Source of the DNA: Ruegeria lacuscaerulensis
Lineage (GTDB): Bacteria; Pseudomonadota; Alphaproteobacteria; Rhodobacterales; Rhodobacteraceae
Assembly: GCF_013031245.1 (NCBI RefSeq)
Contig: NZ_WPZL01000020.1
Location: 1-64,000 of the forward strand
DNA length: 64,000 nucleotides
Reading direction: 5' to 3'
This document shows positions 1 to 64,000 of this stretch, in pieces. The first letter of the stretch is position 1. Every line of letters starts with the position of its first letter. The notes beneath the pieces are model-generated. The model searched no databases. It worked only from the letters and a program-made list of their open reading frames with translations, and was not told the origin of the DNA. A program made the translations under genes and the position numbers.

Positions 1-116
1 CCAGAGAAGCCTTGCCTGATGCCACAACAGCAACAGGCACAAACGAAAAGCGGTCCCGCGCGCTGGAGGATTTGTACAAAGGGCCGTCAATGGAGGAAGC
101 GAAGGAGGAACCCGCA

Positions 117-401
117 ATGGCGGATCAATCAACAAACTCCGCGCAGGCTGCCAAAGCCGACAAAGGCTATTGGCAGGCCAACCTGCGTCTCATCTACATC
201 AGCCTCGCGATCTGGGCGCTGGTGTCTTTTGGATTCGGCATTCTGCTGCGTCCGATGCTGTCAGGTATCGCCGTTGGCGGCACTGATCTGGGCTTTTGGT
301 TTGCTCAGCAGGGATCGATCCTGGTCTTTCTGGTGCTGATCTTCAACTACGCCTGGCGCATGAACAAGCTGGACGCCGAATACGGCGTGGATGAGGAGTA
401 A
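117..401 (+). CDS. DUF4212 small subunit of a sodium:solute symporter
   Basis: A 94-residue membrane protein with two hydrophobic segments (about residues 24-45 and 60-80). The YWxANLRL and FWFAQQGSI signatures are typical of DUF4212 proteins, which occur as partners of acetate-type sodium:solute symporters. An upstream in-frame ATG at 12 would add 35 polar residues, but GAAGGAGGAA at 101-110 sits six bases before the ATG at 117, so I take 117. The symporter gene starts six bases after this stop, which indicates translation as a pair. The protein probably assists folding or function of the transporter; that role is known only by association. Confidence 0.9.
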   Translation: MADQSTNSAQAAKADKGYWQANLRLIYISLAIWALVSFGFGILLRPMLSGIAVGGTDLGFWFAQQGSILVFLVLIFNYAWRMNKLDAEYGVDEE

Positions 402-406
402 ACCCC

Positions 407-2191
407 ATGGACCAGTTTACCATCAACCTGCTGTTTGTAGGCGCGTCCTTTGCGCTTTACATCGGCATCGCGATCTGGGCCCGAGCGGGGTCCACATCTG
501 AATTCTACGCCGCGGGTCGCGGCATTCACCCGGTCACCAACGGCATGGCGACAGCGGCGGACTGGATGTCCGCGGCCTCGTTCATTTCGATGGCGGGCCT
601 GATCGCCTTTACCGGTTATGACAACAGCTCGTTCCTGATGGGCTGGACCGGCGGGTACGTGCTTCTGGCGCTGCTGCTGGCGCCTTATCTGCGCAAGTTC
701 GGCAAGTACACCGTGTCGGAGTTCATCGGCGACCGCTTCTACAGTCAAACTGCACGTATCGTTGCGGTGATCTGTCTGATCGTGGCATCGGTGACTTACG
801 TGATCGGTCAGATGACCGGCGTGGGCGTGGCCTTTGGCCGCTTTCTCGAAGTGTCGAATACATCCGGTCTGCTGATCGGTGCAGCCGTGGTGTTTGCCTA
901 TGCGGTGTTCGGCGGGATGAAGGGCGTGACCTATACACAGGTTGCTCAGTACTGCGTGCTGATCACTGCCTACACCATCCCGGCCATCTTCATCTCGCTT
1001 CAGCTGACCGGCACACCTGTCCCGGCACTGGGTCTGTTTGGTGACACCGCCAGCGGTGAACCCCTGCTGACCAAGCTGGATGCGATCGTGACCGAACTGG
1101 GGTTCAACGACTATACGGCCCACCACTCGAACACGCTGAACATGGTGCTGTTCACACTGTCGCTGATGATCGGTACCGCCGGTCTGCCGCACGTGATCAT
1201 GCGCTTCTTCACCGTGCCGAAAGTGGCTGACGCACGCTGGTCCGCCGGCTGGGCGCTGGTGTTCATCGCGCTGCTGTACCTGACCGCCCCTGCGGTTGGC
1301 GCAATGGCCCGCCTGAACATCACCGACATGATGTGGCCCAATGGGGGCATCGAAGGTGGCGCTGTTTCGGTCGAAGAGATCGACAACGACCCGCGCTATG
1401 ACTGGATGGCGACCTGGAAGAAAACCGGACTGCTGGACTGGGAAGACAAGAACGGCGACGGCAAGATCCAGTACTACAACGACAAGAATGCAGACATGCA
1501 GGCTCTTGCGGAAGAAAAAGGCTGGGTCGGTAACGAGCTGACCAAGTTCAACCGCGACATCCTGGTTCTGGCCAACCCCGAAATCGCCAACCTGCCGGGT
1601 TGGGTGATCGGTCTGGTCGCTGCCGGCGGTCTTGCGGCTGCCCTGTCGACCGCTGCGGGCCTGTTGCTGGCGATCTCGTCAGCTGTGTCCCACGACCTTG
1701 TCAAAGGTGCGATCAACCCGCAGATCTCGGAAAAGGGTGAACTGTTGGCTGCACGGATCGCAATGGCCGTGGCCATCGTCGTCGCAACCTATCTGGGTCT
1801 GAACCCACCGGGCTTCGCAGCACAAACGGTTGCTCTGGCGTTCGGACTGGCGGCAGCTTCGATCTTCCCGGCGCTGATGATGGGGATCTTCTCGACCCGC
1901 ATCAACAACACCGGCGCGGTCGCGGGTATGTTGGCCGGTCTGACTGTGACCCTGGTCTACATCTTCCTGCACAAGGGCTGGCTGTTCATTCCGGGCACCA
2001 ACTCGTTCACCGATGCTGACCCGCTTCTGGGTCCGATCAAGTCGACCTCGTTCGGCGCCATCGGTGCGATGATCAACTTTGCCGTCGCCTACGTTGTCGC
2101 TGGTATGACAAAGGAGACGCCGCAGGAAATCAAGGAACTGGTCGAAAGCGTGCGCGTTCCCCGTGGCGCGGGTGCAGCTCAGAATAAATGA
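407..2191 (+). CDS. Sodium:solute symporter family protein, acetate permease-like (VC_2705 type)
   Basis: A 594-residue polytopic inner-membrane protein of the SSS family, most like cation/acetate symporters (ActP relatives of the VC_2705 subfamily). The early segment carrying AAGRGIHPVTNGMATAADW matches the conserved TM2 region of this subfamily. Probable role: sodium-coupled uptake of acetate or another small monocarboxylate. A hydrophilic loop near residues 340-385 contains an EF-hand-like DKNGDGKIQYYN stretch starting at D347. GAGGAG lies eight bases before the ATG. It follows the DUF4212 partner directly and is closed by a strong terminator at 2247-2277. Substrate is inferred from family, so actP is not assigned as a symbol. 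Confidence 0.9.
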   Translation: MDQFTINLLFVGASFALYIGIAIWARAGSTSEFYAAGRGIHPVTNGMATAADWMSAASFISMAGLIAFTGYDNSSFLMGWTGGYVLLALLLAPYLRKFGKYTVSEFIGDRFYSQTARIVAVICLIVASVTYVIGQMTGVGVAFGRFLEVSNTSGLLIGAAVVFAYAVFGGMKGVTYTQVAQYCVLITAYTIPAIFISLQLTGTPVPALGLFGDTASGEPLLTKLDAIVTELGFNDYTAHHSNTLNMVLFTLSLMIGTAGLPHVIMRFFTVPKVADARWSAGWALVFIALLYLTAPAVGAMARLNITDMMWPNGGIEGGAVSVEEIDNDPRYDWMATWKKTGLLDWEDKNGDGKIQYYNDKNADMQALAEEKGWVGNELTKFNRDILVLANPEIANLPGWVIGLVAAGGLAAALSTAAGLLLAISSAVSHDLVKGAINPQISEKGELLAARIAMAVAIVVATYLGLNPPGFAAQTVALAFGLAAASIFPALMMGIFSTRINNTGAVAGMLAGLTVTLVYIFLHKGWLFIPGTNSFTDADPLLGPIKSTSFGAIGAMINFAVAYVVAGMTKETPQEIKELVESVRVPRGAGAAQNK

Positions 2192-2246
2192 GCATGATGC
2201 GGCTGTTGGTCAACTTGCAAATGGCCGCGTCTTTCGACTGACTGTT

Positions 2247-2277
2247 CCCGCCCGGCACTCCACCGGGCGGGATTTTT
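2247..2277 (+). terminator. Rho-independent terminator after the symporter
   Basis: A perfect nine-pair stem, CCCGCCCGG and CCGGGCGGG, with a seven-base loop, is followed by ATTTTT. It lies 55 bases after the symporter stop and ahead of the next gene. It should end the DUF4212-symporter transcript and leave the downstream nucleotidyltransferase gene with its own or read-through expression. Confidence 0.88.
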
Positions 2278-2301
2278 CAACCAGAAGCCCAGGATTATTC
2301 C

Positions 2302-4125
2302 ATGCCACTGTCCCATGATGAGATCACCCGGTTTCTGAAATCCGTGCACCCCTATGACGCCCTGCCCGCGGACGTGTTGGACAACCTGGTCCAGCAGATC
2401 GAAGTATGGGAGGTCGAGGAAGACGCGTCAGTCTATGAGCTAGGCACGACTCTGCCCGGTGTCTTTGTGATCTATGAAGGACAGGTGGAAATTACTGATG
2501 AGAACGACGCCGTTGTGTCTCATCTCGGTCTGCGCAACTCTTTCGGTGAGCGCGGCCTTTTGCGGGATGGCAAAGCTGCCACCAAGGCACGCGCGCATAC
2601 ACCGTCGGTATTGATTGTGCTACCGCCCGATCTGGTGCGCTCGCTGATCGACGGGCACGATGTTGTGTCCAAGTTCTTCAACCGCTCACGCGGCGACCGG
2701 ACTGGTCCGCAAAGTTTGGCGACCAGTTCCATCGACGTACTGATGGCTAAAAACCCGGCCACCTGCCCCCCAAGCACACCGGTTCAGCAAGCCGCGCAGA
2801 TGATGCGGGACCGGCACATATCATCGCTTTGCGTGACCGAAGGTGACAAACTGCTGGGGATCGCGACCCTGAGAGACATATCGGGAAAGTTCGTGGCCGA
2901 CAGCATGCTGAAGGCCACAACGGTTTCCGAGATCATGACCGCTGATCCGATCACCTTGTCGCCGACAGATATTGGCTCGGATGTCCTTCACGTGATGATG
3001 GAACGTGGGATCGGTCATATTCCCATTTCCGAAGGCGGCAAACTGGTAGGCGTCGTCACACAAACAGATCTGACCCATTATCAGGCCGTCAATTCCGCCG
3101 AACTGGTCCGCCGGATCGCAAAAGCCCAATCCGCTGAAGACATGGCGCATGTCACGGTGGAAATTCCGCAACTGCTGGTGCAACTGGTTGCCGGCGGCAA
3201 CCGGCACGAAATCGTCACGCGCCTGATCACTGATATTGCCGATACCGCCACGCGCCGGTTGCTGGCGCTGGCGGAAGATAAATTGGGACCACCGCCCGTG
3301 CCCTATCTGTGGCTGGCTTGTGGTTCGCAAGGTCGACAGGAACAGACCGGTGTCTCGGATCAGGACAACTGCCTGATGCTGGACGACAGCGTATCCGAAG
3401 ACGACATGACCTACTTCGCGGACCTTGCGAAATATGTCTCGGATGGGCTGGATACTTGCGGGTATTTCTATTGCCCCGGCGACATGATGGCGACCAACCC
3501 TCGCTGGTGTCAGCCGGTGCGCGTCTGGCGTGACTATTTCAAGGGCTGGATCGCCAAACCCAACCCCGAGGCGCAGATGCTGGCCTCGGTCATGTTCGAT
3601 CTGCGTCCGATCGGCGGCGCGTTTCACCTGTTCGACGATTTGCAATCCGACACGCTGGCAGCAGCCAACGCGAATTCAATTTTTGTCGCCCATATGATCT
3701 CAAATTCGCTCAAGCACACGCCCCCGCTGGGATTGCTGCGCGGCTTTGCGACCATCAGATCAGGTGAACATCGCAACACGCTGGATTTAAAACACAATGG
3801 CGTCGTCCCAGTGGTGGATCTTGCACGAATTTACAGTTTGCAGGGAAAGCTGACCGAGGCCAACACCCGCGCCCGTCTCCAAGCCGCGGCAGCAACCGGA
3901 GTGCTCAGCGCCTCAGGAGCGCGGGACTTGTTGGACGCTTATGACCTGATCGCGGAAACTCGGTTGGAGCATCAGGTCAGGCTGGTCAAATCGGGCGAAA
4001 CGCCGGACAACTATCTTCCACCGTCAGCTTTGTCGGACTTTGAGCGAAGTCATCTGCGGGACGCGTTTGTTGTTGTAAAAACAATGCAATCGGCAGTGGG
4101 TCATGGCAAAGGTATGCTCGGCTAA
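2302..4125 (+). CDS. cNMP-binding/CBS/DUF294 nucleotidyltransferase-like protein
   Basis: A 607-residue cytoplasmic signalling-type protein. Order of domains: cyclic-nucleotide-binding fold (about 15-130), a CBS pair (about 150-270), then a DUF294 nucleotidyltransferase-like domain whose GSQGRQEQTGVSDQDN motif starts near residue 340, and a DUF294 C-terminal region to the end. The family is linked to GlnD-like nucleotidyltransferases and often sits beside acetate-type symporters and an exonuclease, as here. Start ATG 2302 is preceded by CAGGA. A nucleotide ligand (for example an adenylate through the CBS pair) is likely but not shown. It may regulate the adjacent transporter or carbon use; this is inference. 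Confidence 0.87.
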   Translation: MPLSHDEITRFLKSVHPYDALPADVLDNLVQQIEVWEVEEDASVYELGTTLPGVFVIYEGQVEITDENDAVVSHLGLRNSFGERGLLRDGKAATKARAHTPSVLIVLPPDLVRSLIDGHDVVSKFFNRSRGDRTGPQSLATSSIDVLMAKNPATCPPSTPVQQAAQMMRDRHISSLCVTEGDKLLGIATLRDISGKFVADSMLKATTVSEIMTADPITLSPTDIGSDVLHVMMERGIGHIPISEGGKLVGVVTQTDLTHYQAVNSAELVRRIAKAQSAEDMAHVTVEIPQLLVQLVAGGNRHEIVTRLITDIADTATRRLLALAEDKLGPPPVPYLWLACGSQGRQEQTGVSDQDNCLMLDDSVSEDDMTYFADLAKYVSDGLDTCGYFYCPGDMMATNPRWCQPVRVWRDYFKGWIAKPNPEAQMLASVMFDLRPIGGAFHLFDDLQSDTLAAANANSIFVAHMISNSLKHTPPLGLLRGFATIRSGEHRNTLDLKHNGVVPVVDLARIYSLQGKLTEANTRARLQAAAATGVLSASGARDLLDAYDLIAETRLEHQVRLVKSGETPDNYLPPSALSDFERSHLRDAFVVVKTMQSAVGHGKGMLG

Positions 4126-4154
4126 TCCCGGCGACCTCAATTCGGAGAGACAAT

Positions 4155-4673
4155 ATGTTTCTGGAACTGATCGGCACCATCTTTGCAGGCATCGCTTTTG
4201 CGGGCGTGGTGATGGTGGTGAATAAACTGACGGGCGGTCGCCTGCCCCGCTGGGCGGCTCCGGTTGCGGCAGGTCTGGGGATGATCGGAATGACGATCAC
4301 CAGCGAATATTCCTGGTATGATCGCACACGCGAAACACTGCCCGAGGGACTGACGATTATTCAGGAGGTCGAAAGCCGCGCCTTCTACCGCCCCTGGACC
4401 TATGCCGTACCCTTCGTGGATCGCTTTGCCGCCATCGACACCGTATCCGTGCGCACCAACGAACAGGTTCCCGAGCAGCGCCTCGTGGATCTGTATTTAT
4501 TTGGCCGCTGGGCACCGGTTTCGAAACTTCCGGTGGCCGTCAACTGCGAGGAATACAGCCGTGCCAATCTGGCTGATGGTGCCGAGTTCGGCGATGACGG
4601 CCGTGTACTGAACGCTGACTGGCTCAAAGTCAGCGCCAATGATCCGATCGTCGAGGCTACTTGCGGAGTGTAA
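4155..4673 (+). CDS. Unknown membrane protein between DUF294 protein and exonuclease
   Basis: A 172-residue protein I cannot place in a named family. Two hydrophobic segments (about 3-23 and 33-48) precede a soluble domain of about 120 residues, with cysteines near the middle and at the third residue from the end. GGAGAG stands six bases before the ATG. The next gene starts one base after its stop, so it is probably translationally coupled to the exonuclease and belongs to the same signalling operon. The topology suggests an anchored domain facing the periplasm or cytoplasm; orientation is not decided. It has good codon use for the region and is unlikely to be a chance ORF. Confidence 0.75.
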   Translation: MFLELIGTIFAGIAFAGVVMVVNKLTGGRLPRWAAPVAAGLGMIGMTITSEYSWYDRTRETLPEGLTIIQEVESRAFYRPWTYAVPFVDRFAAIDTVSVRTNEQVPEQRLVDLYLFGRWAPVSKLPVAVNCEEYSRANLADGAEFGDDGRVLNADWLKVSANDPIVEATCGV

Positions 4674-4674
4674 C

Positions 4675-6087
4675 ATGCTGACCCGGTTGAGCTTGCGCCT
4701 GCGTATTTTCCTGTTTTTCTGCCTGCTGGCATTGGGGGGACTGGCCGTAAGCTCCATCGCGCTGTGGGTTAGCTACCTGCGTGTCGCTGATCCTGCACTG
4801 GCGAATGCCTTCATCCTGGCCGAAATTCTCATGGGTTTTGGTTTCATCTCCATGATCATCGCAGTCTGGCTGCTTTTTGACGACAATGTCGCCAAGCCGA
4901 TCGAGCGGTTGTCGGCCCAATTGCGTGCGCGCGCTCATGCCGGGGTCAGCACGGATGTCGACATGCAAGCCGCGCGCTATCTGGGTGACCTTGCCCCCGC
5001 AGCAGCCGGATTGGCAGATCAGCTTTCAGGGAAAACAATGGATGTCGCCGAAGCCGTGGCGGTCGAAACGGCACATCTTGCCGCCGAAAAGCAGCGGCTA
5101 ACCGCGTTGCTGACAGAAATACCTGTGGCAATGGTATTGGCCAGCCCGACACATAAAATCGTTCTTTATGATGGTCAGGCCGCAAATGTGCTGGCGCAAA
5201 TCTCACATCCCCGCCTGAACGCCTCGCTGTTCGAATATTTATTGCCCGGCCCGCTGGAGCAAGCCCATGCCAAACTGACGAAGTCCGGACTTGAGATCGA
5301 ATGCACCCTGCACAGCATCGACGGTGCGCAAACCTATACTGCGAGGATGAAACCGCTGGGTGACGCCCCCGGCTACTTGCTCATTTTCGATGACGCCGCC
5401 GCAAATATCCCGCCAGAAGCCGCCCGCCCGCTGGTCTATGATTTCGACCTGCTACACAGCGCGACCGAAGAGGAGTTCGAATCTCGTGCTTTGCAGGGGC
5501 TGTGCTTTGTCGTGTTCGACACCGAAACCACCGGATTGCTGCCGCACAAGGACGAAGTCGTTCAGATTGGCGCGGTGCGGGTGGTGAATGGACGGATTGT
5601 TCAGGGCGAACAGCTGGATATGCTGGTAGACCCCGGAATTCCGATCCCTGTCGCCTCGACCAAGGTTCATAAGATCAGTGACCGAATGGTTCGGGGGGCA
5701 CCGGACATCGGACAGGCTGGTCGCGTCTTTCATCAGTTCGCTCATAACGCGGTAATTGTTGCTCACAACGCGCCATTCGACATGGCGTTTCTGCGGCGGC
5801 ACGCCAAGCGCATGAATGTCGCATGGGATCATCCGATTCTGGACACCGTACTGTTGTCCGCCGTTCTGTTCGGGGCAAGTGAAACGCACACTCTGGACGC
5901 CCTTTGTGACAGGTTAGAGGTCACCATTCCGGAAGAGTTGCGACACACAGCACTTGGTGATGCCGTTGCGACCGCTCAGGCGTTGGTTAAGATGCTGCCG
6001 ATGCTGCGGTCACGCGGCATGAACACCTTTGGTCAGGTCATTGAGGCGACCCGGCAGCACGGACGGTTGTTGGAAGATCTGAACTGA
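4675..6087 (+). CDS. Membrane-anchored sensor-like DEDDh 3'-5' exonuclease (DnaQ-family)
   Basis: A 470-residue protein. Two N-terminal membrane segments (about 10-30 and 40-65) are followed by a HAMP/coiled and PAS-like section (about 70-240) and a DnaQ-type exonuclease domain (about 275-450). The catalytic DEDDh set is complete: D283 and E285 in FDTETTG, D369 in HNAPFD, H424 and D429 in HTALGD. It is annotated in relatives as DNA polymerase III epsilon-like, but the membrane and PAS parts make a replicative role unlikely. An upstream in-frame ATG at 4639 lies inside the previous gene; GGAGTG at 4664-4669 favours 4675. It probably acts with the DUF294 protein in one pathway; the substrate is unknown. 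Confidence 0.85.
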   Translation: MLTRLSLRLRIFLFFCLLALGGLAVSSIALWVSYLRVADPALANAFILAEILMGFGFISMIIAVWLLFDDNVAKPIERLSAQLRARAHAGVSTDVDMQAARYLGDLAPAAAGLADQLSGKTMDVAEAVAVETAHLAAEKQRLTALLTEIPVAMVLASPTHKIVLYDGQAANVLAQISHPRLNASLFEYLLPGPLEQAHAKLTKSGLEIECTLHSIDGAQTYTARMKPLGDAPGYLLIFDDAAANIPPEAARPLVYDFDLLHSATEEEFESRALQGLCFVVFDTETTGLLPHKDEVVQIGAVRVVNGRIVQGEQLDMLVDPGIPIPVASTKVHKISDRMVRGAPDIGQAGRVFHQFAHNAVIVAHNAPFDMAFLRRHAKRMNVAWDHPILDTVLLSAVLFGASETHTLDALCDRLEVTIPEELRHTALGDAVATAQALVKMLPMLRSRGMNTFGQVIEATRQHGRLLEDLN

Positions 6088-6176
6088 ACTGCGAAATATT
6101 TGGGGCAGACTCAGCTTTTCATGGACAATCCCGGCGGGCCGTGGCACCTGATGCGCGGCCAACGAACGAGCGCGTA

Positions 6177-6677
6177 ATGACGGAAAAGACCTTTACCCCT
6201 ACCCCGGATCAAAGCATCGCATTCCGCGAAGCGCTGGGGTGTTTTGGGACCGGCGTCACTGTCATTACCACTAACACGGCCCGTGGGCCGCGTGCGATAA
6301 CCGTTAACTCGTTTTCCTCGGTGTCCCTGGATCCACCTCTGGTTTTGTGGTGTCTTGCCAAAGATTCCTTCCGGTTCGCATCCTTTAACGCGTGCGAACA
6401 CTACTCGATTCACGTGATGGCAGAGGAACAACAGGATCAGGCGCTGCGATTCGCGCGCGACGGGTTGGATTTCGATCATGCGGAATGGGGCACGGATCAC
6501 AAAGGACGCCCGCAGCTGGCCAACTGTCTGGCACGGTTCGACTGCCAGCTTCATGCCAAACACGAAGCCGGGGATCATCTCATTCTTGTGGGAGAAGTCG
6601 AAAAGGTAATGTACCGCACCGGGAAAGGTCTGATCTTCAAACGCGGTCAGTTCGGTGGTTTTGCAGACCTGCTGTAA
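6177..6677 (+). CDS. Flavin reductase family protein (FMN-binding split barrel)
   Basis: A 166-residue protein with the flavin reductase-like fold. The pattern FGTGVTVITT, then AITVNSFSSVSLDPPLVLWCLAKDS, is the family hallmark for FMN/FAD binding, and the later HDH-like strand region is present. Relatives use NAD(P)H to reduce free flavin for two-component monooxygenases. No monooxygenase gene is next to it, so the partner is unknown. A GTG at 6141 would add 12 residues; I choose ATG 6177 because the added residues are not family-like. The ribosome site is weak for both. It is transcribed toward the convergent 6681-7163 gene. Confidence 0.85.
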   Translation: MTEKTFTPTPDQSIAFREALGCFGTGVTVITTNTARGPRAITVNSFSSVSLDPPLVLWCLAKDSFRFASFNACEHYSIHVMAEEQQDQALRFARDGLDFDHAEWGTDHKGRPQLANCLARFDCQLHAKHEAGDHLILVGEVEKVMYRTGKGLIFKRGQFGGFADLL

Positions 6678-6680
6678 CCC

Positions 6681-7163
6681 TCAGTCGTCCAGCGAGCCGT
6701 GAACAGCCAGTGCTTCCAACTGCGTCTCTTGCGGTGTGATGATGCGAAACACCTCGTGCACACCTGTCTCGGACAATTCACGGGCAACCGTCAACAAGGT
6801 GTTGGGCGCGTGTTCTTCGCATAATTCAGTCATATGCGCGATTTCGGCCTGTGCGACCCCCAGCGCGGCCTCGACCGATGGCGCTCCGTAAACTTGCACG
6901 AAGTGTTCTGCCAGGTTCCTGGCGATCTCATCAATCTCGGCCTGCTCAACCTGTGTGACCGCGACAAATGTCACGCGTCCAAAGGTTTCAACTCCCAACC
7001 AGCCATTTGAAAAAGCCTGCCGCGCTTTGCCTTCCAGATCGCCTTCGCCCCAGTTCGAGAATTCAAACCCACCCGAGATGCACCATTCCCCCGTCCGGGC
7101 TGGCACATGAAAGACGTTCATGTCGCTTTCGTCAAAATGGATCGCGCGGGCCAGTTTCATCAT
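6681..7163 (-). CDS. DUF6505-like small protein
   Basis: A 160-residue soluble protein. It resembles, from memory, the DUF6505 family found in Rhodobacterales next to the DUF4444 ligase gene. The N-terminal half has an aromatic, glycine-rich section (WCISGGFEFSNW near residues 27-38), and the C-terminal half is helical and acidic. It overlaps the upstream gene by four bases (ATGA), so the two are translationally coupled. No catalytic motif is evident. Given its neighbours, a role in lipoate/biotin-type protein modification or Fe-S cofactor handling is possible, but unproven. Confidence 0.72.
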   Translation of the reverse strand: MMKLARAIHFDESDMNVFHVPARTGEWCISGGFEFSNWGEGDLEGKARQAFSNGWLGVETFGRVTFVAVTQVEQAEIDEIARNLAEHFVQVYGAPSVEAALGVAQAEIAHMTELCEEHAPNTLLTVARELSETGVHEVFRIITPQETQLEALAVHGSLDD

Positions 7164-7855
7164 CCGTTCTCCAACAGTTCCGTCAACGGGCGCAGCCTAG
7201 TATTCGAGCCGTCCCGGATCAGCATTCCAAACCTCTCATCCGTGCCCAGAAACACACCCGTTTCCTCGTATGCCTCACCCACGCCGCGCAGCAGCCCCAT
7301 CCATTCGCTATGCAAAGGAGCGTTGCCGTCCTCCTGCCATCGATTAAGCCAGGTCAGCATGTGCCGTGACCAGCTTTCGACAAGTTGAACCGGTGAGACC
7401 TCGGCACAGCCTTCGTCGTAAAGCGCTGTGATTTCGGGATTTTCACCCGGTGCGTCGCTTGTTTGAAGCAGCGCCAGTTCCCAACCGACGACCAGCCAGT
7501 CAGGTTCTTCATCCGGAGATGCAGTGGAAGCCGCGACGCGAAACATCCCGCATTTCGCACCGTTCACACAGATCAGCCCATCCCAGCCCAGATGCACGGC
7601 AACCTCGGGTGGAGCCAGCGCGCCCAGCGCGTTCTGGAACCCAACGGCGCAAAGCGGCAGCATGGCCATTGCGTCCTGTAGCGGCACTTCGGGCGCGAAG
7701 ACGATGGCCACTCGCAGGCGATCCGCCTGATTGTTGTAGACCACCGACCCGGAATCACAGCCCAGAGCGGCCATAGCCTGAGCGCGCTCGAACGGGTCTT
7801 CCCCACCCTGAACCGGCTGGCCAGTCAGCAAGGGGGGGAAGACCGGCTGGCTCAT
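7160..7855 (-). CDS. Biotin/lipoate protein ligase-like protein with DUF4444 domain
   Basis: A 231-residue protein of the biotin/lipoate A/B ligase-like group with a C-terminal DUF4444 region. The core between residues 35 and 130 shows the ligase-like order (early glycine-serine segment, QNALGAL, then a GWDGLICVNGAKCG section where the catalytic lysine of true ligases would sit). It overlaps mrp by four bases upstream and the DUF6505-like gene by four bases downstream, so the three form one tightly coupled unit. Canonical lipoate-ligase signature residues are weak, so a changed substrate is possible. Confidence 0.78.
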   Translation of the reverse strand: MSQPVFPPLLTGQPVQGGEDPFERAQAMAALGCDSGSVVYNNQADRLRVAIVFAPEVPLQDAMAMLPLCAVGFQNALGALAPPEVAVHLGWDGLICVNGAKCGMFRVAASTASPDEEPDWLVVGWELALLQTSDAPGENPEITALYDEGCAEVSPVQLVESWSRHMLTWLNRWQEDGNAPLHSEWMGLLRGVGEAYEETGVFLGTDERFGMLIRDGSNTRLRPLTELLENG

Positions 7856-8913
7856 GCGTAGCCCTTGGCGATCATGTCGCGGGCAATCTTGCGGAATGCC
7901 TCGGCTTGCGCACTGTCGGGTTTGCTGACCACGATGGGCGCGCCACCGTCCGCCGCCACACGAATGTCCAGATGCAACGGGATTTCACCCAACAGCGGAA
8001 CGCCCAGCGCCTCGGCCTCGGACGTAACACCACCATGACCAAAGACATGCTCCTCATGCCCGCAGTTGGAACAGATATGGGTGGACATGTTCTCGATCAT
8101 TCCGACGATCGGCGTTTTGAGCTGATTAAACATATCGATCCCTTTGCGGGCGTCGATCAAAGCCACGTCCTGTGGGGTCGAAACAACAATTGCCCCGTCC
8201 ACCTTGAACTTCTGGCTCAGCGTCAGTTGCACGTCGCCGGTGCCGGGCGGCAGGTCGACGATCAGTACGTCCAGTACGCCCCATTGCACCTGACTCATCA
8301 TCTGTTGCAGCGCGCCCATCAGCATCGGGCCGCGCCAGACAACCGCCTGCCCTTCGTTGGTCATCAGACCCATCGACATCATGGTGACGCCGTGATTGCG
8401 CAGCGGCAGGATCGTCTTGCCGTCAGGGCTGGCCGGGCGACCCGACACTCCCAGCATCCGGGGCTGCGATGGGCCATAGACGTCAGCGTCCAGCAGGCCC
8501 ACGCGACGGCCTTCGGCTGCCAGCGCACAGGCGAGGTTGGCGGAAACGGTGGATTTGCCAACGCCGCCTTTACCGGAAGCGACCGCTATAATCCGATCTA
8601 CGCCCGGCACTGCTTGCGGGCCGGTTTGCGAGGGTTTCGGTTTGGGCTTCAGATCCGGCGGAGCCTTGTCGGAATGCGCAGTCAACATGGCCGAAACCTT
8701 TGCGACTCCGTCAACCAACTGGGCTGCCTGCTCAGCTGCGGCGCGCACCGGTTCCATGCGCTGGGCCTGTTTCGGGTCAATCTCAAGCACAAATCGGACC
8801 GTATCGCCCTCGACGTTTAGTGCGCGGACGACACCTGCACTGACAATATCCTGGCCGGATACGGGGTCGGTGATCTTTTTCAGGTTCGCAAGTACCGCAT
8901 CACGAACACTCAT
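7852..8913 (-). CDS. mrp: Mrp/NBP35 family Fe-S cluster carrier ATPase (ApbC)
   Basis: A 353-residue P-loop NTPase. An N-terminal MIP18/DUF59-type region (1-75) is followed by a proline-lysine linker and the deviant Walker A GKGGVGKST at residues 114-122. A CSNC motif near residue 280 can bind a shared 4Fe-4S cluster at the dimer interface. Family members hold and transfer Fe-S clusters to apo-proteins. AGGAG lies eight bases before the ATG. The linked formate dehydrogenase island is rich in Fe-S proteins and could be a client, but Mrp is general housekeeping. Confidence 0.93.
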   Translation of the reverse strand: MSVRDAVLANLKKITDPVSGQDIVSAGVVRALNVEGDTVRFVLEIDPKQAQRMEPVRAAAEQAAQLVDGVAKVSAMLTAHSDKAPPDLKPKPKPSQTGPQAVPGVDRIIAVASGKGGVGKSTVSANLACALAAEGRRVGLLDADVYGPSQPRMLGVSGRPASPDGKTILPLRNHGVTMMSMGLMTNEGQAVVWRGPMLMGALQQMMSQVQWGVLDVLIVDLPPGTGDVQLTLSQKFKVDGAIVVSTPQDVALIDARKGIDMFNQLKTPIVGMIENMSTHICSNCGHEEHVFGHGGVTSEAEALGVPLLGEIPLHLDIRVAADGGAPIVVSKPDSAQAEAFRKIARDMIAKGYA

Positions 8914-8981
8914 GCCTTATTCTCCTTGATGCGCCCTGCCGTCAGGGCCGCGCGTATCGACAATCTCTGGTCGCCGCTCAT
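8910..8981 (-). CDS. Possible 23-codon leader ORF coupled to mrp
   Basis: An ATG at 8981 (minus strand) opens a 23-codon frame, MSGDQRLSIRAALTAGRIKE followed by NKA, whose TGA overlaps the mrp start as ATGA. CGGAG stands about nine bases upstream of this ATG, and the mrp ribosome site lies inside its last codons. The arrangement fits a small coupled leader or microprotein. Such short frames arise by chance in GC-rich DNA, so support is limited to position, ribosome site and the overlap. Confidence 0.3.
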   Translation of the reverse strand: MSGDQRLSIRAALTAGRIKENKA

Positions 8982-9045
8982 TGCATGTGTCTCCGTCTCA
9001 TTCAGTTTAATTGACGCATTTGGTGCCGGCCCATTAGGCTGCGGC

Positions 9046-9774
9046 ATGCGCTTTGCCCTTTTGTGCCTGAGCCTGACGCTCTCTGCCAGTCCCTCTTGGT
9101 CGCAGGAGGCAATTGGCCTCGCCGCTCCGGCAGAGGTTACAGACTCTGGTCTGCTGCAACATATTCTTCCACGCTTCTCTCTCAAGACCGGGATACGCGT
9201 TATTGCAGACAAAGGAGGCGTTCTGGTCCTTGAAGTCGAGCCGCCGGGTGATCCGGTGTTTGTCCGCGATGGTGTGATCTATCACCTGCGGATTGAGGAT
9301 AATGCAAGGCATGAACGGTTCCGCGACTGGCTGCTGTCGGATATCGGCAAGCGCACCGTCGAAAGCTATGCCCCCGATCAGGGCGAGCCCTTTTCGGCCA
9401 GTTTCGAAGTCACCGCCACTCTAGAGGAAACAGTGATCGACGGTGACACAGCCCGTGGCGAGGAACTGTCGATGACTCATTGTGGAAGGTGTCACGTGAT
9501 CGGCCCGCAGAACCGTATGAACGGACTGGGTTCGACGCCCTCTTTCGCCGTGCTGCGCGCCATGCCTGACTGGTCCGAACGGTTCGAGGCTTTCTTTGCT
9601 CTCAACCCCCATCCCGCGTTCACACAGATTGAGGGTATAACCCCTCCATTCGACCCGCAGCGCCCGTCCCCCATTTATCCTGTCGAAATGACGCAGGAGG
9701 AGCTTGAGGCAATTCTGGCTTTTGTCTCTGCGATCAGCGCCGCCGATCTAGGCGCGCCGCTGCAACTTCAGTGA
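9046..9774 (+). CDS. Exported fusion: shortened TupA-like domain plus cytochrome c
   Basis: A 242-residue protein. A signal peptide (about 1-20) starts at ATG 9046; the 40 residues that a farther upstream start would add look untranslated. Residues 34-50 (SGLLQHILPRFSLKTGI) match TupA residues 38-54 encoded at 21185-22000 in 11 of 17 positions, and residues 68-116 match the TupA C-terminus (GDP, RFxxWL, SY, DxGEPF). About 150 central TupA residues are missing. Residues 130-235 form a class I cytochrome c domain with CGRCH at 146-150 and a probable Met215 ligand in YPVEM. It is probably a periplasmic haem protein acting with the adjacent formate dehydrogenase. It ends seven bases inside the convergent ferredoxin gene. 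Confidence 0.8.
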   Translation: MRFALLCLSLTLSASPSWSQEAIGLAAPAEVTDSGLLQHILPRFSLKTGIRVIADKGGVLVLEVEPPGDPVFVRDGVIYHLRIEDNARHERFRDWLLSDIGKRTVESYAPDQGEPFSASFEVTATLEETVIDGDTARGEELSMTHCGRCHVIGPQNRMNGLGSTPSFAVLRAMPDWSERFEAFFALNPHPAFTQIEGITPPFDPQRPSPIYPVEMTQEELEAILAFVSAISAADLGAPLQLQ

Positions 9775-11720
9775 TCCTTTCTTTTTGAAAAATAGTCCTC
9801 GGTCGTGATGACCTTGGGTTTCGGGTTCGACTGGAACGGGTTGTCCTGCTGCTGGAACTGCGCGTTCACCCGGCAATTGTCACACATCTGGATCATCCGG
9901 GCCTTTTCCGACGTGGCAAACATCGGGTGCGTACCTGACAGCTTTTCCATGATCCGTTCGACTGTGGACTTCACACCAAACAAGGCACCGCATTCGACGC
10001 AGGCAAAGGGTTCTTCCTCATTCAGCACCTGCTGCGACAAGGCCACGGCACTGAGATCAAGCTGCGGCACAAGGGCGATGGCATCCTCTGGACAGATTCC
10101 TTTGCACAATCCACATTGCAGGCATGCGTCTTGCTGAAAGTTCAACTGTGGCTTGTCGGGATTATCAACCAATGCCCCGGACGGACATAGCGACACACAG
10201 CTTAGACACAACGTGCAGGCCTCCGTATTCACCTCAACCGCCCCATAAGGTGCGTTCTCAGGCAACGGCAGCGGAGCCTCAGCTTCCGGATTCAGTGCCT
10301 GTGCTGACAAGCGCGCGATTTGCCTCCGGTTGCCTAGTGGCAGGACCGGGTCGGCCAAAGGTGCGGGTATCTCTTGCGCGTAAAGAAGGTCGGACATGGC
10401 ATCCGGGTCGGCCTCATCTATCAGACCCAGCCCATCGGAGCCCGCAATCGCCTGCGCGAGGACCAGCTCTCGTTCCAGTGCGTCGCGTTCTGTCGTTGGT
10501 GCCAGGAGGATATCAACCCGTGCAAACCCATGCGCCAGCGCCGCCAGCATCTCGGCATGTCCAAATCCAGAAATCACGCCCAGTTCCATCGGGATGACAT
10601 CGGCGGGCAGGCCACGTCCAAACCGTGCGGAAAGCCGGATCATCTCATCCCCATGGGCATCGTGGACCAACAACCTTGGCGCTGAGCCTCCCGCCCGCCT
10701 GTAGGTACGCGCCAGAATATGCATCCGCGACAGCAGCGCCGACACAGGTGGGTCTTCATAGGTAATCGCGGTCGACGGGCACACGGCTGCGCATTCTCCG
10801 CACCCGGCGCAGATCATCGGATCAATGGACACGTGTTCCCCTGCCGAAGTGATCGCGCCTGTCGGGCAGATATCCAGACAATTTGTGCAGGCGACTTGTT
10901 CCGCGCGGGAATGGGCGCAGAGCGTTTCTTCCATCCGAACGTAGAGGGGTTTTTCGAAGGTTCCAACCAACTGCACCGCTTCGAACGCCAGACGTTCTAC
11001 AGCCACAATATCCTTAGGGTCGGCGCGCAAGTACCCTTCGCGCTTGGCGGGGGCCTGCACAAAGGGCGTACCGCCTGTCAGGTCGAGAACGATGTCACAA
11101 GACGACTTTGCCCCATCTCGCGGCTCAGTCCACCCGAACGTTCCCCGGCCACCGGGTTCAAGCTGCTGCAAGGCATCCAGCCTTAACGAGAATCCTCCCA
11201 ATGCTCCATTCAGCGAACGAATCCGTCCGCGCACCACGTCAAAGGCGCGAGAGTTGGGCTCGGTATCGTCGGTCACCAGAACCGTCACTGCCAGCGTGTT
11301 CGCCAAACGGTCAGCCACATCAAAGGTGACATTTCCTGGTCCTATTATGAAGCACGTGCCTTCGCTGAAGACATCAACACTGGGTGTGATAGGCCGTGGC
11401 AACAACGCTTCGGCAACTAAAGCAGCCATCTTGGGCGCGGCATCGTTGCTCTGTTCGGACCAACCGGCGCGGTCGCGAAGGTCCACGAAACCCGGAGTGT
11501 CGATACTCAACTCGTCCGCGAGAGCCTGAAAAACGTTCCTCTCCTGCCCACAGGCGATCACGGTGTCGCCTTCCTGCATCAAGGATGCAGCAGCTTCCAA
11601 CTCACCCGTGCAAAGTGCGGTGTGAACTCTGGAACACGCGGTTCCGCAAGCGGACGCGATTATTTCGGCATCCAGTTCCTGTGTCCCCGCGCAGTTGCAG
11701 AGTAAGAGTTTTGTGCCCAT
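9768..11720 (-). CDS. Multi-cluster 4Fe-4S protein of the formate dehydrogenase locus
   Basis: A 650-residue cytoplasmic iron-sulfur protein. Cysteine motifs include a CTNCLDICP/CAGCGECAAVCP pair near residues 278-315, a CTLCLSCVSLCP/CLQCGLCKGICP pair near 495-545, and further CVECG and CDNC pairs towards the C-terminus. The N-terminus (LLLCNCAGTQ) and the middle resemble HdrA/ferredoxin-type proteins that occur beside DUF3305/DUF3306 and fdh genes. GAGGAGG lies three bases before the ATG. It is divergent from the fdh operon and shares its upstream region at 11721-11976. A role in electron delivery or in Mo/W-enzyme maturation fits the context. Confidence 0.85.
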   Translation of the reverse strand: MGTKLLLCNCAGTQELDAEIIASACGTACSRVHTALCTGELEAAASLMQEGDTVIACGQERNVFQALADELSIDTPGFVDLRDRAGWSEQSNDAAPKMAALVAEALLPRPITPSVDVFSEGTCFIIGPGNVTFDVADRLANTLAVTVLVTDDTEPNSRAFDVVRGRIRSLNGALGGFSLRLDALQQLEPGGRGTFGWTEPRDGAKSSCDIVLDLTGGTPFVQAPAKREGYLRADPKDIVAVERLAFEAVQLVGTFEKPLYVRMEETLCAHSRAEQVACTNCLDICPTGAITSAGEHVSIDPMICAGCGECAAVCPSTAITYEDPPVSALLSRMHILARTYRRAGGSAPRLLVHDAHGDEMIRLSARFGRGLPADVIPMELGVISGFGHAEMLAALAHGFARVDILLAPTTERDALERELVLAQAIAGSDGLGLIDEADPDAMSDLLYAQEIPAPLADPVLPLGNRRQIARLSAQALNPEAEAPLPLPENAPYGAVEVNTEACTLCLSCVSLCPSGALVDNPDKPQLNFQQDACLQCGLCKGICPEDAIALVPQLDLSAVALSQQVLNEEEPFACVECGALFGVKSTVERIMEKLSGTHPMFATSEKARMIQMCDNCRVNAQFQQQDNPFQSNPKPKVITTEDYFSKRKDH

Positions 11721-11827
11721 AGCCTCCTCACAAACTTCTTCCCGGTCACAACCTTCAGACTAGGGTGCGCGAAATAAGTGGCAATGCCCTCGTAGCCGCT
11801 TCCCTTCCAATTCAGCGTGGAATTCGG

Positions 11828-11874
11828 TTGGTTTTACGAAACTGAACCAAATTCTCAACCAATCAACAATTGGT
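11828..11874. promoter_or_regulatory. Two inverted repeats in the divergent fdh intergenic region
   Basis: The AT-rich gap between the ferredoxin gene and the DUF3305 gene holds TTGGTT-N11-AACCAA at 11828-11850 and ACCAA-N7-TTGGT at 11858-11874. The shared TTGGT half-site and the divergent position suggest an operator for a regulator of both transcripts; T-N11-A spacing is common for LysR-type proteins. No regulator is assigned. The regulator gene at 20246 is a candidate. Confidence 0.45.
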
Positions 11875-11903
11875 GAATCCCACCTGAGAGCGTCAATAGA
11901 CGC

Positions 11904-11933
11904 TTGGCACATGGCCAAATTGTGTACCATAGT
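11904..11933 (+). promoter_or_regulatory. Possible sigma-70 promoter of the fdh operon
   Basis: TTGGCA at 11904-11909 and CATAGT at 11928-11933 are 18 bases apart, a fair match to -35 and -10 elements. Transcription would begin near 11940, which places the ATG at 11911 upstream of the transcript and supports the GTG start at 11977. Match to consensus is moderate only. Confidence 0.4.
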
Positions 11934-11976
11934 AGACTTCAAGGAAGGCAGGGGAGAGCCTTTCGGGGAGGACTAC

Positions 11977-12531
11977 GTGGCCAAGGCCGCCAATCAGATT
12001 GAAATGTCAATCGGCGTTGTCGTGCGCAAAACACCCGGTGTCACCCGCTGGGCGAAATGGAACTGGCGCGCCGTCGCGGTGCTGCCGGGCGCCGGTCCGG
12101 CGGACTGGCAGGAAATGCGCCGAGAGGGTGAGGCCGTTGAGTACCACGCCGCCACCCTGCCCCTGACGCTTTGGTCAGATGAGAGCGAAGCTTACATGGT
12201 CAACCTGTCCGACGGGCAGCCCTCGATCTACCTTGTGTTGCGGAATGAGCTGGATGGCGCGCGGCCAATGGATGCAGTTCTGGTGACGGCATCGCCGTTC
12301 GAAGGGCAGGACTATGCGGATACCGGCGAAGAGATTGTCGAAAAGATTCCAATGACCGAAGGGCTGATTGCCTGGGTTCGGGACTTTGCACTGGAGCATC
12401 ACCGTGAAGAGGTCTTTGTAAAACGCCGCCGCGACAAAAAGCGGACGGATCTTGTCGAAGACGGCAAAGGGGATGCACGTATCCGTCAGGCTTCGGATGT
12501 TTACCGCGCGCCGCGGAGGATCGTGCAGTGA
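11977..12531 (+). CDS. DUF3305 protein of the formate dehydrogenase operon
   Basis: A 184-residue protein of the DUF3305 family. The hallmark GVVVRKTPGVTRWAKWNWRAV follows about ten residues from the start. I choose GTG 11977 because GGGGAGGA at 11965-11972 is five bases before it, while ATG 11911 lies in a likely promoter; ATG 12004 is another option. DUF3305 and DUF3306 proteins are found almost only in fdh loci and are thought to assist maturation or assembly; no activity is established. The stop overlaps the next gene as GTGA, so the two are coupled. Confidence 0.85.
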   Translation: MAKAANQIEMSIGVVVRKTPGVTRWAKWNWRAVAVLPGAGPADWQEMRREGEAVEYHAATLPLTLWSDESEAYMVNLSDGQPSIYLVLRNELDGARPMDAVLVTASPFEGQDYADTGEEIVEKIPMTEGLIAWVRDFALEHHREEVFVKRRRDKKRTDLVEDGKGDARIRQASDVYRAPRRIVQ

Positions 12532-13094
12532 CCGAATTCCGCGACTTCTGGTCCCGCCGCAAGGCCGCCGTTCAGGCCGAAGCTGAGGCCGAGGTAATCG
12601 CTGTCGAGGAACAGGCCGTTGCCGAACAGCGTGCCGAGTTGGAAGAAAAGTCGGATGCCGAGATTCTGGCCGAGTTCAACCTGCCCGATCCCGATCAGTT
12701 GCGAGCTGGTGACGATGTCTCTGGTTTCATGGCCAAGGCAGTGCCCGACCGGCTGCGCCGCCGTGCCTTGCGGCGCTTATGGCGACTGAACCCGGTTTTG
12801 GCCAATGTGGATGGGCTGGTCGACTACGGCGAGGACTATACCGACGCGAATTGTGTTATCGAAAACATCCCGACCGCGTATCAGGTAGGCAAAGGAATGC
12901 TGGCCCATGTCGAAGCATTGGCCGCTGACCAAGAAGAACCTGAAAAAAATTCGGAACCCGAAACTCCGGAACCTGAAGTGGAACCGGAGGTGAGGGAAGA
13001 ACCGGCGCCGGTACAGATTGCTGAGGTTGAAGAGCCGGAAGAAGAAGACAGCCCCCCTACCCCACGACGCATGAAATTCGAGTTTGAAGGATGA
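12528..13094 (+). CDS. DUF3306 protein of the formate dehydrogenase operon
   Basis: A 188-residue protein of the DUF3306 family with the RDFWSRRKAAV start typical of the family. A charged helical N-terminal half with FMAKAVPDRLRRRALRRLWR (about residues 66-85) is followed by a highly acidic Glu/Pro tail. It starts at GTG 12528 with GCGGAGGA at 12513-12520, overlapping the DUF3305 stop. The predicted role is an accessory for formate dehydrogenase; the mechanism is unknown. The acidic, low-complexity tail from about residue 125 suggests a flexible docking region. Confidence 0.85.
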   Translation: MTEFRDFWSRRKAAVQAEAEAEVIAVEEQAVAEQRAELEEKSDAEILAEFNLPDPDQLRAGDDVSGFMAKAVPDRLRRRALRRLWRLNPVLANVDGLVDYGEDYTDANCVIENIPTAYQVGKGMLAHVEALAADQEEPEKNSEPETPEPEVEPEVREEPAPVQIAEVEEPEEEDSPPTPRRMKFEFEG

Positions 13095-13098
13095 CCCA

Positions 13099-13710
13099 AT
13101 GACCGCACGCAATGCGCAATATCTTGATGTCTCGGCCGAGGATCGTCTGCGCGCGGATTTCTACAATTTTCTCGGACTGCTGTTGGCGGCCCCACCGAAT
13201 CAGATGCTGCTGGATCAGGTCGCAGGTCTGACGGGTGACGATACAGATCTGGGTCAGGCAATGCAGACCATGGCACGCGTAGCCAAAGTCACCAAACCCG
13301 CAGCAGCGGAACGGGAATTCAACGCGCTGTTTATCGGGCTGGGGCGTGGTGAATTACTACCCTATGCCAGCTATTATCTGACCGGGTTCCTTAACGAAAA
13401 ACCTTTGGCACAGTTGCGTAACGACATGGCCGTGCGCGGGATCACCCGGGCACAGAATGTGTTCGAACCCGAAGACAACATTGCATCGCTGATGGAGATG
13501 ATGGCGGGCATGATCGTAGGCCGCTTTGGCACCCCCGCGGAGCTGGAGGACCAAAAGGCGTTCTGGAACAAACATATCGGCCCCTGGGCCACACATTTTT
13601 ATTCGGATTTGGAAGCTGCAGAAAACTCGGTTCTCTATGCCTCGATCGGCACCGCCGGTCGGATTTTCATGGAGATCGAGCGGGAGGCGTTCCGAATGAC
13701 GGCAGTGTGA
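13099..13710 (+). CDS. TorD/DmsD-family maturation chaperone for formate dehydrogenase
   Basis: A 203-residue all-helical cytoplasmic chaperone of the TorD/DmsD family. Visible family features are the N-terminal RADFYNFLGLLLAAPP stretch, the EREFNALFIGLGRGELLPYASYYLTGF core and the EPEDNIASLMEMMAGMI motif (E-P-D-H/N-I). Such proteins bind Tat signal peptides of molybdo- or tungstoenzymes until the cofactor is inserted. ATG 13099 lies just after the DUF3306 stop with GAAGGA at 13086-13091; a TTG at 13084 is less likely. The client is probably FdhA encoded at 14066, which has a Tat signal. Confidence 0.88.
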   Translation: MTARNAQYLDVSAEDRLRADFYNFLGLLLAAPPNQMLLDQVAGLTGDDTDLGQAMQTMARVAKVTKPAAAEREFNALFIGLGRGELLPYASYYLTGFLNEKPLAQLRNDMAVRGITRAQNVFEPEDNIASLMEMMAGMIVGRFGTPAELEDQKAFWNKHIGPWATHFYSDLEAAENSVLYASIGTAGRIFMEIEREAFRMTAV

Positions 13711-13771
13711 TCCGCTGCCACTCGCCAGCGCCCTGATCGGCGCTACCTCGCAAATGGGAAAGGAGGAGCCC

Positions 13772-13960
13772 ATGAGCAAGACCAAGGAAGACGGCGCCAC
13801 GCGCCGCGATTTCCTGAAACTGGCCGGAACCGCAGCGCCCGCTGCCGTCGCCGCAGCCACCCTGAGCGGAAAAGCTGAGGCAGCCGAACTGCCCGCGGAC
13901 GAAACCCGCATTCAGGATACAGCGCATACCCGCGCATATCTCGACAGCGCCCGGTTCTGA
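13772..13960 (+). CDS. Small formate-dehydrogenase-region Tat-signal protein
   Basis: A 62-residue protein with the twin-arginine motif RRDFLKLAG at residues 11-19 and a hydrophobic alanine-rich segment, followed by about 30 polar residues. It fits the formate-region Tat-target family (TIGR02811). AGGAGG lies seven bases before the ATG at 13772. Family members sit just before fdhA. It may be exported alone or with FdhA, for example as an assembly factor; function is not known. Confidence 0.87.
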   Translation: MSKTKEDGATRRDFLKLAGTAAPAAVAAATLSGKAEAAELPADETRIQDTAHTRAYLDSARF

Positions 13961-14065
13961 AACCGGACGACGTCGCCTCCGACTGACGGTTGCGATTGGC
14001 CCTGACGTCGGCACCAGCAGTACCAAGCCAGCCGTGGCTGACACGGCGCGCAAGGGAGGAAAGAA

Positions 14066-16960
14066 ATGCTTAGGAAAAAGACCAACGGGGTTGCGAGACG
14101 CCCCCAGCGGACAAGTATCCTGTCCCGGATTGGCGAGAAAACCGTCGATCGCCGCGCATTCCTGCGTGGCTCGGGCCTGACGATCGGCGGATTGGCCGCG
14201 ATCAGCGCCACAGGTGGAACCGTGACGCCCGCCAGCGCCCAGACAGCGGCGAACGCCGCCGTTGAAAACATCAAATCCGTATGCACCCATTGTTCGGTCG
14301 GCTGTACTGTCGTTGCCGAAGTTCAGAACGGCGTCTGGATCGGGCAGGAACCCGGCTGGGATAGCCCGTTCAACCTGGGTGCACACTGTGCCAAGGGTGC
14401 CTCGGTCCGCGAGCACGCCCATGGTGAACGCCGCCTCAAGTATCCGATGAAAAAGGAAGGTGGCGAGTGGAAGCGCATCAGCTGGGAAGAGGCGATCAAC
14501 GAGATCGGCGACGGCATGATGAGCATCCGCGAGGAATCAGGGCCGGACAGCGTGTACTGGCTGGGCTCGGCCAAACATAACAACGAACAGGCCTACCTGT
14601 TCCGCAAGTTCGCCGCCTACTGGGGCACGAACAACGTGGACCATCAGGCCCGTATCTGTCACTCGACCACGGTTGCGGGTGTTGCGAATACTTGGGGCTA
14701 CGGCGCCATGACCAATTCGTACAACGACATCCACAACTCGCGGGCCATCTTCATCATCGGCGGCAACCCGGCCGAGGCGCACCCCGTCTCGCTGCTGCAC
14801 GTTCTGCGCGCGAAAGAGCAGAACAACGCCCCGCTGATCGTTTGCGATCCGCGCTTTACGCGCACCGCAGCCCATGCCGATGAATATGTCCGCTTCCGTC
14901 CCGGTACGGACGTGGCACTGATCTGGGGTATCCTGTGGCACATCTTCGACAACGGCTGGGAGGACAAAGAGTTCATCCGCACCCGTGTCTGGGGCATGGA
15001 CCAGATCCGTGACGAGGTTCGCAAGTGGAACCCCAATGAGGTCGAACGGGTGACCGGCACCCCCAGCAGCCAACTGCGCCGCGTGGCGCGCACCATGGCC
15101 AACAACCGTCCCGGCACGGTGATCTGGTGCATGGGCGGCACACAGCACACCAATGGCAACAACAACACCCGCGCCTACTGCGTGCTTCAGCTTGCACTTG
15201 GCAACATGGGCACCTCGGGTGGTGGCACCAACATCTTCCGCGGCCATGACAACGTGCAGGGCGCGACGGACCTCGGCGTTCTGTCCCACACCCTGCCCGG
15301 CTATTATGGGCTGTCCAATGGAGCTTGGGCGCATTGGAGCCGCGTCTGGGGTGAAGATGTCGATTGGTTGAAAGGTCAGTTCGCCACGATCAAGGACAAG
15401 GAAGGCAAAGACAAGCCGCTGATGAATGAACGCGGCATCCCTGTTTCCCGCTGGATCGACGGCGTTCTGGAAGACCCGGCCAACATGGATCAGGACAACA
15501 ATGTCCGCGCCATGGTTCTGTGGGGTCACGCGCCGAACTCGCAAACACGCGGGCCGGAAATGAAGACGGCGATGGAAAAGCTGGACATGCTGGTCGTAGT
15601 CGACCCGTATCCCACCGTTTCTGCCGTTCTGCATGACCGCACCGATGGCGTCTATCTGTTACCGGCATGTACGCAGTTCGAAACCCGTGGCTCAGTCACG
15701 GCCTCGAACCGCTCGCTGCAGTGGCGTGACAAGGTGGTTGATCCGCTGTTCGAAAGCCTGCCGGACGAGGTCATCATGGCCAAGTTCGCCAACAAGTTCG
15801 GCTGGGCGGACAGGCTTTTCCGCAATATCGAGATGGAAGACCCGGAAACCCCGAATGTTGAAAGCATCACGCGTGAGTTCAACAGTGGCCTCTGGACCAT
15901 CGGCTATACCGGTCAGTCGCCGGAACGTCTCAAAAATCATATGGCCAACCAGCACACGTTCGACAGAACCACGCTGCAAGCCATTGGCGGACCAAACGAC
16001 GGCGAATACTACGGCCTGCCCTGGCCTTGCTGGGGAACGGCAGAGATGGGTCATACGGGGACACCGAACCTCTATGACATGTCCAAGCCGGTGGCCGAAG
16101 GCGGCCTGACCTTCCGCGCCCGTTTTGGTGTGGAACGCGATGGTGACAACCTGCTGGCCGAAGGGGTATATAGCGTTGGGTCGGAAATTCAGGATGGCTA
16201 TCCCGAATTTACGATGCAGATGCTGATGGACCTTGGCTGGGATGGCGACCTCACGGCTGAGGAACGCGCGGCTATCGACGCCGTCGCGGGACCAGAGACC
16301 AACTGGAAAACCGACCTTTCGGGCGGTATCCAGCGGGTCGCGATCGAGCATGGCTGTGCGCCCTTCGGGAACGCCAAAGCCCGCGCGGTTGTCTGGACAT
16401 TCCCGGATCCGATCCCACTGCACCGCGAGCCGCTTTATACCCCGCGCCGCGATCTGGTGGCGGACTATCCGACCTACGAGGATCGTCAGGCCTATCGTCT
16501 GCCCACCCTATACGCTTCGATCCAAAAAAACGACTTTTCAAAGGATTACCCGATAATCCTCACGTCAGGTCGATTGGTCGAATATGAAGGCGGCGGCGAA
16601 GAAAGCAGGTCGAACCCGTGGCTCGCCGAGCTTCAGCAGGACATGTTCGTCGAGATCAATCCGCGCGATGCCAACAACCTTGGTATTCGCGACGGATCTC
16701 AGGTTTGGGTCGAAGGGCCCGAGGGCGGAAAGGTCAAGGTGATGGCGATGCTGACCAACAGGGTTGGTGCTGGCGTGGCCTTCATGCCATTCCACTTTGG
16801 CGGCCATTTCCAGGGTGAAGACCTTCGGCATAAATACCCCGCAGGCGCCGATCCATATGTGTTGGGCGAAAGTTCCAACACCGCTCAGACCTATGGCTAT
16901 GACTCAGTGACCCAGATGCAGGAGACCAAGTGTACTCTCTGCAAAATCTCGGCAGCGTAA
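14066..16960 (+). CDS. fdhA: Formate dehydrogenase catalytic subunit alpha (Mo/W-bis-MGD)
   Basis: A 964-residue molybdopterin oxidoreductase. A long N-terminal region carries the Tat motif RRAFLRG with arginines 29-30. A CTHCSVGC motif marks the N-terminal 4Fe-4S cluster. The active-site ARICHS segment gives Cys198 and His199, so the metal ligand is Cys and not selenocysteine. AMTNS and HDNVQGATD motifs are conserved in formate dehydrogenases, and the C-terminal MGD domain is complete. GGAGG precedes the ATG. It should oxidise formate in the periplasm, passing electrons to FdhB and FdhC. The nearby tungstate transporter suggests tungsten as the metal; the sequence alone cannot prove it. Confidence 0.95.
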   Translation: MLRKKTNGVARRPQRTSILSRIGEKTVDRRAFLRGSGLTIGGLAAISATGGTVTPASAQTAANAAVENIKSVCTHCSVGCTVVAEVQNGVWIGQEPGWDSPFNLGAHCAKGASVREHAHGERRLKYPMKKEGGEWKRISWEEAINEIGDGMMSIREESGPDSVYWLGSAKHNNEQAYLFRKFAAYWGTNNVDHQARICHSTTVAGVANTWGYGAMTNSYNDIHNSRAIFIIGGNPAEAHPVSLLHVLRAKEQNNAPLIVCDPRFTRTAAHADEYVRFRPGTDVALIWGILWHIFDNGWEDKEFIRTRVWGMDQIRDEVRKWNPNEVERVTGTPSSQLRRVARTMANNRPGTVIWCMGGTQHTNGNNNTRAYCVLQLALGNMGTSGGGTNIFRGHDNVQGATDLGVLSHTLPGYYGLSNGAWAHWSRVWGEDVDWLKGQFATIKDKEGKDKPLMNERGIPVSRWIDGVLEDPANMDQDNNVRAMVLWGHAPNSQTRGPEMKTAMEKLDMLVVVDPYPTVSAVLHDRTDGVYLLPACTQFETRGSVTASNRSLQWRDKVVDPLFESLPDEVIMAKFANKFGWADRLFRNIEMEDPETPNVESITREFNSGLWTIGYTGQSPERLKNHMANQHTFDRTTLQAIGGPNDGEYYGLPWPCWGTAEMGHTGTPNLYDMSKPVAEGGLTFRARFGVERDGDNLLAEGVYSVGSEIQDGYPEFTMQMLMDLGWDGDLTAEERAAIDAVAGPETNWKTDLSGGIQRVAIEHGCAPFGNAKARAVVWTFPDPIPLHREPLYTPRRDLVADYPTYEDRQAYRLPTLYASIQKNDFSKDYPIILTSGRLVEYEGGGEESRSNPWLAELQQDMFVEINPRDANNLGIRDGSQVWVEGPEGGKVKVMAMLTNRVGAGVAFMPFHFGGHFQGEDLRHKYPAGADPYVLGESSNTAQTYGYDSVTQMQETKCTLCKISAA

Positions 16961-16972
16961 GGAGGACGATTA

Positions 16973-17566
16973 ATGGCTAGAGCAAAGTTTCTCTGCGACG
17001 CTGAACGCTGCATTGAGTGCAACGCCTGCGTCACCGCGTGCAAGAACGAGCACGAGGTCCCTTGGGGCATCAACCGCCGCAGGGTGGTGACGATCAATGA
17101 CGGCAACCCGGGCGAACGCTCGATCTCGGTGGCCTGCATGCACTGCTCAGACGCGCCCTGTATGGCGGTATGCCCGGTCGACTGCTTCTATCAAAACGAA
17201 GAAGGCGTCGTCCTGCACTCCAAGGACCTGTGCATTGGCTGCGGCTATTGCTTCTACGCGTGCCCCTTCGGTGCGCCGCAATACCCGCAGGCAGGCAACT
17301 TCGGATCGCGCGGCAAGATGGACAAATGCACCTTCTGCGCCGGCGGCCCCGAAGAGAACCACTCGACCGCAGAGTTCGCCAAATACGGTCGCAACCGGAT
17401 CGCCGAAGGCAAACTGCCCATCTGCGCCGAAATGTGTTCCACCAAGGCCCTGCTCGCCGGTGACGGCGATGTGGTCTCGGCCATCTACCGTGAACGCGTC
17501 GTGGCACGCGGGTTTGGCTCAGGCGCCTGGGGTTGGGGCACGGCCTACGACCAGAAAGACGGCTAG
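16973..17566 (+). CDS. fdhB: Formate dehydrogenase iron-sulfur subunit beta
   Basis: A 197-residue ferredoxin-type subunit with four cysteine groups: [11 protein letters not shown] (about 14-24), [14 protein letters not shown] (about 53-66), [12 protein letters not shown] (about 85-96) and CTFC with CAEMC near 119-157. This matches the four-cluster electron-transfer subunits of membrane-bound formate dehydrogenases. AAGGAGG lies seven bases before the ATG, and the gap to fdhA is 12 bases. It relays electrons from the catalytic subunit to the cytochrome b subunit. No signal peptide is visible, as expected for export in complex with FdhA. Confidence 0.94.
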
Positions 17567-17589
17567 CAAACCGTCTTCATGAACCAAAC

Positions 17590-17615
17590 AGACGACCCGC
17601 TTTCGCGGGTCGTCT
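17590..17615 (+). repeat. Stable stem-loop between fdhB and fdhC
   Basis: An 11-pair perfect inverted repeat, AGACGACCCGC and GCGGGTCGTCT around a TTTC loop, lies between fdhB and fdhC. No T-run follows, so it is not a standard terminator. It could stabilise the upstream message or mark RNA processing, allowing different amounts of FdhAB and FdhC. The spacing to the fdhC start is 25 bases. Confidence 0.75.
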
Positions 17616-17640
17616 GAACAGGGATTTGACCGAGGTTCAG

Positions 17641-18843
17641 ATGTTCCGTTTATTCATCGCATTTCTGTTCGCAATTGGTGTCGCGCAAGTCGCCATCGCA
17701 CAAACAACGGATAACGGCTCTGCCGCGCCGGAACGCGCTGAGACCGGCGGCGCGACGACTCTCGAAGACATTCTCGCCCGACAGAGGGGAGAGAAGGTTG
17801 ATAACAGCTATCGCTCGGAAAACACCGGCCAAAGCAACGCCGAAGGGCTGCTGGGCCAATTGGGAACACGCGGTGTGGCGTCTGACAGCGACGTTTATCG
17901 CGCGTTGCGATACGGGTCGGCAGATGTGACCGTTTCGTCCAAGGGGCCTGCTGCAAGCGTCCTCATTCAAGACAGCGGCATGTGGTGGCTGAACTTCCGC
18001 ACAGGTCCCTTGCGCGAGTACGGCACGTATATTCTGGGCGGGATGCTTGTTGTCCTGCTGCTGTTCTTCCTGATCCGCGGAAAGACCAGGATTGACGGCG
18101 AAAAGACAGGTCGCACGGTCACCCGCTTCAACGGCTTCGAACGCTTCGGCCACTGGCTGTTCGCCGGATCCTTTCTGATTCTCGGACTGACAGGTCTGCT
18201 GACGCTCTATGGCCGCGACTTCCTGATTCCAATCTTCGGAAAGGAGGGGTTTGCGACCATCGCCCAAGGTTGCAAATGGCTGCACAACAATCTGGCCTGG
18301 GCTTTCATGCTGGGCCTGATCATCGTTACCGTGAACTGGATCACCCATAACATCCCCAACCGAACCGATCTGAAATGGCTCGTTGCCGGGGGCGGGCTGT
18401 TCACCAAAAACAGCCACCCGCCAGCCAAAAAATTCAACGCGGGCCAAAAGATCATCTTCTGGCTCTGCATTTTGTTGGGCGTTTCGATCAGCCTGTCCGG
18501 TCTGTCGCTGCTGTTCCCGTTTGAAATGCCACTGTTCGCCAAGACGTTCTCAATCGCGAATTCGACCGGCATTCCGCAAATGCTTGGCCTGAACCTGCCG
18601 GTGCAAATGTCCCCGCAGGAAGAAATGCAATACGCGCAGGTCTGGCACGTGATGGTCGCTTATGTGTTTATCGCAATCATCCTGGCCCATATTTATCTGG
18701 GCTCTGTCGGCATGGAAGGCGCCTTTGACGCCATGGGAAGCGGTGAAGTCGAAGAGCAGTGGGCGCGCGAGCATCACTCGCTGTGGCTTGAAGAAGTACA
18801 GGGAAAAGAGGCCGAAAAAGCAACAGCCTCACCTGCTGAATAG
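17641..18843 (+). CDS. fdhC: Formate dehydrogenase cytochrome b subunit gamma
   Basis: A 400-residue membrane subunit. A signal peptide-like start (about 1-20), a soluble periplasmic section with Gln/Arg/Gly-rich sequence (about 20-130), then a transmembrane region of five hydrophobic segments. His-bearing segments (ERFGHWLFAGSF, CKWLHNNLAWAF, VWHVMVAYVF) supply haem b ligands as in the FdhI/FdnI family. GAGG lies five bases before ATG 17641; an upstream in-frame start at 17533 overlaps fdhB and is rejected. It transfers electrons from FdhAB to the quinone pool. The stop adjoins the next start (TAGATG). Confidence 0.92.
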   Translation: MFRLFIAFLFAIGVAQVAIAQTTDNGSAAPERAETGGATTLEDILARQRGEKVDNSYRSENTGQSNAEGLLGQLGTRGVASDSDVYRALRYGSADVTVSSKGPAASVLIQDSGMWWLNFRTGPLREYGTYILGGMLVVLLLFFLIRGKTRIDGEKTGRTVTRFNGFERFGHWLFAGSFLILGLTGLLTLYGRDFLIPIFGKEGFATIAQGCKWLHNNLAWAFMLGLIIVTVNWITHNIPNRTDLKWLVAGGGLFTKNSHPPAKKFNAGQKIIFWLCILLGVSISLSGLSLLFPFEMPLFAKTFSIANSTGIPQMLGLNLPVQMSPQEEMQYAQVWHVMVAYVFIAIILAHIYLGSVGMEGAFDAMGSGEVEEQWAREHHSLWLEEVQGKEAEKATASPAE

Positions 18844-20106
18844 ATGCGCGGGCTGGCTTTTGCTCTGGTCCTGATCCCCCTCCCCGCCCTGGCCGAGTTC
18901 TTTACGCTCAAAGGCCACGGCGGGCCGATCATGGGGATCGCCACGGCGCCGGACGGGCGGATCGCCACAGCCAGCTTCGACAATTCCGTCGGCCTGTGGT
19001 CCGACCAGAAACCGCAATGGCTTGAAGGGCATGAGGCCGCCGTCAACAGCGTCGCGTTCAATGGCACAGCGATCTATTCCGCCGGTGATGATTTCACCTT
19101 GCGCCGTTGGCCGGGTGGTGAAATCGTTGGACGGCACAAGGGCAAGATCGTCGATATCGCGGCTTCCAAGACTCATGTCGCCACGGCCAGTTGGGACGGC
19201 ACGATTGGACTCTGGCCGGAAGACGGTTCAGAACCCAAGGTGCTTGGCCCCACGGGCAGCGGTGTGAACGCGGTGGTGTTCTCACTAGACGGAAAGGAAC
19301 TCTATTCCGCCGGGATCGATGGCGTGCTGCGCCTCTGGGACGTGGCCAGAGGTCAGGAGAAATTGCGCCTGATCGAACACGGGTTTGGCATCAACGAGTT
19401 GGTTCTGAACGCGCAGGACAACTGGATCGCCTACGGCACAGTTGACGGTGTCACCCGCATTCGCGACCTCTCCACGGGGGAAGAACACGATTTTACCCTC
19501 GACCGTCGACCGATCCTTGCGCTGGCGCTCAGCCCGGATCGCAGCATGCTGGCAGTCGGCGATGGTGAAGGCTACATCATGGTGATCGATACGCAGAATT
19601 GGCACGTCGCGCATGACTTCCGTGCGACCTTGCGTGGCCCGGTCTGGGCGCTAGCATTTTCCACAGATGGCCAGAACATCCACGCTGGGGGTATCGACGA
19701 GGCCATGTACAGCTGGCCCATATCTGCCTTGCATGACCCCGAACAGATGGCCGCAGCGGAGCCTAGCTTCCTGAAAAACCCAGAAGAAATGAGCAACGGA
19801 GAGCGCCAATTCGCCCGCAAATGCTCGATCTGTCACAGCCTTACACCTGACGGGAAACGGCGCGCAGGTCCAACCCTGTACGGAGTGTTTGGGCGCAAAG
19901 CAGGAACATTGCCTGGATATTTCTACTCGGACACGCTGCAAGACTCTGATATCATTTGGAATGATGAGACGATAAATGCTCTTTTCGACGAAGGCCCGGA
20001 CCACTACATTCCGGGGACAAAGATGCCAATGCAGCGGATCACGCAGGCCCGGGACCGTGACGACCTGATCACCTTCCTGCGCCGCGCCACGATACCGGAA
20101 AACTGA
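18844..20106 (+). CDS. WD40-repeat protein with C-terminal cytochrome c domain
   Basis: A 420-residue exported protein. A signal peptide (about 1-18) leads into about seven WD40 blades (about 20-300), seen as repeated GHGGPIMGIA, AVNSVAF, LRLWD and ILALALSPD patterns. The last 110 residues are a class I cytochrome c with CSICH at 327-331 and a GTKMPM loop for the Met axial ligand. The ATG directly follows the fdhC stop. A beta-propeller fused to cytochrome c could dock on the formate dehydrogenase and accept or route electrons in the periplasm. The fusion occurs in related fdh loci as far as I recall; its biochemical role is not established. Confidence 0.88.
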   Translation: MRGLAFALVLIPLPALAEFFTLKGHGGPIMGIATAPDGRIATASFDNSVGLWSDQKPQWLEGHEAAVNSVAFNGTAIYSAGDDFTLRRWPGGEIVGRHKGKIVDIAASKTHVATASWDGTIGLWPEDGSEPKVLGPTGSGVNAVVFSLDGKELYSAGIDGVLRLWDVARGQEKLRLIEHGFGINELVLNAQDNWIAYGTVDGVTRIRDLSTGEEHDFTLDRRPILALALSPDRSMLAVGDGEGYIMVIDTQNWHVAHDFRATLRGPVWALAFSTDGQNIHAGGIDEAMYSWPISALHDPEQMAAAEPSFLKNPEEMSNGERQFARKCSICHSLTPDGKRRAGPTLYGVFGRKAGTLPGYFYSDTLQDSDIIWNDETINALFDEGPDHYIPGTKMPMQRITQARDRDDLITFLRRATIPEN

Positions 20107-20119
20107 GCCGGAGGAGAAT

Positions 20120-20245
20120 ATGAAAGCTTTTCTTGCCGCTGTTGCCGCAATGGTCGTGATCACGGTCGCCGCGCCGTATACGTTGGAGCAGATCGGTTTC
20201 AGCGCCGCCGAGGCAGGCGCCGGTTCGGCTGTGCGTCTCGACTGA
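20120..20245 (+). CDS. 41-residue membrane or exported peptide of the fdh operon
   Basis: A short frame encoding 41 residues, starting MKAFLAAVAAMVVITVAAPY. One hydrophobic helix (about 3-19) is followed by an amphipathic Ala/Gly-rich tail. GGAGGAG lies four bases before the ATG, a strong site. It begins 13 bases after the WD40-cytochrome c stop, and its TGA abuts the regulator ATG at 20246. Position, ribosome site and signal-like sequence make it a real gene. It may be a small subunit of the dehydrogenase or an exported peptide; no family known to me. Confidence 0.75.
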   Translation: MKAFLAAVAAMVVITVAAPYTLEQIGFSAAEAGAGSAVRLD

Positions 20246-21118
20246 ATGTCCGAATTCCTGACCACCAAAGAGCTGGCCGACCTGCTGCGCATTGGCGAGC
20301 GGAAGGCCTATGACCTGGCCTCCTCGGGCGAGGTGCCCTGCGTGCGTGCCATGGGCAAACTGCTGTTTCCGCGGGCCGAGGTCATCGCCTGGCTCAATGA
20401 TTCTCGCTCTGGCCCACATGTCGCCGAACCGCCTCTGCCCCCGATCGTGGCGGGCAGCCACGATCCGCTGCTGGACTGGGCGCTACGTGAAAGCGGGTCG
20501 GGTCTGGCGACTTATTACGATGGCTCGTTTGACGGGCTGAAGCGGTTCAAAGATCGCAGTGCGCAGGCCGCCGCGCTGCATATCCACGAAGACAAGGGTT
20601 TTAACGTCCAGACCCTTCGCGACACTTTAGGCGAAGCCCCAGTTGTTCTCTATGAAATCGCGCAAAGGCAGCGTGGACTTTTGTTGGCACCCGGGACCTC
20701 CGGAATTACCGGCTTTGCAGACCTGAAAGGGCGGCGGGTTATCCTGCGCCAGGACAGTGCCGCCAGCCAACGGCTATTCGACACTCAACTCGAGGCCCAT
20801 GGTCTGACGCGCAACGATCTGGACGCCCTGCCCGCCTGTGCCCGTACCGAAGAAGAGCTGGCCATCTCTCTGCATGACAGCAAAGCCGAAGCAGGGTTCG
20901 GACTGGGCGCTCTGGCCGGGCTTTACAATTTGGGTTTTGCCCCGACCCATTCCGAGCGGCTGGATCTGGCCATATGGCGGCGTGCCTATTTCGATGATCC
21001 GATGCTCAAACTGCTCGGTTTCCTGCAATCCGGGCGCTTTACCACCCGCGCCGCTGAGTTTGGCGGCTATGATCTGTCCGGTCTTGGTACCATCCACTAT
21101 AACGGTGCCAGCGGCTAA
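20246..21118 (+). CDS. HTH plus periplasmic-binding-protein-like regulator
   Basis: A 290-residue cytoplasmic protein. An N-terminal excisionase-type helix-turn-helix (LTTKELADLLRIGERKAYDLA, about 4-24, with a wing to residue 50) is fused to a PBP-like domain (about 70-285) of the kind found in one-component molybdate/tungstate regulators. The ATG follows the TGA of the 41-residue gene without gap, so it is coupled to the fdh operon. Likely role: control of fdh or tup genes in response to an oxyanion or related ligand. Ligand identity is inferred from domain type and location. Confidence 0.85.
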   Translation: MSEFLTTKELADLLRIGERKAYDLASSGEVPCVRAMGKLLFPRAEVIAWLNDSRSGPHVAEPPLPPIVAGSHDPLLDWALRESGSGLATYYDGSFDGLKRFKDRSAQAAALHIHEDKGFNVQTLRDTLGEAPVVLYEIAQRQRGLLLAPGTSGITGFADLKGRRVILRQDSAASQRLFDTQLEAHGLTRNDLDALPACARTEEELAISLHDSKAEAGFGLGALAGLYNLGFAPTHSERLDLAIWRRAYFDDPMLKLLGFLQSGRFTTRAAEFGGYDLSGLGTIHYNGASG

Positions 21119-21134
21119 CTTTGGCCCGAAACCC

Positions 21135-21184
21135 CTTCATCTTTTCAAAAATACTCTCGCCGAAGGCATTGGCCGCAGGCCAAT
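21135..21184. repeat. Intergenic Roseobacter-type 3'-end motif with hairpin
   Basis: Between the convergent regulator and tupA lie CTTCATCTTTTC, AAAAATACTC and CGCCGAAGGC, followed by a perfect ATTGGCC-GCA-GGCCAAT hairpin (21168-21184). From memory, a close motif (CTTCATCTTTCCAAAAATACTC with CGCCGGAGGC) is repeated at many gene ends in Rhodobacteraceae. Only this copy is seen here. On the minus strand it reads as a hairpin followed at a distance by TATTTTTG, so it may end the tup transcript. Confidence 0.5.
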
Positions 21185-22000
21185 TCAATCCGCGTTCGGA
21201 AAAAAAAGCTGCTCGCCATCCAGTTTGTAGGACGCAATTGCGGCCTGTCCGTCCGGTCCGGTCAGCCATTCGATGAATCGCTGGCCAGCAGCCGCCCGCA
21301 CGCGTGGATGTTTAGCCGGGTTCACAAGGATCACCCCATACTGATTGTACAAGCGCGGATCTCCCTCAACCAGAACCTCAAGGTTTCCCTTGTTGCCAAA
21401 GGACTGCCACGTCCCCCGATCCGTCAGTGCATAAGCCTCCATCCCACTGGCTACATTCAGCGTCGCCCCCATGCCCGAGCCGGTTTCACGATACCACTTG
21501 CCCGACGCATCGGTTGGATCAACACCCGATGCATCCCAGTGCCGCATCTCGGCCTTGTGCGTTCCGCTGTCATCCCCGCGCGAAGCAAAAGGGGCTTCGG
21601 CCTCGGACACAGCCGTCAGGGCGGCCACGATGTCCATTTCGCCTTTCACATTGGCCGGATCCGATTTCGGCCCGACAAGGATGAAATCGTTGTACATAAC
21701 GTCCAACCGCTCGACGCCCCAACCATCGGCGACGAACTGTTCCTCGGCGGGTTTGGCGTGAACCAGCAGCACATCACCATCGCCATTGATCGCGTTCCGG
21801 ATCGCCTGCCCGGTGCCCACAGCAACCACACGTACGTCGATCCCGGTTTCGGCTTCAAATCCCGGAAGTATGTAATCCAACAGGCCCGAATTCTGAGTCG
21901 ACGTCGTGGATTGCACAACGATAAAAGGTGATTCAGCAGATAAAGGACCCGCAAAAAAGCCAAGTGAAACCAATGCTGCCCGAATGAAATTCCGGATCAT
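21185..22000 (-). CDS. tupA: Tungstate ABC transporter substrate-binding protein
   Basis: A 271-residue periplasmic binding protein with a signal peptide (about 1-22). The STTSTQNSGLL region near residues 31-41 carries the TTTS-type oxyanion-binding motif of TupA proteins, and the GDDSGTH segment is also conserved. GGAGA lies six bases before the ATG. It captures tungstate in the periplasm for TupBC encoded just upstream. Linked to the formate dehydrogenase operon on the other strand, it points to a tungsten cofactor. Molybdate or another oxyanion is less likely but possible. Confidence 0.9.
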   Translation of the reverse strand: MIRNFIRAALVSLGFFAGPLSAESPFIVVQSTTSTQNSGLLDYILPGFEAETGIDVRVVAVGTGQAIRNAINGDGDVLLVHAKPAEEQFVADGWGVERLDVMYNDFILVGPKSDPANVKGEMDIVAALTAVSEAEAPFASRGDDSGTHKAEMRHWDASGVDPTDASGKWYRETGSGMGATLNVASGMEAYALTDRGTWQSFGNKGNLEVLVEGDPRLYNQYGVILVNPAKHPRVRAAAGQRFIEWLTGPDGQAAIASYKLDGEQLFFPNAD

Positions 22001-22020
22001 TCAGATCTCCATTCTTATTA

Positions 22021-22755
22021 TTATGTTACCAGTCCACCCGCCAGATAGCGGCGCGAAGCTTCGTTTTCGGGGGCTTCCAGTACCTGCATAGCGGCCCCAT
22101 GTTCCACCACCTGGCCACCCTGCATCATGACGATATCGGCGGCCAACCGCCGGGCCTGACCGATGTCATGTGTCACCATGACAATCCGCACGCCCCGGGT
22201 TGAAGCACGTAGGATCATTCGCTCGATAATCTGCGTTGCACTGGGGTCCAATGCGCTGGTCGGTTCGTCCAGAAACAATGTCTCCGGGTTCAGCGCCAAA
22301 GCGCGAAGAATGGCCAGCCGCTGCGCCTCACCACCTGATAGAGACCGTGCCGATTGCCGGGCTTTGCCTTCCAGACCGCCTTCGGACAGAAGTTCCTCGA
22401 TCCGTGTCCGGCGAGCACTTCGGTGAACGCCTTGCCGTTTGAGTACAAAGTCCAGATTGGCCGCAACCGACCGGCGCAGCAATACGGGCTGCTGAAACAC
22501 CATCGCCTGCCGCGCCTTGTGGTCGGCATTCAGGATCGCGCTGCCCTGCCTGACCAGACCCCTGTCTGGCACGATCAGGCCGTGCAGACAGCGCAGAAGC
22601 ATGCTCTTGCCCGAACCATTTGGTCCCAGGATCAGGGTCGGGCCCGGCCCGTCCAAACACAGATGCGATACATCCAACAGCAACTTGCCGTTGCGCGAAA
22701 TCTGAATTCCGTCAACCGACAGACAACTCGCCATGTCTGGAACCAGATCACGCAT
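22021..22755 (-). CDS. tupC: Tungstate ABC transporter ATP-binding protein
   Basis: A 244-residue ABC ATPase. Walker A is GPNGSGKS (about 43-50), the signature LSGGEAQR, Walker B LFLDEPTSAL, and the H-loop MVTHD are all intact. It overlaps the permease gene by eight bases and is 20 bases from tupA. It powers tungstate import with TupB and TupA. The C-terminus lacks an extra regulatory TOBE domain. A later in-frame ATG eight residues in is an alternative start. Confidence 0.9.
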   Translation of the reverse strand: MRDLVPDMASCLSVDGIQISRNGKLLLDVSHLCLDGPGPTLILGPNGSGKSMLLRCLHGLIVPDRGLVRQGSAILNADHKARQAMVFQQPVLLRRSVAANLDFVLKRQGVHRSARRTRIEELLSEGGLEGKARQSARSLSGGEAQRLAILRALALNPETLFLDEPTSALDPSATQIIERMILRASTRGVRIVMVTHDIGQARRLAADIVMMQGGQVVEHGAAMQVLEAPENEASRRYLAGGLVT

Positions 22756-23461
22756 GACGCAGCCCTTCCCGCTCGGCCCGCAGGCTGAGCGTACTGACCA
22801 TGGCGTTCACGGCCACCGCGATCCCGATCAAGATCGCCCCCAGCGCCAGAGCCATCGCCAGATTGCCCTTGGACGTTTCCAAAGCGATAGTTGTCGTCAT
22901 CACCCGCGTCACATGGTTGATATTGCCACCGACGATGATGACCGCCCCGACCTCGGCAATGGCACGGCCAAACCCGGCCAGAAGCGCGGTCACCAGCGCC
23001 AGCCGCGCATCCCACAATAGCACCGGGACCGAGGCCAGCCGGGAAACTCCCAACGACCGGAGCTGTTCCGAATACTCCTCGGCCAGCATCTCGACCACTT
23101 GCCGGGTCAAAGCCGACACAATCGGAGTTACCAGCACCACCTGCGCAATGATCATCGCGGTTGGCGTATAGAGCAGCTCAAGAACGCCCAAAGGCCCAGA
23201 CCGTGACAGCATCAGATAGACCAGAAGACCAACGACAACCGGAGGAAGCCCCATCAATGCGTTCATCAGAACGATCATCACCCGCCGTCCGGGAAAACGT
23301 GCAACCGCCAGGGCGGCTCCGACAGGCATGCCAATAAGTGCAGCAATCATCACCGCAAAAACAGAAACCTTCAGTGACAACAGCACAATCGCCCACAGCT
23401 CTGCATCCCCGTTCAGGATCAAAGAAATTGCGGAGTGGAATTCTGCTGCAAATCCCTGCAT
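22748..23461 (-). CDS. tupB: Tungstate ABC transporter permease
   Basis: A 237-residue inner-membrane permease with about five hydrophobic segments and an EEYSEQLRSLGVSR cytoplasmic loop corresponding to the EAA motif. I place the start at ATG 23461, preceded by GGAAG; a TTG at 23479 would add six residues. It is the first gene of the tupBCA unit. Candidate control site: GGAAT-N8-ATTCC at 23510-23527 upstream. Function follows from its position with TupC and TupA. Confidence 0.88.
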   Translation of the reverse strand: MQGFAAEFHSAISLILNGDAELWAIVLLSLKVSVFAVMIAALIGMPVGAALAVARFPGRRVMIVLMNALMGLPPVVVGLLVYLMLSRSGPLGVLELLYTPTAMIIAQVVLVTPIVSALTRQVVEMLAEEYSEQLRSLGVSRLASVPVLLWDARLALVTALLAGFGRAIAEVGAVIIVGGNINHVTRVMTTTIALETSKGNLAMALALGAILIGIAVAVNAMVSTLSLRAEREGLRHA

Positions 23462-23509
23462 ATTCTTCCAAACACCCAATAATTCGTAGGAAATGCGCTC
23501 ATTTTCAAA

Positions 23510-23527
23510 GGAATACTAGCCCATTCC
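23510..23527. promoter_or_regulatory. Inverted repeat upstream of tupB
   Basis: GGAAT-N8-ATTCC lies 49 bases upstream of the tupB ATG. On the minus strand it follows a TTGACG that could serve as a -35 element (23530-23535), so it would overlap the promoter. This position suits repression by a tungstate-sensing regulator. No consensus is known to me for this exact motif. Confidence 0.35.
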
Positions 23528-23563
23528 ACCGTCAAGTACAGACACGTTTCCGACATATGAAAT

Positions 23564-23590
23564 GAGAAACGCGGCCCCGGTTGGGACCGC
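23564..23590 (-). terminator. Terminator after the pyrimidine-cluster ABC operon
   Basis: On the minus strand an eight-pair stem, GCGGTCCC and GGGGCCGC with one G-U pair around AACC, is followed by GTTTCTC. It lies 25 bases after the stop of the substrate-binding protein gene and before tupB. It should end the long catabolic transcript that begins at the amidohydrolase. Confidence 0.65.
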
Positions 23591-23615
23591 GCAGCTTCGC
23601 ATCGATTGAAACGGT

Positions 23616-24605
23616 TTAATTCAGGGCCGCATCGGTGATTTGATGGGTCCAGGCGCCCTCGGGCTGTTTGGTGATTACCGGATCAGAACCACCTGCCAGC
23701 AGAGTGCCCACAGTGCGATCGAAATCCGCCGGGTCCAGCGCGCCGTTCGAACCGGCCGTGAGCTTGGCGATCTCGCCCATCATGCGCTTTTGGTGCTCTT
23801 CGGTCTGGGCACCGGTCGCATCGTTCTCAAGCACGATATCGGCCGCCTCATCCGGGTGTTCTTCGGCGTATTTCCAGCCTTTCATCGAAGCGCGGACGAA
23901 CCGCTCCATCTTGTCGGTGAACGCTGCATCGCTGAGGTTTTCTTCCAGTACGTACAGGCCGTCTTCCAGCGTGGCGACGCCCTGATCTTCGTATTTGAAC
24001 GTCACCAGCTCATCCGGGCTGACGCCTGCATCGATAACCTGCCAATACTCATTGTAGGTCATGGTGCTGATGCAATCAGCCTGACGTTGCAGCAGCGGAT
24101 CAACGTTAAAGCCTTGCTTCAACACTTCGACTCCGTTGTCACTTTTGCCTCCGGTGTCGATGCCCAACTGGCTCATCCAACTCATGAACGGGAATTCGTT
24201 ACCGAAGAACCAGACGCCCAGAGTGCGGTTCTTGAGGTCCTCGGGCGAAGTAATTCCCGCGTCCTTCCAGCAGGTCAGCATCATGCCTGAGCTTTTGAAC
24301 GGCTGCGCAATATTGACCAGCGGCAGCCCCTTTTCCCGCGCAGCCAGCGCCGCCGGCATCCATTCCACCGTCACGTCAGCACCACCGCCCGCGATCACCT
24401 GCGTCGGGGCAATATCAGGGCCGCCGGGCAGAATGGTGACATCCAGCCCTTCTTCTTCATAGAACCCTTTTTCCTTGGCAACATAATAGCCCGCAAACTG
24501 CGCCTGCGTGACCCACTTCAACTGCAATGTCACTTCATCCGCCGCAAGGGCCGCGCTGGCTGCCAGGCCAAAGGCGGCGACCGCCCCGCTGAGTAGCTTA
24601 TTCAT
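23616..24605 (-). CDS. ABC transporter substrate-binding protein (NMT1/THI5-like)
   Basis: A 329-residue periplasmic protein with a signal peptide (about 1-22). The pattern VTLQLKWVTQAQFAGYYVAKEKGFYEEEGL is cut here into QLKWVTQAQFAGYYVA and EKGFYEEEGL; it is the standard start of the NMT1/THI5 family that binds pyrimidines and related compounds. Start 24605 has GGAG eight bases upstream; ATG 24611 is two codons earlier with poor spacing. It is the last gene of the catabolic operon with two permeases and an ATPase. Substrate is probably a pyrimidine base or a degradation intermediate. Confidence 0.86.
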   Translation of the reverse strand: MNKLLSGAVAAFGLAASAALAADEVTLQLKWVTQAQFAGYYVAKEKGFYEEEGLDVTILPGGPDIAPTQVIAGGGADVTVEWMPAALAAREKGLPLVNIAQPFKSSGMMLTCWKDAGITSPEDLKNRTLGVWFFGNEFPFMSWMSQLGIDTGGKSDNGVEVLKQGFNVDPLLQRQADCISTMTYNEYWQVIDAGVSPDELVTFKYEDQGVATLEDGLYVLEENLSDAAFTDKMERFVRASMKGWKYAEEHPDEAADIVLENDATGAQTEEHQKRMMGEIAKLTAGSNGALDPADFDRTVGTLLAGGSDPVITKQPEGAWTHQITDAALN

Positions 24606-24632
24606 CTTCATGTCTCCTAGTTGCTGTTAGTG

Positions 24633-24647
24633 CCCCTTTTTTCGGGG
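24633..24647 (-). terminator. Short intra-operon hairpin before the binding-protein gene
   Basis: CCCC and GGGG flank a seven-base A-rich loop (minus strand CCCCGAAAAAAGGGG) between the permease stop and the binding-protein start. The stem has four pairs and no T-run, so it is a weak attenuator or processing site at best. It may help set a different protein level for the binding protein. Confidence 0.35.
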
Positions 24648-24664
24648 TCTGTTGAATTCATTAC

Positions 24665-25510
24665 TTATCCGCGTTGCGACGGGTGCCAGAAGGTCACCGC
24701 TTTTTCGATCATGGCCACCAGCCCGTAAAACGCCGTTCCGGCCAGAGCGGCCACGACGATCTCGGCCCAGACCATATCCAGCGACAATTGTCCGACACTG
24801 GTCGAGATTCGAAAGCCCATGCCCAGGGTTGGTGAGCCAAAGAACTCGGCCACGATAGCGCCGATCAGCGCCAGAGTGGTAGAAATCTTTAGCCCGTTGA
24901 AAATGAAGGGCATCGCGGCAGGCAGGCGCAGCTTCAGGAAGCTCTGCCAATAGGTTGCCGCATAGGTTTCCATCAGGTCACGTTGCATGGCCGTCGCCTC
25001 GCGCAGACCAGCCACGGTGTTCACCAGCATCGGAAAGAACACCATCACCACGACTACGGCCGCCTTGGAGTGCCAGTCGAACCCGAACCACATCACCAGA
25101 ATGGGTGCGGTCCCCACAATGGGCAGAGCCGCCACGAAATTCCCAACTGGCAGCAACCCGAGGCGCAGGAAATCCCATCGATCTACGGCAATAGCCATCA
25201 GGAAAGCCGAACCGCAACCGATGACATAGCCGCTCAGAGCGCCCTTGATAATCGTCTGTACAAAATCCAACCAGAGCGTTGGCAGGCTGTCCCAGAAGCG
25301 GTCCCAGATGACAGACGGAGCTGGCAGGATGACCAGAGGCACCTCGAGGCCGCGTACAACCAGTTCCCAGATGCAAATAACCGTCAATCCAAAGATCAGC
25401 GGTGCCAGAAACCGGACCATTCGTGTGTCGGAATAGGGCCCGCTGGCCAGACGGCCGTTCAACCACCAGCCCAACAGCCAGACACCGATTGCGCCAAGAA
25501 CAGGTATCAT
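24665..25510 (-). CDS. ABC transporter permease 2 of the pyrimidine cluster
   Basis: A 281-residue inner-membrane protein with about six or seven hydrophobic segments of the SsuC/TauC-type permease family. The EAA loop lies around METYAATYWQSFLKLRLPAA. The ATG overlaps the stop of the preceding permease gene by four bases (ATGA), so both are made together. It forms the membrane channel with the other permease. The import substrate is probably a pyrimidine-related compound, given the linked reductive pathway genes. Confidence 0.88.
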   Translation of the reverse strand: MIPVLGAIGVWLLGWWLNGRLASGPYSDTRMVRFLAPLIFGLTVICIWELVVRGLEVPLVILPAPSVIWDRFWDSLPTLWLDFVQTIIKGALSGYVIGCGSAFLMAIAVDRWDFLRLGLLPVGNFVAALPIVGTAPILVMWFGFDWHSKAAVVVVMVFFPMLVNTVAGLREATAMQRDLMETYAATYWQSFLKLRLPAAMPFIFNGLKISTTLALIGAIVAEFFGSPTLGMGFRISTSVGQLSLDMVWAEIVVAALAGTAFYGLVAMIEKAVTFWHPSQRG

Positions 25511-26439
25511 TGCGCTATCCCCATCCGTTTCAGGACCGACCGTTCAATCAGCCCCAGCAGCCCGACGAGACAGGCCGCCAGAATGGCCGCGGCAAACAGG
25601 GCCGACCAGATTTGCACCGTCTGCCCGTAATAGCTGCCGGCCAGCAGACGCGCACCGAGACCAGCAACCGCCCCTGTCGGCAATTCACCAACAATGGCGC
25701 CCACCAGCGATGCTGCAATACCGATTTTCAGCGAGGTAAACAGGTACGGCATCGACGCCGGTAGCCGCAGTTTCCAGAACCCCTGCGAGCGGCTGGCATT
25801 GTAGGTGCGCAGCAAGTCCAGTTGCATTGCATCGGGGCTGCGCAGCCCTTTAACCATGCCGACAACGACGGGGAAGAAACTCAGATAAGCCGAGATGATG
25901 GCTTTGGGGATGATCCCCTGAATGCCAACTGAATACAGCACCACGATGATCATGGGTGCCAGTGCGATGATCGGAATGGTCTGGCTGACGATGGCCCATG
26001 GCATGACCGAAAGGTCCATCACGCGGCTATGAACAATCCCCACGGCCAGCAAAATACCCAGTCCGGTGCCAATCGCAAACCCCAGCAAAGTGGCGCTGAG
26101 TGTCACCCAGGAATGATAGATCAATGACCTTTTCGAGGTGATCTTCTTCTCGACCGTAGTATCCCACAACTCTTCGGCCACCTGATGCGGAGCCGGGAGA
26201 CGTGGCCGATCCTGTTCCCAGGTTTCGTCAATGGCGTAGGGGTTGTCGACTATCAGCTCAAACTCGCTCATGTTGCGCCGGTCGACCGCCTTGGGAGGAT
26301 CGACCTGTTCGCCTGCCCGTTCAAACTCGGTCAGAACGCCCTTGATGTTCATTGGCACACTGGCGGCGTACCAAAACAGAACAATGACCCCCACAACAGT
26401 CAGGACTGCCCAGACTGCTCTGATCCGTGCACTAGTCAT
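25507..26439 (-). CDS. ABC transporter permease 1 of the pyrimidine cluster
   Basis: A 310-residue permease. One N-terminal membrane segment (about 7-26) is followed by an approximately 70-residue hydrophilic insert and then five further segments. The EAA loop is LRTYNASRSQGFWKLRLPAS. I use ATG 26439, which overlaps the ATPase stop; a start at 26487 would add 16 residues from within the ATPase gene. The long loop after the first segment may face the periplasm and contact the binding protein. It pairs with the permease at 24665. Confidence 0.87.
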   Translation of the reverse strand: MTSARIRAVWAVLTVVGVIVLFWYAASVPMNIKGVLTEFERAGEQVDPPKAVDRRNMSEFELIVDNPYAIDETWEQDRPRLPAPHQVAEELWDTTVEKKITSKRSLIYHSWVTLSATLLGFAIGTGLGILLAVGIVHSRVMDLSVMPWAIVSQTIPIIALAPMIIVVLYSVGIQGIIPKAIISAYLSFFPVVVGMVKGLRSPDAMQLDLLRTYNASRSQGFWKLRLPASMPYLFTSLKIGIAASLVGAIVGELPTGAVAGLGARLLAGSYYGQTVQIWSALFAAAILAACLVGLLGLIERSVLKRMGIAQ

Positions 26440-27226
26440 CCGTATGCCCCGCCCTGAGGCCCTCGCGTACGCGATGGGCAACTTCAATGAACTCCGGGGT
26501 ATCCCGGATATCCAATGGCCGTTCCTTCGGCAAAGGGCTGTCGATCACATCCGTAATCCGCCCGGGCCGCGGGCTCATCACCACGATCTTGGTACTGAGA
26601 TAAACCGCCTCGGGGATTGAATGCGTCACGAAGCCTATGGTTTTTTCCGTGCGCGCCCACAGAGCCAGAAGCTGCTCGTTCAGGTGATCGCGCACGATCT
26701 CGTCCAGCGCCCCGAAAGGCTCATCCATCAACAGGATATCCGCGTCAAATGCCAGCGCTCGGGCGATACTCGCCCGCTGCTGCATTCCCCCGGACAATTG
26801 CCACGGAAACTTTCCTCCAAACCCTTCCAGATCAACAAGTTCGAGAACATTCCTGACCCGATCTTCTTGCTCTTTACTCGAGTACCCCATGATCTCAAGC
26901 GGCAGCTTGATGTTCTTGGCGATGGTGCGCCAGGGATACAAACCCGCCGCTTGAAACACGTACCCATAGGCTCGGTTCCGCCGCGCCTCATCCGGTGTCA
27001 TGCCATTGACCGTCAGAGTTCCCCCGGTCGGGGTTTCAAGCGCCGCTATACAGCGAAGAAAGGTGGTTTTTCCACAACCCGAAGGCCCGATGAAACTAAC
27101 GAAATCGCCTTTGTTGACGGTCAAGCTCACATCTTTTAACGCATGAATCGGCCCATCATTGGTCTGGAAGGTCAGGTCCAGCTGCCTTGCCTCGATTACG
27201 GGCTGGGTAGTGCTGTCAATATTCAT
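26432..27226 (-). CDS. ABC transporter ATP-binding protein of the pyrimidine cluster
   Basis: A 264-residue ABC ATPase with Walker A GPSGCGKT, signature LSGGMQQR, Walker B ILLMDEPFGALD and H-loop FVTHS, as in the nitrate/sulfonate/taurine group. ATG 27226 (MNIDSTTQ) is chosen; earlier in-frame codons run into the space after the dihydropyrimidinase gene. Its stop overlaps the first permease start. It drives uptake with the two permeases and the NMT1/THI5-like protein. Confidence 0.89.
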   Translation of the reverse strand: MNIDSTTQPVIEARQLDLTFQTNDGPIHALKDVSLTVNKGDFVSFIGPSGCGKTTFLRCIAALETPTGGTLTVNGMTPDEARRNRAYGYVFQAAGLYPWRTIAKNIKLPLEIMGYSSKEQEDRVRNVLELVDLEGFGGKFPWQLSGGMQQRASIARALAFDADILLMDEPFGALDEIVRDHLNEQLLALWARTEKTIGFVTHSIPEAVYLSTKIVVMSPRPGRITDVIDSPLPKERPLDIRDTPEFIEVAHRVREGLRAGHTDD

Positions 27227-27281
27227 TCCATTGCCTTGAAAAGGTTCGGCTTTTGGCCGTTGAAAATGCGACCCTTGCACG

Positions 27282-28736
27282 TCAAACACCCGTCGCTGGG
27301 ATGCCCGTCCGATCAACCGGCCGCGGCGCGGTCAGCTCTTTCCAGGTGCTCAGGGCTTTGTTGACGTGACCATTCGGCTCGCGCGCGACAAACTCGCCAT
27401 GACCTTCCTTAGTCCGGATTTCCCCGTCATGCACGGCCACGTGACCGCGTGTCAGTGTAAAGCGCGGCAGGCCTTTGACCTCTTTGCCCTCAAACACATT
27501 GTAATCGATAGACGATTGTTGCGTATCGGCGCTGATCGTCTTGGTTTTCTCAGGGTCCCAAACAACGATATCCGCATCCGCCCCAACAAGGATTGCACCC
27601 TTTTTCGGATAGCAATTCAATATCTTGGCAATGTTTGTTGATGTGACCGCCACAAACTCCTGCGGTGTCAGGCGCCCTGTGTTCACGCCATGCGTCCACA
27701 GCATCGGCATCCGGTCTTCCAACCCGCCGGTCCCGTTCGGGATCTTGGTAAAGTCACCAACGCCAGAGCGTTTCTGCTCGGTGGTAAAGGCGCAATGGTC
27801 CGTGGCGACAACACTCAGCGTGCCGGAATGCAGCCCGTTCCACAGGCTGTCCTGATGCTGTTTGTTCCGGAACGGAGGGCTCATGACCCGGCGCGCGGCG
27901 TGGTCCCAATCCTGGTGGAAGTATTCACTTTCATCCAGAGTCAGGTGCTGGATCAGAGGCTCGCCCCACACCCGCTTGCCCTGCATCTTGGCCCGACGAA
28001 TGGCCTCATGCGCCTCTTCACACGAGGTATGCACCACATAAAGCGGCACGCCCGCCATGTCCGCAATCATGATCGCGCGGTTGGTTGCCTCGCCTTCCAC
28101 CTGCGGCGGGCGGGAATAAGCATGCGCCTCGGGTCCAGTATTGCCCTCGGCCATCAGTTTGGCCTGCAGCTCGGCGACAACATCGCCATTCTCGGCATGC
28201 ACCATCGCGATACCGCCCAACTCTGCCAAGCGCTTGAATGAGGCGTACAATTCATCGTCATTGACCATCAGCGCGCCCTTGTAGGCCATGAAGTGCTTGA
28301 ACGTATTGATCCCGCGTGTCTCAATGACAGTTTTGATGTCGTCGAATACCTGCTCGCCCCACCAGGTTACGGCCATGTGGAAGGAATAATCGCAGTTTGC
28401 GCGGGTCGATTTGTTGTCCCAGCGCTTCAACGCATCCAGCAAGCTCTCTCCGGGGTTCGGCAATGCGAAGTCCACCACCATGGTGGTGCCACCAGCCAAG
28501 GCCGCCCGCGTCCCGCTTTCGAAGTCGTCGCTGGAATAGGTGCCCATGAATGGCATCTCGAGGTGTGTGTGTGGATCGATCCCACCCGGCATGACGTAAC
28601 AGCCGGTCGCGTCCAGCGCTTTGTCCCCTTTCAGACCCAACCCGATCTCGGTGATGACGCCGCCCTCGACTTTAACATCCGCCTTATAGGACAAATCGGC
28701 AGTTACGACGGTTCCGTTCTTGATCACAGTTGACAT
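27282..28736 (-). CDS. hydA: Dihydropyrimidinase
   Basis: A 484-residue amidohydrolase that opens the ring of 5,6-dihydrouracil or dihydrothymine to the N-carbamoyl-beta-amino acid. H56 and H58 of the DPHTHLE motif bind the metal centre, and K153 in FMAYKG is the lysine expected to be carboxylated. The length is standard. AGGGAG precedes the ATG. It is the second enzyme of reductive pyrimidine breakdown; PreTA supply the substrate and the amidohydrolase at 28811 uses the product. D-hydantoinase activity is a common side activity. Confidence 0.93.
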   Translation of the reverse strand: MSTVIKNGTVVTADLSYKADVKVEGGVITEIGLGLKGDKALDATGCYVMPGGIDPHTHLEMPFMGTYSSDDFESGTRAALAGGTTMVVDFALPNPGESLLDALKRWDNKSTRANCDYSFHMAVTWWGEQVFDDIKTVIETRGINTFKHFMAYKGALMVNDDELYASFKRLAELGGIAMVHAENGDVVAELQAKLMAEGNTGPEAHAYSRPPQVEGEATNRAIMIADMAGVPLYVVHTSCEEAHEAIRRAKMQGKRVWGEPLIQHLTLDESEYFHQDWDHAARRVMSPPFRNKQHQDSLWNGLHSGTLSVVATDHCAFTTEQKRSGVGDFTKIPNGTGGLEDRMPMLWTHGVNTGRLTPQEFVAVTSTNIAKILNCYPKKGAILVGADADIVVWDPEKTKTISADTQQSSIDYNVFEGKEVKGLPRFTLTRGHVAVHDGEIRTKEGHGEFVAREPNGHVNKALSTWKELTAPRPVDRTGIPATGV

Positions 28737-28810
28737 GTTTTTCTCCCTGCGGGCGCTTTGCGCCTCATGTTGTTTTCATCTAGGTTTCAGGCAGTTATCC
28801 CGAACCCAAT

Positions 28811-30061
28811 TTATTCAACGATTTCTGCTGTCTCGACGACGGCGTGGAACAGAACATCCGCCCCGGCGGCTGCCCATTCCTTGCTGATTTCCTCGGCCTC
28901 GTTGTGGCTCAGCCCGTCCACGCACGGACACATGACCATTGCGGTGGGCGCCACGCGGTTGATCCAGCATGCATCATGCCCCGCACCCGAGATGATATCC
29001 GTATGCGAGTACCCCAGTCGCTCGGCCGCATCCCGGACCGCCGCAACGCATCCGTCATCGAACTTCACCGGGTCAAACCCGCCAACCTTTTCGAATTCGA
29101 TCTGCAAACCCATCTCATTGACGATATCCTCGGCTGCGACACGCAGACGGTTTTCCATATCGGTGATGACGGACAATTCGGGTGAGCGGAAATCAACCGT
29201 GAACACCACCTTGCCGGGGATCACATTGCGCGAGTTCGGATACACATCGATATGCCCCGCCGCGCCAACGGCGTGAGGCGCGTGGGACCATGCGATTTCA
29301 TCCACTTTTTCAAGAATACGCGCCATTGCCAAACCGGCGTTCTTACGCATCGGCATCGGGGTCGACCCAGTATGGGCGTCCTTGCCGGTCACGGTGATTT
29401 GTGTCCAACTCAGCCCCTGCCCATGGGTGACCACGCCGATATCCTTGTCCTCAGCCTCAAGGATCGGCCCCTGTTCGATATGTAACTCAAAGAACGCGTG
29501 CATCTTGCGCGCGCCGACTTCTTCGTCGCCCCGCCAACCTATACGCTCAAGCTCATCGCCAAACTTCTTGCCTTCAGCATCTTCGCGATCGTAGGCCCAA
29601 TCCTGCGTGTGCATCCCTGCGAATACGCCGGAAGACAGCATCGCCGGGGCATAACGCGTGCCCTCTTCGTTTGTCCAATTGGTCGCAACAATCGGGTGTT
29701 TGGTCTTGATGTCCAGATCGTTGAGCGTCCGAATGATCTCCAACCCACCCAGAACACCCAGAACTCCGTCATACTTGCCACCTGTGGGCTGCGTATCCAG
29801 ATGCGATCCGACATAGACCGGCAGCGCCTCGGGATCGGTGCCTTCACGGCGGGCAAACATGTTGCCCATCTGATCCAGCCCCATGGTGCAACCCGCATCT
29901 TCACACCACTTCTGGAACAGCGCGCGGCCTTGGGCATCCTCATCCGTCAGTGTCTGACGGTTGTTTCCGCCCGCAACTCCGGGGCCAATCTTGGCCATCT
30001 CCATCAGGCTGTCCCAAAGTCTGTCGCCATTGATCCTGAGGTTTTGCGCCGGAGCTGCCAT
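28811..30061 (-). CDS. Zn-dependent M20 amidohydrolase (beta-ureidopropionase/allantoate amidohydrolase family)
   Basis: A 416-residue M20-type hydrolase. Metal-ligand segments are GSHLDTQPTGGKYDG (about 83-97), TNEEGTRYAP, and the ISGAGHDA motif near the C-terminus. In this setting it should cleave N-carbamoyl-beta-alanine or its methyl homologue to the beta-amino acid, CO2 and ammonia, the third step of the pathway. An in-frame ATG at 30118 lies inside the RutR operator, so I use 30061, preceded by AGGG. It is the first gene of the catabolic/transport operon. Confidence 0.9.
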   Translation of the reverse strand: MAAPAQNLRINGDRLWDSLMEMAKIGPGVAGGNNRQTLTDEDAQGRALFQKWCEDAGCTMGLDQMGNMFARREGTDPEALPVYVGSHLDTQPTGGKYDGVLGVLGGLEIIRTLNDLDIKTKHPIVATNWTNEEGTRYAPAMLSSGVFAGMHTQDWAYDREDAEGKKFGDELERIGWRGDEEVGARKMHAFFELHIEQGPILEAEDKDIGVVTHGQGLSWTQITVTGKDAHTGSTPMPMRKNAGLAMARILEKVDEIAWSHAPHAVGAAGHIDVYPNSRNVIPGKVVFTVDFRSPELSVITDMENRLRVAAEDIVNEMGLQIEFEKVGGFDPVKFDDGCVAAVRDAAERLGYSHTDIISGAGHDACWINRVAPTAMVMCPCVDGLSHNEAEEISKEWAAAGADVLFHAVVETAEIVE

Positions 30062-30110
30062 CTTGTTTTTCCCTGTTGCTTGCGATTTGGCTCGCTTTTG
30101 GTGTCTTGAT

Positions 30111-30126
30111 TTGACCATCTGGTCAA
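30111..30126. promoter_or_regulatory. RutR operator between rutR and the catabolic operon
   Basis: The sequence is TTGACCATCTGGTCAA, an exact match to the known RutR consensus TTGACCA-N2-TGGTCAA. It lies 50 bases upstream of the amidohydrolase start and about 106 bases upstream of rutR, so it can repress both. In characterised RutR, uracil releases the protein from DNA. Induction by uracil or thymine is therefore expected for this cluster. Confidence 0.9.
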
Positions 30127-30232
30127 ACTCACGCTATCACGGGTTCGAGATCAGTCAAGAAATTGCGAGACGTCGTCGGTATTTTTGACCTATTCGGCGT
30201 CCGCTTGCCGCAAAAAGAGACAGCCTGAAAAC

Positions 30233-30841
30233 ATGCCCAAAGATCGCGAACCAACAAGAATTCAGAAAAAGAACCGTGCCGCGATCCTCGAGGCTGCTCT
30301 GAACGTGTTTTCCGCTCATGGGTTTCGGGGCGCAACCGTAGATCAGATCGCGATCGAAGCCGGGCTGAGCAAGCCGAACCTTTTGTATTATTTCCCGTCG
30401 AAAGAGGCGATACACACTGCACTGTTGTCCGGCTTGCTGGAGACATGGCTGGCTCCTCTGCATGATCTCGACGAGGCCGGTGACCCGATGGAAGAGATTC
30501 TGGCCTATATCCGGCGCAAGCTTCACATGAGTCAGGAACTGCCGCGCGAAAGCCGCCTGTTTGCCAACGAATTGGTCCAGGGTGCGCCCCGCATTCACGA
30601 CGCACTTTCGAATGACCTCAAGGCGTTGGTGGATGAAAAGACAGCGGTCCTGACGAATTGGATGGATCAGGGGAAAATCGCACGTCTGCACCCGTATCAT
30701 CTGATCTTTTCGATCTGGGCGCTGACGCAGCATTACGCAGATTTCGACGTTCAGGTCCGGGCGATTTTGGGGGAAGAGGATCCGTTCGAAGGGGCGGAAC
30801 CCTTTATCGACACGCTCTACCGAAAATTGCTGACGCCGTAA
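30233..30841 (+). CDS. rutR: TetR-family pyrimidine regulator RutR
   Basis: A 202-residue TetR-family repressor. The helix-turn-helix lies near residues 25-55 (FRGATVDQIAIEAGLSKPNLLYYFPSKE split as FRGATVDQIAIEAGLS and KPNLLYYFPSKE), and the C-terminal part matches RutR, including the WMDQGKI and ALTQHYADF segments. ATG 30233 is used; the TTG at 30185 adds 16 residues. It stands divergent from the catabolic operon and next to an exact RutR operator. It should sense uracil or thymine and control the cluster. Confidence 0.92.
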   Translation: MPKDREPTRIQKKNRAAILEAALNVFSAHGFRGATVDQIAIEAGLSKPNLLYYFPSKEAIHTALLSGLLETWLAPLHDLDEAGDPMEEILAYIRRKLHMSQELPRESRLFANELVQGAPRIHDALSNDLKALVDEKTAVLTNWMDQGKIARLHPYHLIFSIWALTQHYADFDVQVRAILGEEDPFEGAEPFIDTLYRKLLTP

Positions 30842-30865
30842 AAAAAGGGGCCGTTTACCGGCCCC
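30842..30865 (-). terminator. Terminator of the preT-methyltransferase-preA operon
   Basis: On the minus strand GGGGCC, a seven-base loop and GGCCCC are followed by TTTTTT. It lies 22 bases after the preA stop and directly after the rutR stop on the other strand. Read on plus, the hairpin lacks a long T-run, so it works mainly for preA but may help rutR. Confidence 0.8.
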
Positions 30866-30886
30866 TTCCAGTTTCCACCGGCCGAT

Positions 30887-32191
30887 TTACTCGGCGGCTT
30901 TTGCCATTGGATTGTTTGGATGGGTCGTCCAGTTCGCATAGTCGGGCTGAACCTCGAGACCGGTTCGCGGATCGACCTCTCCAGCTGCCATGGGTACCAT
31001 CGAGATACAGCCTTCGACCGGGCAGACATCGACACAAAGGTTACAGGCGACGCATTCGTCATCCATGACTTCGAACACGCGGTCCTCTGACATTGAAATC
31101 GCCTGGTGGCTGGTGTCTTCACACGCGGCATAGCAGCGGCCGCATTTTATGCACTCGTCCTGATCGATCTTGGCCTTGGCCACGTAGTTCAGGTTCAGAT
31201 ACTGCCAATCGGTTACGTTCGGAACGGCAAGACCGACGATTTCCGAAACATCCTTATACCCCTTCTCGTCCATCCATTTGGACAGACCAGCGGTCAGTTC
31301 ATCAATGATCTTGAACCCGTAGGTCATCGCCGCGGTGCAGACCTGTACGTTGCCGCAACCTAGCGCCATGAACTCCGCCGCGTCGCGCCACGTAGTCACG
31401 CCACCGATACCCGATATCGGCAGGCCATGCGTGGCTTGAGCGCGCGATATCTCGGACACCATGGACAGCGCGATTGGCTTAACCGCCGGACCGCAATAAC
31501 CGCCATGGCTGCCTTTGCCGTCAATCGAAGGCTCGGGGCTGAACGTATCCAGATTGACGCTGGTGATCGAGTTGATCGTGTTGATCAGAGACACCGCATC
31601 CGCACCACCATTCTTCGCCGCCTCGGCCGGTTTACGTACATCTGTGATGTTCGGTGTCAGCTTCACGATGACCGGGCGGTCATAGTATTTCTTGCACCAG
31701 CGGGTGACCATCTCGATATATTCTGGGACCTGCCCAACGGCGGAACCCATACCACGCTCGCTCATCCCATGCGGGCAGCCGAAGTTCAGTTCGATTCCGT
31801 CAGCGCCGGTTTCGGCAACTCGGGGCAGAATAGCTTTCCACGCCTCTTCCTCGCAGGGCACCATGATCGAGGCGATCAGTGCCCGGTCCGGGTAGTCGGC
31901 CTTGACCCGTGCCATCTCTTCAAGATTCACCTCAAGCGGACGGTCGGTGATCAGTTCGATATTGTTCAAGCCCAACAGACGACGATCTGCACCGTAGATC
32001 GCACCATAGCGCGGACCGTTGACGTTCACGACCGGAGGCCCCTCGGCACCCAGCGTTTTCCAAACGACGCCGCCCCAACCGGCCTCAAACGCGCGGCGGA
32101 CGTTGTATTCCTTGTCCGTCGGCGGCGCTGAGGCCAGCCAGTAAGGGTTCGGGCTGGCAATACCCAAAAAGTTTGTTGTCAGATCGGCCAT
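30887..32191 (-). CDS. preA: NAD-dependent dihydropyrimidine dehydrogenase subunit PreA
   Basis: A 434-residue protein: a dihydroorotate dehydrogenase-like FMN barrel (about 1-320) with NFGCPHG near residues 137-143 carrying the catalytic cysteine, followed by two 4Fe-4S groups, CIKCGRCYAAC and CVACNLCVDVCP. It reduces uracil or thymine to the dihydro form using electrons from PreT. AAGGGAG precedes the ATG. The PreT and methyltransferase genes lie directly upstream on the same strand. Confidence 0.94.
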   Translation of the reverse strand: MADLTTNFLGIASPNPYWLASAPPTDKEYNVRRAFEAGWGGVVWKTLGAEGPPVVNVNGPRYGAIYGADRRLLGLNNIELITDRPLEVNLEEMARVKADYPDRALIASIMVPCEEEAWKAILPRVAETGADGIELNFGCPHGMSERGMGSAVGQVPEYIEMVTRWCKKYYDRPVIVKLTPNITDVRKPAEAAKNGGADAVSLINTINSITSVNLDTFSPEPSIDGKGSHGGYCGPAVKPIALSMVSEISRAQATHGLPISGIGGVTTWRDAAEFMALGCGNVQVCTAAMTYGFKIIDELTAGLSKWMDEKGYKDVSEIVGLAVPNVTDWQYLNLNYVAKAKIDQDECIKCGRCYAACEDTSHQAISMSEDRVFEVMDDECVACNLCVDVCPVEGCISMVPMAAGEVDPRTGLEVQPDYANWTTHPNNPMAKAAE

Positions 32192-32209
32192 GGCTTCTCC
32201 CTTCCCGGC

Positions 32210-33046
32210 TCAGCCGGATTTCTTGAATATCATTTCGGTCGGGCGAATGCGCCCGGCCTTGAGGTTTGCGACGTAGTTTTGAAACTTTTCAGGCGCCGTC
32301 TCGCCCATCATCAGGTGGATGCCCAAGGGGGGTGGACCGCTTTCGGCGATGCGCGCGAATACTTCCTCGAAAAAGGCAAGCGCGAACTCGGTCCGATCCG
32401 CCTCTGCGACCAGTTCGAGGCCCGCCGCGGTAGCGGCTTTCTTATAGACCTCCGGCGCATCGACAAAGGACGTCTCGGCGACAGTTGACCACGGCAGAGG
32501 AAAGGCTAGCGCCTCATCCACTTCCCCACCCATCACATCAAACAGGGCAAAGGTTCCATGCCAGGCAAGCGCACGCGAGACTTCCGCGAATAGGCCGGTC
32601 TTGTCTTCGATGTTCATCCCGACATGCATCATGACGGCAAGATCGAAACCCGCGTCCGGCACAGGCATATCCAGCGCACTGCCCACCAGAAAACTCGCCT
32701 TTTCGGAATGCCCGACGAGTTCACTCAAAGCAGTGGCCGTTTCGACAAATTCTGGCGTCAGGTCGACCCCAGTCACTGTCGAGTCATAGCGATCCACGAT
32801 GTACCGCGACGTCCCGCCGATACCGCAACCGACATCCAGCACACGGGTCGCGTGAGTTGGCGAAAGCTGGGCAAACAGGTTGTCCGTTGCAAGAACACCG
32901 CCGGTGTGGAACTCATCGCCTGCCTTGAGGTCGGCGACCGTTGCCGCATTAGGATCTATGCCACTGGCCTTGAGCGCCTCACGCATGCGTTCCGTAAGAG
33001 CACCGGTTGTATAGTGTTGCGCTACAGCTTGTTCGATCTGGGACAT
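32210..33046 (-). CDS. SAM-dependent methyltransferase inside the pre operon
   Basis: A 278-residue class I methyltransferase. SAM motif I is VLDVGCGIGGTSRYI (about 68-82), and the acidic residue after beta-2 lies in VTGVDLTPEF. The overall pattern (HYTTGALTERM at the start, MMHVGMNIEDK mid-way) recalls dimethylglycine- and sarcosine-type methyltransferases, but I cannot set the substrate. It is 18 bases before preA and 46 after preT, so it belongs to their operon. Its relation to pyrimidine breakdown is unclear. Confidence 0.8.
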   Translation of the reverse strand: MSQIEQAVAQHYTTGALTERMREALKASGIDPNAATVADLKAGDEFHTGGVLATDNLFAQLSPTHATRVLDVGCGIGGTSRYIVDRYDSTVTGVDLTPEFVETATALSELVGHSEKASFLVGSALDMPVPDAGFDLAVMMHVGMNIEDKTGLFAEVSRALAWHGTFALFDVMGGEVDEALAFPLPWSTVAETSFVDAPEVYKKAATAAGLELVAEADRTEFALAFFEEVFARIAESGPPPLGIHLMMGETAPEKFQNYVANLKAGRIRPTEMIFKKSG

Positions 33047-33092
33047 GAGAATACCTCAGCAGCGAATGGGATGGGGTGAATGCCCCATCCTA

Positions 33093-34427
33093 TCACGAAA
33101 CGAGCGTTGCGTGGATGTCCATCGCCGCATCCCGACCCTCGGCGACGGCAGTCACGGTCAGGTCTTCGCCACCTGACGCGCAGTCGCCCCCGGCCCAGAC
33201 ACCGGCCACGGACGTGCGCCCGACCTCATTCACGGCGATCTTGTTGCCGTCCAGAGTTAATCCCTCGGGTGCGCCTTCCAGCGTCTGACCAATCGCCTTG
33301 AGGACCTGATCGGCGGGCACACGGATCAACTCTCCGGTTCCGGAAAGCGTGCCGTCGTGGCTGGAGGTATATTCCAGTTCGATCTCTGCCGCTGCCCCGT
33401 TTCCATGGACGGCCACGGGTTGGACGTTGGTCATGATCTTGACGCCGTGCGAGGCCGCAAGATCCTGTTCATACCGGCTGGCGCCCATTGCGTCGCGGCC
33501 GCGCCGATAGGCGATGGTGACATGCTCGGCCCCCAGAAGTTTCGACTTCACAGCCGCGTCCACCGCAGTCATGCCGCCACCGATAACAACCACATTGCGA
33601 CCTACCGGCAGGTCCACCAGATCCGAGGCCTGACGGACATCCGAGATGAAATCAACAGCGTGGCGAACACCGTCCAGATCAGCCCCTTGGGCGCGCAATG
33701 CGTTCACCCCGGCCAGACCAATGGACAGGAAAACCGCATCGTAATTCTCGACCAAACCGTCCAGCGAGATGCTCTCACCCAGAACCGAGCCGGTCTCGAT
33801 AGTGATCCCGCCGATTTGCAACAGCCAGTCAACTTCGGCCTGAGCGAAATCGTTGGTCGATTTATAAGCGGCGATCCCATATTCGTTCAGCCCGCCGGGT
33901 TTTGGGCGGCTTTCATGGATCACCACGTCGTGGCCCAGCATCGCCAGCCGATGCGCGCAGGCCAGACCAGCTGGCCCTGCCCCGATTACGGCGACCGACT
34001 TTCCGGACGGCGCAGCGCGTTCAAACGGATGATCCCCGGCAACCATGACACTGTCTGTTGCGTAGCGCTGCAAACGCCCGATCTCGACCGGAGAGCCTTC
34101 GGCAGTCTCACGCACACAGGCTTCTTCACACAATGTCTCGGTGGGACAGACGCGGGCGCACATGCCACCCAGAATGTTCTGCGCCAGAATGGTCTCGCCC
34201 GCCGCTTCGGGCTGACCAGCCTGAATCTGCCGCATGAACAACGGAATGTCGATGTCAGTTGGACAAGCCGTCACGCACGGCGCGTCGTAACAAAAATAAC
34301 ACCGATCCGCTGCCACGGCGGCCTCATGCGGGGCCAGTGGCGGATGCAGATCCGTGAAATTCGAGGTCAGCTCATCGCTGGAAAGCCGCCCGGAGACAAT
34401 GCCGGGGGCGATCTGGCCCTGTGCCAT
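33093..34427 (-). CDS. preT: NAD(P)-dependent oxidoreductase subunit PreT
   Basis: A 444-residue flavoprotein resembling the N-terminal part of dihydropyrimidine dehydrogenase and glutamate synthase small subunit. An Fe-S region with CYFCYDAPCVTACP and CARVCPTETLCEEAC (about 45-115) is followed by the FAD site VIGAGPAGLACAHR (about 150-163) and the NADH site VVIGGGMTAVD. It passes electrons from NADH to PreA. ATG 34427 has AGGGAG before it; a start at 34475 adds 16 residues. It is the first gene of the preT-methyltransferase-preA operon. Confidence 0.92.
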   Translation of the reverse strand: MAQGQIAPGIVSGRLSSDELTSNFTDLHPPLAPHEAAVAADRCYFCYDAPCVTACPTDIDIPLFMRQIQAGQPEAAGETILAQNILGGMCARVCPTETLCEEACVRETAEGSPVEIGRLQRYATDSVMVAGDHPFERAAPSGKSVAVIGAGPAGLACAHRLAMLGHDVVIHESRPKPGGLNEYGIAAYKSTNDFAQAEVDWLLQIGGITIETGSVLGESISLDGLVENYDAVFLSIGLAGVNALRAQGADLDGVRHAVDFISDVRQASDLVDLPVGRNVVVIGGGMTAVDAAVKSKLLGAEHVTIAYRRGRDAMGASRYEQDLAASHGVKIMTNVQPVAVHGNGAAAEIELEYTSSHDGTLSGTGELIRVPADQVLKAIGQTLEGAPEGLTLDGNKIAVNEVGRTSVAGVWAGGDCASGGEDLTVTAVAEGRDAAMDIHATLVS

Positions 34428-34483
34428 CACTCTACTCCCTGTAGATATGTTCGTTATGACTTCAGCTTGCCACAATCTGATTT

Positions 34484-34499
34484 TTTATCAAATGGTAAA
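34484..34499. promoter_or_regulatory. Degenerate RutR-like site upstream of preT
   Basis: TTTATCAAATGGTAAA, 57 bases upstream of the preT ATG, matches TTGACCA-N2-TGGTCAA at 11 of 14 fixed positions and keeps the palindrome shape. It may be a weaker RutR operator that ties preT-preA to the same uracil signal. The AT-rich surroundings allow a chance match. Confidence 0.5.
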
Positions 34500-34523
34500 A
34501 TTTACAAAATGATCAGAAAAAGC

Positions 34524-34550
34524 AAAAACCGGGCTCATGGACCCGGTTTT
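34524..34550 (-). terminator. Terminator after the cupin gene
   Basis: AACCGGG and CCCGGTT arms surround an eight-base loop. A-runs and T-runs flank both sides (AAAA before, TTTTTT after), so it is usable in either direction. On the minus strand it ends the cupin transcript at 34590, and it separates that gene from preT. Confidence 0.8.
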
Positions 34551-34589
34551 TTCGTAAAATCTGCCTGTTTTTTCTTACAGATGACAGTT

Positions 34590-35222
34590 TCAGACCATCT
34601 GAGCCAAATGTCCGGTTTTCATCCAAAAATGCGCACCAGACGCCCCTGCGGTGGCACTGGACTGCGTTCCGGGCGGCAATCGCAGCCAGTCCCAGGTCGC
34701 GAATTCCTCATCAGATTCCCGAAGCGATCCGTCGATCACGAACAGCTCCAACCCCTGTGTCGCATCCAGATCAAGCGTCTCGCCCGAGGCTAAACTCAGC
34801 ACGCGCACCTCTTCATGCGTGTCTTTGAAAAGCTGAGTATTGCCCTTGCCGATGATCGACCGACGCAACTGAGTCCGGTCTTCGGGGTCGAACTGGTGCA
34901 GCTTGACCAGGATCGTCGCCCCCTCTTTGGCGGATGGCGTATGGGATGAGGTCGGCGGGTTGCGTACGTAGCTGCCGATAGGGAAATCGCCGGTTTCATC
35001 CTGAAACACGCCGTCCAGCACCAGATACTCTTCTCCCCCGTCATGGGTATGCGCGGCAAAGGCGCTGCCCGGCGCAAAGCGGACGATGGTTGTTGCCCGG
35101 GCCACTTCCTCTCCGATACGGTCCAGCATCTTGCGCTCGACCCCGGCTGATGGTGAAGCGACCCACTCGTTCTGATCGAAATGAACCGCGACGCGTTTGG
35201 TGAAATCTGCGTTGACCCTCAT
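34590..35222 (-). CDS. Cupin-domain protein (ChrR-like)
   Basis: A 210-residue protein with a ChrR-type cupin core near residues 40-100. The metal-binding pattern HTHDGGEEYLVLDG (about 57-70) and a later HTP segment supply His and Glu ligands, and a second cupin-like half follows. It lacks the anti-sigma zinc-binding N-terminal domain of true ChrR. No ECF sigma gene is adjacent. AGGAG lies seven bases before ATG 35222. It is a probable small-molecule or metal-binding protein of unknown function. Confidence 0.78.
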   Translation of the reverse strand: MRVNADFTKRVAVHFDQNEWVASPSAGVERKMLDRIGEEVARATTIVRFAPGSAFAAHTHDGGEEYLVLDGVFQDETGDFPIGSYVRNPPTSSHTPSAKEGATILVKLHQFDPEDRTQLRRSIIGKGNTQLFKDTHEEVRVLSLASGETLDLDATQGLELFVIDGSLRESDEEFATWDWLRLPPGTQSSATAGASGAHFWMKTGHLAQMV

Positions 35223-35394
35223 GAGGATTCTCCTGTTTCGCCACCTCAGCATTACATGGGCGCGAAATCGGCGTTTTCAAATTATGCCGTACTACCCCTG
35301 TTCACATCTGGTTTTAGCGGCATCTGCTGCGTACTGTAGCCCGGACAGAATCCGAGCAGCGCCGGACAACGGCCAAATACCCGAAAGTCATCTG

Positions 35395-36390
35395 ATGCAG
35401 GTCAGCCCACCGAAATTCAACATCGTCGTCATCGGGCAAAACAACCGGCTTCAATACGAGGCGCTATTGTTCGCGGCCTCTCTGCGCCACAGCTCACCGA
35501 ATTTCGCTGGCCGACTTTTTGTAGCAGTGCCTCAGCCCGGACCGAAATGGCATCAGGACCCCAGCATCCAGAACGAACCCGTGCTGAAAGCCCTGCGGCA
35601 ACTGGACGCTGAAATCCTGCCCTTCGACAATCACGACTTCGGCAGCAGCTATCCCTATGGCAACAAGATCGAGGCGCTGCAGGCTCTGCCCGAGGGCGAA
35701 CCGTTTGTGTTCTTCGACACTGACACTCTGATCACCGGCGACCTGAACAGCGTGCCGTTCGATTTCGACCGCCCCGGTGCCTCGCTGAAGGTCGAGGGGA
35801 CATGGCCCAAGCCGACACTCTACGGTCCGGGTTTCGATGGCATCTGGAGCGCCCTGTATCGCCGGTTCGGGCTGGATTTCGAAAGCTCGCTGGATACCAG
35901 CCATCCAAAGGATTACTGGCGACGCTATCTGTATTTTAACGCCGGGTATTTCTTCTATTCCTGCCCGCGTAAGTTCGGGGAACGGTTTCTGGATTATGCG
36001 CACACAATCCGGGACGAAGACATCCCGGAACTGGCAGGTCAGAATCTGGACCCGTGGCTTGATCAGGTTGCGCTGCCACTGGTCATTCACTCGTTCGGTG
36101 GAGGCAGGGACGCCCTGCCCTCCGGCCTGCTGGACGGGGCTGTTACCTGCCACTATCGCCTGTTTCCACTCCTCTATGCGCGCGAAAGCGACCACGTGAT
36201 CGAAGTATTGGAGACTGTGGCGACGCCGAACCGCGTCAAGAAAGTCCTTAAAGGCTACGACCCTATCAAAAAGCTGGTGATTCAGGGCAAGGGTCACAAA
36301 ATCCGGGATTTGTTCGACCGGGATAACCTGCCACAGCGTGAGCAGGCTATTCGCAACACGATCCGCAACAACGGCCTTTGGATGCGCTGA
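35395..36390 (+). CDS. Glycosyltransferase-like protein (GT-A fold)
   Basis: A 331-residue protein. The start region (FNIVVIGQNNRLQYEALLFA) and the FVFFDTDTLI segment with a DxD motif are like those of GT-A glycosyltransferases, including GT8-type enzymes. Earlier in-frame codons from 35197 overlap the cupin start region and do not look coding; ATG 35395 fits the first beta strand, though the ribosome site is weak. The C-terminal 60 residues are basic. It stands alone, so acceptor and donor sugar are unknown. Confidence 0.65.
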   Translation: MQVSPPKFNIVVIGQNNRLQYEALLFAASLRHSSPNFAGRLFVAVPQPGPKWHQDPSIQNEPVLKALRQLDAEILPFDNHDFGSSYPYGNKIEALQALPEGEPFVFFDTDTLITGDLNSVPFDFDRPGASLKVEGTWPKPTLYGPGFDGIWSALYRRFGLDFESSLDTSHPKDYWRRYLYFNAGYFFYSCPRKFGERFLDYAHTIRDEDIPELAGQNLDPWLDQVALPLVIHSFGGGRDALPSGLLDGAVTCHYRLFPLLYARESDHVIEVLETVATPNRVKKVLKGYDPIKKLVIQGKGHKIRDLFDRDNLPQREQAIRNTIRNNGLWMR

Positions 36391-36462
36391 CAGGATTGTT
36401 GTGTGCGCGCGCCGGATCGCCTAGAGATTCTGCAACGCACATTCCAACAGGAGATTTCGACG

Positions 36463-37755
36463 ATGTCTGACGGCCCGACTTACGGTTTCGACACATTGCA
36501 AATTCACGCGGGCGCACGGCCCGATCCCGCTACAGGTGCACGTCAGACACCTATTTATCAAACAACAGCTTACGTGTTCCGCGACGCCGATCACGCGGCG
36601 GCGCTGTTCAATCTGCAAGAAGTCGGGTTCATTTATTCCCGCCTGACCAATCCCACCGTGGCCGTGCTACAGGAACGTATCGCAACACTGGAAGGCGGCG
36701 TCGGTGCGGTTTGTTGTTCCTCGGGACACGCGGCGCAGATCATGGCGCTGTTCCCGCTGATGGGGCCGGGCTGCAACGTGGTGGCATCGACCCGTCTGTA
36801 TGGCGGTACGGTCACGCAATTCAGTCAGACCATTAAGCGTTTCGGCTGGTCGGCCAAGTTTGTCGACACTGATGATCTGGACGCCGTGAAGGACGCCATC
36901 GACGAAAACACCCGCGCGGTTTTCTGTGAATCCATCGCCAACCCAGGCGGCTATGTCACCGACATTCGCGCGCTGGCGGACCTGTCGGACGCAGCGGGCA
37001 TTCCGCTGATCGTCGACAACACCTCTGCCACGCCGTATCTGTGCCGTCCTATCGAACAGGGCGCAACGCTGGTGGTTCATTCGACCACCAAGTACCTGAC
37101 CGGCAACGGCACCGTCACCGGCGGCTGCATCGTGGATTCGGGCAAGTTCGACTGGTCGGCGAATGACAAGTTCCCCTCGCTCAGCGAACCGGAACAGGCC
37201 TATCACGGGCTGAAATTCCACGAGACCTTCGGCCCTCTGGCCTTTACCTTCCATGGCATTGCCATCGGCCTGCGGGATCTGGGCATGACGATGAATCCGC
37301 AGGCGGCGCATTATACGCTGCTGGGTATCGAAACCCTGTCCCTTCGGATGGAGCGCCATGTCGAGAACGCCCAGAAGATCGCCGCCTGGCTCGAGGCAGA
37401 CGACCGTGTGGAATACGTCACCTATGCCGGCCTGCCGTCCTCGCCCTATCATGAGCGGGTCAAGGCGCAGTATCCCAAAGGCGCCGGGGCTCTGTTCACC
37501 TTTGCCGTCAAGGGCGGTTACGATTCCTGTATCAAACTGGTCAATGCGCTGGAAATCTTCAGCCACGTCGCCAACCTGGGCGACGCGCGATCGCTGATTA
37601 TCCACTCGGCTTCGACCACCCACCGTCAGCTGACGCCCGAGCAGCAGGAAGCGGCGGGCGCAAGCCCGAATGTGGTGCGTCTGTCCATTGGCATCGAGGA
37701 CGCCGAGGACCTGATCGCCGATCTGGATCAGGCATTGGCCAAAGCGAGCGCCTGA
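36463..37755 (+). CDS. metY: O-acetylhomoserine aminocarboxypropyltransferase/sulfhydrylase
   Basis: A 430-residue PLP enzyme of the Cys/Met metabolism family. K210 in the STTKYLTGNG segment is the PLP-binding lysine, and the IHAGARPDPATGARQTPIYQ start (about 12-31) is typical of O-acetylhomoserine sulfhydrylases. It makes homocysteine from O-acetylhomoserine and sulfide. AGGAGAT lies eight bases before ATG 36463; a GTG at 36403 adds 20 residues. No SAM-II riboswitch is visible in the short leader. The acetyltransferase gene starts three bases after its stop. Confidence 0.92.
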   Translation: MSDGPTYGFDTLQIHAGARPDPATGARQTPIYQTTAYVFRDADHAAALFNLQEVGFIYSRLTNPTVAVLQERIATLEGGVGAVCCSSGHAAQIMALFPLMGPGCNVVASTRLYGGTVTQFSQTIKRFGWSAKFVDTDDLDAVKDAIDENTRAVFCESIANPGGYVTDIRALADLSDAAGIPLIVDNTSATPYLCRPIEQGATLVVHSTTKYLTGNGTVTGGCIVDSGKFDWSANDKFPSLSEPEQAYHGLKFHETFGPLAFTFHGIAIGLRDLGMTMNPQAAHYTLLGIETLSLRMERHVENAQKIAAWLEADDRVEYVTYAGLPSSPYHERVKAQYPKGAGALFTFAVKGGYDSCIKLVNALEIFSHVANLGDARSLIIHSASTTHRQLTPEQQEAAGASPNVVRLSIGIEDAEDLIADLDQALAKASA

Positions 37756-37758
37756 CCG

Positions 37759-38517
37759 ATGAGCAAGCACGACACAAACGAACTGGGGCAACCCATCGGC
37801 CTGCCGGTATCGGGCGAGTTTCCGCGCCCGGCCCCGCCCTACACGCCGATGGAGGGGCGATATTGTTCCGTCGTGCCTTTGGATGTGAACAGGCACGCGC
37901 CCGGACTGTACCGGGCGTTTGCCAACGATACGGACGGTCACAACTGGACTTACCTGCCCTATGGACCGTTCGAGAGCGAGCAGGGCTTCGTCGAGTGGGC
38001 GCGTTCCACTTGCATGGACGCCGACCCGATGTTCCACACAGTGCTCGATAGCAATGAGACTCCCGTGGGTATGGCCTCTTTCCTGAGAATCGAACCCGCT
38101 GCGGGTGTGATCGAGGTGGGGCATATCCATTTCTCACCCCTGCTGCAGCGTAAACCGCAATCGACCGAGACCATGTTCCTGATGATGCGCCGTGTTTTCG
38201 ATGAGCTGGGGTATCGCCGCTACGAATGGAAATGCGACGCACTGAACGCTCCGTCGTGCCGCGCAGCTGAGCGGCTGGGCTTTACCTTTGAAGGTATTTT
38301 CCGGCAAGCGACCCATTACAAGGGCCGCAACCGGGACACGGCGTGGTATTCCATTCTCGACACCGAATGGCCGCGCATCCGTTCTGCGTTCGAGGCTTGG
38401 TTGTCGCCCGACAATTTTGACCAGACGGGCCAACAACGACAACCGCTGTTGACCCGCCGCCAAACCACAGGGTCAGTCGGTAATCCCGAATTCCATCATC
38501 ACATTGACCGAGACTGA
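37759..38517 (+). CDS. GNAT-family acetyltransferase (RimJ/RimL-like)
   Basis: A 252-residue N-acetyltransferase of the RimJ/RimL type. Its core lies about 35-215, with a hydrophobic VIEVGHIHFSPLLQRK strand-turn before the acetyl-CoA site and CRAAERLGFTFEGIFRQATH, the standard C-terminal part of this family. It probably acetylates a small amine or a peptide N-terminus. It follows metY by three bases, so it is likely co-transcribed. Its 3' end overlaps the convergent SIMPL gene by 45 bases. Confidence 0.86.
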   Translation: MSKHDTNELGQPIGLPVSGEFPRPAPPYTPMEGRYCSVVPLDVNRHAPGLYRAFANDTDGHNWTYLPYGPFESEQGFVEWARSTCMDADPMFHTVLDSNETPVGMASFLRIEPAAGVIEVGHIHFSPLLQRKPQSTETMFLMMRRVFDELGYRRYEWKCDALNAPSCRAAERLGFTFEGIFRQATHYKGRNRDTAWYSILDTEWPRIRSAFEAWLSPDNFDQTGQQRQPLLTRRQTTGSVGNPEFHHHIDRD

Positions 38518-39168
38518 GATTTCACCCCCTGCGACCGGCACGCTACCGGCCTCCGACAGGTCCATGGCGCGCATCTGCGCCACAGGGCGAACACCACCGA
38601 CCTGCTCGCTGATTTGTTGCACCGGCCCAAGCGTCACATTGGCCGCCTGCGCCAGCTGTTCAGCCTTTGCGGTGGCTTCGGCAACGGCCTTGGCGCGGGC
38701 CTGTGCCTGAAGCGGCGCCGGGTCCTGAACACCAAAGCTGAGCCCGCCGAAATCATTGGCGCCGTCCTGAATGACCGCATCCATGATGGTTCCAAGCTGC
38801 GTCAGATCGCGAACACGGACCAGAACCCTGTTGGACGCGACAAACCCGGAAATCTCGGGCCGGTCGTTATTGAGGTTGTTCCGGCCAGACCAGACCGGCG
38901 ACAGCGACAGATCACGGGTTTGTACATCGCGGGTTTCGATCCCCATTTCATCCAGACGCTTCAGAATCTGCACCACCGCTTCCGATGTCGCCTGCATCGC
39001 CTTTGACGCCTGCGTATCCTCGTTGGTCACGCCCAAAGTAATGGTCGCCATATCGGGCGCGGCCTGCACAACACCGGCTGCATCCACCGTAATGCGACGT
39101 TCTTCCGCATGGGTCATCCCCGCAGCGGTGATGGCCAAAATCGTGGCCAGAAAAGCTATTTTCTTCAA
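38473..39168 (-). CDS. SIMPL-domain (DUF541) periplasmic protein
   Basis: A 231-residue protein with a signal peptide (about 1-20) and a SIMPL/DUF541 domain. The ITVDAAGVVQAAPDMATITLGV start and the ARAKAVAEATAKAEQLA helix are typical. I choose the TTG start at 39168, since GGAGGG is seven bases upstream and the signal peptide begins there; the longer frame to 39225 has no signal-like start. The family is exported; its role is unknown beyond a link to oxidative stress in some members. It overlaps the convergent acetyltransferase gene. Confidence 0.85.
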   Translation of the reverse strand: MKKIAFLATILAITAAGMTHAEERRITVDAAGVVQAAPDMATITLGVTNEDTQASKAMQATSEAVVQILKRLDEMGIETRDVQTRDLSLSPVWSGRNNLNNDRPEISGFVASNRVLVRVRDLTQLGTIMDAVIQDGANDFGGLSFGVQDPAPLQAQARAKAVAEATAKAEQLAQAANVTLGPVQQISEQVGGVRPVAQMRAMDLSEAGSVPVAGGEISVSVNVMMEFGITD

Positions 39169-39332
39169 GGTCTTCCCTCCAAATTCGTTCGCTCCTACAT
39201 GGGGTGGCCAAGGCCCGTCGGACAAGGGGAACCTCCGGCTTTTTCTTTCCCTCGGCGGGATCCTGCTTTAATGTCGCGCTGCGGACGAAATGTCGTTTGC
39301 ATTGATGCTGACAACTATGGTTCTTCCGGATT

Positions 39333-41309
39333 ATGAAACCTGCCTTTGCGCTGTCTTTTTCTGCTACCGGAATTTCTCTGCACCACCACTCGGATGAAGA
39401 CTGGTTCTGTGTTGGCGAAATCGCATTGGACGCGCCTGACCTGAAGACCCAGATACGCGCCTTGCGGGACAAAGGTTTTGCCTTAGAAAACGATCTGAGC
39501 TGCAGGGTTATTATTCCGCAGGATCAAGTTCGGTTTATGTCAACCGCGACCGATGGCATGGATACCGAAGACAGCGCACGGAAAGCCATGGCCACATTGG
39601 CCGATGCCACACCATATGCCGCTGAAGAACTGGCATTCGACACCGCAATCGTCGGCAACATGACTTTTGTTGCTGCCGTCACGCGGCAAACACTGGACGA
39701 AGCGCGCGATTTTGCGGTCGAACACGGATTTATTCCAGTTCAGTTCGGCACGGTTAAAGATGGGCAGGATTTCCCGACGGACCCGCTGTTTGACGCGTCG
39801 GCTCCGGACGCATCTGCTACCGCGACCGCGACTGTTGAAGACGATCAGAATGCGTTAGAAAATGCGGATCCTTCCGCACAAGACGCGCCAACCGTTCACG
39901 CCATAGCCGACACGACAGCTCCGGATACGTTCCGGTCTGCACCTGTCACCGGATCGGATAAAACGCCCGAAGCCGCCCCTGAGGCGATTGTAAAGCGCTA
40001 TACCGTTCCGGCGGCAGCTGCAGTCCTGATTGCCGGGGTGGCTTTTGGAACCTGGGCATTGATCGGGTCTGAAAACCGCGACATGCCGGATGCTGAAACG
40101 GCTTTGGCCGAAGAGACGTCTCCCGCGCCCAAACCGATGGTCGAAGCCAGCCCGCAGAATGTTCCGAGCGCAACTGAGGAACCAGCACCCCAAACAGCCG
40201 AGGCTGAACCCGAACCAGAAGAGATCGCACCCGAGCCTGAGGTCATAGCGTCAGAGGAAAGCCAACCTGATTCATCCGGCAACCCCCAGCAGGATCTGTC
40301 TGCCACAGACAACGCGATCCTGGAGGCCCTGAACGTCGCGCCGACTGTGGTTGAGGAGGTTGCGCGAGCTCCGGAAACTCAGCAGATACCAACGCAGCCT
40401 GGCATTGAAATCAATGTGCCTGAACCGTTGGAAGCTCCGATGCCTGTACTGGCCGAAGAGACGTATCTGGCCTCTGTCGACAATTCCAATCTTTCGAATG
40501 ACGCCGTTGCTTTGCCTCCGGTGCAAAGCTTTGACACTGACGCGCCCTTCGAACAGGTCGTATTGCCAAACACTGCCGAAACCCCGTTTGAACTCGACGA
40601 GCGTGGGCTGGTCACACCCACCGCCGAAGGAACTCTGAATCCGGACGGGATTGTCGTATATCTGGGGCAACCGTCCAAAGTACCGCCAGAGGCGCCTGTT
40701 CGGTTCGAACAGGAACCGATTCAGGAAGAGACGAGTGACCGGCTGGCTGGTCTGCGTCCAAAACCCCGCCCCGGCGATCTGATTGAACGGTTCGAACGCC
40801 AGCAACTCGGCGGTCGCACACGTGAGGAACTGGCGGTGCTGCGCCCCAAGCTGCGTCCGGAGTCACTGCAACAGCAGCCGCAGGTTGACGAAACCCCAAC
40901 CGCCTTGGCAGTCGTGCGCGTGCCGCGCCCGAAACCCCGCCCTGCCGGACTTTCCCGGCCTTCCGGTACCCAGACCGCAAATCTGGGCTCGACGGCAGCG
41001 ATTGGTCAGGCAAGCGCCGAGGCCGGGTCTTTCCAGCCGAAAGCTGTCGCACCCAAGATACCTTCATCTGCCTCGGTGGCGCGGCAGGCAACTATCGACA
41101 ACGCGCTGAACCTTCGAAAACTGAACCTGATCGGGGTTTACGGTACGCCAGCCAATCGCCGTGCATTGGTTAGATTGCCCAGCGGTCGGTATAAAAAACT
41201 GAAAGTCGGGGATAGGCTGGACGGCGGCAACGTCATAGCAATCAGCGACAGCGAATTGCGCTATCAAAAACGTGGTAAGAACCTGACATTGAAAATGCCA
41301 CGTGGCTAA
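39333..41309 (+). CDS. Large single-pass membrane protein with GspL/PilM-like and GspC/PilP-like ends
   Basis: A 658-residue protein. The N-terminal 150 residues look like a small actin-like/GspL-type fold (ALSFSATGISLHHHSDEDW start). A membrane helix (about 225-247) is followed by a long Glu/Pro/Ala-rich periplasmic linker with repeated RPKPRP-type motifs (about 480-560). The last 70 residues (LNLIGVYGTPANRRALVRLP, then GDRLDGGNVIAI) resemble the HR/PilP-like domain of GspC-type secretion proteins. No other secretion gene is near. It might be a stand-alone envelope scaffold. The domain links are by pattern only. Confidence 0.6.
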   Translation: MKPAFALSFSATGISLHHHSDEDWFCVGEIALDAPDLKTQIRALRDKGFALENDLSCRVIIPQDQVRFMSTATDGMDTEDSARKAMATLADATPYAAEELAFDTAIVGNMTFVAAVTRQTLDEARDFAVEHGFIPVQFGTVKDGQDFPTDPLFDASAPDASATATATVEDDQNALENADPSAQDAPTVHAIADTTAPDTFRSAPVTGSDKTPEAAPEAIVKRYTVPAAAAVLIAGVAFGTWALIGSENRDMPDAETALAEETSPAPKPMVEASPQNVPSATEEPAPQTAEAEPEPEEIAPEPEVIASEESQPDSSGNPQQDLSATDNAILEALNVAPTVVEEVARAPETQQIPTQPGIEINVPEPLEAPMPVLAEETYLASVDNSNLSNDAVALPPVQSFDTDAPFEQVVLPNTAETPFELDERGLVTPTAEGTLNPDGIVVYLGQPSKVPPEAPVRFEQEPIQEETSDRLAGLRPKPRPGDLIERFERQQLGGRTREELAVLRPKLRPESLQQQPQVDETPTALAVVRVPRPKPRPAGLSRPSGTQTANLGSTAAIGQASAEAGSFQPKAVAPKIPSSASVARQATIDNALNLRKLNLIGVYGTPANRRALVRLPSGRYKKLKVGDRLDGGNVIAISDSELRYQKRGKNLTLKMPRG

Positions 41310-41365
41310 TAATGTGTGAGGGCGAAGTTGAAACAGATACCCCGCCCACACATTAGGTCACGCTA

Positions 41366-42463
41366 TTAAGCGGCTGAAATTTCTCCGCTTTCGATCTGTT
41401 CGCGTTCAATCGATTCGAACAGAGCCTGAAAATTACCCTCACCGAACCCATCATCGCCTTTGCGCTGGATGAACTCGAAAAAGATTGGGCCGATCACGGT
41501 TTTCGAGAAAATTTGCAGCAGAATTCTGGTCTCGCCACCGTCCAGAACGCCTTCGCCGTCGATCAGGATGCCGTGCTTCATCATCCGGTCCAGCGGCTCT
41601 TCGTGGTCGGCAACCCGATCCGTGGACATATCGTAATAGGCCTTGTTTGGACCCGGCATGAACTTCAGACCCTTCGCGGCAATCGCATCGGTCGAGTCAT
41701 AGATATCATCGCTGCCCACCGCGATATGCTGAATCCCCTCACCTTTGTACTTGTTGAGGTACGACACGATCTGCCCGGTTTCACCGCGGTCTTCGTTGAT
41801 CGGGATGCGGATACGTCCGCAAGGCGATGTCAGGGCACGGCTGAAAAGCCCTGTGAATTTGCCCTGAATGTCGAAAAACCGGATTTCACGGAAGTTGAAC
41901 AGGTCTTCGTAGAACTTGAACCACTTGTCCATGTTGCCCTTGTAGACATTGTGCGTCAGGTGATCGAGGTAATAGAACCCGTCCCCGCGCGGTTTGGACT
42001 GCTTGGTCCAGTTGAATTCCTCATTATAAGGCGAGGTGTCATGATACTGGTCGATGAAATAGATCAGCGACCCGCCGATGCCCTTGATGGCCGGGACGTC
42101 CATCGTCTTGTCCGCCGCGTCATAGGGTTCAGCCCCTTTGGCGACAGCATGCTCATAGGCCTTCTGGGCGTCAACGACACGCCAGCCCATTGCCGGGGCA
42201 CAGGGGCCGTGCTCTTCGACGAACCGGGCGGCAAAGCTCTTGGGGTCCGAATTAAGAATGTAGGTCACGTCACCCTGCTGCCAAAGCTCGACAGCAGGCT
42301 TGTCTTTGTGATGACCGACCAGTTCAAAGCCCATCCTGGCAAACAGATCACGCAACTCCTGCGGTTCTGGATGCGCAAATTCGACGAACTCAAACCCGTC
42401 GGTTCCGGCGGGATTTTCTTTGCTGATGACAGATTTCGGGGCGTTGTGGGGGAAAGGACCCAT
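41366..42463 (-). CDS. hppD: 4-hydroxyphenylpyruvate dioxygenase
   Basis: A 365-residue Fe(II) VOC-fold dioxygenase converting 4-hydroxyphenylpyruvate to homogentisate in tyrosine breakdown. Metal ligands are the His in LDHLTHNV, the His in IQHIAVGSDDIY and the Glu in FFEFIQRKG. Start ATG 42463 has GAGGAG about eight bases before it; the 61 upstream codons of the frame run across the promoter region and are rejected. It is divergent from an Lrp/AsnC-type regulator gene at 42610, which probably controls it. Confidence 0.93.
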   Translation of the reverse strand: MGPFPHNAPKSVISKENPAGTDGFEFVEFAHPEPQELRDLFARMGFELVGHHKDKPAVELWQQGDVTYILNSDPKSFAARFVEEHGPCAPAMGWRVVDAQKAYEHAVAKGAEPYDAADKTMDVPAIKGIGGSLIYFIDQYHDTSPYNEEFNWTKQSKPRGDGFYYLDHLTHNVYKGNMDKWFKFYEDLFNFREIRFFDIQGKFTGLFSRALTSPCGRIRIPINEDRGETGQIVSYLNKYKGEGIQHIAVGSDDIYDSTDAIAAKGLKFMPGPNKAYYDMSTDRVADHEEPLDRMMKHGILIDGEGVLDGGETRILLQIFSKTVIGPIFFEFIQRKGDDGFGEGNFQALFESIEREQIESGEISAA

Positions 42464-42512
42464 GGCGCGTCTCCTCAAAAACAGGAATTTCTTTGCTGAT
42501 TCCAAAATACGC

Positions 42513-42590
42513 TTTATCAAGCGCTGTTTCTGCGCATTGTTTTTGTGTAAACTAAGTAAGGGCGCGTAAATCCCGCACCTAATTGATAAA
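42513..42590. promoter_or_regulatory. Divergent hppD/Lrp regulatory region with inverted repeat pair
   Basis: TTTATCAA at 42513-42520 and its exact inverse TTGATAAA at 42583-42590 flank the AT-rich centre of the divergent gap. The pair, 62 bases apart, could be half-sites for the Lrp/AsnC-type protein encoded alongside, which often binds its own promoter and that of the target. This is a pattern-level proposal. Confidence 0.4.
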
Positions 42591-42609
42591 ATTTGGAGAA
42601 TTTCCGCAT

Positions 42610-43065
42610 ATGCTGGATTCCACCGACACGCGCCTGTTATCCGCATTGCAGAAGGATGCCCACCTGACCGCGCACCAGTTGGGGGAAATGCTCAACCTTT
42701 CGCCCAGTCAGGCCGGACGACGACGGCAGAGGCTTGAGGCAGAAGGTTATATCACAGGCTATGCCGCCCGGCTGGACCCGCTGAAACTCGGGTTGCAAGT
42801 TCAAGGGTTCATCCAGGTTCATCTGGGCACCCACGGCCCCGAGCAATCCAGGAGTTTTGCCCAGATGGTGGATACCCGCCCAGAGATCACCAGCGCATGG
42901 ACAATGACCGGAGAGGCGGATTACCTGCTGCATGTCTATTGCGACGATCTATCCGCGCTCAACCGCTTGCTTCACCAGGTGATACTGCCGCATCCTGCCG
43001 TGGCACGGGTTCAAAGCCAGATCGTTATGGACCAGCTTAAGCGCGACGCGCCTTTACCCACGTAG
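42610..43065 (+). CDS. Lrp/AsnC-family transcriptional regulator
   Basis: A 151-residue Lrp/AsnC regulator with N-terminal HTH (LLSALQKDAHLTAHQLGEML, about 9-28) and a C-terminal RAM ligand domain. It starts at ATG 42610; GGAG is about ten bases upstream, and a longer frame from 42583 is less likely. Divergent placement next to hppD suggests it responds to tyrosine, phenylalanine or their keto acids. The ion transporter gene follows 19 bases after. Confidence 0.9.
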   Translation: MLDSTDTRLLSALQKDAHLTAHQLGEMLNLSPSQAGRRRQRLEAEGYITGYAARLDPLKLGLQVQGFIQVHLGTHGPEQSRSFAQMVDTRPEITSAWTMTGEADYLLHVYCDDLSALNRLLHQVILPHPAVARVQSQIVMDQLKRDAPLPT

Positions 43066-43084
43066 CCCGACCGAAAGGACAAAC

Positions 43085-44965
43085 ATGGACGATTTCCTCT
43101 ACCAGGCTTCGATCTATCTGGCAGCTGCCGTGATCGCCGTGCCGTTGTCGGCACGTCTGGGGTTGGGGTCTGTTTTGGGTTATCTGGCCGCCGGCATAAT
43201 CATCGGCCCCGTCTTCGGCCTTGTTGGGGCCGAAACCGAAAGTCTGCAGCATGTTGCCGAATTCGGTGTGGTCATGATGCTGTTCCTGATCGGGCTCGAG
43301 CTTGAACCGCGCGCGTTGTGGGACATGCGGGACAGGCTTTTGGGTCTGGGGGGTCTTCAGGTCGGCCTGTCGACCATCGCCATTGCCTGCGTTGCCATGT
43401 ATGCGAACCATCCCTGGTCGGTTGCTCTGGCTGTCGGTTTGACCCTGTCGCTGTCTTCTACTGCGATTGTGCTGCAAACGCTTTCGGAAAAAGGGTTGAT
43501 GCAGACCAATGGAGGTCGCTCTACGTTTTCGGTGCTTCTTACGCAGGATATCGCGGTTATTCCGATCCTGGCGCTGCTGCCACTGCTGGCGTTGCCCGCA
43601 ATGCCGCATATCGAAAGCGACGGATCGATTGACCGCGGCGCGACAGACCTGCACGACGCAGGCCATCACAGCCTGTCCTTGGTCGAAGGTCTGCCGGGCT
43701 GGGCGGTCACGCTTGTCACCATCGGCGCAATTGCGTTTGTCATCCTTGCCGGCGTCTACCTGACGCGCCCCCTGTTCCGCTTCATCCACGCCACCCGCCT
43801 GCGCGAGATGTACACGGCGCTGGCGCTGATGATCGTTGTCGGAATTTCGTTCCTGATGACACTCGTTGGCTTGTCCCCTGCCCTGGGCGCGTTTCTCGCC
43901 GGAGTTGTTCTGGCCAGTTCAGAATTCCGGCATGAAATGGAGAGCGACCTTGAACCGTTCAAAGGTTTGTTCCTGGGCCTTTTCTTCATCACGGTCGGTG
44001 CCGGAATTGATGTCGCCTATTTCTTCAATGATCCTCTGGAACTGTTCGGGCTGGCCCTTCTTGTTATTCTGACCAAGGGGATCATCCTGTACCTGGTCGG
44101 GCGCGCCTTTAAACTGCGCGGACGCGATCATTGGCTGTTCACCTTGGGTCTGGCGCAGGCAGGTGAGTTCGGTTTTGTCCTGCTGGCCTTTTCAACTCAG
44201 CAAAACGTCATTCCACCTGATCTGTCTCAGAAACTGCTGATGATTATCGCGCTGACCATGCTGATCACGCCCTTACTGTTCATCATCTACGACCTGCTGT
44301 CCCGGCATATCGGCGAAGGCGCACCGCTGCCCGAACCGGACGAAATTGATGAGAAAGGACCTGTGATCATCGCGGGTATCGGGCGCTTTGGGCAGATCGT
44401 GAACCGGCTGGTACGTGCCAGCGGGTTCAAAACCGTCGTTCTGGATCATGACATCGAAACCGTTCAATTGATGCGCCGGTTTGGCGTCAAAGGGTTTCTG
44501 GGTGACCCAACCCGTCCGGAGTTGCTGCGCGCAGCCGGGCTTGAAAAAGCCGCCGTTCTCGTCGCTGCAATGGATGACCCTAAGCAGGTGACACGGTTGG
44601 TAAGCTTTGCGCGGCGGCAACGCCCTGATCTGCACATCGTGGCCCGCGCCCATGACCGGACCCATGTATACCAGCTGTATCAGGCCGGTGCGGACGACAT
44701 CGTGCGCGAGATGTTTGACGGCTCACTTCGTGCCGGACGGTATGTCCTCGAGAATATAGGCCTCAGCGAATACGAGGCCGCCCAGGCCGAACAGACCTTT
44801 TATCACCACGATCGGTCCTCGGTTCGGGAGCTGGCCGAACTGTGGATTCCCGGAATGCCTACTGCGGATAACAAGAGATATATCGACCGCGCGCGGCAGC
44901 TTGAAAAAGAGCTGGAAACCGAGCTTCTGGAATTAGCCGAAAAGCACGCCAAAAAGTCGGCCTGA
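43085..44965 (+). CDS. CPA2 cation:proton antiporter with TrkA-N domain (KefC-like)
   Basis: A 626-residue inner-membrane antiporter: 12-13 hydrophobic segments (about 5-400) of the CPA2 family, then a TrkA-N/RCK domain starting around residue 420 with the NAD-binding pattern GIGRFGQIVNRLV. Such proteins exchange K+ or Na+ for protons, and some are gated by glutathione adducts. The family is often called KefB/KefC or YbaL. AAGGA lies six bases before the ATG. It is probably independent of the Lrp regulator though adjacent to it. Confidence 0.9.
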   Translation: MDDFLYQASIYLAAAVIAVPLSARLGLGSVLGYLAAGIIIGPVFGLVGAETESLQHVAEFGVVMMLFLIGLELEPRALWDMRDRLLGLGGLQVGLSTIAIACVAMYANHPWSVALAVGLTLSLSSTAIVLQTLSEKGLMQTNGGRSTFSVLLTQDIAVIPILALLPLLALPAMPHIESDGSIDRGATDLHDAGHHSLSLVEGLPGWAVTLVTIGAIAFVILAGVYLTRPLFRFIHATRLREMYTALALMIVVGISFLMTLVGLSPALGAFLAGVVLASSEFRHEMESDLEPFKGLFLGLFFITVGAGIDVAYFFNDPLELFGLALLVILTKGIILYLVGRAFKLRGRDHWLFTLGLAQAGEFGFVLLAFSTQQNVIPPDLSQKLLMIIALTMLITPLLFIIYDLLSRHIGEGAPLPEPDEIDEKGPVIIAGIGRFGQIVNRLVRASGFKTVVLDHDIETVQLMRRFGVKGFLGDPTRPELLRAAGLEKAAVLVAAMDDPKQVTRLVSFARRQRPDLHIVARAHDRTHVYQLYQAGADDIVREMFDGSLRAGRYVLENIGLSEYEAAQAEQTFYHHDRSSVRELAELWIPGMPTADNKRYIDRARQLEKELETELLELAEKHAKKSA

Positions 44966-44993
44966 CCCGCACACGCGGATCAGGCAAATTGGG

Positions 44994-46007
44994 TCAGCCG
45001 TCTGAAACGCCTGCCTCGGCAAAAGTCGCCATGCCAGAATGGCAGGCAACAGCGCTTTTGAGGATATTTATGGCCAAAGCTCCGCCCGAGCCTTCGCCCA
45101 ATCGCAGCCCGAGGTTCAGCAGAGGTTCCTTTCCGAGTTTGGCCAGCACTGCGGCATGCGCGCCTTCGGCGCTTTGATGTCCTGCTATGGCATGATCAAG
45201 CGCCTCTGCAGAGACATCCGCCAGACAGGCCGCTGCGGCCGAGCAAATAAAGCCGTCCAGAATAACCGGTATGCGCAGGACACGGGCGGCGGCGATGGCT
45301 CCGGCCATGGCCGCAATCTCTCGCCCGCCAAGACGGCGCAACACCTCAACCCCATCGCCTGACCCTGCATGCAGGGCCACGCCTTCGGCCACGACACGGG
45401 TCTTGTTGGCCAGCCCGGCGTCGTCGACACCGGTTCCGCGCCCCGTCCAGTCCGACGCCTCGCCGCCGAACAATACGCAGGCGATTGCCGCAGCCGGAGT
45501 GGTGTTGCCGATACCCATCTCTCCGACCACCAAAAGGTCCGCCGTAGGGTCCACTGCAGTCCAACCGACGCGCAGAGCCTCAAGCAGTTCATCCTCGGAC
45601 ATCGCCGGACCGCTGGTGAAATCCGCCGTGGGTCGATCCAGATCCAGAGCGTGCACATTCATCGTCGCGCCAGCGGCCTTAGCCAACTGGTTGATCGCCG
45701 CGCCGCCATGTTCAAAATTCATGACCATCTGGACGGTCACTTCTGGTGGAAACGCCGATACGCCCTGCGCCGTCACGCCGTGGTTTCCGGCGAAAACGAT
45801 TACCTGCGGAGCAGTGATCTGCGGGCGGGCATCCCCCCGCCAGCCAGCGTACCAGATCGCCAGATCCTCAAGCCGTCCAAGGGCTCCGGGTGGTTTGGTC
45901 AACTGCCCATTGCGGTCGGCCGCCCCGAGTAGCGCGGCATCGTCTGGACCCGGTGCCTGGTTCAGGGCATCGCGGAAGGTTTTCAGGTCATTAAGTTCGG
46001 GCAGCAT
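44994..46007 (-). CDS. cobT: Nicotinate-nucleotide-dimethylbenzimidazole phosphoribosyltransferase
   Basis: A 337-residue cobalamin lower-ligand enzyme. [20 protein letters not shown] (about 71-90) is the conserved substrate-loop region, and the [14 protein letters not shown] segment lies near residue 168. The catalytic Glu is expected in the C-terminal [12 protein letters not shown] segment. It makes alpha-ribazole phosphate for CobS. GAGG lies five bases before the ATG. It is divergent from cobS, the next enzyme of the pathway. No cobalamin riboswitch is visible in the short gap. Confidence 0.94.
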
Positions 46008-46086
46008 CTAAAGCCTCGTTGCATCAGAGTGGTCCTGTGTGTTTAACCGAAGCGTCCGATCCAACAAGACCCCGAAAGGCGCGGGA

Positions 46087-46851
46087 GTGCACAAAAACGA
46101 CACCAACCTCTTTTCCATGTGGGATATTCCGCTGGCGCTTGTTCTGCTGACGCGCCTGCCGTTGCCGCGGTTGCCGAAAAACGTGTTCGCACGGCAAGCC
46201 GGTGCAGTCTGGGCGTTTCCCGTGGTCGGGGTTGTTGTTGGCTTGTTGGCTTGCGCTGTTGGTTGGGCAGCGATGGCCCTTGGCCTTCCCGCCACAGCAA
46301 GCGCCGTTTTGTTGGTCGCGGCTTTGATCACAACAACCGGTGCCATGCATGAGGACGGGCTGGCTGACACCGTCGATGGTTTTTGGGGCGGTTTTACCCC
46401 CGAACGCCGGCTGGAGATCATGAAGGACAGCCATATCGGGGCCTATGGCGTTCTCGCCCTGATCTTCACGCAATTGCTGCGTGTCGCACTTGTCGCGGCC
46501 TTGCTTTCCGCCGGAAACTTCTGGGCCATACTCGCCGCCTGCATCGTTTCGCGCGCGTTCATGCCCGTTGTGATGTCCGCCCTTCCAAATGCCCGAAACA
46601 GTGGCCTGAGCCATTCGGTTGGAGGGCCAACTGCCAGAACCACCTTTATGGGATTGGGGCTGGCTATCGCTTGTTCAGCGCTTTTGTTGCACGCGGGGGT
46701 AGTCGTCCCCGTTTCGATCGCCGCGCTGATCGTGGCCGCACTGGCCGGCCTGGCCAAAGCCAAGATCAACGGCCAGACCGGTGACATTCTGGGCGCTACC
46801 CAACAAGTGTCCGAGCTCGCTTTTCTGACGGCAGCAGTGGCAGCGCTTTAA
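46087..46851 (+). CDS. cobS: Adenosylcobinamide-GDP ribazoletransferase
   Basis: A 254-residue integral membrane enzyme with about six hydrophobic segments. MHEDGLADTVDGFWGG is the conserved metal-binding motif (about 95-110 from this start). It joins alpha-ribazole to adenosylcobinamide-GDP to complete cobalamin. The start is uncertain: GTG 46087 is chosen by the family start MHKND-like pattern, with GTG 46039 and ATG 46117 as options. It is divergent from cobT. It overlaps the stop of the convergent channel gene by four bases. Confidence 0.88.
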   Translation: MHKNDTNLFSMWDIPLALVLLTRLPLPRLPKNVFARQAGAVWAFPVVGVVVGLLACAVGWAAMALGLPATASAVLLVAALITTTGAMHEDGLADTVDGFWGGFTPERRLEIMKDSHIGAYGVLALIFTQLLRVALVAALLSAGNFWAILAACIVSRAFMPVVMSALPNARNSGLSHSVGGPTARTTFMGLGLAIACSALLLHAGVVVPVSIAALIVAALAGLAKAKINGQTGDILGATQQVSELAFLTAAVAAL

Positions 46852-47618
46852 GCCGTACCACCAGTCTCGATTCTCAGGGTCTCGCCGCAGTGCTTGCAAT
46901 GGACTGCGTCCGGGTCATGGCGGTACAATCCGCAGCTGGGGCATTTGTGACGCACTTTTTGTGGCATGAATATCGCCTGCGCCAAACGTACAAACAAAGC
47001 CACGCCTACCACCATGATAAACACTGAAAACAACTTGCCGCCCGGGGTCGCCAGAGTGATATCGCCGAATCCGGTCGTGGTCAGCGTCGCCATGGTGAAA
47101 TAAAGCGCATCAATATAGGCGTTCTCACTGTCGCCTGGAACGAAGAAGACCAGAACGGCAGTGGACGTTGCGAACACAAAAACCATGAGGTTGATCGCGG
47201 CGATCACGGCATCTTCATGCGTACGGAAAAAATGGCTGTCCCGGCGCAGGTCTCTTAGTAAATGATAGGAGTGAATCAGGCGCAGAGCCCGCAAAATACG
47301 CACGAACGCCAGATTTCCGGGCAAAAAAGGCTCCAGCAACAACGAGGCAATTACGACGATGTCCGCCAGCGTGTAAATCTTGCGCAACAGCTTCCAGCGG
47401 TCTTTCGCAATCCATAGCCGTGCCAGAAAATCCAACAGGATCAGAAGCCCAATGCACAGGCTGGCGATAATTATTCCCGGACTTTGCGGCATGTTCGCGG
47501 TGGAGACGAAAAATACAATCGAAACAGCATCGAACAAGATCAAGCCGTACCGAAACCAGACCGAGATCGGCTCATGTGCGATATACAGAAACTTAACTGT
47601 TTGCTTTATGTTGGCCAT
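46848..47618 (-). CDS. Potassium-channel-like protein with C-terminal zinc ribbon
   Basis: A 256-residue membrane protein of the voltage-gated-like cation channel group. Six hydrophobic segments; an arginine-rich S4-like stretch (FVRILRALRLIHSYHLLRDL, about 108-127); and the selectivity filter TTTGFGD near residue 196. The C-terminus adds a zinc ribbon with CPSC and CKHC pairs. Start ATG 47618 (MANIKQTV) is preceded by GAGG. A zinc-ribbon tail on such a channel is unusual. It probably conducts K+, but the regulator of gating is not known. Confidence 0.86.
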   Translation of the reverse strand: MANIKQTVKFLYIAHEPISVWFRYGLILFDAVSIVFFVSTANMPQSPGIIIASLCIGLLILLDFLARLWIAKDRWKLLRKIYTLADIVVIASLLLEPFLPGNLAFVRILRALRLIHSYHLLRDLRRDSHFFRTHEDAVIAAINLMVFVFATSTAVLVFFVPGDSENAYIDALYFTMATLTTTGFGDITLATPGGKLFSVFIMVVGVALFVRLAQAIFMPQKVRHKCPSCGLYRHDPDAVHCKHCGETLRIETGGTA

Positions 47619-47682
47619 GTATCCGCCTCTGCCTGTTGAAAAATTAACGGCAAATGCGAGTTTCACCAAGCGGCCAGACACG

Positions 47683-47710
47683 AAAAAAGCCGCCCCGTGC
47701 AGGAGCGGCC
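47683..47710 (-). terminator. Rho-independent terminator of carD
   Basis: On the minus strand GCCGCTCC, a five-base loop and GGGGCGGC (one G-U pair) are followed by TTTTTT. It lies about 25 bases after the carD stop. It ends the minus-strand set of fdxA and carD before the channel gene start. Confidence 0.88.
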
Positions 47711-47732
47711 TTAAAATTGAGTGTGCCGACGA

Positions 47733-48248
47733 TCAGGCTGCGGCAGCGCGCGAGGTCAGAACCTCATCAACTTGCTTGGCAGCCGAGACCTCACCAGCGC
47801 CGGAAACAGCGGCCACTTCGCGGGTCAGACGCTCAAGCGCGGCTTCGTACAGCTGACGCTCGGAATAGCTCTGCTCGCGCTGGTCATCGGTGCGGTGCAG
47901 ATCGCGAACCACTTCGGCAATCGAGATCAGATCGCCAGAGTTGATCTTCTGTTCGTATTCCTGCGCCCGGCGCGACCACATGGCGCGCTTTACCTTGGCC
48001 TTACCCTTCAGGGTTTTCATCGCCTGGCTGATGACATCAGGTGAGCTGAGCGACCGCAGACCGGATTCGGTAACTTTGTTCGTCGGTACCCGCAGGGTCA
48101 TCTTGTCTTTTTCAAAAGAGATAACGAACAGCTCAAGAGAATATCCCGCGACTTCCTGCTCTTCGATCGAGATGATCTGACCCACACCATGCGCGGGATA
48201 GACAACATAGTCATTCGGGCGGAACTCAAGCTTTTTCGACTTAGACAT
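47733..48248 (-). CDS. carD: CarD-family transcriptional regulator
   Basis: A 171-residue RNA-polymerase-binding regulator. The N-terminal CarD/TRCF RNAP-interaction domain starts at FRPNDYVVYPAHGVGQI (about 8-24), followed by a helical C-terminal DNA-contact domain with RAMWSRRAQEYEQKI (about 88-102). Alphaproteobacterial CarD stabilises promoter open complexes. AAGGA lies seven bases before the ATG. A terminator follows at 47683. It sits downstream of fdxA on the same strand, separated by about 280 bases that carry its own promoter region. Confidence 0.92.
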   Translation of the reverse strand: MSKSKKLEFRPNDYVVYPAHGVGQIISIEEQEVAGYSLELFVISFEKDKMTLRVPTNKVTESGLRSLSSPDVISQAMKTLKGKAKVKRAMWSRRAQEYEQKINSGDLISIAEVVRDLHRTDDQREQSYSERQLYEAALERLTREVAAVSGAGEVSAAKQVDEVLTSRAAAA

Positions 48249-48529
48249 ACAGGTTCATCCTTGGTTACAGAACAAAACGCGGACAGCAAAACAACCACGG
48301 CGGAGCCATTTGACCCCGTCAGGCGGTTGGTTTGTCACTAAATCAGAACTCCAAAGCAATCATACTTACGGAGCACATCCCCATCTCATTCAACATTCAG
48401 CTACAGAGTATACCACAAAAATGCGGTGCACGAAAGGCAACGCCCCTGACGAACTGGAAAACTCCATGTTTTTCAGGGCGATGCCATGTGTTTTTGCACC
48501 TGAACCGCCTGGTTCAGAGACCGAATCGC

Positions 48530-48868
48530 TTAACCGCCTTCGCCGGGCGCCTCAGAGAAATACTTCTCCATCTTGCCTTCTTCGCCATCGCGCTCTTCTG
48601 CCTCGGGCAGCGGATCCTTCTTGGTCACAATCACCGGCCACTGCTCAGAGTATTTCCGGTTGAACTCGACCCACTGATCCATGCCCGGCTCTGTGTCAGG
48701 GCGGATGGCGTCAGCGGGGCATTCCGGCTCGCACACGCCACAGTCGATGCATTCATCGGGATGAATGACCAGCGTGTTCTCACCTTCATAGAAACAATCG
48801 ACCGGACACACCTCGACGCAGTCGGTGTATTTGCAGGCGATGCAGTTTTCGGTGACGACATAGGTCAT
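48530..48868 (-). CDS. fdxA: Ferredoxin FdxA (7Fe type)
   Basis: A 112-residue soluble ferredoxin. [18 protein letters not shown] and [12 protein letters not shown] hold the 3Fe-4S and 4Fe-4S cluster ligands, as in FdxA proteins of alphaproteobacteria. It has a short acidic-to-Gly tail (residues 95-112). It is an electron donor with no specific partner here. It lies between the S4 RNA-binding protein and carD on the same strand. The preceding 66 bases show no terminator. The space from 48249 to 48529 has no supported gene; it is the leader of carD and the tail of fdxA. Confidence 0.93.
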
Positions 48869-48934
48869 GGTGGAATTCCCGTTTACGCTTTGGGCGACTA
48901 GCTAATCCAGTATTGCCCTGTCTTCAAGGGAGGA

Positions 48935-49300
48935 TCAGCCCTTGGGGGTGCGAGAAAGATCAAGCGCGCGCCGATCTTTCTTGGTCGGGCGACCTTTTCC
49001 CTCAAATCCCGGGTTTCGTGGCAGCGTATCCTGCTTTTCAATCAGGTCCGAGTATAATGTTTGCGCCTCGGGCGCAGGTCCACGCCGTTCGCCAAGCTTT
49101 TCGATGCGGACAACCCGTACAATGCGCCCCTGAGGGAAAGTCAGAATGTCCCCGGGCCCGACGGCTTGCGCCGGTTTCAGGACCCGGTTTCCGTTCAGCC
49201 GGACATGGCCGCCGCTGACCTGTTTGGCGGCCAGGCTGCGGGTCTTGAAGAACCGCGCCTGCCACAACCATTTGTCGATCCGCAGTTTGGCCTCGGCCAT
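48935..49300 (-). CDS. S4-domain RNA-binding protein (HslR-like)
   Basis: A 121-residue protein. The S4 domain spans about residues 5-65 (LRIDKWLWQARFFKTRSLAA, then VRLNG). The lysine/arginine-rich C-terminus is typical of HslR/Hsp15-like proteins that bind nascent-chain-blocked 50S subunits. It starts six bases after the helicase stop on the same strand and is probably co-transcribed with it. The ribosome site is weak, so coupling to the helicase stop is likely. Confidence 0.87.
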   Translation of the reverse strand: MAEAKLRIDKWLWQARFFKTRSLAAKQVSGGHVRLNGNRVLKPAQAVGPGDILTFPQGRIVRVVRIEKLGERRGPAPEAQTLYSDLIEKQDTLPRNPGFEGKGRPTKKDRRALDLSRTPKG

Positions 49301-49306
49301 CGGCGT

Positions 49307-52114
49307 TTAGTTACCGTCTTTCAAACCCATCAGCGCTGCTGCAAACGGGTTATCCGGATCGATCGCCTTTTCCTTTTTCGGAGGCCGCGACGAGAAGCTC
49401 TTGGAGCCCTGAGGCTTGCCACCCTTCTTACCCTGCGGCTTACCGCGCCCGTCCTGGGGCTTGCCGCGTGGTTTTCCTTTGCCCTGCCCCTGTCGCTGCT
49501 CACGGCGCGGACCGCGGTTGGCCTGACGCTGACGACCCCAGGTGAAGGTATAGAACACCTCGACCTCTGGCTCGTCTGACGCAGGAGCCTCGGTTGCCGC
49601 CTCGATGCTGTCTGTGGCCTCGGTCGGCGCCTCGGCGGGTGTGGCGACCTCTGCGGGTTCTACTTCGGGTGCCGCAGTCTCTTCGGCGACAGGTTGCTCC
49701 GCCGCTTCGGTGACAGAGGTCTCGACAGGCGCCGGTTTGACCTTTTCGCGCTCGCCCCGCTCGGCCTTGTAACCCAGGCCCTGCATCAGGTCGGCGAACT
49801 GATCCAGCGTCATGCCGGTGATCGACAACATGTCGGGCTTGGCCTCAAAACCGCCGCGACTGTCTTCGGCGCGCAGCATATCCGCCAGACGCTCAAGCAT
49901 GTCGATGCGGATCGACCGTTCGCCTGCATCGCGGTAGCCGCACATGGTGTCGTAGCCTTCGGGCGCATCCTTGGCGATGGGCACGGTGACCAGGCCCGGA
50001 GGCGGAGCCTCGGGGAATTCCTGAAGACCACCGGCCAGAGCCCACAGCACCAAACGCAGCCGCGTTGGAGCGGGTTTGAGCAGCAATGGCATGAAGATGG
50101 TGAACTGACCGAAACGGATGCCGTGCTTACGCAGCGCGCCACGGGCGTCCTGATCCAGATCCTTGACTTCCTGCGCGACACCGGCGCGCGGCAGCACGCC
50201 CAGCGCCTCGACCATTCGAAAGGCAAAGCCCTTGGCCAGACCGGACAGTTCCTCGTCCCGCGACAGGTTCAGCAGCGGTTCGAACAGCGCGGCAACCTTG
50301 CGGTCGATAAAGTGCTGCAGGCGACGCTGAACCTTCTGCTCAACATCCGGGCCTGCGGCCTCATCCACAAACACCTCGACCATCGGCTTGAGAGGCTCTG
50401 CCCCTGCAACCAGTTTGCCAACGGCATATTCTCCCCACATCAGGCCACCCTGATCGGTAAAATCAATTTCGGTATCGGGTGCATTGTAGAAGCGGTCTGC
50501 ACGCAGATGGAATTGCGGTGCGAGTGCCTGCAGGGAAGCCGACTTCAAAGCTTTCGCCTCGGTTCCTTGTGCGCTCTTGTCCGGGATAAACCGGAACCCT
50601 TCCAGACGACCGACGAATTCGCCTTCGACGGTCACTTCACCCTTGTCATTTACTTCGGCCAAAAGGGCCTCCTTCTGTTTGAGCCGGCGCAACAAAACGG
50701 ATGTGCGCCGGTCCACAAATCTCTGAGTCAAACGGTCATGCAACGCGTCCGACAATCTGTCTTCTACAGCGCGGGTTTCGGCGCGCCAATGTGATTCGTC
50801 ACGCACCCAGCCATTTCGCTGCGCAACATATGTCCAAGTGCGAATATATGCCAATCTTTTAGACAGTGCATCTATATCCCCATCCGTTCGATCAATGCGG
50901 CGGATTTGCCGCGCCATGAAGTCGTCCGGAATCGAGCTGCGTTCGTGGAGGTGGCCATAAATCACTTCAAGCAGACTGGCGTGTTCGGCATGGCTGATAC
51001 CACGAAAATCGGGGATTCGGCACACATCCCACAGCAAACGGATGGAAGGGCCGTCGCTGGCCCGGGCGGCAACCTCGGTCACTTGCGAGAGCGATTTAAG
51101 CACATTCAGGTCGTCAGCCGGACGCGCCTTGATCAGGTGTTCGCTGTCAGGGCTGACCTCCAGCGAGTCGATCAGGGCTTCAACCGAACCGAACCGCAAA
51201 GCGGCATTCCGCCAATTCAGTTTCTTCATCGGCGTGAACCGGCTGTCCATGATCGCCTGCGCGACACCTTCGTCCAATGGTGGCGCTTCTCCGGTCACGC
51301 CGAAGGTGCCGTCCGACATGCCACGCCCTGCCCGACCGGCGATCTGGGCCAACTCGTTTGGTGCAAGCGGACGCATCCTCCGGCCGTCGAATTTGGTCAG
51401 GGAAGAGAATGCGACGTGGTTCACATCAAGGTTCAACCCCATCCCGATGGCATCCGTGGCCACCAGATAGTCGACCTCTCCGTTCTGATAGAGGTCGACT
51501 TGTGCGTTCCGGGTTCGCGGGCTAAGCGCGCCCATGACCACCGCCGCCCCACCCTTTTGACGGCGCAGCAACTCGGCAATGGCATAGACGTTATCGACCG
51601 AGAACCCGACGATGGCGCTGCGCGCGGGCATCCGGCTGATCTTTTTCGAGCCGGAATAGACCAGCTGCGACATTCTCTCGCGGCGCACAAACTGCGCTTC
51701 GGGGACAAGGGCCGAGATGGAACCGCGCATGGTATCGGAGCCCAGGAACAGCGTTTCATTGGTGCCACGAGAACGCAGCAAACGGTCGGTAAAAACATGG
51801 CCGCGTTCGGGATCAGCGCACAGTTGGATTTCGTCAATGGCGACAATATCGGCACCCATGCCCTCGGGCATCGCTTCGACCGTGCAGACCCAGTACTGAG
51901 CACGCGGCGGAACGATCCGTTCTTCGCCCGTGACCAGCGCCACAACGGACGGTCCCCGGATGGCAACGATCTTGTCATAAACCTCGCGCGCCAGCAGACG
52001 CAGCGGCAGACCGATCACACCGGTCCGATACCCCAGCATCCGCTCGATCGCGTAATGGGTTTTACCTGTGTTGGTCGGGCCCAGAACGGCCACGATTCGG
52101 GATGACCCGCTCAC
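49307..52114 (-). CDS. SUV3-like superfamily 2 RNA helicase with basic tail
   Basis: A 935-residue helicase. Walker A GPTNTGKTHYAIERM (about 12-26), Walker B/DEAx-type VAIDEIQLC (about 92-100), a RecA-like second half with ATDAIGMGLN and the QIAGRAGRG motif VI, as in SUV3/mitochondrial degradosome helicases. The last 130 residues are low complexity: an acidic Ala/Glu/Pro section, then a Gly/Lys/Arg/Gln-rich RNA-binding-like tail. It starts at GTG 52114. The S4 and ferredoxin genes follow. It may act in RNA decay or ribosome work. Confidence 0.9.
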   Translation of the reverse strand: MSGSSRIVAVLGPTNTGKTHYAIERMLGYRTGVIGLPLRLLAREVYDKIVAIRGPSVVALVTGEERIVPPRAQYWVCTVEAMPEGMGADIVAIDEIQLCADPERGHVFTDRLLRSRGTNETLFLGSDTMRGSISALVPEAQFVRRERMSQLVYSGSKKISRMPARSAIVGFSVDNVYAIAELLRRQKGGAAVVMGALSPRTRNAQVDLYQNGEVDYLVATDAIGMGLNLDVNHVAFSSLTKFDGRRMRPLAPNELAQIAGRAGRGMSDGTFGVTGEAPPLDEGVAQAIMDSRFTPMKKLNWRNAALRFGSVEALIDSLEVSPDSEHLIKARPADDLNVLKSLSQVTEVAARASDGPSIRLLWDVCRIPDFRGISHAEHASLLEVIYGHLHERSSIPDDFMARQIRRIDRTDGDIDALSKRLAYIRTWTYVAQRNGWVRDESHWRAETRAVEDRLSDALHDRLTQRFVDRRTSVLLRRLKQKEALLAEVNDKGEVTVEGEFVGRLEGFRFIPDKSAQGTEAKALKSASLQALAPQFHLRADRFYNAPDTEIDFTDQGGLMWGEYAVGKLVAGAEPLKPMVEVFVDEAAGPDVEQKVQRRLQHFIDRKVAALFEPLLNLSRDEELSGLAKGFAFRMVEALGVLPRAGVAQEVKDLDQDARGALRKHGIRFGQFTIFMPLLLKPAPTRLRLVLWALAGGLQEFPEAPPPGLVTVPIAKDAPEGYDTMCGYRDAGERSIRIDMLERLADMLRAEDSRGGFEAKPDMLSITGMTLDQFADLMQGLGYKAERGEREKVKPAPVETSVTEAAEQPVAEETAAPEVEPAEVATPAEAPTEATDSIEAATEAPASDEPEVEVFYTFTWGRQRQANRGPRREQRQGQGKGKPRGKPQDGRGKPQGKKGGKPQGSKSFSSRPPKKEKAIDPDNPFAAALMGLKDGN

Positions 52115-52135
52115 CTTTGCCCCCTGCCCCGGTTC

Positions 52136-52705
52136 TTAGAGGGCCGAACCCTCGACCTGAGGCTTCAGTCGATTCACGGCATTGGTTACTTCTTCATGAT
52201 GAGGATGTATAGCCAGCGCGCGCTGGTATGCCTCAAATGCTTTGTCAGGCTGACCGACGATCTCAAAAATCAGGCCAAGGCCGTAGATGGCCTCATAATT
52301 GTTGGGGTTCAGCGTCAAAGCATGTTCCAAATCGGCGGCGGCCATGCCAAAGCGTTCCATGCCGAAAAACGCCGAGGCCCGCAGATGCCACCCTTCCGCA
52401 AAACCAGGCGCGTGATCTGTAAGAGCCGTCAGATGTTCAATGGCGGCCATGGCGTCGCCGTCATCCAGCGCGTCGCGACCACGTTCCAAAAGCAAATCTG
52501 CCGAAGCCGAACCTGACAGGGACCATAGCGCCTTGAGCTGACGATCAATGCCAATCGCTTGATCCGGGGTTGATTGCGCCAGTTGCTCCAATAGTTGTGA
52601 CTCGTCCCGCGAATCCGCCTGTTGCGCAAGACAACTGGTGGAAAACGTGACTAGCAACACCGTTGCCGCGACGATACCTTTGAGATTGTTGCTTGCAATG
52701 CCCAT
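52136..52705 (-). CDS. Exported tetratricopeptide repeat protein
   Basis: A 189-residue protein with a signal peptide (about 1-27) and about three TPR units (about 75-180) such as the NYEAIYGLGLIFEIVGQPDK and AFEAYQRALAIHPHH pair. It is likely periplasmic or lipid-anchored (Cys25 in STSCLAQ is a possible lipobox). It lies 21 bases upstream of the helicase gene on the same strand. The gene to its other side, for the SCP2 protein, is divergent. Function is unknown beyond protein contact by TPRs. Confidence 0.83.
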   Translation of the reverse strand: MGIASNNLKGIVAATVLLVTFSTSCLAQQADSRDESQLLEQLAQSTPDQAIGIDRQLKALWSLSGSASADLLLERGRDALDDGDAMAAIEHLTALTDHAPGFAEGWHLRASAFFGMERFGMAAADLEHALTLNPNNYEAIYGLGLIFEIVGQPDKAFEAYQRALAIHPHHEEVTNAVNRLKPQVEGSAL

Positions 52706-52775
52706 AACAACGTTCAGTGTAGCGTGGCGTCAGGGGAAGTCCATTCCTGGCGCTCAATTCAAAGTGAGGAGAACC

Positions 52776-53066
52776 ATGAGCGATACTCTGGAAAAAGCCG
52801 CAGCGGCGCTGAACGAAAAACTGTCGGGCGGCGATTTTAGCGCATCGGCCAAATTTGCCATCGCCGATCTGGGCTCGATCGTTCTGGATGCGGACGGCGC
52901 GCGCGTCAGCGACGACGAAGCAGATGTCACCATGAGCGCAGATGCCGACACGTTCGAGCAAATCCTCAGCGGTGAACTGAACCCGACCGGTGCGTTCATG
53001 TCCGGCAAGCTGACCGTGGACGGCGATATGGGTGTCGCCATGCAACTGGCGTCGGCACTGGCCTGA
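52776..53066 (+). CDS. SCP2 sterol-binding domain protein
   Basis: A 96-residue SCP2-fold protein with the usual pattern ITVDG-like end (LTVDGDMGVAMQLASAL). It should bind a hydrophobic ligand such as fatty acyl chains. ATG 52776 has AGGAG six bases before it; longer readings from 52638 overlap the divergent TPR promoter. Its stop TGA overlaps the next ATG (TGATG), so it is coupled to the hydrolase. Confidence 0.9.
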   Translation: MSDTLEKAAAALNEKLSGGDFSASAKFAIADLGSIVLDADGARVSDDEADVTMSADADTFEQILSGELNPTGAFMSGKLTVDGDMGVAMQLASALA

Positions 53067-54043
53067 TGGAACTGTCGCCGGCCCCCTTGTTCGAAGACGT
53101 GGCCGGCGCCCCTGCCGGTGGTCAGGCCCATTGGCTGAACACCTCGGATAATGTTCGCATTCGCGTGGCCCATTGGCGACCCGAAGGTGACGCGTGCGGT
53201 ACGGTGATGATGTTCCCCGGCCGCACGGAATACATCGAAAAATACGGTGACGCCGCGACCGAGTTTGTCGGTAGGGGTTTTGCCTTTTTATCTGTCGACT
53301 GGCGCGGTCAGGGTTTGGCGGATCGTTTGCTTGACGACCCGCGTGTAGGTCATGTGGACCAGTTTACGGACTATCAGAAAGACGTACAGGCAACGCTGGA
53401 CCTGGCAACCGTGCTGGATCTGCCGCAGCCCTGGTACGTGATCGGGCACTCCATGGGTGGCGCGATCGGCCTGCGGGCGGTTCTGGAGCGGGATTGCTTT
53501 GCGGCCAGTGCTTTCACCGGGCCAATGTGGGGGATTTTCTTCACGCCCCTGATGAAACCGCTCAGCCGTCTGACAGCTTATTGGGGCCCGAGAATCGGTT
53601 TAGGGGAAAGAACTCCTCCGACCACTTCTCTTGAAAGCTATGTGCTGTCGCAACCGTTCGAGGGCAATGTGCTGACCCGGGATCCTGAGATGTACAGGAT
53701 GATGCAGGACCAGTTGATCGCGTATCCTGAACTGGCGCTTGGCGCGCCTTCGACAATCTGGCTGCGCGAGGCATTGGACGAATGCGCATGGCTGACCGAG
53801 CAGACCGCGCCCGCGACGCCATGCCTGACATTTCTGGGCAGCCATGAACAGATCGTGGACCGCAAGGCCATCCGCGCCCGAGTGGACAACTGGCCGAGCG
53901 GCACTCTGGTCGAAATCCCGAATGGTGAACACGAAGTTATGATGGAAGCGCCCGACGTGCGCGGGCCGGTCTTCGACCAACTGGCCGCGCACTTCAAAGC
54001 TACGCAATCGCACCCAACCCCGGAACCAGCTTTGTCGACCTAA
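53066..54043 (+). CDS. Alpha/beta hydrolase, lysophospholipase-like
   Basis: A 325-residue serine hydrolase. S129 in GHSMGG is the nucleophile; a DWRGQGLADR loop carries the oxyanion region, and the acid and His come later (His in NGEHEVMME). It resembles PldB-type lysophospholipases or monoacylglycerol lipases. It is coupled to the SCP2 protein, which could supply or carry the lipid. Exact substrate not known. Confidence 0.88.
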   Translation: MELSPAPLFEDVAGAPAGGQAHWLNTSDNVRIRVAHWRPEGDACGTVMMFPGRTEYIEKYGDAATEFVGRGFAFLSVDWRGQGLADRLLDDPRVGHVDQFTDYQKDVQATLDLATVLDLPQPWYVIGHSMGGAIGLRAVLERDCFAASAFTGPMWGIFFTPLMKPLSRLTAYWGPRIGLGERTPPTTSLESYVLSQPFEGNVLTRDPEMYRMMQDQLIAYPELALGAPSTIWLREALDECAWLTEQTAPATPCLTFLGSHEQIVDRKAIRARVDNWPSGTLVEIPNGEHEVMMEAPDVRGPVFDQLAAHFKATQSHPTPEPALST

Positions 54044-54108
54044 CACCCGCTTGTGATCCCGCGCCTGCGCGCCTAGATGTTTGCCAATGCAGATTTTCGA
54101 GGTGATCC

Positions 54109-55929
54109 ATGCGCGACCTTCCCTTTCCCGTCCGTGACGCAAACGCTGTCGGAGGAACCGACAATCTTGGCAACTTGCCGGAATGGGATCTGAGCGATCT
54201 GTACAGTTCGGAAGACGCACCAGAGCTGGACCGCGATCTAAAGTGGCTGGAAGGCGAGTGCGCCTCATTCGCCGCCGATTACGAGGGCAAGCTGGCTGAT
54301 CTGGACGCCGGGGGTCTGCTCACCTGCGTGCAGCGCAACGAAAAGATCAATACTGTCGCAGGCCGCGTCATGTCCTTTGCCGGTCTGCGCTATTACCAGC
54401 TGACCACCGATGCCGAACGCGCCAAGTTCCTGTCGGACATGCAGGAAAAGATCACGATCTTCACCACACCTCTGGTGTTCTTCACGCTCGAGATCAACCG
54501 GATCGACGACAACCTGCTGAAAGCGCATTTCGAGGCGAATTCTGATCTGGCCCGGTATGAGCCTGTCTTCCGCCGCATCCGTGCGATGAAGCCATACCAA
54601 CTGTCCGATGAGCTTGAGAAGTTCCTGCACGACCTGGGCGTCGTCGGCGACGCGTGGGAGCGCCTGTTCGACGAAACTATCGCCGGGCTGACCTTTACCG
54701 TCGACGGTGAAGAATTGAACATAGAAGGCACTCTGAACCTGCTGACGGAACAGGACCGTGCCAAACGCGAGGCCGCTTCGCGCGAACTGGCGTCGGTATT
54801 TCAGGACAACATCAAAACCTTTGCTCGCGTGCACAACACACAGGCCAAGGAAAAGGAAATCGTCGACCGCTGGCGCAAGATGCCGACCGCGCAGACCGGC
54901 CGCCACCTGTCGAACGACGTGGAACCCGAGGTTGTTGAGGCACTGCGCGAAGCTGTTGTCGCCGCCTACCCCAAGCTCAGCCACCGCTATTACGAGCTAA
55001 AGCGCAAATGGCTGGGTCTGGACGTGATGCAGGTCTGGGACCGCAACGCACCTCTGCCAATGGAAGACAGCCGTATTGTCGGCTGGGAAGAGGCCGAGAA
55101 TACAGTGATGGAGGCTTACAACGCCTTCGATCCGCGCATGGGTGAAATCGCGGCCCCATTCTTCTCAAAAGGCTGGATCGACGCGGCTGTGAAGCCCGGT
55201 AAGGCACCGGGTGCTTTCGCACACCCAACCGTAACCGAAGTGCACCCCTACGTGATGCTCAACTATCTGGGCAAACCACGCGACGTGATGACCCTTGCGC
55301 ACGAGCTTGGCCACGGAGTGCATCAGGTTCTGGCGGCCGATCAGGGTGAAATGCTGTCTTCGACCCCGCTGACGCTGGCCGAAACCGCATCGGTGTTTGG
55401 CGAAATGCTGACCTTCCGCAAAATGCTGGATCAAGCCGAGACGCCCGAACAGCGAAAGGTGTTGCTGGCCGGTAAGGTCGAAGACATGATCAACACGGTG
55501 GTCCGCCAGATCGCTTTCTACGACTTTGAATGCAAACTTCACGACGCCCGTCGTGAAGGCGAGCTGACCCCGGACGACATCAACGCCCTGTGGATGAGCG
55601 TTCAGGCCGAAAGCCTTGGCCCGGCATTCGAATTCATGGAAGGGTATGAGACCTTCTGGGCCTATATCCCACACTTCGTCCACTCGCCATTCTACGTCTA
55701 CGCCTATGCGTTCGGCGATGGTCTGGTAAACGCGCTTTACTCTGTCTACGAAGGCGGCTCGGACGGGTTCGAGGACAAGTATTTCGAGATGCTGCGCGCC
55801 GGAGGCTCGAAGCACCATAAGGAACTGCTGGCCCCCTTTGGGCTGGACGCGAGCGACCCAAAGTTCTGGGATAAAGGCCTGTCGATGATCTCAGGCTTTA
55901 TCGACGAGTTGGAAGCGATGGAGGACTGA
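54109..55929 (+). CDS. pepF: M3-family oligoendopeptidase F
   Basis: A 606-residue zinc metallopeptidase. HELGHGVH at residues 398-405 gives the Zn ligands H398 and H402 and catalytic E399; the third ligand Glu lies in LAETASVFGE about 26 residues later. It degrades short peptides in the cytoplasm. GAGG lies six bases before the ATG. It follows the lipase gene by 65 bases and is probably separate. The length is standard for the family. Confidence 0.93.
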   Translation: MRDLPFPVRDANAVGGTDNLGNLPEWDLSDLYSSEDAPELDRDLKWLEGECASFAADYEGKLADLDAGGLLTCVQRNEKINTVAGRVMSFAGLRYYQLTTDAERAKFLSDMQEKITIFTTPLVFFTLEINRIDDNLLKAHFEANSDLARYEPVFRRIRAMKPYQLSDELEKFLHDLGVVGDAWERLFDETIAGLTFTVDGEELNIEGTLNLLTEQDRAKREAASRELASVFQDNIKTFARVHNTQAKEKEIVDRWRKMPTAQTGRHLSNDVEPEVVEALREAVVAAYPKLSHRYYELKRKWLGLDVMQVWDRNAPLPMEDSRIVGWEEAENTVMEAYNAFDPRMGEIAAPFFSKGWIDAAVKPGKAPGAFAHPTVTEVHPYVMLNYLGKPRDVMTLAHELGHGVHQVLAADQGEMLSSTPLTLAETASVFGEMLTFRKMLDQAETPEQRKVLLAGKVEDMINTVVRQIAFYDFECKLHDARREGELTPDDINALWMSVQAESLGPAFEFMEGYETFWAYIPHFVHSPFYVYAYAFGDGLVNALYSVYEGGSDGFEDKYFEMLRAGGSKHHKELLAPFGLDASDPKFWDKGLSMISGFIDELEAMED

Positions 55930-55938
55930 CCCAGGCGG

Positions 55939-56826
55939 TCACTTCTGGCTTTTGGTCGTCAGGAACACGGCGACCACAATCAACAAAGCGCCAAGGGCCG
56001 CGACCGGAGTGATTGCGGCCCCCAAGAACAGCGCTGAATTGATGAACGTGAACACCACGGAGGCGGCGAACATCAACGTGGCTGTCAAAGTAGATACCCG
56101 CGCGGCGGCTTCATACCATAAATAATAGGCCAAGGCGGTCGGTAGCACCCCCAGCAAGATCAGGAACGCCACGTCGTTAATTGTTGGAATTTGCAGTGAA
56201 AACGCTGCCAAGGGCACCAACAGAACGCCCGAGCACAGGAAGATACCAAACAGGAAATTCAGCCGCTCCCCCGTCGTTTCCGAATTGCGCATCGCCCGGC
56301 TGCTGGAGATCAGAAACACCGCCCAGCTGAGACCGGCGCCGATCTCAAGCAGGTCCCCAAACAGGGGTTCCCCGCCCCCCTGAAAATCCCGGTAAACGGT
56401 CAGGAATACACCCAGAATCGCCAGCGCCGTCGCCAACACGTCGGTGCGGGTGACGGGTGTATCGGCAAAGAAATACAGGAACACCAAAACAAAGAACGGC
56501 GCAGTGTTCTCAAGCACCATCGCGTTGGCGGCGCCTGTATGTTCAAGCCCGATATGGAACAGAATATAATTGACCACAGTGGACAGAACGGCCAGCCGAA
56601 AGTTCCAGTCCCCCAGCCGGATTGAAACGGCAACCCGCATCACCTGCAGCATGCAATAGATTGCAATGGCCGCGATAAACAGCCGCGTCACCGCAATCTG
56701 CAACCCGCTCAGATCGCTTGTCAGATAGCGGACGATAACGCTATGTGTGCCCCACAGGAACGCAGCCAGAAACCCAAGAACCAGCCCGTTTTGCAAAAGC
56801 GGCTGTTTCGCCTGGGCCTCGGGCAT
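55939..56826 (-). CDS. EamA/DMT-family transporter
   Basis: A 295-residue inner-membrane protein with about ten hydrophobic segments in two EamA repeats (about 13-145 and 160-290). The family exports amino acids, purines or other metabolites; no substrate is indicated here. GGAGG directly abuts the ATG at 56826, an unusually short spacing, but the next in-frame options remove the first membrane segment. It stops ten bases after the convergent pepF stop. Confidence 0.85.
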   Translation of the reverse strand: MPEAQAKQPLLQNGLVLGFLAAFLWGTHSVIVRYLTSDLSGLQIAVTRLFIAAIAIYCMLQVMRVAVSIRLGDWNFRLAVLSTVVNYILFHIGLEHTGAANAMVLENTAPFFVLVFLYFFADTPVTRTDVLATALAILGVFLTVYRDFQGGGEPLFGDLLEIGAGLSWAVFLISSSRAMRNSETTGERLNFLFGIFLCSGVLLVPLAAFSLQIPTINDVAFLILLGVLPTALAYYLWYEAAARVSTLTATLMFAASVVFTFINSALFLGAAITPVAALGALLIVVAVFLTTKSQK

Positions 56827-56839
56827 CCTCCTGCCCCGC

Positions 56840-57109
56840 TTATTTCAGTTGGCTGTCTTTGGACCCGCGCCGATTTATTCCAGCACGGGCCTTGAAAGCG
56901 CTGTCACGTTCTTGTTGGCATTCAAAGCACAGCTTCACGCCGGGGATGGCAGCCCGTCTTTTTTCCGGGATCGGCTCTTCGCATTCCGCGCAATGGGTGA
57001 GGCTTTCACCCACGGGGCGCTTTTGCGCCTGCATCCGGGCAAGTTCATCCGAAATGGATGCTTCGATCTGTTCACTCACCGCGCCATCGCGCGCCCAGCC
57101 GCCTGCCAT
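56840..57109 (-). CDS. DksA/TraR C4-type zinc-finger protein
   Basis: An 89-residue protein with the C-terminal C4 zinc finger CAECEEP ... CFECQQE (about 40-70), as in short DksA/TraR relatives. The N-terminal coiled-coil of full DksA is missing, so it may be a TraR-like RNA polymerase-binding modulator. GGAGGAG precedes the ATG. The gap to the DMT transporter gene downstream is 13 bases. Confidence 0.87.
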   Translation of the reverse strand: MAGGWARDGAVSEQIEASISDELARMQAQKRPVGESLTHCAECEEPIPEKRRAAIPGVKLCFECQQERDSAFKARAGINRRGSKDSQLK

Positions 57110-57167
57110 GGGACTCCTCCTGATCAGGTGCCCGCCAGATTAGACGAGCCGGGCGCGATGTGGCAAG

Positions 57168-58142
57168 TCAGAGCGGAACGGCCTTCTCAAAGACGCGGTC
57201 AATCATCTGTTGCGTACCGCGCGAGAACTCCAGCGGACAAGGATACTCCGCCCCTTCACGCACCGAACGACAGAAGGCTTCCACCTGAAGTTTGTAATGG
57301 TCATCGCCCGGGAAACGAGTGACCTGAACTTCGTGCTTGGGCCGATGCAGTTCTACCCGCGCTTCACCCATGACACGCGCGTTGAACGGCATGGTCAGTC
57401 GGATCACACCACCTTCACCATGAAACACCATTTCCTGATGCGGATGCATGCGGATCGAGACATAGGTGGAATAGGTGAAATCCGGGAACTGAGCGCGAAT
57501 TTCGGTGAACGTGTCGATACCGTCCTCCCACCGGATAGCGGATTGCACCGAGACGGGCTCCTGCCCGGTCGCAAAACGCGCGCCGCCTATGACGTAAACG
57601 CCAATGTCCCGCAGCCCTCCACCGCCGGTTTCCGCGCGGTTGCGGATATTTGTCGTATCCGCGCGATTGTCAAAACTGAACGCACCAGTCACGTGCACCA
57701 GCCTGCCAATGGCACCATCCGCGATGAGTTTTCGCGCCAGTTGCCATTGAGGGTGATGAACGATCATATAAGCCTCTGCGGCCAGCAATCCGGTTTGATC
57801 CCGCTTTTCGATCAGCGCGTCGAATTCGGGCGCCTTCATGGTCATCGGCTTTTCACACAGAACATGCTTTCCCGCATCCAGCGCCTTATGGCTCCACTCG
57901 ACATGCACATGGTTGGGCATAGGGATATAGACGGCTTCAATCTGAGGATCAGCCAGCAGCGCATCGTAGCTGTCATAAACGGTCAGGTCCGGACAGAAGG
58001 CCTGAAAAGGTTCGGCCTTGGCTGCGCTTGATGTGGCCAGCCCCGCCAGCCGCGCTCCGTTTGCTCCGTGAATCGCAGGTGCCATAAAGTGACGCGCGAA
58101 TTTTGCGGCGCCCAATACACCCCATTGAACTGGTTTTTGCAT
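57168..58142 (-). CDS. Gfo/Idh/MocA-family oxidoreductase
   Basis: A 324-residue NAD(P)-dependent dehydrogenase. The N-terminal Rossmann region reads WGVLGAAKFARHFMAPAI (about 8-25), and EKPMTM near residue 97 carries the family catalytic lysine. The likely substrate is a sugar or inositol derivative, or a trans-dihydrodiol. GGAGGAG precedes the ATG. The gene stands alone with DksA-like and DMT genes after it on the same strand. Confidence 0.88.
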   Translation of the reverse strand: MQKPVQWGVLGAAKFARHFMAPAIHGANGARLAGLATSSAAKAEPFQAFCPDLTVYDSYDALLADPQIEAVYIPMPNHVHVEWSHKALDAGKHVLCEKPMTMKAPEFDALIEKRDQTGLLAAEAYMIVHHPQWQLARKLIADGAIGRLVHVTGAFSFDNRADTTNIRNRAETGGGGLRDIGVYVIGGARFATGQEPVSVQSAIRWEDGIDTFTEIRAQFPDFTYSTYVSIRMHPHQEMVFHGEGGVIRLTMPFNARVMGEARVELHRPKHEVQVTRFPGDDHYKLQVEAFCRSVREGAEYPCPLEFSRGTQQMIDRVFEKAVPL

Positions 58143-58444
58143 TATCTCCTCCGAGATGCGTGAACGAGTGCCGATTTCGGTGGTTACCGCTAACGGCTCG
58201 GTGTCGCGACCTCTCTATCAAGCAGTCGGCGATAAGTCAGGCTTTTCTCCGCATTCCGCGGTCAAGACTTGCGAGGGCTCAGAAAACTGCAGGAGTTCAT
58301 CAAGTGGTGGTTGGTCTTTGGTCACCGACGCTGGAAACGGGCGCCGTGACTTTCGGCATACTGCCGCCCTGTATCGCAATTGACGGCATTAAGTTGACTG
58401 GCGTGGTCGTTGATCGGAAAGCGATTTCTTATTCACCTGGTACG
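58143..58444. other. Intergenic stretch without a supported gene
   Basis: Between the oxidoreductase start and the rpoH terminator are about 300 bases with only short, shadow-like frames and no ribosome-site-supported ORF. The 5' part should hold the oxidoreductase promoter. I see no RNA gene or repeat in it. Confidence 0.6.
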
Positions 58445-58445
58445 G

Positions 58446-58470
58446 AAAAAGCCCGCCAAGACCGGCGGGC
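58446..58470 (-). terminator. Rho-independent terminator after rpoH
   Basis: A perfect seven-pair stem, GCCCGCC and GGCGGGC, with a six-base loop, is followed on the minus strand by TTTTT. It lies about 24 bases after the rpoH stop. The plus strand also carries a T-rich run, so it could act in both directions. Confidence 0.9.
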
Positions 58471-58493
58471 TTTTGTCCTTTTGTCGAAAATGC

Positions 58494-59390
58494 TTACACG
58501 GTGCCCAGCATGCCCTTTTCACGCGCCAGTTCCCGCATTTTCTTTTGCAACTTCTCAAAGGCGCGCACTTCGATCTGACGAATACGTTCACGGCTGACAT
58601 TGTACTGTGTGCTCAGTTCTTCCAATGTAACCGCCTGATCCATCAGGCGGCGTTGGGTAAGGATATCCTTTTCCCGGTCATTGAGCACATCCAGAGCAGC
58701 CGCCAACAACTCGCGCCGTGCATCCAGTTCGTCGCGCGCTTCATAGTCGCCGGCCTGATCGGCATCTTCATCCTCAAGCCAATCCTGCCACTGCATGGTG
58801 CCTTCGCCTTCGGACCCGACAGTCGCGTTCAGCGAGGCATCCCCACCGGACATACGGCGGTTCATGCTGATGACTTCATCCTCGGTCACGCCAAGATCAT
58901 TCGCAATCTGCTTGACGTTCTCTGGGCGCAGGTCGCCCTCTTCCAGCGCTCCGATCCGTGCTTTGGCCTTGCGCAGGTTGAAAAACAGCTTTTTCTGGGC
59001 CGAGGTGGTGCCCAGTTTCACCAGCGACCACGACCGCAGAATGTATTCCTGGATCGAAGCGCGGATCCACCACATCGCATAGGTCGCCAGACGGAATCCC
59101 TTTTCAGGGTCAAACCGTTTGACCGCCTGCATCAGGCCTACATTGGCCTCGGAAATCACTTCGGCCTGCGGCAGGCCATAGCCGCGATAGCCCATGGCGA
59201 TCTTGGCCGCCAATCGCAGGTGCGAAGTGACCATTTTATGTGCGGCTTCAGTGTCTTGCTCTTCCACCCAGCGCTTGGCGAGCATGTATTCTTCTTCCGG
59301 CTCAAGCAGGGGAAATTTGCGAATTTCCTGCATATAGCGGTTCAGTCCGCCTTCCGGCGTCGGCGCGGGGAGATTTGCGTAATTTGCCAT
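58494..59390 (-). CDS. rpoH: RNA polymerase heat-shock sigma factor RpoH
   Basis: A 298-residue sigma-32-type factor. Region 2 (GLMQAVKRFDPEKGFRLATYAMWW) and the RpoH-box QKKLFFNLR (about 135-143) are present, and region 4 ends in RERIRQIEVRAFEKL. It directs heat-shock and oxidative-stress gene expression. GGAGGG lies about nine bases before the ATG. A promoter with a sigma-32-like CTTGAA-N16-CCCATAT lies 43-71 bases upstream of the start, which suggests self-control. Some Rhodobacteraceae carry two RpoH copies; which this one is cannot be told. Confidence 0.93.
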   Translation of the reverse strand: MANYANLPAPTPEGGLNRYMQEIRKFPLLEPEEEYMLAKRWVEEQDTEAAHKMVTSHLRLAAKIAMGYRGYGLPQAEVISEANVGLMQAVKRFDPEKGFRLATYAMWWIRASIQEYILRSWSLVKLGTTSAQKKLFFNLRKAKARIGALEEGDLRPENVKQIANDLGVTEDEVISMNRRMSGGDASLNATVGSEGEGTMQWQDWLEDEDADQAGDYEARDELDARRELLAAALDVLNDREKDILTQRRLMDQAVTLEELSTQYNVSRERIRQIEVRAFEKLQKKMRELAREKGMLGTV

Positions 59391-59432
59391 GTTTCATGTC
59401 CCTCCGACAAATGTTTAAGTCGTTAACATAGG

Positions 59433-59461
59433 ATATGGGAGTCCATCCCAATTCGTTCAAG
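59433..59461 (-). promoter_or_regulatory. Probable RpoH-type promoter upstream of rpoH
   Basis: On the minus strand CTTGAA (59461-59456) and CCCATAT (59439-59433) are 16 bases apart. This fits RpoH (sigma-32) promoters of alphaproteobacteria, whose -10 element starts with CC and whose -35 is CTTGAA. TTGAAC-N17-CATATC is a sigma-70 reading of the same bases. Self-activation of rpoH is the expected effect. Confidence 0.55.
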
Positions 59462-59536
59462 AGGCACCGTTAACAGTTTGGAATTAACGTTAGATAAAGG
59501 AAACCTAAGAAAGCGTTATTCACGTAACTTTGCGTA

Positions 59537-60571
59537 TTATGTCAGTGGCGTGCGAAGCTGTTCAACAAGATTTTCCATGTCTCCCGGCAAATCTGCCTCA
59601 AACCGCAAGTTTTCGCCCGTCACCGGATGCTCGAAACCTAATACTGCGGCGTGAAGCGCCTGCCGAGGGAACGCGCGCACGGCCTCGGAAGTTGTGGCGC
59701 TAAACGCCTTTGCAGCTAGCTTCCGCTTACCGCCATAGACCGGGTCGCCAATTAGGCCGTGGCCCGCATGGGCCATGTGAACGCGAATCTGATGCGTGCG
59801 ACCGGTTTCCAGCCAACACTCGATCAGAGCCAAACCGGCCGGAGAGCCAAATGTCTCAACCACCCGGGCGCGAGTGACCGCGTGGCGACCTCCGTGAAAC
59901 AGGACCGCCTGTTTTTGCCGGTCCGTCTTGTGCCGGGCCAATTGCGTCGTTAGCCGCATGATGTTGCCGGGCTCAAAGCTCACGCCTTTGATCCCGCGCA
60001 GGCGCGGATCGTTCGCGTCCGGCACCCCGTAGCAAACCGCGCGATAATAACGCTCGACACTGTGCGCCTCGAACTGAGCGGCCAACCCGTGATGCGCCGC
60101 ATCAGATTTAGCAACGACCAGCAAGCCGCTGGTTTCCTTGTCGATTCGGTGCACGATCCCGGGGCGTTTCACTCCGCCCACACCAGACAGATCATCACCA
60201 CAGTGATGCAGCAGCGCGTTTACCAGCGTACCGCTGGGCGACCCCGGCGCAGGATGCACAACCATGCCCGCCGGTTTGTTGATGACGATCAGGTCGGCGT
60301 CTTCGTAAACGACCTCCAAAGGGATATCTTCCGGGCCGATATGGCTGTCTTCCGCTTCGGCAACCGTAATCGCCACGAATGCCCCTTCGGCCACCTTAGC
60401 TTTGGGGTCGCGGGCCTTGGCGCCATCGATCAAGACAGCCCCTGCTTCGATTAATCGGGCCAGCCGTGTCCGTGACAGGTTTTCCTCGGCTGGCACATCG
60501 CGTGAAAGCGCCTTATCAAGGCGTGGCGGCGGATCGGCCGCGATCTGAAATTCAATCTGGCGGGTGCCCAT
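59537..60571 (-). CDS. rluD: RluD-family 23S rRNA pseudouridine synthase
   Basis: A 344-residue pseudouridine synthase with S4 domain (about 15-75) and the catalytic motif GIVHRIDKETSGLLV (about 138-152), D being the catalytic residue. It should modify uridines of 23S rRNA helix 69. ATG 60571 (MGTRQIEF) has GGAAGGG eight bases before it; the longer frame from 60697 reads through the neighbouring DUF6476 gene and is rejected. The start codon overlaps the start of the divergent DUF6476 gene as CATG. Confidence 0.92.
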   Translation of the reverse strand: MGTRQIEFQIAADPPPRLDKALSRDVPAEENLSRTRLARLIEAGAVLIDGAKARDPKAKVAEGAFVAITVAEAEDSHIGPEDIPLEVVYEDADLIVINKPAGMVVHPAPGSPSGTLVNALLHHCGDDLSGVGGVKRPGIVHRIDKETSGLLVVAKSDAAHHGLAAQFEAHSVERYYRAVCYGVPDANDPRLRGIKGVSFEPGNIMRLTTQLARHKTDRQKQAVLFHGGRHAVTRARVVETFGSPAGLALIECWLETGRTHQIRVHMAHAGHGLIGDPVYGGKRKLAAKAFSATTSEAVRAFPRQALHAAVLGFEHPVTGENLRFEADLPGDMENLVEQLRTPLT

Positions 60572-60875
60572 GACTGTCCCTTCCGAACCCCAAGAACCGC
60601 GGGAAACGCCACAGCTTCGCCTGCTGCGCCGGATGGTCATGCTGCTGACCGCGGTGATGATTGGCGGGGTTCTAGTGACATTCGCGTTGATTGTCATCCG
60701 GCTATCGGACAGAACCCCTACCCTGCCCGATCAGGTCGAGTTGCCAGACGGTGCAAAAGCCCAGGCCGTTACGATTGGCAATAACTGGTATGCGGTAGTG
60801 ACGAATGACAATCGCATCCTGATCTTCGACAAGACGACCGGCCGTCAGCGTCAGGAAATCGCTATCGAGCCGTGA
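60570..60875 (+). CDS. DUF6476 membrane protein, start overlapping rluD
   Basis: A 101-residue protein with one membrane helix (about 25-47) and a C-terminal domain with the pattern LPDGAKAQAVTIGNNWYAVV, as in DUF6476. The ATG at 60570 shares the bases CATG with the opposite rluD start; a GTG at 60564 is an alternative two codons upstream. The ribosome site is weak (GGCGGG) and lies in the rluD coding region. Function unknown; it is a common neighbour of rluD in this group. Confidence 0.78.
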   Translation: MTVPSEPQEPRETPQLRLLRRMVMLLTAVMIGGVLVTFALIVIRLSDRTPTLPDQVELPDGAKAQAVTIGNNWYAVVTNDNRILIFDKTTGRQRQEIAIEP

Positions 60876-60878
60876 CAC

Positions 60879-61862
60879 TCAGCCGTTCAGCGCCATGCGA
60901 AATACAATCTCAGACGCTTTTTGCAGCGCCTCGTATTCTTCAGCCGTATCTCTACGAAACTTCTGATCCTCGGGGCTCAACTCAACCGGGCTGAATAGCT
61001 GAGGACGGTCGGGAAAGAACTCCTGCTGAAAGGCGATATCTTCATTGGCAAGGTATTCATCCAACCAAGCCCGTTCGTCAGGTTCCAGAACATCGTTGCG
61101 GCGAACCATCACCGGATCATCACTCACACGCCGACGCAGACGTCGGCTTTCCTTGCGCCCAATCGCACGGGTCACGATGCCAAAGGCTTCGCTTGCCGCG
61201 CGTGACTGAGATGGATTCGAAGGCCGATCGACTGAAACACCGCCTGGCAAAGGGACCTCGATGCGTGACATGAAATCTTCAACAACATGACCACGCACCA
61301 TTTCCGACCGTTCGTACAACATCGGCACGACGGTTACGCCGGGAAAGGCCTGCCTGATCTGCGCCACTTTTGATGAGAAACTAAGCCCCTCGGGTTGGGC
61401 TTTGATACTGGCCAGCCGATTCCGAATAAAATCCGATGCCCCGCCACTCAAACGGCCATTCTTGGCGCGTTGTTTGTAGTCGGCCTCGAAGAAGTCCGAA
61501 TACCGCCGACAATAGAAAGTGATCCGCAACTCGCGGGAGGGGACTTCGGCAAAAACCTGTGCCAGCCTGGGCAAATCACAGGAATAAAACATCTCCGATG
61601 ACACCAGGCAGTTCTGATCCCGGTGCTTATCGTATTCGACAGCCATCAATTCGCGAAACGGGTCCACCGGCTGGTTGGTCTGATTGATGTGAAAAGCGAT
61701 GATGTTGTGACTGATCGCAAGACGACCGCTGCCTTCCAGCCTGCGCCGTCCAGATTCCAAATAACGCAGCCCGACATCCGCCAGTTGAGCCGTATTTTTT
61801 CGAACATATCCCTGAAGCGCGGTCGTGCCGGTTTTAGGCATTCCCAAATGCAGCCAAAGCAT
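60879..61862 (-). CDS. Sulfotransferase-like protein
   Basis: A 327-residue protein with LHLGMPKTGTTALQ at residues 4-17, the 5'-phosphosulfate-binding loop of PAPS-dependent sulfotransferases, and a later 3'-phosphate-type region around RITFYCRRYSDFFE. Start ATG 61862 shares its A with the stop of the small membrane protein gene (TGATG), and GGAGG lies six bases before. It may sulfate a surface glycan or lipid. The acceptor is unknown. Confidence 0.8.
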   Translation of the reverse strand: MLWLHLGMPKTGTTALQGYVRKNTAQLADVGLRYLESGRRRLEGSGRLAISHNIIAFHINQTNQPVDPFRELMAVEYDKHRDQNCLVSSEMFYSCDLPRLAQVFAEVPSRELRITFYCRRYSDFFEADYKQRAKNGRLSGGASDFIRNRLASIKAQPEGLSFSSKVAQIRQAFPGVTVVPMLYERSEMVRGHVVEDFMSRIEVPLPGGVSVDRPSNPSQSRAASEAFGIVTRAIGRKESRRLRRRVSDDPVMVRRNDVLEPDERAWLDEYLANEDIAFQQEFFPDRPQLFSPVELSPEDQKFRRDTAEEYEALQKASEIVFRMALNG

Positions 61863-62089
61863 CAAATGCCTCCATATTGTGAACCCAAAGTCCAAACTCT
61901 GGGATTTTGCTTAGCCTCATCCTTAAGATAGACAACAAAAATCGCACCACCAAAGATCGCGCAGAAAACCAACAAGTTCACAGTCAGAGCCTTGGCTACA
62001 TCACGGCGATAATTCCGCCCCTTCCACGTGCCCTTGAACTCAACCGGCTTACGGGCTCTTGGGTTGGTATGCTCGGAATGCCTAACCAA
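61862..62089 (-). CDS. Small membrane protein coupled to the sulfotransferase gene
   Basis: A 75-residue protein with one strong hydrophobic helix (about 37-55: VNLLVFCAIFGGAIFVVYL) and a basic N-terminal half. It ends with TGA overlapping the sulfotransferase ATG. It starts 18 bases after the glycosyltransferase gene ends on the same strand. No family is known to me. It may anchor or assist the sulfotransferase; that is inference. Confidence 0.6.
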   Translation of the reverse strand: MVRHSEHTNPRARKPVEFKGTWKGRNYRRDVAKALTVNLLVFCAIFGGAIFVVYLKDEAKQNPRVWTLGSQYGGI

Positions 62090-62107
62090 GGCTGCTCCTT
62101 TTAGGAT

Positions 62108-63106
62108 TCATACCTCGTTCCTGGCAGCGAAACCCGCTGTCATCTGCTGCATAAGCTCCTGCATTTCGGGCAGCTCGCGCAATTGGGAAATCTGTTGCCT
62201 GTGCAAATCACAGGACATGTGGTGCAGCCGTGCTATTTCGGGGTCTGCCAGCATGTCGTAAAAATGGTCGCGCTTACGGTCCAAAATAACGTCGATGGAC
62301 CCATCCTCTTCGGCGTTCTGGTTCATCATGTTCCAGTAGTCCATACCAAGGCTTTCACCCAGGTGATGAGCCCGCCCCCGCATTTTCTTGACCAAATAAC
62401 TTTCGCAGGATTTCAGCGCGTAGTGGTTGACCTGCACCAGATCATAGCCGACGGAATCCCGCGCAGAACGCCAACTACTTGTATAATACCGGTCCGGCAT
62501 CAACCTGCCCGAACCATTGTACCAGTGGCATTCTTCCATGGTTTCGACCGTCGGGCGTTTGGGCCTGTGAACGCCCAGTGCGTCCCAGAGCCCGCGTTGG
62601 AACATCGTTTTGAACCCCCATGCCTGCGGCGGGCGAAACATTCGTTCAGGTGCGGCACGTCGAAACTGATCCGACAGAAAGCGATCTTCATAGCGGATAA
62701 TGCCAGCATTTCCAAACAACCGCCACGTCATCGAGATCGTTTTTGCGTCGGGTATCGCCTTGGTCAAGGCACGCAGTGTGTGGTCCCCGGTTTTAACGTT
62801 AATATGTTCGTCAGCGTCGATCACGACAACCCAATCCTGAGGCCGCGCAATTTCCATCTTGAGAAACTTTTTGTAAGCACGCTTTTGCGGGCTGGTCTGA
62901 CGACGCGAGTTGTTGTCGACATGCGTCAGGACACCCATGTCATCCAACCGCTGCAGCAACGCATCCGTACCGTCCGAACAATCATTGGTCATCACGACAA
63001 TCCGGTCGACACCAATCGCGAGGTTGTGCGCAACCCATTCCAGAACAAAGGGGCCTTCGTTCTTCATCGGGGTGACACTAATGTATCGAAGGTCCCTATC
63101 GGCCAT
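62108..63106 (-). CDS. Glycosyltransferase family 2-like protein
   Basis: A 332-residue protein. MKNEGPFVLEWVAHN and VVVIDADEHINV carry the substrate-binding start and the DxD motif of GT2/GT92-type enzymes. GAGGC precedes ATG 63106; a start at 63133 adds nine residues. It begins a minus-strand set with the small membrane protein and the sulfotransferase, so the three may build or modify one surface glycan. Confidence 0.82.
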   Translation of the reverse strand: MADRDLRYISVTPMKNEGPFVLEWVAHNLAIGVDRIVVMTNDCSDGTDALLQRLDDMGVLTHVDNNSRRQTSPQKRAYKKFLKMEIARPQDWVVVIDADEHINVKTGDHTLRALTKAIPDAKTISMTWRLFGNAGIIRYEDRFLSDQFRRAAPERMFRPPQAWGFKTMFQRGLWDALGVHRPKRPTVETMEECHWYNGSGRLMPDRYYTSSWRSARDSVGYDLVQVNHYALKSCESYLVKKMRGRAHHLGESLGMDYWNMMNQNAEEDGSIDVILDRKRDHFYDMLADPEIARLHHMSCDLHRQQISQLRELPEMQELMQQMTAGFAARNEV

Positions 63107-63232
63107 GTCTCTCTGCCTCGTGTTTTGCTGCATTTCTTTCTATCGAATGAGTTCTGCAGCTTTTGCCCGGAAAACAGCCTAGGCCAACCTGCATCCAAGA
63201 ACAATCCAGCAACGTGTAACGCGTATATGCCA

Positions 63233-64000
63233 TTATGCTTGTGTACGGGCCAATTGGTTTGCAAAACGCTTGAATGGTGGAAATAGGTCATGCGCCTTTT
63301 GGAGATAGGGTCGTGCCTTAGCCTTGTTTCCTCGCCGAAGATGGATATGTCCGGCCATCCCCTGAATAGCGGCGGTGGTGTCATCCAGATCGGCTGAGTT
63401 CAGAATCTGGGTTTCGCCCTGCTCGACGGCATCAGTTCGCTGCAGAAAACGTCCCATCGCAAAAATCAAAAACGGATTGTCCGGATCGCAGGCAAGCGCC
63501 TCGGCCATTGCCAGCCGTGCTTGCGAAAGGTCGCCTTCAGCCTCGTATAGCTCAGCTAAACGCTTGTGATACAGTGGATTATCCGGCCTCTCGGAAACTA
63601 CTTTCCGAGATATGCCAATGGCTTCAGATCTCGACAAGCCCCCCAAATGCGTTTGCAACACAGCTGCAAGGCTCTTTCTTCGAGGGTCTTCGATCGAAAT
63701 TTCGGCAGCTCTTTCGAGTCCTCCCGCAAGCATCTCGAGTCTGGAAGAACTGCCGAATAATCGTTTTGCTTTCTGGTCAAGCGCAAGGTCCGACCAATCC
63801 AAAAGAACCATATCAAAATTACAGGGCAACCGAATAAGTGCTTTTCGTTGCGCAACGTGCGAATTGAAATTGAACCATGGTCGCCTGAGACTTTTTTGCA
63901 GAGACCAGTCCGTCGGCGGAAGCAATCGCAACGCAAGTTGATCTCTGTAAAAAGCACGTGAACCGAGCACTACGACATCTGGTCTCAGTGGTTTTGCCCA
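63233..64000 (-). CDS. TPR-containing protein, N-terminus outside the window
   Basis: At least 255 residues, open to the window edge at 64000. The visible end reads in frame through a GTG at 63970 and on to the edge, so the real start lies outside. The C-terminal half has TPR-type helices (SRKVVSERPDNPLYHKRLAE and AMAEALACDPDNPFLIFAMG). The N-terminal part resembles no family I can name; it may be a sulfotransferase- or glycosyltransferase-like domain with C-terminal TPRs. It precedes the glycosyltransferase set on the same strand. Confidence 0.65.
   Translation of the reverse strand, partial: WAKPLRPDVVVLGSRAFYRDQLALRLLPPTDWSLQKSLRRPWFNFNSHVAQRKALIRLPCNFDMVLLDWSDLALDQKAKRLFGSSSRLEMLAGGLERAAEISIEDPRRKSLAAVLQTHLGGLSRSEAIGISRKVVSERPDNPLYHKRLAELYEAEGDLSQARLAMAEALACDPDNPFLIFAMGRFLQRTDAVEQGETQILNSADLDDTTAAIQGMAGHIHLRRGNKAKARPYLQKAHDLFPPFKRFANQLARTQA

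What the first reader, a model, noticed from the sequence alone, without database searches (positions are those of the whole stretch)
9046..9774. Cytochrome c fused to a shrunken tungstate-binding-protein domain
The exported protein carries both ends of a TupA domain (SGLLxxILPxFxxxTGI matching in 11 of 17 positions, and the RFxxWL...SY...GE end) but lacks about 150 central residues that close the binding cleft. It is then joined to a CGRCH cytochrome c domain. The full tupA gene lies about 11 kb away in the same island. A lobe fragment joined to haem could dock on the tungstoenzyme, sense oxyanion-loaded TupA, or be a relic reused as a scaffold. I know of no described system with this build.
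Basis: partly seen in the sequence, partly recalled or inferred. Interest (0 to 1): 0.75.

Follow-up and report, generated by a model that had tools for sequence, protein, structure and literature searches.

The report
Cytochrome wearing one tungstate-receptor lobe
A predicted heme protein of marine bacteria is fused to most of one lobe of a two-lobed tungstate-catching protein; related genes show the same fusion at several stages of apparent stripping-down, and the leftover lobe likely no longer binds tungstate but instead would hold the heme next to a formate-oxidising enzyme that probably uses tungsten.

The parts
9046..9774 (+). Whole gene: 242-aa cytochrome c with an N-terminal remnant of TupA
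   Evidence: ORF and translation; full-length relatives in 53 of 54 same-genus genomes, own included
9046..9102 (+). Signal-peptide-like start, residues 1-19
   Evidence: Read from the sequence; helix 2-13 in the model; no signal-peptide program was run
9103..9408 (+). TupA lobe A remnant, residues 20-121
9169..9186 (+). PRFSLK motif, residues 42-47; R43 and K47 invariant in the fusion family
   Evidence: R and K in 90 of 90 rows of A2 and 58 of 58 rows of A5; in stand-alone TupA, R in 3 of 50 and K in 16 of 50
9328..9330 (+). Invariant Trp95 in the C-end part of the TupA remnant
   Evidence: 90 of 90 and 58 of 58
9409..9444 (+). Linker, residues 122-133
   Evidence: Mean pLDDT 69 for residues 121-130; dN/dS 0.435 for residues 121-133
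9445..9771 (+). c-type cytochrome domain, residues 134-242
   Evidence: PF00034 23.0 bits, cut-off 21.3
9481..9495 (+). CGRCH heme-attachment motif, residues 146-150
   Evidence: Sequence; both Cys and the His invariant in 90 of 90
9610..9612 (+). His189, invariant, the only invariant candidate distal ligand; the Met of relatives, three residues on, is Phe192
7852..8913 (-). Mrp/ApbC-type P-loop protein, upstream neighbour
   Evidence: Pfam; beside the gene in 80 of 80 named loci
9768..11720 (-). 650-aa polyferredoxin, convergent neighbour, ends overlap by 7 bases
   Evidence: Pfam; beside the gene in 79 of 80 named loci
11911..13710 (+). DUF3305, DUF3306 and TorD-like chaperone genes of the FDH operon
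   Evidence: DUF3305/DUF3306 beside fdhGHI operons is described in PMC4464133 (passages)
14066..18843 (+). fdhA, fdhB, fdhC: formate dehydrogenase, predicted exported
   Evidence: fdhA: NCBIfam TIGR01591 480.8 bits, below its cut-off of 666; fdhB and fdhC named from position and recall; synteny
18844..20106 (+). WD40-propeller cytochrome c, the second interaction-type domain plus cytochrome of the island
   Evidence: Pfam; in 57 of 74 fusion genomes and 8 of 21 FdhA genomes without fusion
20246..23479 (.). tupR-like regulator (+) and tupA, tupC, tupB tungstate importer (-)
   Evidence: Pfam, and NCBIfam NF041772 217.7 bits for tupA, below its cut-off of 400; tupR, tupC and tupB named from position and recall

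Best explanation
The gene encodes a protein with a signal-peptide-like start, a domain that matches lobe A of the tungstate-binding protein TupA, and a c-type cytochrome domain, and it is predicted to be a periplasmic accessory redox partner of the neighbouring, probably tungsten-dependent, formate dehydrogenase, with the TupA lobe likely serving as its docking arm. Shown by calls: homology of both ends to TupA, the single-lobe model, loss of lobe B and of the tungstate-site residues, the usual slot between mrp and the polyferredoxin, co-occurrence with FdhA, purifying selection on the remnant, and relatives at several stages of reduction. Inferred: a tupA copy fused to a stand-alone FDH-linked cytochrome; lobe B and the anion site were lost (forms with the whole of lobe A survive); then helix 2, strand 3 and helix 3 were lost. 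Inferred and untested: the remnant binds no tungstate; its fixed basic pair (R43, K47) contacts FdhABC or the protein's own cytochrome domain; the heme, without the usual distal Met, is His-ligated (His189) or five-coordinate and takes electrons from formate oxidation.
Against: 21 of 95 FdhA genomes lack the fusion; of 19 such loci fetched none has a hit to it, and in 9 mrp and the polyferredoxin are simply adjacent with a 59-391 bp gap, so it is dispensable for FDH. A close cytochrome without the lobe sits in the same slot (L188), so the lobe is dispensable for the cytochrome. Co-occurrence and synteny do not show contact, and the genomes are related, so the tests overstate the evidence. No partner of R43/K47 is known, and the arrangement of the two domains is uncertain (pTM 0.59). 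His189 is conserved also in Met-bearing relatives, so it may be structural. The full-length form is one metagenome protein; no second one is among the listed rows of 390 order genomes, where at most 4 candidates a genome were scored. Tungsten in this FDH is inferred only from TupA being present in 95 of 95 FdhA genomes.
Confidence: 0.55

Rival explanations
1. A fading relic: the lobe is a passenger of an old fusion, kept only because it folds and follows the signal peptide, and the cytochrome alone does the work.
For: Graded loss of the domain across relatives; a lobe-free cytochrome in the same slot, grouped with the short forms in the tree (L188); dN/dS higher in the remnant than in the cytochrome, 0.130 against 0.042.
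Against: dN/dS 0.130 is well below the linker's 0.435; R43, K47 and Trp95 are invariant in 90 of 90 and 58 of 58, R43 and K47 more fixed than in TupA itself; the model of the remnant is confident, pLDDT 95-98.
Confidence: 0.2
2. A dock on the tungstate importer: the lobe mimics TupA on TupB, and heme redox state gates tungstate uptake.
For: Descent from TupA; TupA present in 74 of 74 fusion genomes, within 20 kb in 42 of 74; the likeness of the two TupA lobes is suggested to help TupA meet its dimeric membrane partner (PMC5517513, passages).
Against: 0 of 43 genomes with TupA but without this FdhA have the fusion; G039 kept tupRABC and lost the fusion together with FdhA; R43 and K47 are not general TupA features.
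Confidence: 0.1
3. A heme sensor: a heme without distal Met, possibly five-coordinate, binds a small ligand and reports to FDH through the lobe.
For: No conserved Met in the family, while 6 of 6 parsed relatives outside it keep it.
Against: No signalling partner recognised in the island; His189 could fill the site; cytochromes with other ligation can carry electrons (recalled).
Confidence: 0.1
4. A sequencing or assembly deletion in an ordinary TupA gene.
For: None found.
Against: 53 of 54 same-genus genomes and 74 of 198 family genomes hold such a form; the window also has an intact tupA.
Confidence: 0.01

Closest known systems
TupA, tungstate-binding protein of TupABC (Desulfovibrio alaskensis, PDB 5my5)
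   Same: Lobe A fold, collinear sequence match at both ends, inferred descent
   Different: No lobe B, no TTTS motif, no equivalents of His59, Arg118, Thr124 and Asp170, fused to a cytochrome
Class I cytochrome c (PF00034)
   Same: CXXCH; Pfam score above cut-off
   Different: Distal Met replaced by Phe or Leu in most, about 15-18 residues more between that site and the last helix, extra N-terminal lobe
Stand-alone cytochrome of alphaproteobacterial FDH loci (L037, L182, L183, L185, L188, L193)
   Same: Same cytochrome family and kind of locus, same lack of Met
   Different: No TupA lobe
WD40-cytochrome c of the same island (18844-20106)
   Same: Interaction-type N-terminal domain joined to a C-terminal cytochrome c, found only in genomes with this FdhA in the survey
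   Different: Propeller instead of a TupA lobe; keeps a Met-containing segment near its C-end

Membership tests
TupA tungstate-binding proteins | Sequence and fold relation to TupA | tested here: met
   for lobe A only
TupA tungstate-binding proteins | Two lobes around a cleft | tested here: not met
   Lobe B absent in sequence and model
TupA tungstate-binding proteins | TTTS-type motif in lobe A | tested here: not met
   AAPAE in the window protein; 5 of 358 parsed proteins, P0316 among them, have 3 or more Ser/Thr at the five positions examined
TupA tungstate-binding proteins | Arg118 and Thr124 (SRGDxSGTH segment) and Asp170 | tested here: not met
   The segment is in 1 of 360 proteins, P0316; site residues from PMC5517513 (passages); their placing on these sequences is mine
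TupA tungstate-binding proteins | Binds tungstate | not testable with these tools
   Needs the purified protein
Class I cytochrome c | CXXCH heme attachment | tested here: met
   90 of 90
Class I cytochrome c | Pfam PF00034 at its cut-off | tested here: met
   23.0 against 21.3 bits; at E up to 1, 81 of 90 members match
Class I cytochrome c | Conserved distal Met | tested here: not met
   Any Met at residues 183-222 in 34 of 90; position 215 is Met in 29 of 90, else Leu, Ile, Val or Phe
Gene set of a tungsten formate dehydrogenase | Genomic tie to fdhA and tupA | tested here: met
   74 of 74 with FdhA (two as fragments), 74 of 74 with TupA
Gene set of a tungsten formate dehydrogenase | The enzyme contains tungsten | not testable with these tools
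   Inferred from TupA in 95 of 95 FdhA genomes

The most novel reading that the evidence does not exclude
A substrate-binding protein was welded to a cytochrome and then stripped, step by step and with the steps still living in related bacteria, from a two-lobed tungstate receptor to a one-lobed docking arm that holds a methionine-free heme at a tungsten formate dehydrogenase: a receptor lobe turned into the handle of a redox partner.
Probability: 0.45. Interest if true: 0.78.

Novelty: new variant of a known kind. Interest (0 to 1): 0.62.

Why it matters
It gives related genes in one kind of locus with one-lobe, reduced-lobe and lobe-free forms, and one full-length form from a metagenome, so the question how a ligand-binding domain is turned into a binding-free interaction module becomes directly testable. 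It also points to an unrecognised redox partner, annotated as hypothetical protein or c-type cytochrome and the like, of a formate dehydrogenase found in about half of the genomes of the family surveyed (93 of 198 at the first threshold) and likely to use tungsten. The missing distal Met makes the heme itself worth measuring.

Tried and rejected
Sequencing deletion: rejected by the surveys. Single-sequence Pfam and NCBIfam scans gave no binding-protein hit for the N-part, and 1 of 90 members hits PF13531 on its own, weakly, E 0.14; profile methods were needed. PDB phmmer with the single sequence gave weak hits, mostly cytochromes. Foldseek alone was weak (no match at E 0.001; best 3muq 0.016, 5my5 0.081); the second-look aligner on Foldseek's own list gave the clear result. 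hhalign of the N-domain as a whole against TupA reports only its first 42 columns (score 62.7; best of 50 shuffles 24.4; reversed TupA and five other proteins of the window 10.9-14.7), so the two ends were then tested apart. Further full-length TupA-cytochrome fusions in 390 order genomes: none among the listed rows. The first count had two fusion genomes without FdhA (G112, G250); a looser search found fragments in both, and the 43 TupA genomes without FdhA or fusion were then given the same looser search: five have relatives of 60-66% identity, the rest 38% or less or none. Of the 21 FdhA genomes without fusion, G184 and G214 were not fetched; of the 19 fetched, 9 have mrp and the polyferredoxin adjacent, the others are cut by contig ends or arranged otherwise; two of the 21 (G057, G146) have a stand-alone cytochrome elsewhere. 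His189 as a certain heme ligand: not claimed, since Met-bearing relatives have the same His (of 11 fetched, 4 could not be parsed, 1 was family-like and without Met, 6 have Met). The tree of 61 cytochrome domains rests on 111 columns with 9 starred inner branches of 58; it shows 7 of 10 stand-alone rows apart (90/87) and 25 of 30 short-form rows in one group with L188 (93/94), neither starred, so the direction of change is likely, not proved. The spacing counts come from the best 120 rows of three searches, not from a fair sample. dN/dS uses my own Nei-Gojobori code, medians over pairs, with high dS and saturated pairs left out. The stand-alone TupA set was partly found with P0316 and holds many close relatives; 1 of 51 could not be parsed. 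My tally of tupA inside the 80 named loci (2 of 80) was set aside, because those loci end before the usual tupA place; those 80 are the best of 466 relatives. Papers: the nine searches listed no paper whose title or abstract start speaks of a TupA or binding-protein lobe fused to a cytochrome (two listed nothing); passages were seen of PMC4464133, PMC5517513 and PMC13197769. The library is open-access only.

Full report
What is there. The ORF at 9046-9774 (+) encodes 242 residues: a signal-peptide-like start (1-19), a domain at 20-121, a short linker and a cytochrome c domain at 134-242 with CGRCH at 146-150. It lies between an Mrp/ApbC gene and a 650-aa polyferredoxin gene, both on the other strand, at the head of an island with DUF3305, DUF3306, a TorD-like chaperone, fdhA, fdhB, fdhC, a WD40-cytochrome c, a regulator and tupA with its importer genes. 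The genome is probably a Ruegeria, judged from same-genus genomes whose hit coordinates agree with named records of that genus.

Stand-alone cytochromes. In 385 genomes of the class, 10 had a match to the cytochrome part alone at E up to 1e-11; 7 of these 10 have other genes of the FDH island in the stretch fetched (L037, L182, L183, L184, L185, L188, L193; fdhA itself in all but L184), 3 do not (L186, L187, L194). L188 is in exactly the same slot between mrp and the polyferredoxin. Two more stand-alone forms in the own family (L034, L189) show no FDH-island gene in the stretch fetched. The cytochrome tree puts 7 of 10 stand-alone rows apart and the other 3, L188 included, on the side of the fusions, which suggests a gain of TupA, stepwise reduction, and later loss in L188; the tree is short of columns and these forks are not strongly supported.

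Tie to FDH. In 198 genomes of the family (197 genera), 74 have the fusion. FdhA at 75% identity or more is in 93 genomes, TupA in 138. Of the 74, 72 have FdhA and the remaining two show fragments of it at 80% (5.1 kb from the fusion, on the same contig) and 84%, which makes 95 FdhA genomes; all 74, and all 95, have TupA; FdhA is within 12 kb of the fusion in 70 and TupA within 20 kb in 42. Of 43 TupA genomes without this FdhA none has the fusion. The same looser search on those 43 found relatives of 60-66% identity in five and nothing above 38% in the rest. Against an essential role, 21 FdhA genomes lack the fusion; of 19 such loci fetched, 9 have mrp and the polyferredoxin side by side. In the same genus 53 of 54 genomes have the fusion; the exception, G039, lacks this FdhA (best match 36%), keeps tupRABC, and shows only short stretches resembling the fusion and the WD40-cytochrome between them and mrp. 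In 80 named loci, the best of 466, mrp is in place in 80, the polyferredoxin in 79 and fdhA in 77, the three misses being loci cut by a contig end.

Constraint. Among 30 same-genus genes dN/dS is 0.130 in the TupA remnant, 0.435 in the linker and 0.042 in the cytochrome. R43, K47 and W95 are invariant in 90 of 90 and in 58 of 58 sequences. Of 51 stand-alone TupA, 50 could be parsed; R is found at that place in 3 and K in 16. So the remnant is not drifting freely and has gained fixed features that TupA does not need.

The heme. No Met is conserved at a ligand-like place after CXXCH; His189 is invariant in 90 of 90 and in 16 of 16 of a second set with stand-alone forms. In 6 parsed relatives outside the family the segment reads PH-x-x-M or close to it, while here it is mostly PH-x-x-F or L, with some 15-18 more residues before the last helix. 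The distal ligand is therefore likely His189 or none; sequence cannot decide.

How it would work. The common theme of the island is an interaction-type domain joined to a cytochrome, twice: a WD40 propeller and a TupA lobe. The WD40-cytochrome is present in 57 of 74 fusion genomes and 8 of 21 others with FdhA (Fisher p 0.0013, genomes taken as independent, which they are not). I take the protein to be an accessory carrier or relay for electrons from formate, placed by its lobe. The alternatives are a passenger domain, a dock on TupB and a heme sensor; they are given with their tests.

What is known. DUF3305 and DUF3306 beside fdhGHI operons are in print (PMC4464133, passages). A tungsten cofactor pathway for another FDH, MeFDH1, is described in Methylorubrum extorquens (PMC13197769, passages; that it is a cytoplasmic enzyme of another type is recalled). 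My searches listed no account of the fusion itself (calls under Tried and rejected). Where sources name members, the names I saw are hypothetical protein, c-type cytochrome, cytochrome c domain-containing protein and the like.

Noticed in passing
9610-9623: The cytochrome family of this FDH locus, with or without the TupA lobe, lacks the distal Met of its relatives.
   Followed up: partly
18844-20106: A WD40 propeller fused to a cytochrome c follows fdhC and co-occurs with the TupA-lobe cytochrome (57 of 74 against 8 of 21).
   Followed up: partly
9046-9102: Synonymous divergence in the signal-peptide codons is low (median dS 0.147 against 0.64-1.40 in the other parts of the gene), as if an overlapping signal or regulatory element constrained it.
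   Followed up: no
L038:11700-12280: In a same-genus genome without this FdhA the island seems excised between the WD40-cytochrome end and the start of the fusion gene, with tupRABC left in place.
   Followed up: partly
L033:12640-15000: In 25 of 74 fusion genomes a tupA lies within 6 kb of the fusion, in L033 beyond mrp and of a more distant type (51% to the window's TupA), instead of beyond fdhC.
   Followed up: no
9768-11720: A 650-aa protein with several 4Fe-4S motifs, no NCBIfam name at cut-off among the best 25 shown, is the convergent neighbour in 79 of 80 named loci; its role is open.
   Followed up: no
NZ_CP126148.1, NZ_CP021914.1, NZ_CP155732.1, NZ_CP019316.1, NZ_CP081121.1: A relative covering 89-91% of the protein is also carried on five plasmid records of Sagittula, Tateyamaria and Sulfitobacter.
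   Followed up: no
L034, L189: Two genomes of the family carry a stand-alone form of the cytochrome with no FDH-island gene in the stretch fetched.
   Followed up: no
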